Source of the DNA: a virus
Length of the DNA: 40,731 nucleotides
Strand: one strand, 5' to 3'
IMG/VR virus record: IMGVR_UViG_3300043395_002180
Location: 1 to 40,731 of that record
Below the pieces are notes generated by a model. That model saw only the letters and a list, made by a program, of their open reading frames with translations. It was not told the DNA's origin and made no database searches. The position numbers and the translations under genes were made by a program. Below are positions 1 to 40,731 of this stretch, piece after piece. How positions within the stretch are numbered: position 1 is the stretch's first letter; each line of letters starts with the position of its first letter.

Positions 1-3000
1 GTAATACTTCTTTCATTACCACCATATACTAAATCAGTAAGAACATTATCAATAATAAATCCAGTATCTCTATAACACTTATCTTCTTTATAATTTAATG
101 TTGGATAGGTATCATTTACATAATCAATTGTATTTTGTTGTATAAACGTTCTATTTTCTTTAACTAATTCTCTAGCTGCTAATACAGCTTCTGATGGATT
201 AGTTAATACAACATTCTTAATAATATTTTGAGCTAATTGATTTGCGTAGTATATACCAGTTATAGTTGGGTCTAATTGTTGAGTTGAAGAAGGAACACCA
301 CCTACAGTTGCTGATGATGGGTATCTATAATAGAAATCTCCAGCTACAATACTTCTTTCATTACCACCATATACTAAGTCGGTTCTTACCGCATCTAAAA
401 TGTACCCTACATCTCTCTTACACTTATCTTCGTTATACAATACACCACTCCAAGAAGAAGATACATACTCAACAACCTCAGCTGCTATAAGAGATTTGTT
501 TCTTCTTATCAACTCACTAGCGTTTATTGAATTAAGTGAAGCTTGTGTGAATGATTGACCAACAACAACCTTTTGTGCTATTCTACTTGCGTAATTAATA
601 GCATCGGTTGTTTGAATTAATTGTGAACCAGTTGCTGCAGATGGATATGTGAAATAGTAATCTGCTGCGATTCTAGTTCTTTCATTACCACCATAGATAA
701 TATCAGTTCTAACCGCATCTAAGATGTATCCAATATCCCTTCTACAAGTTGTTTCGTTGTAGTCAAAACTTCCCCAAGATGAACTCATATATGCTATGGT
801 TTCATCTGCTATGAAATCTTTGTTGTTTAATATCAATAATGAAGCACTTGCTCTGCTTCCAGTGAATTGTTGGAATACTACATTTTGAATTAACTTTTGT
901 GCTAATCTACTTGCGTAGTTAATACCATCTAAAGTTTGTGCTAATTGAGAACCAGTAGCTTGTGATGGATATTCATAATAGAATTGTCCATTTACTACTG
1001 ATGCTGAATTTTGATTCCAAATAAGGTCTTCAGCTGCTCCACTAATAATTAAACCAACATCTCTACGGCATTTAGCTTCATCATATTGGAATGAACTCCA
1101 AGAAGAACTTAAATATGCAATAGTTTCATCTTGTATGAAATCTATATTTTGTTTTATTATATTATAAGCTGCTAATACGTTTGATGATGATACTGATGTT
1201 GTATAATTTGCTTTACCAAATATCCCAGCACTTTCACCTCTTTCAATAATCTTTGTTACAATTGAAATTGAAGATGAAATAAATGCAACATCTTCTAAAC
1301 TTCCACTATAAGATGAAGAAATATATTGTTCAGTTGCAGTTACTTTAATATTTTGAGATAATGATGATGTTAATGCAGGTAATGCAGATTTACCGCCAAC
1401 CAAAACATCAGTAATAAGTTTCATTGAAGAACTTATACTTTGAGATTCTGCTGTTGTTGCTGGAACTGCTAATGTTTCTATTGATGTAGCTGTTACTTTA
1501 ATATTATTCAAAGTATTAGATACAAATGTAGGAATTGAACCAGTTCCATTTGTTACAATAGTACCAACCAAAGATATAGATGCTGATATTGAACTACTAA
1601 CAGACCCACTTGCTGCATTTGAACCACTATATTGTGCAATAGATGTTACTTTAATTGCATTTGTTTGTGATGATGTAAATGCAGGTTCAGCTGCTATACC
1701 ACCAGCTATAATTGTGTTTACAATATCAAATCCACTAGCTATTTTATTAACTTCATTTGGTGTTACAAATGAAGAAGTAGTTTGTGAACCCGTTGTTACA
1801 TTAAGAGGATTATCTTTACCCCAATTTAAACCTGTATTTTGTGCTAATATTGATGGTACTGCTGATACACCTCTTTTAATAATTCCTTCTATAATTGCAA
1901 AAGAACTACTAATAGAATTTTGTTGAGTAACTGTACCACCATTTGATGATGTTACATTTGTATTATTTGTAACTTTAATATTTCTCTCATCATTATTTAC
2001 AATTCTTGGTGTATCTAAAATAATATTACTTACAATATAATCAGTAATAATTTTTGCATATCTAATAGCACCAGAAGTTTCTACCTTTTGAGTTCTTGTT
2101 GCTTGTGATGGATATTCATAATAATACTTACCTGCTGTTACACTTCTTTCATTACCACCATACAATAGGTCAGTTGATACAGCATCTAAAATATATCCAA
2201 CATCACGTCTACATTTTGAAGTATTGTATTTTAATTGTGGATATGCAACGTTTACATATTCTATTACTTCGTTTTGTATTAATGATTTGTTACTTCTTAT
2301 TAATGAATATGCAGCTTGAGAAGATGTTGTTGGTAAACTAAATGTTTTTCCTGCAATTAAATTAGTAACCATACCTGCAGCAAAACGAATACCATCTAAA
2401 GTTTGTCCTAATTGTCCTTCAGAATCACCATCACCATCTACAGTTGCTAAAGATGGATACAAATAATAAAATTCACCAGCTTCTATTGCTCTTTCATTAC
2501 CACCATATAAAATATCGGTTGCTACCGCATCAATTATATACCCAACATCTCTTTTACATTTAGTTTCGTTATAATAGAAGTTAGACCAAGAAGATGATAA
2601 GAATGCAATTGTTTCATTTTGAACAAATGTCTTATTGTTATTAATTACTTGCCATGCAGTTTTTCTCTTTTGAGTGTATGCATTTAAATCAATATCTCTA
2701 AATTCTTTATTTTTCAACAATTCAATAGCTAATCTTGCTGCATATTTTACTGCTGTCTTTGTTGGGTCTTTTTGGGTTGTTGTTGCTTCAGATGGATATT
2801 CATAGTAAAATCTACCAGCCGTAATACTTTTATCATTACCACCATATAATAGGTCTTGCGCAACTGCATCAATTAAGAACCCAACATCTCTACGGCATGT
2901 TGCTTCATTATATGTAAATCCATCCACACCACTCCAAGAAGATGAAATGTATTGTATTACTTCTTCTTGAATAAATGCTTTACTACCAGTTAAAATTTCA

Positions 3001-5294
3001 AATGCGTTGATTATATCTGTATCTTCACTAGCTACACTACCACTTACAGTTGCAGGATATGTTAAAGTATTTGCAATTAATTCTCTTGGTGTTGCTGAGT
3101 TGTTTATAATATTAAATCTTCCACTTAAAGTATTATCTATCTGAGATGTATAATATAAAGTATTAGGTGCATCATATGGTACAGCAAATGTAATATTACC
3201 AACACTATCTCCATTATTAATTACACCCTTATTGTAATCATATGTATTTGCAATTGTTTCAATTGGTTGTGTTCTTATAAAGAATGGATAATCTATTCCA
3301 CCAATTGCAGCAGATGCACTAATATAAAATTTATAAGTTTCACCTCTATATAAAGTTATTGTTGGATTAGCTCCAACACCTTCAAACTGATAAGATGAAC
3401 TATTGTTATTTGTTACGGTATAATTTCTTTTATGATTATTTGGAATTGGTAAAATATTACTACCAGTACCATTTGCTAAAATATTATAAATAATACTAAA
3501 ACTAGAACTTACTTTATTAATTGTTTGTACTGAAGATGAAATACCACTTTGAACTGGTTCTAATCCTCCAATATAAAAACTTGCACTTAATGATGATGTA
3601 AGTTTTGGTACTGCACTCAATCCATTTTTAATAATATCAATTACAGTTTCAAAAGATGAACTTATACTTGCCGTTATATCATTTGGTAATGCAGGTGAAG
3701 CTGGTGATGGTACTAAAGATGTTCTTTTTATACTAGCTGATGTTGATGATTTAAAATCATAAGAACCCGTACCATTTGCGAATATACCTAATATAACACC
3801 AAACGAAGAACTAATTTGTGAAAGGTCTTCCAATGATGCCGATAATGGAGTTGCAGAACCAGATAATGAACCTGTAATTTGGTCTGCTCCTAAAATATTG
3901 TAAGGAGATGCTGCTGTAAATCCTTTATTAGAACTTCTTGCTAATAATGTAGGATAGTTTGAAGTTCCACTATTTACTATTTCACTAACTAATTTAAAAT
4001 CTGCTGAAATTTCATCTGCAGCAGTTGTAGATAATTCTACACCAGAAGATGTTGTATATTGTGAAAACTGAGAAGGTGATGTTAAACGAATACCTTCCGC
4101 AGTGTTGAGTGTTGTAACTTCAGGTAAAGCATCTAACCCTCTATTCAATACATCTACAACTACACTCCAGCTTGCTCTAACTCTATTTCTAGCTTCAATG
4201 TTGCCACCACTACCAGAAATAAAACGAGAACCACTAGCATACATACCATACAAACCAAACGAAATGTTTGAGTTGTTTAGGGTAGCGTGTCCACCATTAT
4301 TTACTCTAATTGCATAGTATGAGAAGTTATTAAAGAAAGATACGAGCTGAATGAATCCTCTACCATTTACCAAACAACCTACACCATTTGGAGAAATCTG
4401 CGTATAAGCATCCAATACCATTGAAGCAAGTGGTGAATCGGGATTGATTACATCACCATTAACATACAATCCACCACCGCCAGGAGGAATTTCTTCGTAA
4501 AGTTCTGTGAATGAATTCTCTTGGTTAGAAATTTGCGAGCAGTTCTGAACGTATGGTGAAGTTGTAATAAATGCACCAGGTTGGAAAGCTACTGCAAATC
4601 CTTTTTCAGGATTTATTTGGTCTGGAAATAATCTCAGTCCTCCCATAGTAACCTCTGCAATATAACAACCAGAGTTTACATAGAATAGGTCTTCGGTAGG
4701 GTTCTTTGCGTTAATTTTAGTAATACGCAAACCAGCACCCCAAATAGTTGTGTTTTTAGGAAGGATAACAGGGTTATCTTCCAAATATGTACCCGCTTGA
4801 ACTTTGATTACATATCCATTTTGGATAGAACCAGTATCAAAACCATAACGTCCATCATACCCCGGCTGTGCTAAAGCAGCGGCCCTCTTAATTGTACGAA
4901 GTGGGTATTGTATAGTTCTACCATCATTTGTATCATCACCATCCGTAGATGAGACGTATAGAGTTGGTACGTTAGCACCAAAATCTTTTGCAAGGATACC
5001 AGCGTATCTTTGAGTATCTTCAGCTAAAATTGTATTTGAAGATGTAACAGATAAAACAGTATTGGGTGCTCCAGTTTTTAAAATACCATCAATTACCAAC
5101 GAACCAGTTAAAAATACAGAGCCGGTAATTTCATTTACCGAACCAGTATCATTTCCTAAAAAGAAGCTTTTTGATACAAATAAAGAACTTGATATAATGA
5201 CATCATTTCCAACAAACAAATTTTCCCCAATAGTAAGGGAAGCTGTTATATTCTGTTGTTCTTCAATCTGTTTACGAGGTATTAATCTTGCCAT
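1..5294 (-). CDS. Giant repetitive tail fibre/adhesin (3' end outside window)
   Basis: The frame opens at the ATG at 5292-5294, overlapping the stop of the preceding gene as TAATG, and reads without a stop to the window edge, giving at least 1764 codons. Residues 15-75 hold T/S-G repeats such as NEITGSVFLTGS. Residues about 113-145 carry DGDDTNDGR followed by PLRTIKRAAALAQPG, the usual entry to a right-handed beta-helix of the pectin-lyase type. Seven copies of a roughly 110-residue module centred on C(R/K)RDVGYILDAV...LYGGNER have their Cys at residues 800, 913, 1028, 1409, 1517, 1625 and 1740. Similar RDVG/GGN modules occur in large structural proteins of marine T4-like phages. Between copies lie ISSSF...I..G.SA.P repeats. 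It is probably a virion surface fibre for host adsorption; the receptor cannot be told. A function other than adsorption is possible. Confidence 0.85.
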   Translation of the reverse strand, partial: MARLIPRKQIEEQQNITASLTIGENLFVGNDVIISSSLFVSKSFFLGNDTGSVNEITGSVFLTGSLVIDGILKTGAPNTVLSVTSSNTILAEDTQRYAGILAKDFGANVPTLYVSSTDGDDTNDGRTIQYPLRTIKRAAALAQPGYDGRYGFDTGSIQNGYVIKVQAGTYLEDNPVILPKNTTIWGAGLRITKINAKNPTEDLFYVNSGCYIAEVTMGGLRLFPDQINPEKGFAVAFQPGAFITTSPYVQNCSQISNQENSFTELYEEIPPGGGGLYVNGDVINPDSPLASMVLDAYTQISPNGVGCLVNGRGFIQLVSFFNNFSYYAIRVNNGGHATLNNSNISFGLYGMYASGSRFISGSGGNIEARNRVRASWSVVVDVLNRGLDALPEVTTLNTAEGIRLTSPSQFSQYTTSSGVELSTTAADEISADFKLVSEIVNSGTSNYPTLLARSSNKGFTAASPYNILGADQITGSLSGSATPLSASLEDLSQISSSFGVILGIFANGTGSYDFKSSTSASIKRTSLVPSPASPALPNDITASISSSFETVIDIIKNGLSAVPKLTSSLSASFYIGGLEPVQSGISSSVQTINKVSSSFSIIYNILANGTGSNILPIPNNHKRNYTVTNNNSSSYQFEGVGANPTITLYRGETYKFYISASAAIGGIDYPFFIRTQPIETIANTYDYNKGVINNGDSVGNITFAVPYDAPNTLYYTSQIDNTLSGRFNIINNSATPRELIANTLTYPATVSGSVASEDTDIINAFEILTGSKAFIQEEVIQYISSSWSGVDGFTYNEATCRRDVGFLIDAVAQDLLYGGNDKSITAGRFYYEYPSEATTTQKDPTKTAVKYAARLAIELLKNKEFRDIDLNAYTQKRKTAWQVINNNKTFVQNETIAFLSSSWSNFYYNETKCKRDVGYIIDAVATDILYGGNERAIEAGEFYYLYPSLATVDGDGDSEGQLGQTLDGIRFAAGMVTNLIAGKTFSLPTTSSQAAYSLIRSNKSLIQNEVIEYVNVAYPQLKYNTSKCRRDVGYILDAVSTDLLYGGNERSVTAGKYYYEYPSQATRTQKVETSGAIRYAKIITDYIVSNIILDTPRIVNNDERNIKVTNNTNVTSSNGGTVTQQNSISSSFAIIEGIIKRGVSAVPSILAQNTGLNWGKDNPLNVTTGSQTTSSFVTPNEVNKIASGFDIVNTIIAGGIAAEPAFTSSQTNAIKVTSIAQYSGSNAASGSVSSSISASISLVGTIVTNGTGSIPTFVSNTLNNIKVTATSIETLAVPATTAESQSISSSMKLITDVLVGGKSALPALTSSLSQNIKVTATEQYISSSYSGSLEDVAFISSSISIVTKIIERGESAGIFGKANYTTSVSSSNVLAAYNIIKQNIDFIQDETIAYLSSSWSSFQYDEAKCRRDVGLIISGAAEDLIWNQNSASVVNGQFYYEYPSQATGSQLAQTLDGINYASRLAQKLIQNVVFQQFTGSRASASLLILNNKDFIADETIAYMSSSWGSFDYNETTCRRDIGYILDAVRTDIIYGGNERTRIAADYYFTYPSAATGSQLIQTTDAINYASRIAQKVVVGQSFTQASLNSINASELIRRNKSLIAAEVVEYVSSSWSGVLYNEDKCKRDVGYILDAVRTDLVYGGNERSIVAGDFYYRYPSSATVGGVPSSTQQLDPTITGIYYANQLAQNIIKNVVLTNPSEAVLAARELVKENRTFIQQNTIDYVNDTYPTLNYKEDKCYRDTGFIIDNVLTDLVYGGNERSI
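20..2960 (-). repeat. Seven-copy coding repeat, about 108-115 codons per unit
   Basis: The copies lie inside the giant fibre gene, with their conserved Cys codons at 2895, 2556, 2211, 1068, 744, 420 and 75. Spacing is 113, 115, 381, 108, 108 and 115 codons; the long gap is filled by a different Ser-rich repeat. Each copy follows the order SSSW or similar, C-(R/K)-R-D-V-G, YGGNER, FYYxYPS-x-AT. Copies differ in both DNA and protein, so the duplication is old. Confidence 0.85.
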
Positions 5295-5677
5295 TATACT
5301 ATTTCTGCTATTTTACCTTTAATTTCAAAATCTGCTGCACTTACCTCTTTTGGTAATCTTGTAATATTTGCAACAAATGTAACAACAATATTATTTGAAT
5401 TTACCGAGGCTTTATATCTATCCTGTGGTTGTTTTACTCCAAATAAATATACATCAATATAATCTGTAACATCATCTACTTCCAATATATCAAAAATAAA
5501 TCTTTTATTTACTAAAGTTAAAGTAAAATATATTTCATTTTCAACCTCAATTGTATCTGGATTATACGCATATGTAAATGTATCTGCATTTACTCTTAAC
5601 ACAAAATCTCTAAATGCGGCTCTATCTCTTAATTTTTGAGTAGTATCTAAACTTATATTTGGTATTTGTCTTCTCAT
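5294..5677 (-). CDS. Small virion-associated protein of the neck/fibre cluster
   Basis: This is a 127-residue protein with no family I can name. It starts with ATG in a 4-base ATGA overlap with the previous gene, and its stop overlaps the start of the giant fibre gene. The C-terminal half (VYLFGVKQPQDRY, then NNIVVTF and FEIKGKIAEIV) has the same layout as the C-termini of the 121-residue protein upstream of it and of the gp15-like protein, so the three probably share one beta-rich domain. No signal peptide or membrane segment is seen. The tight coupling to gp15 and to the giant fibre suggests a structural or adaptor role between tail and fibre; that is inference from position. Confidence 0.8.
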   Translation of the reverse strand: MRRQIPNISLDTTQKLRDRAAFRDFVLRVNADTFTYAYNPDTIEVENEIYFTLTLVNKRFIFDILEVDDVTDYIDVYLFGVKQPQDRYKASVNSNNIVVTFVANITRLPKEVSAADFEIKGKIAEIV

Positions 5678-6039
5678 ATAGTTACTCTAAATTCTTCAAC
5701 ATCTCCTTTTATTTTAATTTCATCGGTTTCGTCCAATTGATACGGATTTCCAAATCTATCAAATTGAGGAAATTTTTCTTTTATAAATTTTACATAAAAA
5801 TCATTTCCAATGGTTTCAAAAACATAATCATTTTCAGATATAAATAAACCATTTATAAAAACATCAAATCTAGCAGAGGGTTTTCTCAAATCTACTAATT
5901 TTGAATATAAAGTTTTTACTCTTACATTTTCAATTTTATAAATCCAATAGAATGGATGAAAAATTGGTTCTTGATATAATTCAAACTCATTTGGTTCATT
6001 AACCTCTTTCATTATATTTTTTAGAAGTCTTATATTCAT
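5674..6039 (-). CDS. Small virion-associated protein, paralogous beta domain
   Basis: This 121-residue protein overlaps the upstream gp15-like gene by 4 bases (ATGA) and the next gene by 4 bases, so the three are translationally coupled. Its second half reads VFINGLFISENDY, then VKFIKEKFPQF, then DEIKIKGDVEEF. That parallels the last part of the gp15-like protein (VYINGDFISPATY ... DEVAITGKFQEL). I read this as a duplicated beta-domain. The N-terminal part (residues 1-50) is basic and aromatic and matches nothing I recognise. It probably acts in the neck or tail-fibre assembly block, judged only by its neighbours. Confidence 0.8.
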   Translation of the reverse strand: MNIRLLKNIMKEVNEPNEFELYQEPIFHPFYWIYKIENVRVKTLYSKLVDLRKPSARFDVFINGLFISENDYVFETIGNDFYVKFIKEKFPQFDRFGNPYQLDETDEIKIKGDVEEFRVTI

Positions 6040-7094
6040 AGTTCTTGAAATTTACCGGTTATTGCAACTTCATCATTTACATCCAATGGAAATGGTAAAG
6101 TAAATACAAATGTTATTTCATTTGTTGAACCATTATATGAATATGTGTATGTTGCTGGTGATATAAAATCTCCATTTATATAAACTCTAAACCAGTTTAC
6201 AATATCAAAAACTCCAACTAATTCGGATGGTAAAATTGGTTTTTTAACATTGATTAGTTTTACAGTTGATGAATTTACAAATGTTGCCATTTGAGAACCC
6301 CTTACTGCTACAAAATCAATTATTTGAGCATATTCATTATATAAACTTGGATTTACAAATAAATTACCAGTTAAATCCGTTTCTACACCAAAAACAACTC
6401 TTTTTAAAGTTCTATTCTTTTTAACAACTGGTTTTTCATTATATCTTTCTGGTAGTAAATATGCATTTACAATCATATTAAATGTTGTTCTTATAATTCT
6501 TTCAGAACCTTCTCCAACTTCTTGAGTTGTATCAAATGAATCAATTTTTACTTTAAATTTATATCCATCTTCTTTACCCCAATACCTGTCAGTTGCATAT
6601 TGAAATGCTTCAACTATTTTATTCATATGTTCTGTAAATGATGTCCAAATCATTACTTCATACGTTAATGTAACATAATCTGGTACATTTATATTATAAA
6701 CTTCATCTGCAGGTTTTACCCCATTTTGTAAACTAAACCTTTCATATCTATTCTTTTGAGAATATTTTTTGTAAGTAGATATAGTATTTACTTCTTTAAA
6801 ATTTGATAATAAATCGTTTCTTTCAATAGAGTTTCGTTTAAACATTACCAATGGTATTTGTATTTTACCTCTTTGGTCTCTCAAATATCCTTGATTTCTT
6901 GCATTCGCCCATCTTTCAGCATTACCATATAATAAAGGAACTTTTATTTTGTTAGAATTTTCTTCAACAATTGGTATTACAATATCAGACATATATTCTG
7001 CAATAGTTGTATCTATATCAATTAGTTTTACTCCTTTGATAAATTCACGTTCTACCGAAAGCTGTTTTGCTCTATTTGTTTCTCTTTTATCCAT
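6036..7094 (-). CDS. 15: Tail sheath stabiliser/tail completion protein, gp15-like
   Basis: The 352-residue protein resembles the T4 gp15 family, which caps the top of the tail tube and sheath and joins the tail to the head. The supporting stretches are VPLLYGNAERW near residue 52, IQIPLVMFKR near 78, and LTYEVMIWTSFTEHMNKIVE near 142, followed by FKVKIDSFDT and FNMIVNAYLLPE. The order gp13, gp14, gp15 in this and the two preceding genes matches T4. It is longer than T4 gp15 (about 270 residues) because of a C-terminal addition from about residue 250 that resembles the two small proteins encoded next. The start is an ATG sharing one base with the preceding stop (TAATG). Confidence 0.8.
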   Translation of the reverse strand: MDKRETNRAKQLSVEREFIKGVKLIDIDTTIAEYMSDIVIPIVEENSNKIKVPLLYGNAERWANARNQGYLRDQRGKIQIPLVMFKRNSIERNDLLSNFKEVNTISTYKKYSQKNRYERFSLQNGVKPADEVYNINVPDYVTLTYEVMIWTSFTEHMNKIVEAFQYATDRYWGKEDGYKFKVKIDSFDTTQEVGEGSERIIRTTFNMIVNAYLLPERYNEKPVVKKNRTLKRVVFGVETDLTGNLFVNPSLYNEYAQIIDFVAVRGSQMATFVNSSTVKLINVKKPILPSELVGVFDIVNWFRVYINGDFISPATYTYSYNGSTNEITFVFTLPFPLDVNDEVAITGKFQEL

Positions 7095-7555
7095 TATAAT
7101 ACTCTCATTTCAGTTTGAATTGAACTTCTTCTAGTCATAAATGTAGAACATATTACTGAATATTTTTCATCTTCACCAACTCTACCACCAATCAACATAT
7201 CTTCTCTAGTATTAGAAATTTCAAAATATCCGTCATTATGATAAATAATATCGCCGATTTCTGGATAAAAATCTTTCTCTTTTAAAGTAAACCTGTTAAA
7301 ACGGAATTCTACATTTTGAGAAATATCTGAACCAAATCCTTCATAGTTTGCTGTTGTATCTTCTCTTTGTATTACGGCTGTACACTCTATACCTTGATAA
7401 TATGTTTTATTAAGAGATTCGCCATAAAGATTTGTTTTTGATTCTTCTATAATTAATTTATATAAAATTACAGTAGTTTCAATGACAGCATCTACCAATT
7501 CTCTTGATATACCTTCAAAAAATTTTATATCCCTTGCTAATGCAAATCTTGCCAT
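7094..7555 (-). CDS. 14: Neck protein, gp14-like
   Basis: The 153-residue protein fits the T4-like gp14 neck family, which with gp13 forms the connector below the portal. The clearest part is residues 20-60, where YKLIIEESKTNLYGES is followed by NKTYYQGIECTAVI; the TxTNLYGES-NK-Y signature is typical of gp14 in marine T4-like phages. It then has FRFNRFTLKEKDFYPEIGD and a short C-terminal strand region. At 153 residues it is clearly shorter than T4 gp14 (about 256), so this is a reduced form. It lies between gp13 and gp15, four bases after gp13 and overlapping gp15 by one base. Confidence 0.8.
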   Translation of the reverse strand: MARFALARDIKFFEGISRELVDAVIETTVILYKLIIEESKTNLYGESLNKTYYQGIECTAVIQREDTTANYEGFGSDISQNVEFRFNRFTLKEKDFYPEIGDIIYHNDGYFEISNTREDMLIGGRVGEDEKYSVICSTFMTRRSSIQTEMRVL

Positions 7556-7559
7556 AATA

Positions 7560-8726
7560 TTAACCTATATAAATTGCTAGTGGTACTTTTCGTAACATTT
7601 CTTGATGAGCCGTAGCTTCAGTATTTCTATTTTCAAATTGTTTTGTTCTTCCTAATTCTTCCAATGTTTCTCTTAATTGTGTCATAAGAGCTTCTTTTTC
7701 AGTTTGTGCCTCACTTCTCAATGCGGCTCCATCCAAACTAATTTCAGAACCAGGAATTGGAATTTGTGAATACTTTTCTCTAACCGCTCCCAATAACTCT
7801 TTAACTAGCGCTAAGGTATATTTTCTAATCCACTGCTTACCAACATCATTAATTCCACCATATTCCATAAAATCATAAGGAATATCCGAATAATCTGATA
7901 TCACATTTGCTGTAACTGCTGTAGAGTTTTCAGTAAATTCATCTTTTACAAAATAATCAAAATATAATTTACCATACAAATTTATGTGATTTGTGGTTGG
8001 TCTTGGAAATACTCTCATTTTACCATTTACAATATTAAATGTAAATGCGGATTTTCTGAATTGGTCATTAAATTCAATTGCTTGAATTCTTAACATATCT
8101 TCAAATATTGGCATCAATATAAATTGTGCCGCTGGAGAGTATGAACCAAATCCAAACTCATCAATAAGGTTTAATGTACCCTGTCCACTTACGGAATATG
8201 GGTCAAAGAATCTATTGATTGCTGGTACTGGTTCGTGGAATACTTTTACAATTTCTATACGTTTTCCACTTTCTGAAACAGCACTCCATAGTGTATCTAA
8301 ATTATATTCTTGCTGTCCCGGTACTAATTCAATATATCCTTTTTTAACATCTGTATTTCCACCCACTCCAGCAAGTGTACCATACGCATCTGAAATTGAA
8401 ATAAGTGTTGGTAAATTTGAACCTTGAACTAATTTATTTGAAAGATTTGTATTTTTTAATTTACCCCTTACGGTATCTAAATTATTACGAATATTGAATT
8501 GATTTACCTGTGCTCCATATTCAGATACCGATTCTTCAAAACATGCGTAGAAATTTTCATCTAAAAGTTCAATATTTTGAATAGGGTATCCCAATCTTCT
8601 AGCACACCAAAGTGCTACTTTTGGAGCATCTTCTTGGAATTCGTAATCATTATCATAAATTCCAAAAGGTGTCTGACCTGGAAAGAATGAAGACGAGCCA
8701 GGATATATTAAAGTTTCTAATGCCAT
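7560..8726 (-). CDS. 13: Neck protein, gp13-like
   Basis: This 388-residue protein resembles the gp13 neck proteins of T4-like phages, which bind the portal and close the head after packaging. A family signature lies around residues 285-330: WIRKYTLALVKELLG, then REKYSQIPIPG and a SLDG segment, followed by a charged helix with SEAQTEKEALMTQLRE. The N-terminal part contains ALWCARRLGYP and a helix with NFYACFEESVSEYG. It begins an apparent transcription unit: a promoter-like motif sits 25 bases upstream in a 71-base gap, and gp14 and gp15 follow without space. Confidence 0.85.
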   Translation of the reverse strand: MALETLIYPGSSSFFPGQTPFGIYDNDYEFQEDAPKVALWCARRLGYPIQNIELLDENFYACFEESVSEYGAQVNQFNIRNNLDTVRGKLKNTNLSNKLVQGSNLPTLISISDAYGTLAGVGGNTDVKKGYIELVPGQQEYNLDTLWSAVSESGKRIEIVKVFHEPVPAINRFFDPYSVSGQGTLNLIDEFGFGSYSPAAQFILMPIFEDMLRIQAIEFNDQFRKSAFTFNIVNGKMRVFPRPTTNHINLYGKLYFDYFVKDEFTENSTAVTANVISDYSDIPYDFMEYGGINDVGKQWIRKYTLALVKELLGAVREKYSQIPIPGSEISLDGAALRSEAQTEKEALMTQLRETLEELGRTKQFENRNTEATAHQEMLRKVPLAIYIG

Positions 8727-8751
8727 TATAAGTACTTATTTTAACGTTACC

Positions 8752-8760
8752 TATAAATAT
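8752..8760 (-). promoter_or_regulatory. Putative late promoter motif for gp13
   Basis: The minus strand reads ATATTTATA, 25 bases before the gp13 ATG. There is no TTTG or TTGACA at a -33/-35 distance. It is one of twelve copies of the same motif in gaps of this window. Confidence 0.55.
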
Positions 8761-8797
8761 TAGAAAAGGGAAGATTAGTTATTTGAGAGATATATCC

Positions 8798-9373
8798 TTA
8801 AAACACTTCAATTACAAAGTGTGTTGATACATTTGAGGATGGATATATCTTTTTAGTGGTATCAATTGGAAATAAAGAATTTGTTAGGGTTGCTATTGTC
8901 AAATTTCCAATCCCACTTTTTCCCAATACTGTTAAGCTGTATTCGCCTGGTGTTAAGGTAGTTACTGAATTGTTTACTGCTCTAATGGTGTTTATATCAT
9001 ATTGCCAAGTCTGATTTGCTCTTTGAGCTGTTACATTTGGGCGGTTTGTAACTGCTTTAGTCTCAAAACTTTTAGATGAAACCCCACCATCAATTGTTCC
9101 TCCACTACCACCTACAACTGCTAAAGAAACATTTGGTGAATAAAAAGCAACTGTTGATAATTGATTCCAGTTATCATTTGGTATTCTGACCATTCTAAAT
9201 CCTGTAAATGTAATAGTTTGTGTGACTGTCATTCTTCTACTCGGAGTTATATTACTTCTAAATAATTCTCCGGTAGATGCCTGTCTTACACCATTTATTA
9301 TGTAATTATCAATATTAGAATAAAATGGTGTATTTGAAATAATTTGGTATCCGTTTGTAAATTCTATTGCCAT
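8798..9373 (-). CDS. Structural protein of fibre cluster, unknown family
   Basis: The 191-residue protein begins at the ATG at 9371-9373, two bases after the collagen-like fibre gene stops; an in-frame TTG at 9392-9394 would overlap that gene and is less likely. It is rich in Thr, Ser, Asn and Val with little charge, as in beta-structured virion proteins. Motifs include MTVTQTITFTGFRMVRIPND (about 46-65), a Gly-rich GGSGGTIDGG turn, and a C-terminal half with LTPGEYSLTVLGKSG. I do not recognise the family. Its place directly after the long fibre gene suggests a fibre tip, a fibre chaperone or another virion surface protein; there is no catalytic motif. Confidence 0.75.
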   Translation of the reverse strand: MAIEFTNGYQIISNTPFYSNIDNYIINGVRQASTGELFRSNITPSRRMTVTQTITFTGFRMVRIPNDNWNQLSTVAFYSPNVSLAVVGGSGGTIDGGVSSKSFETKAVTNRPNVTAQRANQTWQYDINTIRAVNNSVTTLTPGEYSLTVLGKSGIGNLTIATLTNSLFPIDTTKKIYPSSNVSTHFVIEVF

Positions 9374-9375
9374 AA

Positions 9376-11988
9376 TTAATAAAGTGCTTGCCAATCATTA
9401 CCATCCCAAAAGAATGGTTTAATTGTATCTCCACTAGAACTAACAATAAAACTACCAGAAATTGGATTTGTTGGATTTGTTGTTCTTGGTGTAAGTATTA
9501 AAATATCATTTATAGTTGCTGACCCAGTTACTTTAAATGAACCACTTATTTGAGCCAAACCTCCATTATTGATATATAAGTTACTTCCAGAGTTTAAGAT
9601 AAGATTAGAACTACTTGTCAATAAAGTTGCATCACTTACTGCAGTTGAACTTACTATCAAAGAACCAGTTATTATTTGATTTCCTACGAATGTATTTGCA
9701 GTTAGTGTTGCAAATCCAGAAAGTTGTCCAGACCCAGATATTAAAGTTGCTGCTTTTAATGATGCTGTATATGCTTCTAATCCGTTGACCTCTCCTCTTA
9801 TAGAACCGGTAAATGTGTTAAGAGATGCGGTTGTTTGTAATATTCTATTTCTTACTAAATCATTTGAACTTGTATATGAATTTAAAGATGCCGTTGCTAT
9901 TCCTAATTGAGATGTATCACCACCACCTGCTCCAAATCCCAATGCTGTAATTTGTGCAGCTCCACTTATCAATGTGGTTGCTTTTAATGATGCCGTATAT
10001 GCCTCAATACCATTTACTTCCGCTCTTATAGAACCAGTAAAATTATTTAGTAGAGTTGTATCTGCAGTTGATGATGATACAAATCCAAAATTAGTTATTT
10101 GTTGAGATGAACTTATTACTCCATTTGGAAGTGTTGCTACAACTGATGATGTATATTGATTAAATGATTGTGTTGTTACTAAATGTGCATCGTATGGAAT
10201 GTGATTGATTAATAAAGATGCTGTTCCTAAATTAGCAAATAAATCAAAACTACCACTTTCACTAATTGTTATTTGTGTTTGAATTCCACCACTATCTCCA
10301 TAAGTGAATCTATCCTGTCCATTCATACCATATAAACTTATGGATGTCAAAGTATCTCCACCAGCGTACAATCCTAAGAATTGGTTTCCAACTACAGTCA
10401 TTGAACCCATTCCCAATCCAACTGAACCATTGCCATCACCAAACCAAATTCTAGGTTCATTATCACCACTTCCCATATAAAGTGCACCAGATATAGTTTG
10501 ATTACCAACAAATGTGTTTGAACCAGTTGTTGCAAATGATGATGAGTTGATATTTGCACCACCTGCTACAAGTGATGATGTTGCTAATAAAGTTGCCTTA
10601 GAACCACTACCACCAACCCAAATATATCCTTCGGCTAATGATGCTGTAAGTGTTCCCTTTATGTTTGTATCTTTTGCTACAGTTACACCAGATGATGAAA
10701 TTATTAATTGTGGATTATTCCATTGAGAATTTGCATGTAATTCAAATGCGGTATCTTGAGTTGTACCAAATGAAGCTCTACCATCATTCCAAATAAATCC
10801 ACCAAATTGATATGCTGAAGGAGATGTATTTCCAAAATTATCTAAATTAAAAGTATCATTTGCAATTGTAAATGCCCAAGGAAAATCACTATTAACTCTT
10901 AAATTTAATACAGTCTCACCACTTCCAGTTAAAATTTGTGTTCCGTAAAATGTGTTTGAACCAGTTGTTGCAAATGAACCACTATCCGCTAATATTGAAA
11001 TTCCAGATGTACCACTCGTACCATGCGAACCTGCGCTACCAGTTATAGTTAAACCACTTGTACCAGATGTACCATGCGAACCTGCGCTACCAGTTATAGT
11101 TAAACCACTTGTACCAGATGTACCATGCGAACCTGCGCTACCAGTTATAGTTAAACCACTTGTACCAGATGTACCATGCGAACCTGCGCTACCTGTTATA
11201 GTTAATCCAGACGTTCCGCTTGTACCATTAGTTCCTGCACTACCTGTTATAGTTAATCCAGACGTTCCGCTTGTACCATTAGTTCCTGCACTACCTGTTA
11301 TAGTTAATCCAGACGTTCCGCTTGTACCATTAGTTCCTGCACTACCAGTCATTGAAATACCGCTTGTTCCAGATGTCCCATTTGTACCAACTCCACCGCC
11401 CGCTATATTAACTCCGTTTAAAAATATTGAACCTGTTACAATTAGTGAACCTGTAATTTGTGCTTCACCTTCATATGGAAATCCTGCTCCAGTACCACCA
11501 CCCAAAGATGATGTTGGAATTATAATACTTACATTTTCAGGTCCACCTACCCAAACATATCCTTCTTTAAGAGATGCGGTAAGAGAACCTGTAAGATTAA
11601 TATCTTGTATTTGAATTTGATTATCCGCATTTATAGAAATTGATGCGGTTTCATTATTATCACCAATAAAATAAATTGTTCCTTTTGAAATCCAAAGGTC
11701 TTTCCAAGCATTTGTTTGTGAACCTAAACTAAATGATGATGTTAAATTACCAGCTGCGGTATTTGGTATAATTGAACCTGATATATAAAGTGAACTACTT
11801 AATCTATTACCAAAAGTTCCAGATGTTCCGGAAGTACCATCTCTACCACTAACACCTGCCGATGCTATTGTTAGTAAAGGTTGAGTTGTTTGGACATTAA
11901 TTTGTGTAACAGCGTTTTCTACTGCTACGTTAGTCTTTGGGACTTCAACTTGGACAGTTGTTATATCTTTTTTTATTTCAACTGACAT
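9376..11988 (-). CDS. Collagen-like, Ser/Thr-rich long tail fibre
   Basis: The 870-residue protein has a short helical N-terminus (residues 1-40), then a Gly-rich block with GTSGTSG. Residues about 205-325 are a 17-residue tandem repeat of the form GTSGTSGLTITGSAG(TN/SH), a collagen-like run in which Thr and Ser occupy many positions. The rest alternates TGS/SGS turns, motifs of the kind ATGSNTFVGNQ and SLKATTLISG, and ends in FIVSSSGDTIKPFFWDGNDW. This is the layout of a trimeric phage fibre shaft. The stop of the preceding 125-residue gene lies one base away, and that gene is probably its partner. With many exposed Ser/Thr residues it is a plausible substrate for the O-heptosyltransferase at 32031-33179, but this is hypothesis. 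Confidence 0.85.
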   Translation of the reverse strand: MSVEIKKDITTVQVEVPKTNVAVENAVTQINVQTTQPLLTIASAGVSGRDGTSGTSGTFGNRLSSSLYISGSIIPNTAAGNLTSSFSLGSQTNAWKDLWISKGTIYFIGDNNETASISINADNQIQIQDINLTGSLTASLKEGYVWVGGPENVSIIIPTSSLGGGTGAGFPYEGEAQITGSLIVTGSIFLNGVNIAGGGVGTNGTSGTSGISMTGSAGTNGTSGTSGLTITGSAGTNGTSGTSGLTITGSAGTNGTSGTSGLTITGSAGSHGTSGTSGLTITGSAGSHGTSGTSGLTITGSAGSHGTSGTSGLTITGSAGSHGTSGTSGISILADSGSFATTGSNTFYGTQILTGSGETVLNLRVNSDFPWAFTIANDTFNLDNFGNTSPSAYQFGGFIWNDGRASFGTTQDTAFELHANSQWNNPQLIISSSGVTVAKDTNIKGTLTASLAEGYIWVGGSGSKATLLATSSLVAGGANINSSSFATTGSNTFVGNQTISGALYMGSGDNEPRIWFGDGNGSVGLGMGSMTVVGNQFLGLYAGGDTLTSISLYGMNGQDRFTYGDSGGIQTQITISESGSFDLFANLGTASLLINHIPYDAHLVTTQSFNQYTSSVVATLPNGVISSSQQITNFGFVSSSTADTTLLNNFTGSIRAEVNGIEAYTASLKATTLISGAAQITALGFGAGGGDTSQLGIATASLNSYTSSNDLVRNRILQTTASLNTFTGSIRGEVNGLEAYTASLKAATLISGSGQLSGFATLTANTFVGNQIITGSLIVSSTAVSDATLLTSSSNLILNSGSNLYINNGGLAQISGSFKVTGSATINDILILTPRTTNPTNPISGSFIVSSSGDTIKPFFWDGNDWQALY
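11021..11377 (-). repeat. 51-base tandem repeat, seven units in two DNA subfamilies
   Basis: Units begin at 11021, 11072, 11123 and 11174 (subfamily one, encoding a ...GSAGSH end) and at 11225, 11276 and 11327 (subfamily two, encoding ...GSAGTN). Within each subfamily the DNA is almost identical, while the two subfamilies use different codons for the same protein repeat. This points to two separate recent expansions by slippage or recombination inside the fibre shaft. Confidence 0.9.
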
Positions 11989-11989
11989 C

Positions 11990-12367
11990 TTACTTAGTTA
12001 CGTTTTTGGATAACTTAACTTTTCCTTCTAAAAGACGAGTAACTTCATTTCCTTTTACCATTTCCAAATCGTAAAATGCTTCACCAAAATCTAAAAGAGA
12101 TGAAGATGCTGCTGAAATATATACAGCCAAAGAGCCAGATGATAATGGAGTTGTTCCATTTGAACCACTCAAATTAATTCCAGTCCCATCCCCTTTTAAA
12201 GATGATGATAATGAAAGAATTGGTGATGAATTATAATCGGCTCTCAATTGCATTCTTGCTTGATAACCTGATAAATCAATCGCAGAACCACTTTCGTCTG
12301 TCCAATTTATTTGAAAATTTGTAGTTGCACCTTGCTCTATAATAAAAGAATATTTTCCTGCTGCCAT
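11990..12367 (-). CDS. Small beta-rich baseplate/fibre adaptor, BppU-like N-domain
   Basis: This 125-residue protein has the arrangement common to small phage tail proteins related to the BppU N-terminal domain: FIIEQGATTNFQINW at residues 8-22, then DLSGYQARMQLRADY at about 31-46, and a C-terminal FGEAFYDLEMVKGNEVTRLL before GKVKLSKNVTK. Such domains anchor fibres or receptor-binding proteins to the baseplate. It lies one base upstream of the collagen-like fibre gene and shares its promoter, which supports an adaptor role for that fibre. The family assignment rests on the pattern Q-G-A-T ... W-D-x-x-G-x-x-I-D-L-S-G-Y and is moderate. The ATG has a motif 20 bases upstream and no Shine-Dalgarno sequence. 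Confidence 0.75.
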   Translation of the reverse strand: MAAGKYSFIIEQGATTNFQINWTDESGSAIDLSGYQARMQLRADYNSSPILSLSSSLKGDGTGINLSGSNGTTPLSSGSLAVYISAASSSLLDFGEAFYDLEMVKGNEVTRLLEGKVKLSKNVTK

Positions 12368-12387
12368 ATATTTAATGTGTTTACCAC

Positions 12388-12396
12388 TATAAATAT
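12388..12396 (-). promoter_or_regulatory. Putative late promoter motif for fibre adaptor
   Basis: The minus strand reads ATATTTATA, 20 bases before the ATG of the 125-residue adaptor gene, within a 75-base gap. It would also serve the long fibre and the protein at 8798-9373. Confidence 0.55.
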
Positions 12397-12442
12397 AAAG
12401 TTTAACGAAAGGGGTAAAATAAAAAAATAGTATTTCTTTTTA

Positions 12443-13486
12443 TTATGCTATTTGAGTTATAGTTGCTATCACCGAAGGAATTGCCGGTCTAGTTGGTGTT
12501 GTTTGTGTACCAATGTAAACAAGTTGTCCCGTTGCAGCTGTACAACTCCACACAATTTCAACATAATCGTTTGCTTGAATTGGTGTTAGTAAGTTCCAAG
12601 CAGCAACACTTCTACCCAACTGTCCTGCCGATTTGTTTACATCCAGTTGCGTATTTGAATTATCTATATTACTTCCGGTATATGTAAACCAAACATCAAA
12701 TGTAATGTTAGTATTTGCAGTATTAGTAAGTTGTGCTGAAAATTGAATGTTGTATAATCCCGTATTATGTGCTTTAATTCTTGTTGGGAATCCACTTGCA
12801 TTACTTTCAATAGTAATACCTTCTGCACCATCCATTTGAGTTCCTAATTTCATTGGATATGCGGTATTTGCCGAACCGGATTGAGTTTCCAAAGAACACC
12901 ATTGTCCATAATTGAATAACTTATGGTCATTTCTATAATAAGATGAACCACTTGCTATATAAACACTACCACTTATTATTGTTTGTCCAATAACTCTATG
13001 TGAACCAGTAAAGAATGCCGAACCGGTTACAATGAATATAGAATTCTTAAAATTAGAACTACCACTAACTTCAATACTACCACTTAAAATAGTATTACCA
13101 ACTAAAGTATTATTACCAAATTGATATGTAGAACCACTTACGTTGAATGAACCTGTTATTTCGGTTACATCATTTGCATCATTACCAAATTTGTTTGAAC
13201 CACCCGCATATAAAACTGATGAAGAATATACGGTTATATGATATTCGTTTGCGGTAAGTGTATCAAATCTTGCATTAATTGTACCATCCGTTAAATCGGT
13301 ATCTTTTGCATACCCACTTGTAAATTTCCAAGAACCAGAATCAATAAGTTCGTTTAAGTTTCTGTCATCATCAATCATTACAGGCGTAGTACCCATATCT
13401 CTATTAGCTGCATTACCAACTCCATATAAGTTTGTGTATGCTTGGTTTTGAACGGATAGTTCAGGTGTACCTTTTATTTGTCCCAT
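12443..13486 (-). CDS. Fibre protein with TGS repeats and C-terminal jelly-roll domain
   Basis: The 347-residue protein has an N-terminal virion-binding type region (1-80), a middle of TGS/SGS strand-turn repeats (about 95-180: EITGSFNVSGSTYQFGN, GNTILSGSIEVSGSS, VTGSAFFTGSHRVIG), and a C-terminal domain from about 195. That domain (GLYNIQFSAQLTN, then NITFDVWFTYTG, NDYVEIVWSC and AIPSVIATITQIA) resembles C1q/TNF-like jelly-roll heads of phage fibres. I infer a short trimeric fibre with a receptor-binding head. It has its own motif 17 bases upstream and follows a strong terminator, so it can be transcribed on its own. Confidence 0.8.
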   Translation of the reverse strand: MGQIKGTPELSVQNQAYTNLYGVGNAANRDMGTTPVMIDDDRNLNELIDSGSWKFTSGYAKDTDLTDGTINARFDTLTANEYHITVYSSSVLYAGGSNKFGNDANDVTEITGSFNVSGSTYQFGNNTLVGNTILSGSIEVSGSSNFKNSIFIVTGSAFFTGSHRVIGQTIISGSVYIASGSSYYRNDHKLFNYGQWCSLETQSGSANTAYPMKLGTQMDGAEGITIESNASGFPTRIKAHNTGLYNIQFSAQLTNTANTNITFDVWFTYTGSNIDNSNTQLDVNKSAGQLGRSVAAWNLLTPIQANDYVEIVWSCTAATGQLVYIGTQTTPTRPAIPSVIATITQIA

Positions 13487-13503
13487 ATCTTAATTTATTT
13501 AAA

Positions 13504-13512
13504 TATAAATAT
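13504..13512 (-). promoter_or_regulatory. Putative late promoter motif for jelly-roll fibre gene
   Basis: The minus strand reads ATATTTATA, 17 bases before the ATG at 13486 and 17 bases after the end of the terminator hairpin of the preceding gene. The close pairing of a terminator and this motif supports a promoter role. Confidence 0.6.
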
Positions 13513-13528
13513 TAAAATCTTATGAATA

Positions 13529-13558
13529 AAAAAGGGAGTGATTTCTCACCCCCTTTTT
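13529..13558 (-). terminator. Rho-independent terminator with GAAA loop
   Basis: On the minus strand a 13-base-pair stem (AAAAAGGGGGTGA with TCACTCCCTTTTT, one G-T pair) closes a GAAA tetraloop and runs into a U tract. It lies 19 bases after the stop of the 259-residue protein gene. Confidence 0.85.
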
Positions 13559-13576
13559 CTAAATTTTATTTTTTTA

Positions 13577-14356
13577 TTAAAGTGGTAATGATAAATATGT
13601 ACCATTACTTTGCAAAGTTCCCATTAATGCTCTAGATGTAGAAACAAATAAAACATAATGAGAATACTCAACAGAAGCACTTACACTACCGCTAAGAGTA
13701 TTATATGTATTTAAATTTGAATTTATATTTGAAGAAACTAAAGTAAATTTAGTTGCACTTTCAGATACAAATCTAGGTTCAAAGTATGAACGAGTTACTG
13801 AAAGTTTTAATATACTACCCGTAGCTATTGATGCTGAAATATGTCCATTTGTGTTACCAACCTCTGACCAAGATGCAGATGAATAAAATACAGGCAAAGC
13901 ATGTGCGCCTACCGATGGTAATCCTAAAGCCGCTTTATCAGCTGTTGTTATTTTTTTAATTACCAAAGATGCGGTTGTTGGGAAATAATTTTGATTGCCA
14001 TAATGACTCAATCCACTACCATATAAAACCGAATTAGCTTGCTGAGATGAACTTACCAATACACCATTTGCATATAAAGGTGAACCAGATGGTGCTGAGC
14101 CCGTTGGCCAAGGATATTGAACAAATGTTCCTTCAATTCTATTAATTGTTGCACCACTTTTAACATATAAAGAACCAGTATTTGTTCTATTTGTTCTTGT
14201 TGGATTTGCCGTTTGAGCTGCTGCATTAGATGCGGATGCTTCAAATGCTTGTTGAATTGTTGGTGTAGTTGCTAAAGATGATGTTACTTTACCATAAATT
14301 ATTGCGTTAATTTCAACATTTGATATAGTTCCATCGGTATTATAAAATAATGCCAT
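13577..14356 (-). CDS. Putative virion protein, Ser/Thr-rich, unknown family
   Basis: The 259-residue protein is low in charge and rich in Ser, Thr, Ala and Asn. Its N-terminus reads MALFYNTDGTISNVEINAII, then comes a Thr/Asn stretch, then GSLYVKSGATINRIEGTFVQ and repeated short strands with Ser-rich turns. No catalytic motif, signal peptide or membrane span is visible, and I do not recognise a family. It shares the VSSSQQ and TGS style of the neighbouring fibre proteins. It stands alone between its own promoter motif and a strong terminator, which suggests high single-gene expression; a head decoration protein, given the nearby capsid gene, or a fibre component are both possible. Confidence 0.75.
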   Translation of the reverse strand: MALFYNTDGTISNVEINAIIYGKVTSSLATTPTIQQAFEASASNAAAQTANPTRTNRTNTGSLYVKSGATINRIEGTFVQYPWPTGSAPSGSPLYANGVLVSSSQQANSVLYGSGLSHYGNQNYFPTTASLVIKKITTADKAALGLPSVGAHALPVFYSSASWSEVGNTNGHISASIATGSILKLSVTRSYFEPRFVSESATKFTLVSSNINSNLNTYNTLSGSVSASVEYSHYVLFVSTSRALMGTLQSNGTYLSLPL

Positions 14357-14394
14357 TTTTTATTTATTTCTTGTGTAAATTGTAGTATAACACA

Positions 14395-14403
14395 TATAAA
14401 TAT
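14395..14403 (-). promoter_or_regulatory. Putative late promoter motif for the 259-residue protein
   Basis: The minus strand reads ATATTTATA, 38 bases before the ATG at 14356, inside the 55-base gap after the homing endonuclease gene. Confidence 0.55.
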
Positions 14404-14411
14404 TCTAAAAT

Positions 14412-14975
14412 TTATAAAACCTTTATAAACCTCCCACTTTCATCTTTTTTTAAATTTCTATTTTTTAACCACATTCTTCTTTCTTCATATAGTCTCAATC
14501 CTTCTTCTTCACCATTTCTTTCTTTAAACCACTCTAATGAATAACGTCCTTTTGCTTTTTCTTTTTGTTTTTGTTTTGCTGAATCGGAATGTGATTTTCC
14601 ATACATTGGATTTTTTTCACCAGAGAATTTTTTGCTTAAAGTATTTTTAAGTTTTTCAACTAATTCAGGATTTTCTTTCCACATATTTCTTCCATTACCA
14701 CCATATGTATCATTATATCCTTTTTTAACTGAATTAAACTTTTTTATAAGGCTTTCTTCAATAATTTGTGCATTTTCTTCTCCATCACATTCTGCTATTA
14801 TTTCTTTTGTAAAAGCATCCCATCCATATTTTCTTATTGCTTTATATAAAGACCTATGCATAATTTTTTTTGCACCTGCTTTATGTTCAATCATTCTTTG
14901 TTCAAAATTACAAGTTCTACCAATATAAACTTTTCCGCTTGGAGAAGTTAATTTGTAAATAAATTGTTTATCCAT
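14412..14975 (-). CDS. Free-standing GIY-YIG homing endonuclease
   Basis: The 187-residue protein starts at the ATG at 14973-14975. An in-frame ATG at 15020 would lie at the U tract of the capsid terminator and upstream of the promoter motif, so it is rejected. Residues 5-21 hold the catalytic-domain signature FIYKLTSPSGKVYIGRT, with Arg27 and a Glu at 73-74 in the expected order. Residues 120-140 (NPMYGKSHSDSAKQKQKEK) match the NUMOD3 DNA-binding repeat of homing nucleases, and the C-terminus is basic. T4-like phages carry similar Seg-type nucleases that cut related genomes lacking them and spread by gene conversion. It sits directly after the capsid gene as a cassette with its own promoter motif. 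Confidence 0.9.
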   Translation of the reverse strand: MDKQFIYKLTSPSGKVYIGRTCNFEQRMIEHKAGAKKIMHRSLYKAIRKYGWDAFTKEIIAECDGEENAQIIEESLIKKFNSVKKGYNDTYGGNGRNMWKENPELVEKLKNTLSKKFSGEKNPMYGKSHSDSAKQKQKEKAKGRYSLEWFKERNGEEEGLRLYEERRMWLKNRNLKKDESGRFIKVL

Positions 14976-14989
14976 AAAACTCACTTTTA

Positions 14990-14998
14990 TATAAGTAT
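14990..14998 (-). promoter_or_regulatory. Putative promoter motif for homing endonuclease
   Basis: The minus strand reads ATACTTATA, a one-base variant of the shared motif, 14 bases before the ATG at 14975. The same variant occurs upstream of the zinc-finger gene (27138-27146). Confidence 0.45.
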
Positions 14999-15020
14999 TA
15001 TGAATTCTACCAAAAAGCAT

Positions 15021-15046
15021 AAAAAAGGGGAGAATTTCTTCTCCCC
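15021..15046 (-). terminator. Rho-independent terminator of major capsid gene
   Basis: The minus strand forms a perfect 8-base-pair stem, GGGGAGAA with TTCTCCCC, around a GAAA loop, followed by six T. It starts 37 bases after the capsid stop codon. It has the same GAAA loop as the terminator at 13529-13558. Confidence 0.9.
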
Positions 15047-15083
15047 AATTTTATTATGAATCGTTAGTTTGATTCTGCAAAGA

Positions 15084-16748
15084 TTAGATATTAGCCAAAT
15101 CTTTAACCAAAATCTTACCGTAAAATTCGGGCCTTACCATCTTCTTAGCGTAACGAGTCATAACTCCACGTCTTGGTGTGAAGTTTTGTGGGTCGTACAC
15201 TAATGGAGTCATAATCAATGGTACATATGGAGCGTAAACAGCACCAGTCTCAAGGAAGTTATTTCCTCTGAAGCCCATTAAGATTTCGTTAGAAGTCATG
15301 TATGGGTTTTTGTACACAGTGAATCTGTTGCTCATAGAACCTACTGCAGTAACACCAGCTGCAAATTGCATTGCATCTTTATCAGCGTTTACAGTGAATC
15401 CAGGAATTGATTCTAAGATAGTACATACATCAGGAGATGCTACTACGAAGTTAGCACCACCACGAAGTGTTAATTGGTGGATTTTGTTAGAAACTTTGTT
15501 CAACTTAACACCTAAAGTCTGATACCAAGTATTCTTAGTATAGTAAGTGTTTGCACCAGAAGGTACTGAAGAACCCCAAGCTGATTGGCCTGTAGCTCCG
15601 TTGTTCAAATATTCTTCACCAATTGTTGCTGACCAGTAATCAACAGTCAATGCGTTAGCTTTTAACATGTCTAAGATTTCAAGATCAATCTCAAGAGAGA
15701 TATAATCAGATAACATAGAAGTTAATTCAGCTTCTGCATCAATTGAATGATAAGCGTTAAGGTCTTGCGCTAATTCAGGAGTCCATACTGCTTTCAACTT
15801 ACGAGTCTTAGCAACGATAGCCTCTGATTTTAATTCAAGATCAATCTCAGGAATATCCAACGCAGTTGTTGTGTTACCTAAGTTGTTTGCAGTTGAATCT
15901 TCAAAATCACCTCTATCGTAAGCAACTGGTTGCTCAGAATAGATAACTGAAGTTGCACCACCAGCCAATGCTAATGAAGAAGCAGAAACGAACAATGTTA
16001 CGTTGTTACCACTTACATAGTTGAATTGACCTAATGTAGTGTTTGTGTTGTTGAATGCTGCTACAGAAGCAACGTTCTTAGCTTGGAAGCTTCTAACAGC
16101 CTCAGTATCAGCTACTGAAGAAATGTTAGATTTTGCAATTGTTAATTTAACAATTTTGTTAGCTGCTACAGAAGCAGATAATGCTGCATCAAAACCTAAA
16201 TCAGCCCATGTTGCAGATGCTGAAGTGATGTTTGAAGCTGCTACAGTTACAGATGCATCATTTACTGAGTATCCGTTTCTACCTTCACCGTAAAGACCAT
16301 TTACAGCTGCGTCAGTTCTACCGAAGTTAGAAGCAGAACCAGTAGCGTTAGTACCACCAAAAAGTGATTTACCACCGAATTGAGCTTCACCACCTTGTGC
16401 TGAACCATATTTGAAATCTAAGAAGAATACAAGACCAGAAGGAAGGTTCATTGGTTGAACACTTACGAATTCTTTCGCAGAAATTTCACCAAAGATTCTT
16501 CTTACTAATGGTAATGCAACACCAGACCATTCTTCAGAACCTGCTGAAGTACCAGTTTGAGTAGCCTCGTCAAGCAATTGCTTAGCTTGGTTCTCTAACA
16601 ACACTGCCATAGAGTGTTGCTCTCTTTCTTTTAAACCTTCAAGAAGACCAGTTTTTTCCCATTTGTTCTTCAATTGACGTGTTTCAGCCAACATTACAGC
16701 TTGTGGGTTTTTGCCTTCCATAAGTTTACCTAAATCAAAATTTGCCAT
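15084..16748 (-). CDS. 23: Major capsid protein, gp23-like
   Basis: The 554-residue protein belongs to the T4 gp23 major capsid family, which forms the head hexamers after cleavage by the prohead protease. The hallmark VQPMNLPSG lies at residues 97-105, followed by LVFFLDFKYG. Other family stretches are KAVWTPELAQDLNAYHSIDAEAEL near 317 and the C-terminal RRGVMTRYAKKMVRPEFYGKI. A (L/I)-x-E type cleavage site is present as L59-D60-E61 before Ala62, close to the position of the T4 processing site; L50-L51-E52 is an alternative. The length is close to T4 gp23 (521). It is 28 bases after the scaffold gene and shares its transcript, then ends at a strong terminator. Confidence 0.95.
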   Translation of the reverse strand: MANFDLGKLMEGKNPQAVMLAETRQLKNKWEKTGLLEGLKEREQHSMAVLLENQAKQLLDEATQTGTSAGSEEWSGVALPLVRRIFGEISAKEFVSVQPMNLPSGLVFFLDFKYGSAQGGEAQFGGKSLFGGTNATGSASNFGRTDAAVNGLYGEGRNGYSVNDASVTVAASNITSASATWADLGFDAALSASVAANKIVKLTIAKSNISSVADTEAVRSFQAKNVASVAAFNNTNTTLGQFNYVSGNNVTLFVSASSLALAGGATSVIYSEQPVAYDRGDFEDSTANNLGNTTTALDIPEIDLELKSEAIVAKTRKLKAVWTPELAQDLNAYHSIDAEAELTSMLSDYISLEIDLEILDMLKANALTVDYWSATIGEEYLNNGATGQSAWGSSVPSGANTYYTKNTWYQTLGVKLNKVSNKIHQLTLRGGANFVVASPDVCTILESIPGFTVNADKDAMQFAAGVTAVGSMSNRFTVYKNPYMTSNEILMGFRGNNFLETGAVYAPYVPLIMTPLVYDPQNFTPRRGVMTRYAKKMVRPEFYGKILVKDLANI

Positions 16749-16776
16749 TTTTACTTATGTTTTTGTTTGTTTGTTA

Positions 16777-17919
16777 TTATTTAACGATACCAGCTAATTG
16801 CTTAAAGCGATTTGCTAATTCGTTAGAGCTTTCAGCGATGATTTCTTTCTTAGGAGCTGTTGTAGCTTGTGGCTTAGAAGCAAAACCTTCGGTCATTGTC
16901 TTCTTAGCTGCTACTTTTCTTTCAGTACCAGTGAACTTCATGCTTTCTGCTAAAGTTGCGTAAACCAATTTAACTTCTCTTACAGAAGTTGTTCTGTCCA
17001 AATTCTCAACTACTTTTACTTTTTGTTCGTTAGTTAAGTTGTAAGAACGGAACAATTTGTTTGCGAAAAGTAATTTTGCATTTAACAAATTTACTTCGTT
17101 GATAGTTGATTTCAAAGATTTGATTGTAGAATAAGCTTCTTTAAGTTCCTCAGCCATTTTCTCTTTTTCTTCGTCGTGAGCTGGTTCTTCAGCTTCTTCA
17201 ACTTTCTCTTCGTCATCACCATATCCCATTTCACGTAAGATTTCATCTAAGTCGATTTCCTCATCATCGTGAGCTGGTTCTTCAGTTGGAACTTCTTCAG
17301 CTTCAACTGCAGGTTCAGCAGCTACTGGTTCTTCAACCGGTGCTTCTTCACCTTCTACTGCTGGCTCTTCAGCCGGCATTTCTTCTTCGCCTTCTTCTTC
17401 AGCGATTTGAGCCTCTAGTTCTTTGATGATAGCTTCTAAATCCAATTCATCGTCATCGTCAGACTCATCGTCCATGTCATCCATGTCCATTTCATCTTCG
17501 CCTTCTTTCATTGGTTCTTCAGCTTTTTCATCATCACCTTCAGCTTCTTTCATTTCAGCCTTATCTTCATCTTCAGACTCTTCTTCGTTAAGGTCTTTTA
17601 CCTTATCATAGTCTTCAACTTCAGATCCTGGCTCTCCTGATTGCTTAGCGATTCCACTAAGGTCAGTTTGTGCTGTGTGTACTTTGTCTGACGGCATTTT
17701 GTTATCACCACCACCAATTTCGCTTGATGCTTGATTATCTTCATTTACTTCAGCTTCTTCTTCTTCACCTTCCATTTCAGCTTGTAGCTTCTTAGAAAGG
17801 ATAGATTGTAGTCTTGGAGTAAACGCTTCTTCAAGTGCGATTTTAGCGTTAGCAATAGCAGTTTCACGTACAGCTTTAGCATCAGCAATTGCTTCTTTCA
17901 ACAATTTTGAACTTGCCAT
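16777..17919 (-). CDS. 22: Prohead core scaffold, gp22-like
   Basis: The 380-residue protein has a helical N-terminus with RETAIANAKIALEEAF, a long extremely acidic middle (about 50-255, runs of Glu and Asp with Ala-Pro-Glu-Glu repeats), and a helical C-terminal third (LKSTINEVNLLNAKLLFANK, then SYNLTNEQKVKVVENLDR and NRFKQLAGIVK). An acidic helical core protein directly upstream of gp23 is the T4 gene 22 position, where the protein fills the prohead and is later digested by gp21. It is longer than T4 gp22 (about 270 residues), mainly through the acidic insert. The start is supported by AAGGA six bases upstream, unusual in this window. It has the longest leader here, with possible hairpins. 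Confidence 0.85.
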   Translation of the reverse strand: MASSKLLKEAIADAKAVRETAIANAKIALEEAFTPRLQSILSKKLQAEMEGEEEEAEVNEDNQASSEIGGGDNKMPSDKVHTAQTDLSGIAKQSGEPGSEVEDYDKVKDLNEEESEDEDKAEMKEAEGDDEKAEEPMKEGEDEMDMDDMDDESDDDDELDLEAIIKELEAQIAEEEGEEEMPAEEPAVEGEEAPVEEPVAAEPAVEAEEVPTEEPAHDDEEIDLDEILREMGYGDDEEKVEEAEEPAHDEEKEKMAEELKEAYSTIKSLKSTINEVNLLNAKLLFANKLFRSYNLTNEQKVKVVENLDRTTSVREVKLVYATLAESMKFTGTERKVAAKKTMTEGFASKPQATTAPKKEIIAESSNELANRFKQLAGIVK

Positions 17920-18117
17920 TTTTTCCTTATTATTTCGGATTTCTTAAGCTATTAAAAAATATTGAGCTTAAATAGAATTATTTGATTGGCATTTGGTCAC
18001 TACACATAAAAGGTGAGTATTCACTACCAATAAAAAACACATATAGAAATGTGTTATTGTAAGAATAAATATATAAAATATATTTAAAACGTAATTTTCT
18101 AAAAAATTCTTTAGAAA
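17920..18117 (-). promoter_or_regulatory. Structured 198-base leader of scaffold-capsid unit
   Basis: This is the longest non-coding stretch in the window. In transcription order it holds an AT-rich promoter-like motif (18064-18072, ATATTTATT), a hairpin with a 7-base-pair stem at 18036-18055 followed by a short T run, a small GTGA/TCAC stem at 18013-18024, and a 7-base inverted repeat TTAAGCT/AGCTTAA at 17944-17971. The first hairpin could end the previous unit or protect the 5' end of the scaffold-capsid mRNA. Confidence 0.5.
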
Positions 18118-19194
18118 TTATTTACAACCACAACCTTCTTCTAATTCAGCATCAGCATAAATGTTACTAACTACATAGTCCATTTCTGATTCTAATTTTT
18201 CTTTGGCTGCGTTAAGTTTTTTTAGATTAGCAATATATTGTTTTGCTTTATCAGTACCTTTAACTGATTTATATTTTTCTAATTCAGATGCTATTGCTGC
18301 AATTACTTTGGAAAAATCTTTTTGAATTTGTCCTACGCTTCTTGCTTCGTTTACTACACTTTCAGGAACACAATTTGGAACTTGCTTTCCACCTTTGTTT
18401 TTCATACCAACTTGCTTATATCCCTGCCAACAAGGACCTGCTTCGTTTTGAAATTCTTCTTTTGATAAAACTTTAATTTCATCAAATTTTATTTCAGTTA
18501 CACCTTCTCTATGTGGTGCTTTAATTCCGTGGTCTTTTCTTATATCTGATAATCTCTGAAGTATTCCTTTTAATGTAGTTTGATACTTCATCTTTTGCTC
18601 AGAATTTTTTGTTGATGTTATTTTATCTCTAAGCTTTTTAACTCTATCGTTATATCTTTGTATTTTTTCACCTTTTGTTTTAGCTGGGGCTTCATTTACC
18701 GATTCATATTTGCTTTTATTTTTATACCAATTGATAGTTGATATAGTAGCAGCAATATTAGCTTTAAGGTTTTCTTTTTCTTTAGGATTTTTAGCTTTTG
18801 TTAGCATGTACTGCAAATTCTTAATGCTTTTTTGCATATCTCTAAGTATGTCTGCTTCCAAATCCTCATTTACTTGCTCATTTGAATCACCATATTCGTG
18901 ATAGTTAGAAGCCGCTTGTGAAATATAGTTTTCTGAATTAGTAATGTGGTCTTGAATCCAAGCAGGTATCTGCTTTTCTTTTTCACCCATCTTTTGTTTT
19001 AATTCAGTTGCAGATTTAATAATAGAATCTAACTGATTTTGAGCCATTGAAACTTCGTGGTCTTCTGATTCTTCTGCTTCATTTACAGGTTTAAATGCGG
19101 TTGCATATGGATTAGAATAAACTTTACCATATTCAAATTTCTTACCACCCATAGTGAAAGAACCTTTACCAGCTAAATCAGTTAAACGAATCAT
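18118..19194 (-). CDS. Head-region protein with GPCWxGY motif, unknown function
   Basis: The 358-residue protein is mostly charged helix. Residues about 50-100 hold SMAQNQLDSIIKSATELKQK, then IPAWIQDHITNSENYISQAA, a helical motif seen in prohead-region proteins of marine T4-like phages. Residues about 250-275 carry GPCWQGYKQVGMKNKGGKQ followed by VPNCVPE, a short Cys-containing motif that recurs in phage proteins, and the chain ends in EEGCGCK. It lies two bases after the 185-residue gene and precedes the scaffold. A prohead core or internal head protein is the most likely role, inferred from position and composition. I know no assigned function for the motif. Confidence 0.75.
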   Translation of the reverse strand: MIRLTDLAGKGSFTMGGKKFEYGKVYSNPYATAFKPVNEAEESEDHEVSMAQNQLDSIIKSATELKQKMGEKEKQIPAWIQDHITNSENYISQAASNYHEYGDSNEQVNEDLEADILRDMQKSIKNLQYMLTKAKNPKEKENLKANIAATISTINWYKNKSKYESVNEAPAKTKGEKIQRYNDRVKKLRDKITSTKNSEQKMKYQTTLKGILQRLSDIRKDHGIKAPHREGVTEIKFDEIKVLSKEEFQNEAGPCWQGYKQVGMKNKGGKQVPNCVPESVVNEARSVGQIQKDFSKVIAAIASELEKYKSVKGTDKAKQYIANLKKLNAAKEKLESEMDYVVSNIYADAELEEGCGCK

Positions 19195-19196
19195 TC

Positions 19197-19754
19197 TTAT
19201 TTCTTTTTCATTGCAAGTCTTTCTCTCATTACATCAGTTGGAATGTCAGAGATTTCATAATAACGATTTAGGATGTGACCCATATCTTCATATAAAGCAT
19301 GTAATCTTTCATCCATTGCTTTTGCTTCAACAGCAAATTTATCAAATTGCTTACCCAACTTATCCAACTCACTCATATTTCTTTTTACAGTCTGAGCATC
19401 AAACCAATCGTTAGCTTCTCTTAATGATAATTCTTTTGCAGCTTCAGTAATAGCACCTAATGTTTCTGCAATTTCAGTCATATCTGAATTACGTTTCATT
19501 TGGTCTTGGAAAGTATTGTAAGTTGAAATGATTTCTAAGAAATGCTTTTTAACTTCCAAAGATAGTTTTCTATCAGGTTGTTCTAAGTTCTCTTTTATAG
19601 AAAACTTACCATCCTTAATCTTTACTTCAGTTAAAGCAGTCTTACGAATATCATTGTATCCCTTAGCTACCTTAGTTACATGCTTAGGTTCTTCAACTTT
19701 CAATTTGAATTTGTTGTTGTGAACGTAGCTGTATAAATCAAAATTCTTGCTCAT
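19197..19754 (-). CDS. Helical head-region protein, unknown function
   Basis: The 185-residue protein is predicted by eye to be almost all helix. It has an N-terminal basic part (DLYSYVHNNKFKLKVEEPKH), then KHFLEIISTYNTFQDQMKRN, and coiled-coil style heptads to the end. It contains no Cys and no catalytic motif. It starts one base after the protease stop and ends two bases before the next start, so it is co-translated with gp21. In T4 the core region between genes 20 and 22 encodes small prohead core proteins such as gp67 and gp68; this gene could fill such a role, but I cannot align it with them. Confidence 0.75.
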   Translation of the reverse strand: MSKNFDLYSYVHNNKFKLKVEEPKHVTKVAKGYNDIRKTALTEVKIKDGKFSIKENLEQPDRKLSLEVKKHFLEIISTYNTFQDQMKRNSDMTEIAETLGAITEAAKELSLREANDWFDAQTVKRNMSELDKLGKQFDKFAVEAKAMDERLHALYEDMGHILNRYYEISDIPTDVMRERLAMKKK

Positions 19755-19755
19755 T

Positions 19756-20349
19756 TTATGCTATTTCAGTTATAATTTCTCTCATTAAATCCTGAGCCTT
19801 GCAGTATTCACCACAAACATCAGTACCAATTTGTTTTAGTGGATTTACGGACTCATTCATTGGGACCATAAATGCACCATGTGTAGATGGGTTAGAAACA
19901 AAATCCCAACCAATCAATTCAAAATCTTCTGCTACTTCTACTTTATTACCACTCAAAGGTTTAGTAGAACCCATACCTCTTGAAGAAATACCTAATAGAA
20001 TACCAGCTTTTAATAATTCTTTTAAGATGTTTCCAGATGGAGTACCTAAAATTTCTACTGTACCACATAGGTCATCACCTTCCCACCAAATCTCTCTAAT
20101 ATTATGGGATACATTCTTTAAGTTAATAACAGTTGAATCTGGATGGTCTAATTCACCTAAAGCTCTACGCTCTTTGATGAATGTTAAATATTTTTTAGCT
20201 TCTCTTTCTAAAATTGGTTTTGGATATACTCTACCATTTTGGTTTTCCGCACCAGCTCTTTGTAGAACACCTTTAACTAAGGTTCTACCACCTTCATCTT
20301 CTTTTAACTTACCTTCAAATAAGTTTGTTTCTATCAAAAGTGATTTCAT
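19756..20349 (-). CDS. 21: Prohead core protease, gp21-like
   Basis: The 197-residue protein matches the T4 gp21 prohead protease family, which digests the scaffold and trims the capsid protein before packaging. Family segments are LQRAGAENQNGRVYPKPIL (29-47), the catalytic-His region GELDHPDS (65-72, His69), VSHNIREIWWEGDDLCG, and the catalytic-Ser region GILLGISSRGMGS (116-128, Ser122 or Ser123), then LIGWDFVSNPSTHGAFM. Its size is close to T4 gp21 (212 residues). It lies between the portal block and the scaffold, as expected. The N-terminus MKSLLIETNLFEGKLKE is probably removed or self-processed. Confidence 0.95.
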   Translation of the reverse strand: MKSLLIETNLFEGKLKEDEGGRTLVKGVLQRAGAENQNGRVYPKPILEREAKKYLTFIKERRALGELDHPDSTVINLKNVSHNIREIWWEGDDLCGTVEILGTPSGNILKELLKAGILLGISSRGMGSTKPLSGNKVEVAEDFELIGWDFVSNPSTHGAFMVPMNESVNPLKQIGTDVCGEYCKAQDLMREIITEIA

Positions 20350-20355
20350 TCTAAA

Positions 20356-21033
20356 TTACCATTTTTTCTTTTTAGCTTCCATTTTACTTCTAATCTTACT
20401 AGCCATCATACCTAATTGAGATTTATCAACACCAATTGCATCAACAACTTGAGCTATTAATTGAAGTTTTTGAATATTGTTTAGTTTTGCATCTTTAATT
20501 TTATCAATTGCAATACCTAATCTTTGTTTAACATTTGATGGAATTTGTGCTTTTGGTAATTCAGCTGAAATATCTTCATTTGTTTTACCAGCTCTTAAAT
20601 CTGCTAAATCATCTCCTTCAATATCACCATCTTTATCCACATCTAATTTATGTTGGTCACCTTTAAGGTCTTCGTTCTTCTCACCTTTGTTATTCCAAGC
20701 GGTATCTATTTTATCAAAGAATGATTTTTTTTCATCATCACTCATTTGTGGAATGGATTTACCTGCTTTTTCTAAAGCTTTTTTAAAGAAAGCCTGATAT
20801 TCAGATTCTTCCTTCATTACTTCTCTTACTAATTCTTTTAGTCTTTCTTTTGATATAGTTTCTTTGTGCATAGGTAATCCTTTGTGTTTTGTAGATGCAA
20901 AATCTTTAGCATCTTTTTTTGACATTGAATCTGCCGCTTTCTCAACTTCTTTAGATGGTGCTTCCATGTCTCCTTTTTGTACTGCATGAACCATTCCCAT
21001 AAATTTTTGCTGTGCTTTTGATACTGCTGGCAT
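20356..21033 (-). CDS. DUF3008-like protein with EF-hand-like loop
   Basis: The 225-residue protein opens with MPAVSKAQQKFMGMVHAVQK and continues SKKDAKDFASTKHKGLP, the signature of the DUF3008 family, found in phages and bacteria. Residues 131-142 read DVDKDGDIEGDD, which fits an EF-hand or dockerin-type calcium loop (D-x-D-x-D-G-x-I-x-x-x-D). The C-terminal 60 residues are helical and basic, ending KMEAKKKKW. Cellular role is unknown to me; in T4-like phages such proteins sit in the prohead cluster. It begins one base after the previous gene and ends six bases before gp21, so it is part of the portal-to-protease unit. Confidence 0.8.
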   Translation of the reverse strand: MPAVSKAQQKFMGMVHAVQKGDMEAPSKEVEKAADSMSKKDAKDFASTKHKGLPMHKETISKERLKELVREVMKEESEYQAFFKKALEKAGKSIPQMSDDEKKSFFDKIDTAWNNKGEKNEDLKGDQHKLDVDKDGDIEGDDLADLRAGKTNEDISAELPKAQIPSNVKQRLGIAIDKIKDAKLNNIQKLQLIAQVVDAIGVDKSQLGMMASKIRSKMEAKKKKW

Positions 21034-21034
21034 A

Positions 21035-21601
21035 TTATAATGTTCTTAATTTTTCAGTTATTCCCATTAACCTTTCTCTGATTTTGTATAGAGATGCGTT
21101 TGTTCTTTTCCAGTAATCTTCTTTTTTAAGTCCGTTTTCAGTCTTAATTTTAGAATACCAATTTACAAACTTCTCTATTTCAGAAAGTTGTTTATGTATA
21201 TTTGAAACACCTCTACCAACTTTTGCTTTTGGTGAAGACATTTCTCTTTTTAATTCTAACCATCTATTTTCTGCTACAATCATACCACTAATATCTGCTA
21301 CTTTAGCTTTGTCAATATCTTTTTTTGCAGCTGTTGGTTTCATTGGTAATGCTTCTTTTCTACTAGCAGGTACATCTCCCAAAGCCCAATCTTTTTCACC
21401 TTCTTCTAGGTTATCTACTACAGTTCCACCACTTACGTTTGCTAATCTTTTATTTTTCTTTGCGGTTTGACCAGGTTTTGAAAATGCAGCTGGGGTATCA
21501 TACCCCGCCACATTACCAGTTACTGACATCTCATCCAAAGTTTTTTGAATGTTTCTCTCTCTAACGTATTTACGAATAGCTTCTTTTAATCTTGCTTCCA
21601 T
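21035..21601 (-). CDS. Basic helical head-region protein, unknown function
   Basis: The 188-residue protein starts at an ATG sharing a base with the previous stop (TAATG). It has a helical basic N-terminus (MEARLKEAIRKYVRERNIQK), a flexible middle with GYDTPAAFSKPGQTAKKNKR, and a helical C-terminus (RWLELKREMSSPKAKVGRGV, then NIHKQLSEIEKFVNWYSK). No known catalytic or binding motif is visible. Position between the portal and the protease, and the highly charged helical make-up, suggest a prohead core or portal-associated protein. Confidence 0.75.
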   Translation of the reverse strand: MEARLKEAIRKYVRERNIQKTLDEMSVTGNVAGYDTPAAFSKPGQTAKKNKRLANVSGGTVVDNLEEGEKDWALGDVPASRKEALPMKPTAAKKDIDKAKVADISGMIVAENRWLELKREMSSPKAKVGRGVSNIHKQLSEIEKFVNWYSKIKTENGLKKEDYWKRTNASLYKIRERLMGITEKLRTL

Positions 21602-22470
21602 TATTTTACTTTAGATTTAAGTTCTTTTATTAGCTCATACGAAAGCATAATAGATGAAACTTGAGAATCAGATACAGTCTTTCCAATTTTCATTTTTTCT
21701 AAAACGGAAATAGTTTCTGATAGTTTAATTTGTGTAACTTTATCTTTTAATTTAGCTTTAATACTATTTAATTCAGAAATTATATTTGGTAATTCTTGTC
21801 CAACATAATCTTTGAATTTTGTAGTATTAGAGATATTATTTATATATTCTTTCAACAAATTTTTTTGAGAATCATTTAAATTTGTGTATTTTTTGTTGAA
21901 AGTTTCTACTAGAATCTTATAGGTAAGTAATCTAAGGTCTTTGTCTTGTTGTTTATAGGATTCAATCAACTTTTTATCTTCAGCTGGTTGAATTTGTTGA
22001 GCGGGTTTTGAAGTTATATTTTCGATTAGGGTAATCTTAGAATTAAAAATATCTTTAATATCATATCCTTCTGCTCTTTTAGATTCAAATACTTTATAGA
22101 TTGATGCTAGTACTTTATAGTTAGAAATAGGGGATGATAAGAATTGTTCAATATCAAATTTTGCTGAAATTTCTTTAATAAGATTAAATTTTTCTTTGGA
22201 TAATGAATTGTGATTTAATTTAGTATGTGCATCACAAACCGTCTCAACCAATTTATCCGCTTTTGTTTCGGTATTGTATTTTTCTTTTAAAAGTATATCA
22301 TAGAGACGTAATTCTTTGTTCAACTCCGTATTGGGAGCAAAGAATTCTGCTACAATTTTCTTTGCATTTTCAGATTTATCTCCATTAAGAATTTCAAGCG
22401 TTATTTGTCTTACTAAAAGCTCAAATAACACTCCAGTATTCTTAAACTTGGAATGTTTAATTTTTTTCAT
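21601..22470 (-). CDS. Conserved helical protein downstream of portal
   Basis: The 289-residue protein starts KHSKFKNTGVLFELLVRQIT, a segment I associate with uncharacterised proteins next to the portal gene in marine T4-like phages, although I cannot give a family number. The rest is nearly all helix and Lys/Glu/Leu-rich, with coiled-coil style stretches at about 150-180 and 240-289. It has no Cys-pair or nucleotide-binding motif other than one Cys at about 93. It heads a five-gene coupled run ending near the protease-scaffold junction and has its own motif 40 bases upstream. A head-assembly function is inferred from position. Confidence 0.75.
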   Translation of the reverse strand: MKKIKHSKFKNTGVLFELLVRQITLEILNGDKSENAKKIVAEFFAPNTELNKELRLYDILLKEKYNTETKADKLVETVCDAHTKLNHNSLSKEKFNLIKEISAKFDIEQFLSSPISNYKVLASIYKVFESKRAEGYDIKDIFNSKITLIENITSKPAQQIQPAEDKKLIESYKQQDKDLRLLTYKILVETFNKKYTNLNDSQKNLLKEYINNISNTTKFKDYVGQELPNIISELNSIKAKLKDKVTQIKLSETISVLEKMKIGKTVSDSQVSSIMLSYELIKELKSKVK

Positions 22471-22510
22471 TTACTTACCCTATATTTATTCTACCCTATA
22501 AACTAACACA

Positions 22511-22519
22511 TATAAATAT
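22511..22519 (-). promoter_or_regulatory. Putative late promoter motif of the prohead unit
   Basis: The minus strand reads ATATTTATA, 40 bases before the ATG at 22470. The leader also has an 8-base direct repeat (plus strand ACCCTATA at 22477 and 22493) and a second AT-rich box, AATAAATA on the coding strand. Confidence 0.5.
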
Positions 22520-22536
22520 AAACAAATTTTTCTTTA

Positions 22537-24312
22537 TTAAATTTTAGAATCATCTAATAAGTTTTTCTCATCAAGCATACCCGATTTTTCGGTCAAAACC
22601 TTCTTTTTTGATGAAATTCCGTTTATATATTCACGTGCGAGTTTTTTAGCGTTTGTGTTTAATGTTCTATCTTCTCTCTTTCTTTCTTTATGGTTCTCAG
22701 CATCTCCTAATGGGTCTCTACCATATGGATGTTTATCCTTACCATAAGTGTTTCCTTCTTTTGGTCTACCAACTCCCCTATTTAATTCTATTTCAGTTTT
22801 TAATTTACTGATTTCTTCTTCAACATTTTGTTGTTGTGGTGGGTTTGCTGGGTCTTGTCCCTGCTGTTCTATTGATGTTTGTCTGAAACGGTCTTTAAGG
22901 TCTAATATCACCTTAGCTCTTTCAATATCTACTTCATCTTGGGATAATCCAAATATATTATGATAAGCCCAATCCGAAGACAACATATTAAGTGCTTTTA
23001 CATCAGTTGCTAATCTAACCTTTTCAGACCATAAATTAACTTTTTCTTGCTCATAAATTGTAGAAGCGTTTGTCAAACTTAATTCAAAGTTTGTCATTTC
23101 TGAATCCTCAATACCATTTGCTGCTAAGTGAACTACTGCAATTTTTGCTAATTCACTAACAACTGTACGTTGAATTCTTTCAATAGTTCTTGCAAAACGA
23201 ACATCTTCTGCAGCCAATGTAGCTTTACCATTTACGTTCTCATCATAAGATAAGTAAGCCTTTGGAACTCTTAAAGCTGCAAATAATTTATTCTTTAAGT
23301 AATCAATATCTTCAATTGCTGCATATTCTAAACCTTGTAGGTTTTCAATATTTGTACCACTATCACTACCACGCACAGGTAGGAAAAAATCTTCAGTAAG
23401 GTTTTGGATATTATATTTTAAGTTGTAATCACCGGTGTTTTTATCAACAAATGGAGTTTTTTTCATTTTGTTGATAATCTTCTGCATATAGTTATCCACT
23501 TCTTGCGGTGGGATATTACCTATATCAATTTTGAATACTCTTTTTTCAGGTGCTCTCATAATACGATGGATTAACATCGCATCTTCCATAAGAGATAATT
23601 GTTTCCAAATTCTTCTTGCACCTTCTACCATAGATTTACCATATGGAAGGAAGTTGGTATCTGATAACATTCTAAAGTGAGCCATTTCATATTGCTCATA
23701 TTCCTTTTTACCAAATCTATCTAATTCAACTCTATACTTAACGTAATCAGGATTATTTGGGTCAGTTCCCTCTAATCTTTCTACGTTATAAGTTGAGTGT
23801 GGTGCTACGTTGATGATACCTTTACCAGGCATAATTTCTAATGCTAAAAACGCATCACCATATTTTACTAAGTTTCTAATCCAAGGCCATAAGTTAAATT
23901 CAACATTCATTATATCATAGAATAAGTTGTGAAGCATTTCTCTTACATTCTCATTCGTTGATTTGATTTGAAGAACATCACCATATTCGTTCTTAGTTGT
24001 GGATTCATCTGCATATATGTCTAATGCTGAACCAATAATTGGGTCCATATCCATAGCATCATAATCTCTAAAAAGTTCTCTACGAACTTGATGATATGCC
24101 ATTGATTGTGCACCTTGATGCGTTTCGAAATAAGACCTTTGTAGTTTTGTGTACCTATCTCTAAGGTTCACAAAGTTTGTATTCATTTGTCTATCTTCAA
24201 CATCCACTACTCTACGTTTACCATCTTTATCAACGGTTACGATTGCATTAGTTGAAAATAATTTTTTCAGTCTCCCAAAGAAACTTCTATCGTCTTGGAA
24301 TTGTTCTGCCAT
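22537..24312 (-). CDS. 20: Portal protein, gp20-like
   Basis: The 591-residue protein fits the T4 gp20 portal family, the dodecameric ring at the head vertex through which DNA is packaged. Diagnostic stretches are YDAMDMDPIIGSALDIYADE (about 89-108), FLPYGKSMVEGARRIWKQL near 216, ILIHRIMRAPEKRVFKIDIGN-type sequence near 245 (here MLIHRIMRAPEKRVF), and RVPKAYLSYDENVNGKATLA near 344, followed by the RFARTIERIQR helix. It is slightly longer than T4 gp20 (524), with a charged C-terminal tail containing GRPKEGNTYGKDKHPYGRDP. It follows the 145-residue gene by eight bases. Confidence 0.95.
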   Translation of the reverse strand: MAEQFQDDRSFFGRLKKLFSTNAIVTVDKDGKRRVVDVEDRQMNTNFVNLRDRYTKLQRSYFETHQGAQSMAYHQVRRELFRDYDAMDMDPIIGSALDIYADESTTKNEYGDVLQIKSTNENVREMLHNLFYDIMNVEFNLWPWIRNLVKYGDAFLALEIMPGKGIINVAPHSTYNVERLEGTDPNNPDYVKYRVELDRFGKKEYEQYEMAHFRMLSDTNFLPYGKSMVEGARRIWKQLSLMEDAMLIHRIMRAPEKRVFKIDIGNIPPQEVDNYMQKIINKMKKTPFVDKNTGDYNLKYNIQNLTEDFFLPVRGSDSGTNIENLQGLEYAAIEDIDYLKNKLFAALRVPKAYLSYDENVNGKATLAAEDVRFARTIERIQRTVVSELAKIAVVHLAANGIEDSEMTNFELSLTNASTIYEQEKVNLWSEKVRLATDVKALNMLSSDWAYHNIFGLSQDEVDIERAKVILDLKDRFRQTSIEQQGQDPANPPQQQNVEEEISKLKTEIELNRGVGRPKEGNTYGKDKHPYGRDPLGDAENHKERKREDRTLNTNAKKLAREYINGISSKKKVLTEKSGMLDEKNLLDDSKI

Positions 24313-24320
24313 AATTTATT

Positions 24321-24758
24321 TTACCATTTTCTACAAGACCAATATCTTGCTTTAGTTCTTGGACCAGGATTATCACAATTATGTCTAGCTCTGAAAGATT
24401 TTCTTCTTTCTGGGTTAGACTTCTTAATTCTCATATTCGGGTCACCAAAATTTACTTTAACAATTTTATTAGTTTTAGGATTTCTAACATATACCTTAAA
24501 TTTCTTTACATCCCCTTGCATTGGTTTGCCCAATTTAACTTGTCTACCTTGATATTCGGCTTCGTAAACACAATTACACCCAGCCTCATCCAAAGATTGA
24601 GAATATGATTTAAGATATGCTATGAAATCATCCATATCTTCTTGCTCTACATCTAATTCATCATAATCATCAATTGGATTATCTGCTGGAGTATCACCTT
24701 TTGAATACGCTTTATCTATGTATTCATCTTCTTTTAGTATATTAGTTAATTTAATCAT
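24321..24758 (-). CDS. Small protein with basic Cys/Trp-rich C-terminal domain
   Basis: The 145-residue protein has an acidic N-terminal half (residues 1-60, with the sequence NPIDDYDELDVEQEDMDDF) and a basic C-terminal half. The last 45 residues run FGDPNMRIKKSNPERRKSF, then RARHNCDN and ARYWSCRKW, a compact conserved module that I have seen in several phage head-region proteins but cannot name for certain. Cys at 62 and 64 (AGCNCVYE) and two more in the module could bind a metal. This is the only gene in the window with a strong Shine-Dalgarno sequence (AAAAGGAGAGC, five bases before ATG). It sits between terminase and portal, where T4 has gp18 and gp19; it resembles neither. Confidence 0.8.
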   Translation of the reverse strand: MIKLTNILKEDEYIDKAYSKGDTPADNPIDDYDELDVEQEDMDDFIAYLKSYSQSLDEAGCNCVYEAEYQGRQVKLGKPMQGDVKKFKVYVRNPKTNKIVKVNFGDPNMRIKKSNPERRKSFRARHNCDNPGPRTKARYWSCRKW

Positions 24759-24773
24759 TTTGCTCTCCTTTTA

Positions 24774-24810
24774 TTTTGACATATATCATAAATATCAGTA
24801 TTTGTCAAAA
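24774..24810 (-). promoter_or_regulatory. Promoter region inside an 8-base inverted repeat
   Basis: TTTTGACA at 24774-24781 and its complement TGTCAAAA at 24803-24810 flank the shared motif (24787-24795, minus strand ATATTTATG). Read on the minus strand the distal arm also supplies a perfect TTGACA, with TATATG 17 bases on. This could be an operator over a promoter or a long-loop hairpin. It lies 15 bases upstream of the 145-residue gene, which has a strong ribosome site. Confidence 0.45.
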
Positions 24811-24820
24811 CCCTACATTT

Positions 24821-26422
24821 TTACAGCCATTGTGTAAGGTCCTCTATATCATCTCCTATCCTCATTTTCCAAGGGTTATCATTTCTATCAGAAGGTCCAT
24901 ATACCCCAGCGTGCTGCATATTTGAAGAAATTCCTCCCAATGTTCTTTTTGTTAGGTCTATTCCTTCTTGTCTTAAACGTAATGCGGTATCCCTTACCCA
25001 TAACCCTATACAAAAAGCCATAGTAAGGTCATCGTTATAACTTTTCATAGCTTCAGCTCTACCATTATGAAATATGAATGTAAACAATTCATCTATAAGT
25101 CTATTTGAACGAACTGTTACGGCTTTTTCTCTAAAATATTCATCTAATTTAGAAATAATAAGTGGTCTAGTTTTAGTTGTAGTTGAAAATCCAGCAACCA
25201 TACCTCTTTCGTCTGCTCTATATTTGTTTTTCATTTGATGTTCTACATCCACATATTTTAAATCCTTACTCATATAGAATAGATTTTTATATTGTCTATC
25301 TATACATTGTTGAATACATGCCCAACCAATGTTTGAGTTTTCTACTACAAGCAAAGCATCATTATATTCAGTTGATAAGTTTGTCAAAAAATTTCCAAAA
25401 TCTTTAGTATCAATTTTACCTTTATATTCAGCTACTTGTGTTGCATTGATTATATCAATTACATGGCATGCTGAAAAGTCAGAACCATCACCTCTTGCCA
25501 CGTCAGCTACAACCATATAAGAACCATTTGCGGTTGGGTATTCCCATCTCCAAAGGTTTCCATCAAATCCAGTTTTTTCAATTGGGTCTTGACAATATGT
25601 TTCTTTATAAAACATAAGTAGTTCTGGGTCTATAACTGTATCACCAGAAGATACGAAGTCACAATCACACTCTTGCGCTGCTTTTTTCTGCCCTAATAGT
25701 TTTTCTTGCTCATCTCTCCAAGTTTGGTCTCTTTCAGGGTGTACTGTCCAATGTAGTTTAATAGTATTAAATGGATTTGTACCATCTTCTGCACCTAACC
25801 AAGTTTTATGAAACCAATTACCAACACCATTTGGGGTAGATAATGCAATACAACTACCACCCGTTGATAATGTAGATTGAGCAGCTACCCAAATCTCATC
25901 AATTTCATCAATGAATGCAGCCTCATCAAATATAAGTAAAGATAGGGCTTCAGAACGTCCTGCATCCGGTGAAGATGCAATAGCCTTAATTTGAGAACCA
26001 TTTTGTAAACGAAGGGAAAGTTTGTTATCTTCCAAAGAACCACCTTTTAACCAACTAGGAAGTAATTCATGCATTACTCTTACCTTAGTTACTAAGTTTT
26101 TTGCTACATCTTGCTTAGTAGCAATAACCAACACATTGAAATCTGTATTAAATAACATTTTCCAAAGTGAATATCCAGCAGAAAGTGTTGATATACCAGT
26201 TTGACGAGATTTAAGAACTATGTTAAATCTATTTTTATGAAATTCAGTTAAAGTTTTTTCTTGAAATGGAAAAAGGTGAAATGGTATCTTACCTCTCACC
26301 GGATGCTGAATCATACAATACTTTTTCATAAAGTGTATTGGGTCCGTAGCACACTTTTTGTATTCTTCAGCTATAATCTCTTTTAAAGATTTTTTTTGTG
26401 TTATTCCTAAATTCTGAGCCAT
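24821..26422 (-). CDS. 17: Terminase large subunit, gp17-like
   Basis: The 533-residue protein is the DNA-packaging ATPase and nuclease. The ATPase has an adenine-binding region HLFPFQEKTL (49-58), Walker A SRQTGIST (72-79), Walker B LLIFDE (162-167) with catalytic Glu167, and coupling motif STP (195-197). The RNase H-fold nuclease shows its three acidic sites at VVADVARGDGSDF (Asp307), LLVVENSNIG (Glu361) and SYNDDLTMAF (Asp464/465). The length is somewhat below T4 gp17 (610). It starts at an ATG that shares a base with the stop of the zinc-finger gene, so both are co-translated, and no gene of gp16 sequence type is otherwise seen. Confidence 0.97.
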   Translation of the reverse strand: MAQNLGITQKKSLKEIIAEEYKKCATDPIHFMKKYCMIQHPVRGKIPFHLFPFQEKTLTEFHKNRFNIVLKSRQTGISTLSAGYSLWKMLFNTDFNVLVIATKQDVAKNLVTKVRVMHELLPSWLKGGSLEDNKLSLRLQNGSQIKAIASSPDAGRSEALSLLIFDEAAFIDEIDEIWVAAQSTLSTGGSCIALSTPNGVGNWFHKTWLGAEDGTNPFNTIKLHWTVHPERDQTWRDEQEKLLGQKKAAQECDCDFVSSGDTVIDPELLMFYKETYCQDPIEKTGFDGNLWRWEYPTANGSYMVVADVARGDGSDFSACHVIDIINATQVAEYKGKIDTKDFGNFLTNLSTEYNDALLVVENSNIGWACIQQCIDRQYKNLFYMSKDLKYVDVEHQMKNKYRADERGMVAGFSTTTKTRPLIISKLDEYFREKAVTVRSNRLIDELFTFIFHNGRAEAMKSYNDDLTMAFCIGLWVRDTALRLRQEGIDLTKRTLGGISSNMQHAGVYGPSDRNDNPWKMRIGDDIEDLTQWL

Positions 26423-27114
26423 TAATCTACTGGTGGTTTTACTAAATCGTAGTTTTTATCTTTTAATTTATCCCAAGCCTCATTTCTCCATTTTATTGCT
26501 TGTTCTACCTCACCTTCATAAAATGTAATATCCGAAAGTATTTCTGCTTTAAGTTCATTTACATCTTTCTCTAATACCCATTTTTCAATTTTACCATCCT
26601 CATGTACAAATTCATACTCTTGCTTTGCATCTTTATATGCTTGATGTAATTGTTCTAATATATCTTTACCTCTTGATATAATATTATTTAACATTTTATA
26701 ATGCTCATATTGTTCCCACAATCCATCTATTTTTATAATAGTTTCTCTCTTACCTAAACAAGTTGCACAATATCCTGTCTTAGAAATAAGTTTTTTATCT
26801 GCTCTACTTAATTTAATTGTATTACAATTTTCAGATTTACAGGTGTTTAATTTAGATAGGTAATCTCTAACATCTGACATTGTTTCTGATAATTCATTTA
26901 TTCTTACCTTTCCATATTCTTTTTGTTCCCAAGTTTTACCTTCAGAATCAGTCCAAGTTTCACCAACTTCTCTTTTACGATTTTTTTCAGAAGATGCATC
27001 TGCATTTGCAAATGATATTGAAGTTTCTTTTTCGTAGTCCCCACCTGTTAATACCATATTTACCAGCTTTCGGCGGGTGGGATGCATAAATTTTTTCTGA
27101 AATTCCTTTGACAT
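26422..27114 (-). CDS. Zinc-finger coiled-coil protein, possible small terminase
   Basis: The 230-residue protein precedes the large terminase with a TAATG junction, the position of gp16 in T4. Residues 9-25 (FMHPTRRKLVNMVLTGG) resemble the start of some phage terminase-linked proteins. Four cysteines at 92, 97, 116 and 119 (CKSENC and CATC) form a likely zinc ribbon, and residues 135-215 are long charged helices that could oligomerise. Small terminases are often helical ring proteins, but T4 gp16 has no zinc ribbon. I therefore offer the small-terminase role only from position and helices. An alternative is a packaging-linked regulatory or DNA-binding protein. Confidence 0.7.
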   Translation of the reverse strand: MSKEFQKKFMHPTRRKLVNMVLTGGDYEKETSISFANADASSEKNRKREVGETWTDSEGKTWEQKEYGKVRINELSETMSDVRDYLSKLNTCKSENCNTIKLSRADKKLISKTGYCATCLGKRETIIKIDGLWEQYEHYKMLNNIISRGKDILEQLHQAYKDAKQEYEFVHEDGKIEKWVLEKDVNELKAEILSDITFYEGEVEQAIKWRNEAWDKLKDKNYDLVKPPVD

Positions 27115-27137
27115 ATTAATTAAGATATATTTGTATA

Positions 27138-27146
27138 TATAAGTAT
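27138..27146 (-). promoter_or_regulatory. Putative late promoter motif for terminase unit
   Basis: The minus strand reads ATACTTATA, 23 bases before the ATG at 27114, in a 52-base gap. It is the same variant as the copy before the homing endonuclease. Confidence 0.5.
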
Positions 27147-27166
27147 ATCAGAATTAAATAAAACGA

Positions 27167-30100
27167 TTACTTTTCAAAGAAGATACCCAATATTTGATTT
27201 AGGGGTGCAAATGCTCCAGTCAATTTATAGGTATTTCCCCCATAAATGAAAACTATACCTTCATTTGGAACAATTTTTTCAAATCCACCCAAAGCGTTTA
27301 ATCTTTGTAATTCCAATTTAAGTTTTTGAATTTTCTTTGGGTCACCACTTGCTTTAACCTGTTGTATGGTTGATTCTAATCTAGAAACCATTTGTTTTTT
27401 AGCTGAATCAGGATTTGCTGTAAGTACTGAACTCATAAATGAAAGTACGTCTGCGCCCACACCTAAAAATATTTCTTCAAATCTCATTAGATTTTGCTTA
27501 GATATTTTTTGCTGGTCTTGCTTATCAGTTTGTTCAGCCCAAGCTCTTAATTTTGCGTCTTGAATTGTATTAATACGGAATGATTTATCACCAAAAGCCC
27601 ATCGCTTAACCAATCCTATTTTTTCTTGTGTATCTAATTTTTTTGCTTTCTTTTCTACAAAATCCGTCCACCAAGCCTGATGATAATCTGCAACTCCATC
27701 TGAATCGCTTAATCCAAATTCAGATTGTAATTTATTAATCATTGAAATATATTTTCCCTGCAATTTGGAAAGATGTTCTGATTTTGGTAGTTTTTGTATT
27801 GGTGGTCCTTGGATTGTATATTTAGATTGAACATGTGCATTTACTTGCTTAATCATACCAGCCAATACTTTAGCAGCCTGTTGATTTTCTCCAATTATAT
27901 TTCCTTCTTTATCATATTCAAACGTACCATGGAATACTAATAATGGTTGTCCGTAAGGAATTACATTTACCGATGTTGGATATATTACTTCCAAATTCAT
28001 AAAACAACTTCCACCTTTGAATATCATTTTACGTTGTGGTTCTGATAATTGAGATATCGCCATAGAAAGGTCTTTCATAGCAAAATTGTATGCATCGGTT
28101 AATCCACCTCTGCCTGCAAACTTATCCGCTACTTGTCCTATTGTCATAGCTCCTTCACCTTTGTTTTTTAAATGCGATTTGTTACGAGCAGCAACTAATC
28201 TACCATTTACCCAACTAACTGCCAATGCCTGCCCATCTGTCTTCTCTCTTGCTAATTCTAAATCACCATTGAGAGCTCTTACTACTATTTGTTTAAGGTC
28301 ACCAAATGTTAAACCCATCTCAATATCAAATGGGTGGGCCATATGTCCATATGCACCACCTTCTAAAATTAATTCTTCTTTTAAAAAATCAGCTGGTGCT
28401 TTTAGTCCTAATTTAGCTATTCTACTATATTTTGATGTTTTGTCATCAGAATGATTATGTAATGGTAATGTTTGGTCTTTTGAACTTTTTATTTCTCTTT
28501 CTGCTGGACTATCATCAAATAACTCCCAGCCTTCCAATCCATCTAAATAATAATCTTGATTTTCAAAATCGTCCCAATCCGAATTCCAAATATAACCAGT
28601 TGTTGTATTACCATCATTATAAAATGCTCCATTTGCTGTTGTTTCGTTTATGTTTCTTTCATCAACAACCGCTAATCTAGTGTAGTAAGATGGGTGTTCG
28701 TATAAATGGTCTAATGCAATTTCTTTTGCTATATTAGAATCTTTTGTATGTTCTCTTTCTATTGCATACCCTTTAATAAATTCGTTTTTGATTGTTTGTA
28801 CATCTACGTTGTGATGTTTTGCAATATCTTTAAGAGTCATTCCATCTGCTTTACCACCTTTAAGAACGTTATCTTCTTTTACTGGTTCATATCCTTTATT
28901 TTGTTTATCTTTTGTATTTGTTTGATGTCCTACTTCTTTTTCTCTATCATCATCAAAATCAATTGTATCTAATTCAGCAGAATGGCCATAATCAGGAGCA
29001 TAAGTTGATGTTTTATGATGATGGTTAAATCTATCGTCTGCACCACCTTTTTTTACGGGTTTGTGATTTTTTGTATTTATAACTTCTTTTACCTTAGTGT
29101 ATTCTTCACTACCATCTTTATCCAACTTAGATTTTAATTTCTTAACATCCTTTGGATTTGGTGCACCATTAATATATCCACCAGCTAAACTTAAACCAAC
29201 ACCAGCTCCGCCAGGCAATCCCATCTCATCTAATAATGATTGTTCCATTTCATCAATAATTTCATTAATATCTTCTTTTGAAATTATTTGTGGTTTTTGA
29301 TTTTTAGGTAATTCCCAAAATCTTTTTGGTTTTTCCAAAGGAACTTCTCTATTAACTTCTTGCCAATTTTCCACAGTGTGAGGGTCATCCGCTGGATTAA
29401 GAGTACTCTGAACAACATTTTGTACTTTATAAATAGCTTTTCTAAATTGGGATTCTTTATCTTTAGTTTTACCTCTACCCCTCATTGCATCTGCAGTAGG
29501 TTCTTCTAACTGAACATATCCACCTTGTTTATACCAATTTTCAGGCTTAGCTTTATTTAATATTCTTTTTTGACCATCAGCTACAAATGACATATCAGGT
29601 TCATCTCCTGCTGTAAATCCACCACTTCCGCCTGTTGCTTCTTTTAAATTTTCTTTTTTAGGAATTCTAAATGTTACTACTTTCTTACCATTAATTGTTG
29701 GCATTCCCCACTCATCTTTACCTATGGATTTAACAATTACTTTTTTGTTCTTAAATTTACCCATAAGGATTTGGTCACCAACCTTTACATTTAATTTTAT
29801 TTCTTCGTTGATATATTCTTTAAGAGATTTAAGTTTGAGAGTTATTAATTTAAATATTTGGTCATCAAACTTAGGGTATGCTTTCATAAACCCTTTCTTT
29901 CTATCTTCAGTAGTTCCTGCACTTAACCAATAACGAACATCAGTACCACTAATAGCATTAGGTTGTGCAGGTGCTGCATACACATATCCTTTATCTAAAT
30001 ACCCTTGTTCTACTTTACCTTTATATGGAGTAAAATATTTGCCACTTAAACGAGAAGAATCTTTTTCACCTACTACAGTTATAAAACCAGTTGTATCTTC

Positions 30101-30415
30101 ATCAAATTTATTTAGAATTTCTTCAGGAGCATAAGGATTACGAATATTGACAATTTTGTTTGATGGTACACCAAACATCTTCATCATTATTGCTTTCTTT
30201 TCCTTAAAATTAAATGGAGATTTTTTTGAATCGGTTACATTTGAAGTTCCTATATATACGTTGTCCTTTCCGAACTTCTTAACCAAATGGTCATACGTTG
30301 CGTAGTGACCCTTATGAAATGGTTGAAAGCGGCCTGAATAGACAACAACCACTTTGTCTATCTTAGCCGCTTCTCCCAATATTGTTTCCACCAAAAATTT
30401 TGCTAATCCCTTCAT
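27167..30415 (-). CDS. Fusion of HxGH nucleotidyltransferase and ligase-like domain
   Basis: The 1082-residue protein has three recognisable parts. Residues 20-190 form an HxGH nucleotidyltransferase of the NMN adenylyltransferase/cytidylyltransferase fold: YSGRFQPFHKGH (26-37), KSPFNFKEKKAIM, and ISGTDVR near 154-160. Residues about 520-580 hold TLKDIAKHHNVDVQTIKNEF and AKEIALDHLYEHPSYYTRL, a small helical module I recall as DUF5661-like. Residues 700-1082 look like a covalent nucleotidyltransferase (ligase) core: motif I EKTDGQ (Lys725), motif III-like FMNLEVIYP (Glu809), motif IV-like NEGIVF (Glu1052) and motif V-like YKLTG (Lys1064). About 240 residues between the last two pairs are helical. 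The central linker is charged and low in complexity. Possible roles are RNA repair, NAD+ synthesis or nucleic-acid end joining. It is not a virion motif, yet it sits among head genes. Confidence 0.85.
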   Translation of the reverse strand: MKGLAKFLVETILGEAAKIDKVVVVYSGRFQPFHKGHYATYDHLVKKFGKDNVYIGTSNVTDSKKSPFNFKEKKAIMMKMFGVPSNKIVNIRNPYAPEEILNKFDEDTTGFITVVGEKDSSRLSGKYFTPYKGKVEQGYLDKGYVYAAPAQPNAISGTDVRYWLSAGTTEDRKKGFMKAYPKFDDQIFKLITLKLKSLKEYINEEIKLNVKVGDQILMGKFKNKKVIVKSIGKDEWGMPTINGKKVVTFRIPKKENLKEATGGSGGFTAGDEPDMSFVADGQKRILNKAKPENWYKQGGYVQLEEPTADAMRGRGKTKDKESQFRKAIYKVQNVVQSTLNPADDPHTVENWQEVNREVPLEKPKRFWELPKNQKPQIISKEDINEIIDEMEQSLLDEMGLPGGAGVGLSLAGGYINGAPNPKDVKKLKSKLDKDGSEEYTKVKEVINTKNHKPVKKGGADDRFNHHHKTSTYAPDYGHSAELDTIDFDDDREKEVGHQTNTKDKQNKGYEPVKEDNVLKGGKADGMTLKDIAKHHNVDVQTIKNEFIKGYAIEREHTKDSNIAKEIALDHLYEHPSYYTRLAVVDERNINETTANGAFYNDGNTTTGYIWNSDWDDFENQDYYLDGLEGWELFDDSPAEREIKSSKDQTLPLHNHSDDKTSKYSRIAKLGLKAPADFLKEELILEGGAYGHMAHPFDIEMGLTFGDLKQIVVRALNGDLELAREKTDGQALAVSWVNGRLVAARNKSHLKNKGEGAMTIGQVADKFAGRGGLTDAYNFAMKDLSMAISQLSEPQRKMIFKGGSCFMNLEVIYPTSVNVIPYGQPLLVFHGTFEYDKEGNIIGENQQAAKVLAGMIKQVNAHVQSKYTIQGPPIQKLPKSEHLSKLQGKYISMINKLQSEFGLSDSDGVADYHQAWWTDFVEKKAKKLDTQEKIGLVKRWAFGDKSFRINTIQDAKLRAWAEQTDKQDQQKISKQNLMRFEEIFLGVGADVLSFMSSVLTANPDSAKKQMVSRLESTIQQVKASGDPKKIQKLKLELQRLNALGGFEKIVPNEGIVFIYGGNTYKLTGAFAPLNQILGIFFEK

Positions 30416-30430
30416 ATAGTTTCTATACTA

Positions 30431-30439
30431 TATAAATAT
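30431..30439 (-). promoter_or_regulatory. Putative late promoter motif for fusion protein gene
   Basis: The minus strand reads ATATTTATA, 15 bases before the ATG at 30415, in a 30-base gap. Confidence 0.55.
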
Positions 30440-30445
30440 TTGGGA

Positions 30446-30856
30446 TTATTCTTTTACAACTTTCATACCAGTTGGACCTTCCTGCGCTGGTGATTGTTGT
30501 TGCTGTCTTTGCATTTCTGCTAATTGCTTTTTGGTAGGAGCCCCTGGTTGATATTGAAGTGTTCCGTTTTGAATATCCAATCTACATTGTGGATATTTCT
30601 CATCTAACCCATCAATAACATCTCTAAGTTGGATATTTAATACTTTAAATTCATCTTCACTTTTTTCTAAAAAGTCATCCATCCTTACCATTTCGTCTTG
30701 AATTTCTTTTCTACGAATGTAGATTTGTCCAAAATCTAAAATTAAACCTTGAATTTTTTGATTTAATTCAGTAATTGATTTTAGAGTATCCGCATCAATT
30801 TTTGCGGTTTCAATTGTAATTTGCTGTTGTTGAGGTATGTTATCTAACCCTGCCAT
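30446..30856 (-). CDS. Coiled-coil protein, paralogue of the gene at 35389
   Basis: The 136-residue protein has a Gln-rich N-terminus, a coiled coil over residues 15-90, and a short conserved tail GLDEKYPQCRLDIQNGTLQY followed by a Pro/Gln-rich end. The 85-residue protein encoded at 35389-35646 shares the layout: FGQ-x-x-x-R in place of LGQVEVR, then LENKYPNGEVSLQEGTVTF in place of the tail above. The pair therefore arose by duplication. The function is unknown; such small coiled coils are common in T4-like genomes of uncultured phages. It follows the sugar operon by 49 bases and has its own motif. Confidence 0.75.
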   Translation of the reverse strand: MAGLDNIPQQQQITIETAKIDADTLKSITELNQKIQGLILDFGQIYIRRKEIQDEMVRMDDFLEKSEDEFKVLNIQLRDVIDGLDEKYPQCRLDIQNGTLQYQPGAPTKKQLAEMQRQQQQSPAQEGPTGMKVVKE

Positions 30857-30881
30857 AAATTATTGTTTTTTTGTTTGTATA

Positions 30882-30890
30882 TATAACTAT
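30882..30890 (-). promoter_or_regulatory. Putative promoter motif for coiled-coil gene
   Basis: The minus strand reads ATAGTTATA, a one-base variant of the shared motif, 25 bases before the ATG at 30856. Confidence 0.4.
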
Positions 30891-30905
30891 ATTGTTTTTT
30901 AATTT

Positions 30906-31652
30906 TTAGGTTGTAAATACAGAAACTCCTTTTTTCTTTACAACTTCCCCTGCACAATGGTTTGCCCACTCAATGGATTCTTCCACATTTTGGCAATTTA
31001 AATATCTTGCAACAAACCCAGCCACAAATGTATCACCAGCCCCACTTACATCTGCATTTTCTATCTTTTTGGTTTTTATTACCTTTCCTTTATATGAAGC
31101 CCCATTACCATCTAATGTTATAATTATTTTATCTTCTAACCATTTGTTTTCCAAAATTATATCGTGATTATTCTGAGCTTCAAATCTATTAATTTTAATA
31201 AAAGTAACATCTTTACACCAATCACCTAAATGCTTTTTTGTATCCAAAATAACTAATTTGTGTAGTTTAGAAATTTGAGCTATATCATCTTCTGTAAGAA
31301 ATCCTTTACAATAATCTGATATTACAATTGCATCATATGATACAAAATCGGGTAAATCATATATATTAATTCTTTCTACCGAATCGTTCTCATCAACTCT
31401 TAAATACAATTCATTTGTTGTTTCATTTACATAACGAGTTTTTGTAATACTTCCGTTATCAGAAAATATATCCACATCAACAGCCATAGAAGATAAATTT
31501 AAAGCTGTGTTTTCTGCCATACCCCTACCATATATCTCTTGTGTTGGTTCAAATACAGGCCCATTTCCTTCTGGTGATTTTCTTTTAGATGTTCCATAAA
31601 TAAAAACATCTGTGCAGCTTTCTCCAATTACTAAAACTTTACATTTTTTCAT
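30906..31652 (-). CDS. Short heptose-7-phosphate kinase-like protein (PfkB/HldE-N type)
   Basis: The 248-residue protein is a PfkB-family sugar kinase closest in layout to the N-terminal half of HldE (RfaE), which phosphorylates D-glycero-D-manno-heptose 7-phosphate at O1. Visible are VLVIGESCTDVFIYG (6-20), KSPEGNGPVFEP (25-36), SITKTRYV (68-75), ISDYCKGFL (111-119), and the anion-hole and catalytic motif DVSGAGDTF (201-209, Asp207). It is shorter than the usual roughly 315 residues: the segment that normally follows the early Gly-Gly-Ala-x-N-x-A motif, before ITKTR, is missing about 50-60 residues. I chose the ATG at 31652; a GTG one codon earlier is possible. It overlaps the nucleotidyltransferase gene by 14 bases, so both are co-translated. 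Activity is not proven. Confidence 0.85.
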   Translation of the reverse strand: MKKCKVLVIGESCTDVFIYGTSKRKSPEGNGPVFEPTQEIYGRGMAENTALNLSSMAVDVDIFSDNGSITKTRYVNETTNELYLRVDENDSVERINIYDLPDFVSYDAIVISDYCKGFLTEDDIAQISKLHKLVILDTKKHLGDWCKDVTFIKINRFEAQNNHDIILENKWLEDKIIITLDGNGASYKGKVIKTKKIENADVSGAGDTFVAGFVARYLNCQNVEESIEWANHCAGEVVKKKGVSVFTT

Positions 31653-32031
31653 CACCTAATATTTTTGTAGTACTTAAACCCTCTATCTTTTCAAAGAATT
31701 CTATTTTTGGAACATATTCTACTCCTATTATTTCGTGATATTTGTAATCATCTCCAATTACCATAATATCCGGCTCCCATTCTTTTATCCTTTCTATCAA
31801 CTCATCATCAGAACCAAAAGATACAACAGAATCAACACCATTAATAGCGGATACAAACTCCATACGATTATCCAACGTATTAAATGGTCTTCCCATTCCT
31901 TTTTTTGAACGAACTCTTTCATCCGTATCAATACCCACTCGTAAGATACCCAATGATGCAGCATGTAACATAAGTCTGATATGTCCAATATGTAAAACAT
32001 CAAAAGTTCCGTTTACCCAAATTTTTTTCAT
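31639..32031 (-). CDS. Heptose-1-phosphate adenylyltransferase (HldE-C/HldC type)
   Basis: The 130-residue protein is a single-domain cytidylyltransferase-fold enzyme of the HldE C-terminal (RfaE domain II) kind, which transfers AMP to D-glycero-beta-D-manno-heptose 1-phosphate to give ADP-heptose. It has GTFDVLHIGH (8-17) with the HxGH motif, RSKKGMGRPFN (41-51), RMEFVSAINGVDSVVSF (56-72), and GLSTTKI (118-124). Other cytidylyltransferases share this fold, such as the glycerol-3-phosphate type, so the substrate is inferred from the neighbouring kinase and heptosyltransferase. The ATG shares a base with the stop of the heptosyltransferase gene. Together with the kinase gene it is a split form of the bifunctional HldE. 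Confidence 0.9.
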   Translation of the reverse strand: MKKIWVNGTFDVLHIGHIRLMLHAASLGILRVGIDTDERVRSKKGMGRPFNTLDNRMEFVSAINGVDSVVSFGSDDELIERIKEWEPDIMVIGDDYKYHEIIGVEYVPKIEFFEKIEGLSTTKILGDEKM

Positions 32032-33179
32032 TATAGAAATTTCTCTAATTCTTTAATTACCATTTCAGAAGTAATTGATTTTGTACATTCAAATTGTCTT
32101 TCAGTTCCTTTATGGTCTGGGCACCAATTCCAATCACCAGGATCCAATCTCAATCGGTTAAAGCATCCTTCGCATTTTCCAATAGGTGCTCCGATACGAA
32201 TACAATCTTCCATCTCAGCCCATTTATATGAAAACCCACTAATTAATACCGTTGGAACATCTAATGCCCAACTTAACCAACTTAATCCACTACCAATACC
32301 AATAAATGCTTTTGATTTCTTCATTTCATCCATAACCAATTCAATAGGTCCTTCTGGATGTCTTACAATTCCAGATGGTAATTGATTACCCATATAATTT
32401 TCACCTTCTTTTGAAAGAAGTTTTACAACATATCCTTTTTGGTTTAACCAATTCACAACTTCTTGCCAACCGGTTGGATTATTCCAAAATTTAGATTGAG
32501 CTGTACCATGTATCCCTATACAAACTTGTTTATAGTTTGAATCTATTGAAATTTTTCTATGTTTTAATTTTGGTTTTATTTCTTTAAAATCCAATCCCAA
32601 TATATCCGAACACATTTTTTGCATTGTTTGCTTCTTTGGGTCTATTGGATTTTTGTAAATATTAATTGTACTATCTTCATTGTAAAATAACCCAATTGCA
32701 TACATAGCATATAAATTTTCTACCACTACGCCAGGGTTTACAAATTCAATATTTGGATATCTTTCTTCAAATAGTGAATTCATAAAAGTTGATACAACCA
32801 TTTTTGCATTGTGAATTTTTCCAAATTCTTCAACATATGGTAACCATGCCAAACTATCACCCAAAGCTTTTGAATCTAATGCAACATAAACTCTTTTATC
32901 TTTTGCATCAAATAAATGCTGATACCAAAGTTTTCCGTTTTCATATATTTCAATTTTCCAATCAACAAAATATTCTACATTACATCGTGTCCACATATTA
33001 TTACTAATTTCAGAACTGTACATTACAGATCCTGTTTTATTATTAATAAATTTTACTTGATACTTTGATGTTTTTGCTCCTTTAATTTCTACAGTTGCTC
33101 CTCTAACAAAATGTACAAATACTTTATTGTCAATATTTGCTTTATTGTTTAAATTTTTTATTAAATTATCGTATATCAT
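32031..33179 (-). CDS. TibC-like O-heptosyltransferase (GT9-related)
   Basis: The 382-residue protein matches the bacterial autotransporter heptosyltransferase (BAHT) type, of which TibC is best known. These move heptose from ADP-heptose to Ser residues of beta-helical adhesins. Visible features are VYVALDSKALGDSLAWLPYV (97-116), FMNSLFEERYPNIEFVNPG (132-150), the donor-site segment IGIHGTAQSKFW (221-232), GIGSGLSWLSWAL (294-306), and four cysteines at 336, 339, 353 and 365 as in the iron-binding finger of TibC. The start is the ATG at 33179 (TAATG with the previous gene); a TTG three codons earlier is less likely. It is a single complete domain. The acceptor is not encoded as an autotransporter, so a phage or host target must exist. 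Confidence 0.9.
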   Translation of the reverse strand: MIYDNLIKNLNNKANIDNKVFVHFVRGATVEIKGAKTSKYQVKFINNKTGSVMYSSEISNNMWTRCNVEYFVDWKIEIYENGKLWYQHLFDAKDKRVYVALDSKALGDSLAWLPYVEEFGKIHNAKMVVSTFMNSLFEERYPNIEFVNPGVVVENLYAMYAIGLFYNEDSTINIYKNPIDPKKQTMQKMCSDILGLDFKEIKPKLKHRKISIDSNYKQVCIGIHGTAQSKFWNNPTGWQEVVNWLNQKGYVVKLLSKEGENYMGNQLPSGIVRHPEGPIELVMDEMKKSKAFIGIGSGLSWLSWALDVPTVLISGFSYKWAEMEDCIRIGAPIGKCEGCFNRLRLDPGDWNWCPDHKGTERQFECTKSITSEMVIKELEKFL

Positions 33180-35350
33180 TAACTCCAAGTTTTAACTGTT
33201 AAATCTAAAAGTGAATATCCCTCTGCTTGTTTAGAATACATTTTGTTTGTTGTATATCTTTTTTTAGGGTGATGGTAAAACACATGATTATACCAAAGGT
33301 CACCAACATCCCAACCACAATCTTTAATTCTTTCCATCCACCAACCTTTAGTTCGGTTTGGAATCAAATAGCAATGTGCAAGGTCTTGTGCGTGTCCAGT
33401 TAAAGTAAATAATTCATCAATTTTAGTTCTTTCTCTAGATGGATTATTTGCAAATGATATAAAGTATGCATCGTTTAACTCTGACATAAAACATGCTTTA
33501 TTTACAACATCAACAAATTCTTCTAATCCAGAGTAAATAAAAGCATCTGCTTCAAATATTAGTGTATAATCAAAATTTTCTTCATCAATTGTTTCTAACG
33601 CATTTCTATGAGCTAAATAACAACCATAATGTCTACCAGTCATCCAACCCAATCCAGCACCAGGATATAACTCACCGGGCTTATTATCTTTACTAATATG
33701 CTCAGGTCTTCTACAATTTTCAGCAGGTGGTATTCCTTCATAAACTTTATTTACAATTGGTTCATAAACCATACCATATCTTTGTAATTGTTGTAGAGAT
33801 TCTATTGAAACTCTTTCTCTCATATCATCAGGCCTAGTAAGCATATGTTTAATCTGAATACGAGGTTTTCTTCTAACAAATGAACGAAATCCTTGATGAA
33901 ACTGTCCATAAAAGTATTCATTTGCTGCTCGTGTAACTCCGTCAAAAACACCATAATCATCTCCACTAATTATTCCTCCAGGTTTTACTTTATTATACCA
34001 AACATTTAAATCATCCAATAGAGCTTCATAAGAATGTCCGGCATCAATCATTATAAAATCAATACTACTATTTGGAAAATTATTAGCCGCATTTTTAGAT
34101 GTATCTTTTATTGTATTTATTTTTCCGTAATTATTTGATAGTACTGTATTATCAACAAATTCATAAAATATATCTCCATTAAAAGAATTCACAATATTTT
34201 GATGTAGTGCTTCATCATCAGTTCCCTTCCAAGTATCTATTGAAGTAAAATTAATTTTTTTACCTGACTCTTTTATTTTTGATGCTAAATAATTTGTAGA
34301 CTTTCCAAACCAAGCACCAACTTCAACAAATGTTTCTCCCCCAACCGCTCCATCAACTACACTATTATACAATTCAGAGTATGCAAACCAACCAGGTATT
34401 TCATTAAATTCAGGTTGTAGTTTTTCTAAAATAATTCTTTTTGTAAGTTTTAAATCATCATCAATATACGTTACTAATGGATTATTATCATAGGTATCCA
34501 AATATGTGTGCAATTTTCTAAATAAGCAAGGAAGTTTATATGAAAGCGCTTCTTTAACTGATAGTGGATTTAATTCTATTTTTGAAGAAAAATAAAAAAG
34601 GTCACATGCCTCATAAAATGTATCAACATCAGTTCTTTCTCCCCACACAACACAATTTTCAGGTTTGTATTGCATTAGTGGTTTCCAATAACTTTCAAAG
34701 TTCATAGCTTGATTTCCAACAAAATGAAATTTAATTTTATATTTTTCCAATTGCCTTGCTATAGCAAATATTTCACCTTGATTTTTACCTTGAGAAAACA
34801 AACCAACATTAAGAACGTGCTTCCATGTTGGGTCTAATCCTAATTTTTCTTGTGCTTCTTTTTTATTAAATTGATATTCTTCTATTGGATATTCCCAAAC
34901 TAAAGTTTCAATACCTAAATCCATAAATCTCTGCCTACTCCATTCCGAAACAAGCACATATCTATCCGGATGAAAAATTATATCCGATGGATTTGTTAAA
35001 GAACCATGAGTTGAACAAACGATAAAATATTTTCTATCTTTAGAAAATAATTTTTCTACAATATCAATAGGTAAATCATATTCTGGTATCTCTTGAAAAT
35101 GTATAATATCGGGATTGAAAGTTCGTATGAAATCAAAAATTTGTTTTTTGTTTTCTCCCAATGTATGTACAGGAACTAACGATTTAATTCTATTTTTTTG
35201 AACTACAAAAGCATCCCCACCACTATTATTTATTTCAATAACTTGAATTTCAAAGTCATTTAAAAAGTGTTTAATTTGCTTATAGGTATATTGGGGTTGT
35301 CCACCAGTAGAGAGGTGTGGACAGACATATAACAATCTTTTTTTATTCAT
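33179..35350 (-). CDS. Glycosyltransferase-methyltransferase-glycosyltransferase fusion
   Basis: The 723-residue protein joins three enzyme domains. Residues 1-330 resemble a GT-B retaining glycosyltransferase: LLYVCPHLSTGGQPQYTYKQ (5-24), WKHVLNVGLFSQGKNQGEIF near 176, and a donor-site region with FYFSSKIELNPLSVKEAL near 252. Residues about 335-480 are a class I SAM methyltransferase: GETFVEVGAWFGKSTNYLAS, then IDTWKG, FIMIDAGHSYEALLDDLNVW and VKPGGIISGDDYG. Residues about 560-720 resemble GT25-like enzymes: LGWMTGRHYGCYLAHRNAL, then TLIFEADAF with the Glu-x-Asp metal site. The substrate cannot be told from sequence. It heads the sugar operon. A canonical Bacteroidota promoter lies directly at the start codon, and the next gene begins within the stop codon. 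Confidence 0.85.
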   Translation of the reverse strand: MNKKRLLYVCPHLSTGGQPQYTYKQIKHFLNDFEIQVIEINNSGGDAFVVQKNRIKSLVPVHTLGENKKQIFDFIRTFNPDIIHFQEIPEYDLPIDIVEKLFSKDRKYFIVCSTHGSLTNPSDIIFHPDRYVLVSEWSRQRFMDLGIETLVWEYPIEEYQFNKKEAQEKLGLDPTWKHVLNVGLFSQGKNQGEIFAIARQLEKYKIKFHFVGNQAMNFESYWKPLMQYKPENCVVWGERTDVDTFYEACDLFYFSSKIELNPLSVKEALSYKLPCLFRKLHTYLDTYDNNPLVTYIDDDLKLTKRIILEKLQPEFNEIPGWFAYSELYNSVVDGAVGGETFVEVGAWFGKSTNYLASKIKESGKKINFTSIDTWKGTDDEALHQNIVNSFNGDIFYEFVDNTVLSNNYGKINTIKDTSKNAANNFPNSSIDFIMIDAGHSYEALLDDLNVWYNKVKPGGIISGDDYGVFDGVTRAANEYFYGQFHQGFRSFVRRKPRIQIKHMLTRPDDMRERVSIESLQQLQRYGMVYEPIVNKVYEGIPPAENCRRPEHISKDNKPGELYPGAGLGWMTGRHYGCYLAHRNALETIDEENFDYTLIFEADAFIYSGLEEFVDVVNKACFMSELNDAYFISFANNPSRERTKIDELFTLTGHAQDLAHCYLIPNRTKGWWMERIKDCGWDVGDLWYNHVFYHHPKKRYTTNKMYSKQAEGYSLLDLTVKTWS

Positions 35351-35355
35351 AACTA

Positions 35356-35387
35356 CAAATATACGAAATTATTTTGAATTTACCAAA
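35356..35387 (-). promoter_or_regulatory. Bacteroidota-type promoter of sugar operon
   Basis: On the minus strand TTTG (plus 35384-35387) and TATATTTG (plus 35356-35363) are 20 bases apart, matching the known Bacteroidota -33/-7 pattern (TTTG ... TAnnTTTG). The -7 box ends only five bases before the ATG at 35350, so the predicted transcript would start at or next to the start codon, giving a leaderless mRNA. Unlike the shared late motif, this promoter needs only the host's main sigma factor. Confidence 0.7.
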
Positions 35388-35388
35388 T

Positions 35389-35646
35389 TTATTCTTCAAA
35401 TGTTACTGTACCTTCTTGTAGACTCACTTCTCCGTTTGGATATTTATTTTCCAAATCCTTTAAAATTTCATCCAATTCTATTTTTATTTTTGTAAAGCTG
35501 TCTTCTAAAGATTTTTTGTATTTTGTTAAATCCAAAAACCTTACTTCAACTTGTCCTAATTCAAAAATAACATCGTTAGAATCTGATTGTAATTTTCTTA
35601 ATTTATCAACAATCTCTTGTGATAATTGTTCTGTTTTTGTTGCCAT
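35389..35646 (-). CDS. Small coiled-coil protein, paralogue of the gene at 30446
   Basis: The 85-residue protein is nearly all coiled coil (VDKLRKLQSDSNDVIFELGQ, then KKSLEDSFTKIKIELDEILK) with a short beta tail KYPNGEVSLQEGTVTFEE. The same tail pattern, KYPQCRLDIQNGTLQY, ends the helical part of the 136-residue protein at 30446-30856. The two genes lie on either side of the sugar operon. I cannot name its function. It starts five bases after the stop of the oxygenase-like gene and is likely co-transcribed with it. Confidence 0.75.
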   Translation of the reverse strand: MATKTEQLSQEIVDKLRKLQSDSNDVIFELGQVEVRFLDLTKYKKSLEDSFTKIKIELDEILKDLENKYPNGEVSLQEGTVTFEE

Positions 35647-35651
35647 ATTTT

Positions 35652-36257
35652 TTATTTTTCTGTGTTAAAAAAGAAGACTTGAAATAATCTTCCATTGTAT
35701 TTATTTTTTCCAAAATAATCTAATGATTTATGAAATAACGATGCATCATATAAAACCATTCTATTAAATTTATTAGATACCATATCAGTTAGTTCCCATT
35801 TAGTCATATCTTTGTAATCGGTAAGATATGGATGCTTTAAATCTTCTTTGGTTGGTTTTTCAGTATAATAAATAAAATTATCTATACCAGTTTTTTTATG
35901 TCTATAAAATCCAGTGCCAGCTGAAGGTGGTGCATTTGGTGTTAAATACAAAACTGCTGCCCAATCAACTCCACCATCAGTATGTACCCAAGAATGATGT
36001 TCTTCGGTTGTGTATTGAAAAGCTCCTGTACTTGAATTTTCGTCTTTATCAATCCAATCTATAACTTTGCCGGCAAATGGATAAACAATAAATTCTATTG
36101 CTTCTTTTATAGTTTCATTTAAAAATGATTTTGTTCTAAAACCAGGAAATTGGTTGGTTGTTGAATAAAAATAATCTTGAGCTAGTGCGAAATTTCTTAC
36201 ATCAAACGGATTTGAATAAAAATTATCTATTACAATAATACGTGTTTTTTGAGACAT
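35652..36257 (-). CDS. 2OG-Fe(II) oxygenase-like protein
   Basis: The 201-residue protein has the facial triad and 2-oxoglutarate site expected of Fe(II)-dependent dioxygenases: His92 and Asp94 in SWVHTDGG, the distal His176 in LFHKS, and Arg190 in NGRLFQVFFF. Its N-terminal part, VIDNFYSNPFDVRNFAL (9-25) and FPGFRTKSF, matches the DUF6445-like phage oxygenases as I recall them. Such enzymes hydroxylate or oxidise proteins, sugars or nucleobases; the substrate here is unknown. It sits between the large fibre gene and the sugar operon, so modification of a fibre or of a glycan is a reasonable guess but only that. A motif lies 24 bases upstream of its ATG. Confidence 0.8.
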   Translation of the reverse strand: MSQKTRIIVIDNFYSNPFDVRNFALAQDYFYSTTNQFPGFRTKSFLNETIKEAIEFIVYPFAGKVIDWIDKDENSSTGAFQYTTEEHHSWVHTDGGVDWAAVLYLTPNAPPSAGTGFYRHKKTGIDNFIYYTEKPTKEDLKHPYLTDYKDMTKWELTDMVSNKFNRMVLYDASLFHKSLDYFGKNKYNGRLFQVFFFNTEK

Positions 36258-36281
36258 AACTTTTAATTTCTATTGTATATA

Positions 36282-36290
36282 TATAAATAT
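36282..36290 (-). promoter_or_regulatory. Putative late promoter motif for oxygenase gene
   Basis: The minus strand reads ATATTTATA inside a long alternating AT stretch, 24 bases before the ATG at 36257. Confidence 0.55.
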
Positions 36291-36298
36291 ATACTTTT

Positions 36299-39200
36299 TT
36301 AATTTGAACCACTAATATACGCCTCTAATGCTTCAACTTTATCCATAAGAATTTGAACCGCTTTGGTTAATGGAACTACAATCATATCATAGTTTATCGC
36401 ATCTTTTGTAATTAAACTACCACTAACACCATAACTAACATATCTTCTCATTTCAGGATCTTCATCTAACCATTCTGCAATAAATCCACCCTGCTTACCA
36501 ATATACTCTTTAGGATTTGGCATTGGATATGAACTTGTATAATCATCCTCCCCATCAGTTAAATACCTAGTACTATCTATCACTTTTAATGGTGAATATA
36601 AAATAGGTTTTAATTTTTTTATACTATCGTATGCATTATGAGGATAATCTTCAATATTAGTCTTAACTCTTATAGTAGATGAATCAAATATTAATTCTCT
36701 ACCACTTATACCAAGTTTAGTACCAATTCTTAATCGTGCAGTTGCAACGTTTGAAGCCTGAGACGGAAAATTACCACCTACTAACACAGAGTTTGAACCA
36801 TCGGTAGCCATTCTGATACCACCTGTTGAATTATTAGTACCAATCCACCCACCCTGAATTCTGATATTATTGTTATTTGCACCACTACCACCTGCTGTAC
36901 CTGATAAGAAAATATCTCCATCTAAAACTTCAATTGCTCTACCGCTTGTGGATGAGTTTGTGATTTGAAGTGCGGCATATCCTGCATTCGTTTTAATATT
37001 TATAATTGGTTCAGTTGTTGTTCTTTTAATTGAGGCGTAGTTATTATTATCCGCTAATACAATAAATCCATCTGAACCAATTTCAGTTTGTGCCTGTTGT
37101 AAATTAAGAGTAACCGATGATGGATTTACAGTTCCTCCAATAGTAAAGGCGTTATCAGCATATCCATATACGAAAACACGACTGTGTATGTAATAAGTGT
37201 CTACTGCAGGGAATGTTACCGTAATTGCTTGCGCAGTAAATGTTGTAAAATCTTCATCGCCACCACTATTTATTCCAACAGGTGTTGAAGCAAGGGTGTA
37301 ACTCCAAATTAAATTACCAGTGTAATCTGGAGTATCATAAATATCAAGATGTACAGATGCGAACCCATAACCATTAAAAGATATAGGTGCGGTTAAACTT
37401 ATATCACCTCCACTCCAAGATGGTGTTCCCAAATAATATGTACCCGGAATTGATACAGAAAATCCTGTGGTATCAAATGTAGTTTCATCTATATTAACTG
37501 AACCTACTCCTGATGAGGCGGGGAGTGATGGAGTTGTAAGTGCATCTAAAACTACAGTTGTAGAAGTAGATGGTGTAGTAATTAAACCTTGTTTAACAAA
37601 CACTCTCGGTATATCGGAAGTATCGGCAATATAAATTTGTTTATTGTTTGCATCCAAAACAATTTGCTCAGTACTATCCAAAAAACTTCCATTATCTACC
37701 TTCCAATTACCAATTCGAGAAATTTCGTTATCATCAGTTTCAATTTTTCCTCTAATTGTTAAAGTAGTGTTATCCCATTTAATGTAAGGTGGTTTAACCG
37801 TTCCATAGTGAACATCTTCTGGATTATGTCCAAAACGAAACTGCCCATCTTCTGCTAAATAAAAGCCAGGATTTGAACCTGTTATTAATGTATCCGCATC
37901 GGCACTTCTTATAAATCCACTTGTACCATTTTCCTGTCCTAATACTAAACCTCTAGTAATAGTTGCATTTTGTGCTAATAAAATATCGGTTGCTACGGAA
38001 CTAAATGTTGCACCAAATGATTCCCAATATGTTGTGTAAGAACCTCCATCGGGTGGTCTTGTACTATTATCGGTTGGCGTATAAGTTAATTTACAAAGAT
38101 AGTAAGCACCATCATTTCCTTTAACAACATCTCTCCTAGTTGCGGCTGCGGGAGCGGATGGATTTCTAAAGTATTGAGTACCTATTGTGAATGGTCCTCT
38201 ATATACAACACCTGCTCCTGCAGCACCATCTGTTCCATTTGCACCAGCAGCACCTTGTTTTGATTTGGTTAATGATTGAACTTTCGTTACCGAAAATGAA
38301 TCACCGTTGATTTTTTTACCAGATATTGTGTATGTTACTGTTGCCTGGTCAGCTGTCATATTACTATGATTGCCTACCGTTGCATAATTTCCACCATCAG
38401 TTATCGAACCAGCTGTAATATTTGAAACTGCCGTAGATACCGTAAATTTACCTGCGGCCGTACCAACTCCATCATAATCTAATTGAGTTGCTCCTTCATA
38501 AAGTAATATGTTAGTACCACTACCATTATAATCTGAAACAGTTCCGTCATTTGCGGCAGCTAAAGTATGAGATTCATTTGTTAAGATAATAGTTAAACCA
38601 TCAGTTCCTTCTTGAACTCTAGCTACTGATATACTATCACTTAAACTATCTGCTGTTGCAGTTACTTCTACTAAAGTATTTGAACCAAAATCAGCCTTTC
38701 TCAAATAAACAGTATCACCCGTGGTTGTTGTACTACCTCCAGATGATGCATTATAAAGTGTTACTGATGGAGATGTTGTCCAGTTTGTAGTTGCTGAAAT
38801 ATTTTGTTTACTAACTGAAAATTCCACCCAATCAGGTGAAAGTGTACCATCCTTAGCTTCAATAAATACTTGAGATGAAGCTGCCATTCTTAATGTCTTA
38901 GCGGAAATAGGTGCTATTGTCCAAGGGCCGTATCCAGGATATCCAGTTCCAGCATTTGTATTATTAGTTGAAGTGTGGTCTGAATTTGATGTCCAAGTAT
39001 TACCACTATACGTTACAATATCATTTGTTAAGTAAGCAACACCAGATGCCCATGCACCCATCAATCTACCCTCATTTGCTCCAGCCGATGTTTGCTTTAA
39101 CGAACCTCTAAGTGTTAATGTTGTACCATCCCATTCTAAATAATTTGAAGAACCACCAACTTTAAAATTGTTACCGGTATCGTACCAATAGTTATTTGCG

Positions 39201-40731
39201 TTTAGGTATAAACCATTATTAGCACCATTTACACCTCTACCCAATTTCATACCACCTGCGTTCAACAAACCACTAAGTATAAGTGCTTCACCATCCCACT
39301 TCATATAGTTGTTTCCAGAATAATCTTTTATAGATAATCTACCATAAGTTCCTGATGCACCTTGCTCATATAATCCCATCCAAATACCAGGTCTATCATA
39401 TCCAATAACACCAGTACCAGATGTACCAGCTGCACCAGCTGTTGATGGATTATAGCTAGTACCAGATGTTCCTGCCGTACCAACAGTTCCATGCTGACCA
39501 ACTGAAATATATGGGTCGGGTCTACCTCCTGCTAAAATAATATTTGCGTACTTTGATGTATTATTGTATGTACCAACATTAATTGTATTTTTTACATACG
39601 ATTCTTCAAATATTGCAATCTTAGCTGCTACAAAGAATTCTTGGTCACCCAAATATTCCCACCAATCATTGTTACCAGATGGAGTTGGTGCGTGGTAATT
39701 TACTAACACACCATTTTGGTCATATGTATTAGGTCCAGAACCACTAATAGCCGCATAATATTTTACATCATTACCTGTTGCCAAATATGTTACTGCATCT
39801 CTACGATTGTTTGTAGTTTCAACTCCACCAATATAATCTAACGTTGGGTCCCATTCACCTCTCATTACTATACCAGGTCCAGTTTCACCTTCAAATTGTA
39901 CTGATAAAGATTGCGTTTTTAAAAAGGTCTGTCTACCTTCACAATTTATTTCATAAACTATAATAGCTGTTCTATTTGTTTCAGGTGATGTCCAAGATGT
40001 AACGCCAGGCATATTTGCTGTTGTTGTACCTGTCAAATAACTTCCAACTCCCAAATTTCCATTATCTAAAGTAATATGTCCGGATTTTGCTGAAATTTGA
40101 ACTCTAAATTGTTGTTGATAAGATGAACTACCATATGCATCAGTTTGAGCACCAGTAAATCCTGCTGGCTTATTCACCAATGCATAAGTTCCTCTATTTG
40201 CAAAAATTTGTGTAGAGGTATTGGCCAGAGACATTTCACCAGATACTTTATAAACAGCTGCAGCGTTTTCTCTTGTAAGTTTAACATCATATGGTGCAGG
40301 TTCGGTAAATTGAACTGCAAATGACTGAGTTACGAATTCAGTTTGTCTAGTCTTTGGTGTGTTTGCTACATTATTTGAGTATCCTTCAAATTCAACTTTA
40401 TAAACAATTTCACCACTTTTGTTTATTGCTGGTTTATCCCAACCAGAAATATCAGGCATTGCCGCAGGAGTTGTTAAAACTCTATTTGATGGTAATGTTA
40501 TCCAAGGTGATTTATAAAAAATTGAAGCCGATGAATAACCTAATATACCAATTAAGTTATTTAAGTAATCATAATCGGTTGCCTGTGGTGCAGGAAAATT
40601 TCCTGATGTAACATTTATAAGTGGTGTTACTCCTTTAAATGTTGGTAATTTTATTGATGTGCCTGTTAAACTTGTGTTATATAAATCTGCGGTAATAGAT
40701 GTATTCGTATTATCAGCAGAAATTTTATATG
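36299..40731 (-). CDS. Large tail fibre with S74 chaperone domain (5' end outside window)
   Basis: The frame is open to the right edge with no stop, so the ATG at 40459 is internal and the true start lies outside; at least 1476 residues are encoded. The first part has FEGYSN and a repeated QTEFVTQSFAVQF segment with a related copy (KTQSLSVQFEGETGPG). Three copies of a sugar-binding style module follow, such as WASGVAYLTNDIVTYSGNTW. Gly-rich collagen-like blocks (GTAGTSGTS, AAGANGTDGAAGAG) link them. The last 130 residues are a peptidase S74 intramolecular chaperone: SSTIRVKTNI with the Ser and Lys expected of the self-cleaving site, LKPILYSPL, GKQGGFIAEW, and a final coiled coil VPLTKAVQILMDKVEALEAYI. 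S74 domains trimerise fibres and are then cut off. It is likely a receptor-binding fibre. Confidence 0.9.
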   Translation of the reverse strand, partial: YKISADNTNTSITADLYNTSLTGTSIKLPTFKGVTPLINVTSGNFPAPQATDYDYLNNLIGILGYSSASIFYKSPWITLPSNRVLTTPAAMPDISGWDKPAINKSGEIVYKVEFEGYSNNVANTPKTRQTEFVTQSFAVQFTEPAPYDVKLTRENAAAVYKVSGEMSLANTSTQIFANRGTYALVNKPAGFTGAQTDAYGSSSYQQQFRVQISAKSGHITLDNGNLGVGSYLTGTTTANMPGVTSWTSPETNRTAIIVYEINCEGRQTFLKTQSLSVQFEGETGPGIVMRGEWDPTLDYIGGVETTNNRRDAVTYLATGNDVKYYAAISGSGPNTYDQNGVLVNYHAPTPSGNNDWWEYLGDQEFFVAAKIAIFEESYVKNTINVGTYNNTSKYANIILAGGRPDPYISVGQHGTVGTAGTSGTSYNPSTAGAAGTSGTGVIGYDRPGIWMGLYEQGASGTYGRLSIKDYSGNNYMKWDGEALILSGLLNAGGMKLGRGVNGANNGLYLNANNYWYDTGNNFKVGGSSNYLEWDGTTLTLRGSLKQTSAGANEGRLMGAWASGVAYLTNDIVTYSGNTWTSNSDHTSTNNTNAGTGYPGYGPWTIAPISAKTLRMAASSQVFIEAKDGTLSPDWVEFSVSKQNISATTNWTTSPSVTLYNASSGGSTTTTGDTVYLRKADFGSNTLVEVTATADSLSDSISVARVQEGTDGLTIILTNESHTLAAANDGTVSDYNGSGTNILLYEGATQLDYDGVGTAAGKFTVSTAVSNITAGSITDGGNYATVGNHSNMTADQATVTYTISGKKINGDSFSVTKVQSLTKSKQGAAGANGTDGAAGAGVVYRGPFTIGTQYFRNPSAPAAATRRDVVKGNDGAYYLCKLTYTPTDNSTRPPDGGSYTTYWESFGATFSSVATDILLAQNATITRGLVLGQENGTSGFIRSADADTLITGSNPGFYLAEDGQFRFGHNPEDVHYGTVKPPYIKWDNTTLTIRGKIETDDNEISRIGNWKVDNGSFLDSTEQIVLDANNKQIYIADTSDIPRVFVKQGLITTPSTSTTVVLDALTTPSLPASSGVGSVNIDETTFDTTGFSVSIPGTYYLGTPSWSGGDISLTAPISFNGYGFASVHLDIYDTPDYTGNLIWSYTLASTPVGINSGGDEDFTTFTAQAITVTFPAVDTYYIHSRVFVYGYADNAFTIGGTVNPSSVTLNLQQAQTEIGSDGFIVLADNNNYASIKRTTTEPIINIKTNAGYAALQITNSSTSGRAIEVLDGDIFLSGTAGGSGANNNNIRIQGGWIGTNNSTGGIRMATDGSNSVLVGGNFPSQASNVATARLRIGTKLGISGRELIFDSSTIRVKTNIEDYPHNAYDSIKKLKPILYSPLKVIDSTRYLTDGEDDYTSSYPMPNPKEYIGKQGGFIAEWLDEDPEMRRYVSYGVSGSLITKDAINYDMIVVPLTKAVQILMDKVEALEAYISGSN

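Follow-up and report, generated by a model that had tools for sequence, protein, structure and literature searches.

A phage-encoded TibC-type glycosyltransferase cassette and its probable link to Gly-Ser/Thr repeats of the phage's own fibres

We describe a four-gene cassette in a viral genome fragment that is probably a module for virion self-glycosylation, in which a TibC-type enzyme would add sugar to the GTS-rich repeats of the phage's own fibres. Bacteria add heptose to adhesins by means of TibC-type enzymes. Judged by sequence, the enzyme belongs to a TibC-type branch that is separate from the classical autotransporter heptosyltransferases and is partnered with Ser/Thr-rich Gly-X-Y repeat proteins, (GTS/GSS)n. 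The enzyme's family, fold, active site and core status in its clade, the conserved operon and the association with G-S/T-X repeats were all computed here. On balance we also favour a broader view, that this is a second BAHT branch, disseminated mostly by large phages of aquatic habitats, with Gly-(Ser/Thr)-(Ser/Thr) repeats as its dedicated acceptors. In phages it would serve to make fibres with a dense coat of sugar, in some cases on hundreds of possible acceptor triplets, and some bacteria would use a minimal two-gene form consisting of a secreted GTS-repeat protein and the enzyme.

The window (the whole stretch of DNA analysed) is a linear IMG/VR fragment of 40.7 kb from a T4-superfamily-like myovirus. 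Its genes for terminase, portal, protease and major capsid protein share the minus strand. A first-pass annotation of the sequence had noted four coupled genes at 30906-35350, and this is indeed what we find: four minus-strand ORFs, each overlapping the next one by 10 bp (fusion/TibC), 1 bp (TibC/nucleotidyltransferase) and 17 bp (nucleotidyltransferase/kinase) (Table 1). The largest had been read as a fusion of a glycosyltransferase, a methyltransferase and another glycosyltransferase. This reading holds, with Glycos_transf_1 and Methyltransf_24 above the Pfam cut-offs and the GT25-like domain just under its cut-off.

Table 1. Features of the cassette, its flanks and candidate acceptors in the window
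Feature	Position	Strand	Evidence
GT4 + Methyltransf_24 + GT25-like fusion, 723 aa	33179..35350	-	Pfam; accompanies TibC-like gene throughout clade
TibC-type O-heptosyltransferase (GT9/BAHT fold, predicted), 385 aa	32031..33188	-	TIGR04414, PDB, AF2/Foldseek
HldE-C/HldC-like nucleotidyltransferase, 130 aa, substrate assignment putative	31639..32031	-	rfaE_dom_II; phrog_7878
HldE-kinase-like PfkB protein, 249 aa, substrate assignment putative	30906..31655	-	PfkB, rfaE_dom_I, PDB 4e84
Small conserved protein flanking cassette, 85 aa	35389..35646	-	position kept in nearly all clade loci
Small conserved protein on opposite flank of cassette, 136 aa	30446..30856	-	conserved in clade loci
Neighbouring tail fibre, 5'-open ORF, runs off contig end	36299..40729	-	S74-like C-terminal end by eye
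Fibre-like structural protein, 870 aa, candidate acceptor	9376..11988	-	translation, composition
Tandem array of 17-residue repeats	11002..11388	-	Tandem Repeats Finder

The second gene had been called a TibC-like heptosyltransferase, and profile, fold and active-site residues uphold the family call. The protein scores 282.6 bits against TIGR04414 (equivalog cut-off 200) and matches the PDB entries for TibC, 4rap/4rb4, with an E value of 2e-53 (phmmer). An AlphaFold2 model built from 21 sequences (window plus viral; pLDDT 86.6) aligns with crystal TibC 4rap over its whole length (Foldseek TM 0.84, rmsd 2.9) compared to a TM of about 0.5 or less for the LPS heptosyltransferases WaaC/WaaF, and contains the N-terminal beta-barrel and GT-B domain of the TibC fold. 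The key residues known from the TibC structure are Asp110, Thr226, Lys230, Trp305 and the iron-finger cysteines Cys339/342/358/370 (PMC4358343). Their equivalents here, D111, T229, K233 and W304 together with C339/C342/C356/C368, do not vary among 94 viral homologues, 15 from the clade and 79 others. Profile, modelled fold and active-site residues together make the prediction of a real BAHT-fold enzyme a firm one. No autotransporter substrate was seen beside the enzyme in the window.

The partner of this enzyme became apparent from other phages. Among dereplicated viral loci from beyond the window clade, 24 had adequate flanks, and 20 of these have at least 10 Ser/Thr-rich Gly-X-Y triplets within about 10 kb, compared to none of 80 random viral loci (684 kb in total), these proximity counts being uncorrected for phylogeny, length and habitat. 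The largest arrays reach up to 734 triplets (locus L219). The cultured Microcystis phage Mel-JY01 carries the TibC-type enzyme as the C-terminal domain of a 1227-aa protein, near an 805-aa ORF that consists mostly of GTS/GSS triplets (149-triplet score), and a 735-kb megaphage has a GT4-TibC fusion about 6 kb from a GTS/GSS-type repeat ORF. The co-occurring repeat proteins are phage-encoded and fibre-like. The association also appears in the reverse direction: 15 of 29 contigs chosen by a GTS-repeat DNA pattern alone encode a TIGR04414 protein compared to 0 of 22 random contigs (Fisher p 3e-5, uncorrected for length, habitat and ancestry). Enzyme and fibre genes both lie in structural regions, which inflates proximity.

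Bacterial chromosomes show a split among such enzymes. TIGR04414 matches in bacteria fall into two groups by score, a classical one at 484-663 bits and a low one at 304-327 bits, and the phage-type enzymes score 282-327 bits. In our Methylococcales sample, all six low-group enzymes (L157, L158 and L700-L703) lie about 100-240 bp from a small (GTS)n ORF that begins with a signal-peptide-like start; three of these loci share one syntenic site, leaving about four independent sites. The flanks of L157, followed gene by gene, contain housekeeping genes and no prophage; this locus is from Methylobacter luteus IMV-B-3098, and its GTS-repeat gene lies directly upstream of the enzyme gene. By comparison, none of 11 loci of the high group has a (GTS)n stretch beside the enzyme, and most of them adjoin large Ser/Thr/Gly-rich passenger-like ORFs. 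A tree built with a quick method places the phage-type and Methylococcales enzymes apart from the Acetobacteraceae BAHTs (long branch, 1.19; SH-aLRT 100), and the window enzyme falls in the low group by both score and tree.

Within the clade of the window the TibC-type enzyme is core and the donor genes are optional. About 80 close relatives (68-91% identity) are found in freshwater viral contigs as a syntenic block, a recurrence beyond chance, and gene order is conserved for TibC, the fusion, the fibre and both flanking proteins (85 aa and 136 aa). Using a neighbouring 1082-aa protein as a neutral, independent anchor, we found the TibC gene in every anchored contig with sufficient upstream sequence; it sits within the structural cluster, between fibre and terminase. 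Domains related to the fusion are present at 53 of 76 other viral TibC loci. The cyanobacterial host marker psbA was absent in 13 contigs. The interval from TibC to the 136-aa gene occurs in three discrete states, namely empty (47-76 bp), nucleotidyltransferase only (424-448 bp) and nucleotidyltransferase plus kinase (1161-1181 bp), found at 34, 15 and 29 of 78 loci, respectively. The full order of transferase, nucleotidyltransferase and kinase recurs in another lineage whose enzyme is 47% identical (L217, L231), and two further large TibC phages (373 kb and 735 kb) have near-full-length HldE-kinase homologues elsewhere in the genome (301-306 bits).

Both donor genes are assignable at the superfamily level only. 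The third gene had been annotated as a heptose-1-P adenylyltransferase. HldE-C is its best-scoring family in the superfamily (92 bits for rfaE_dom_II, TIGR02199, against 60 bits for glycerol-3-P cytidylyltransferase), but the score stays under the equivalog cut-off of 181.5, and phmmer searches of the PDB favour cytidylyltransferases. The fourth gene, described as heptose-7-P kinase-like, stands as a member of the PfkB family (PF00294, 60 bits) with the GAGDT motif kept and the heptose-7-P kinase 4e84 as its top PDB sequence match; the more specific part of that name is less secure, with 101 bits for rfaE_dom_I (TIGR02198) under a cut-off of 345 and a length of 249 aa against a model of 315 positions. 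GmhA and GmhB families were not found in the window, in agreement with the first-pass annotation, nor in relatives of 274 kb and 136 kb. The host would therefore have to provide heptose 7-phosphate and carry out the phosphatase step. HldD would be dispensable if ADP-D,D-heptose is the donor, as it is for TibC (PMC4358343). Because the kinase and nucleotidyltransferase lie under the equivalog cut-offs and Arg286 of TibC is replaced by Val, we call ADP-heptose a likely donor and go no further. The Val at this site, the scores of the two donor proteins below their cut-offs and the lack of both genes at the empty loci count against our reading of virion self-glycosylation.

A candidate acceptor is present in the window itself. 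The 870-aa fibre-like protein, about 20 kb from the transferase gene, has 28% S+T and 18 GTS triplets, and contains the unit GLTITGSAG[TS][NH]GTSGTS seven times in exact register and once more in part (period 51 bp, 7.3 copies, 90% match, score 377). In this unit a short strand-like LTIT alternates with a Ser/Thr/Gly loop, an arrangement reminiscent, by analogy, of the strand-loop-strand acceptors of BAHTs. Gly-X-Y occurs here as short parts inside the 17-residue units and in relatives as true long runs; the homologue in the 274-kb relative has a 33-triplet (G-S/T-X)n array. The transferase had also been said to lie next to Ser/Thr-rich repeat fibres. A fibre does adjoin the cassette, but it holds merely two short GTS stretches (39410-39436 and 39455-39490), with 7-11 G-X-Y triplets in its homologues from relatives, and the protein with the array is the distant one. 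The acceptor is probably a Gly-Thr-Ser repeat rather than an autotransporter-type passenger. Near TibC in the window clade, at least 10 triplets are found at 1 of 28 loci and at least 7 at 5 of 28, and in the 274-kb member further arrays, of 33-145 triplets, lie some 47-110 kb away from TibC. The slight G-X-Y content close to the enzyme and the distance of tens of kb to the main arrays weigh against self-glycosylation. A beta-helix protein at 3-5294, with one GTS only and 20% S+T, is not preferred as the main acceptor.

From these data we infer the sugar, the acceptor residue and the purpose as follows. The enzyme and the repeat proteins would be made late, and the TibC-type enzyme would put the first sugar, most likely D-glycero-D-manno-heptose from ADP-heptose, on Ser/Thr residues within GTS loops or triplets. 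As acceptors we propose the 17-residue repeat protein and larger (GTS)n proteins expected beyond the window. The GT4-methyltransferase-GT25 fusion may then extend (or cap) and methylate the glycan, and the nucleotidyltransferase and kinase, if present, may boost ADP-heptose from the host's sedoheptulose-derived heptose 7-phosphate. The decorated fibres would then be assembled. Glycosylation could serve to stiffen or protect the fibres, to hide them from receptors, proteases or grazers, or to tune adsorption. We speculate that glycosylated Thr/Ser might stabilise collagen-like helices free of hydroxyproline, or shield the fibres.

The same fibre Ser/Thr could instead receive another sugar from a different NDP-sugar donor, the adenine contact having been lost and the HldE-like pair making a related sugar phosphate. 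Arg286 of TibC contacts adenine, and its loss cripples TibC (PMC4358343). The window enzyme has V285 in place of this arginine, and nearly all phage-type enzymes have Val, Ala, Leu, Ile or Thr at the site, which is occupied by Arg in 36 of the 38 enzymes of the classical set, drawn mostly from Acetobacteraceae. The low HldE scores of the donor pair fit a different sugar too, as do CTP-dependent enzymes among the top PDB matches of the nucleotidyltransferase. Nevertheless, the Thr226, Lys230, Trp305 and Asp110 equivalents are retained and HldE-kinase-like genes recur in TibC-bearing phages. The Gly or Ser that this branch has at the Pro300 site is likewise compatible with heptose, AAH having Ser there and tolerating both heptose epimers (PMC4358343). 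We consider a different donor sugar unlikely.

The first-pass annotation had left three purposes side by side: glycosylation of the phage's own virion, change of the host surface and a decoy. We favour the virion, since in phages as in bacteria this enzyme subfamily goes together with Ser/Thr-rich Gly-X-Y proteins of the fibre or secreted kind, an association that supports it much better than the other two. Modification of host LPS or glycans for superinfection exclusion would suit GT9 as a heptosyltransferase family, and rfaE and glycosyltransferases found in marine cyanophages and pelagimyophages have been ascribed to O-chain change (PMC7029224), with homologues of our kinase in the sugar clusters of S-SM2. 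However, the closest fold is the protein-specific TibC with its N-terminal barrel and iron finger, far ahead of WaaC/WaaF; the gene is core within a structural cluster; and the association with repeat proteins holds in bacterial chromosomes too. Fold, core status and partner association thus disfavour superinfection exclusion through LPS change, which we regard as quite improbable. The substrates known for BAHTs are autotransporters of the host (PMC4358343), and the enzyme might by that precedent act on a host adhesin or secreted protein instead of the virion, but with partners that belong to the phage and look like fibres this is very improbable.

Virion self-glycosylation itself is already known, in mycobacteriophages, whose own glycosyltransferases are described as decorating virion proteins, with capsid and tail tube glycans, in Freeman et al. 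2023 as cited in PMC12619734 and PMC11256854. Compared with that system as so cited, ours has a TibC-type enzyme, fibre repeats as probable acceptors and possible donor-making genes. With TibC and AAH (TIGR04414) it shares the fold, catalytic Asp, phosphate-binding Thr/Lys, Trp, iron-finger Cys4 and a score above the profile cut-off; unlike them, the phage-type enzymes form a separate branch, have lost Arg286, are often fused to GT4 and other domains, are phage-encoded and have a G-S/T-X repeat protein rather than an autotransporter as partner. HldE (RfaE) is the best-matching family for both small proteins and would have the same two activities side by side, but the window proteins are split, shortened, under the equivalog cut-offs and optional in the clade. 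The rfaE and glycosyltransferase clusters of cyanophages and pelagimyophages (S-SM2, P-SSM2) contain a homologous kinase (35-45%) and nucleotidyltransferase, and no TibC match was found among these records (four phage records in all). In the open-access literature we found no paper joining TibC with a phage-encoded enzyme, and none joining phage, heptosyltransferase, virion and O-glycosylation. Within that literature, the enzyme branch, the repeat partner and the spread in large aquatic phages appear to be new.

Our analysis points to a likely substrate for phage glycosyltransferases of a group that is widespread but uncharacterised, and ties them to enormous repeat proteins of the Ser/Thr-Gly type in large freshwater phages, which otherwise resemble junk. 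Glycosylation of phage fibres thereby becomes testable with an enzyme and substrate that are both small enough to express, and in two cultured systems, a methanotroph and a cyanophage. If true, it would also give bacterial O-glycosylation at dense sites a new acceptor sequence.

Finally, we note two minor features of the cassette. The start of the TibC-type gene is called as TTG, with an in-frame ATG three codons further, and the 136-aa flanking protein has weak similarity to the 85-aa protein on the other flank.

Ser/Thr-rich triplet-repeat proteins, the proposed acceptors of TibC-type enzymes, are encoded beside these enzymes in both bacteria and viruses. On chromosomes of the methanotroph order (L157:6917-9119 and L700-L703), the TibC-type enzyme forms a two-gene unit with a secreted (GTS)n protein, and no autotransporter is present in this unit. 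In a gammaproteobacterial MAG (L166:6512-9881), ORFs that resemble lipoproteins and carry (GTS)n and (GSS)n repeats flank the enzyme on both sides.

Among viruses, IMGVR_UViG_3300042503_000802 carries a 2846-residue open frame (L219:5421-13958) which adjoins a TibC-type fusion and is truncated by the locus edge. Its Gly-X-Y triplets, which are rich in Thr, Ser, Asn and Asp, give a score of 734. The cultured Microcystis phage Mel-JY01 (PP395634.1) has an 805-aa (GTS)n ORF on the plus strand (L082:635-3052), antisense to which the deposited annotation places the Pro-rich ORFs WWT39286 and WWT39287. The annotation seems to miss the real fibre gene, except for its end, WWT39288. Mel-JY01 (55%) and Flavobacterium phage immuto (57%) are the closest matches of the window's terminase.

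Features of the window
Feature	Position	Remark
Large structural protein	3-5294	pectate-lyase-like beta-helix stretch; many repeats of type YNE.KCRRDVG.I.DAV.TD..YGGNERS
Homing-endonuclease-like ORF	14412-15020	within structural cluster, adjoining major capsid gene
Terminase	24821-26422	
1082-aa protein	27167-30415	N-terminal cytidylyltransferase-like domain and DUF5661
Small flanking protein	30446-30856	
Nucleotidyltransferase	31639-32031	
Small flanking protein	35389-35646	

Within the cassette, the nucleotidyltransferase may act alone or with a kinase from the host, since 15 of 78 clade loci keep it without the kinase. The position of the 1082-aa protein adjoining the cassette is conserved, and its middle part is variable. 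On either side of the cassette lies a small protein, and the pair appear to be distant paralogues, with cross hits between them of 22-31% over about 80 aa.
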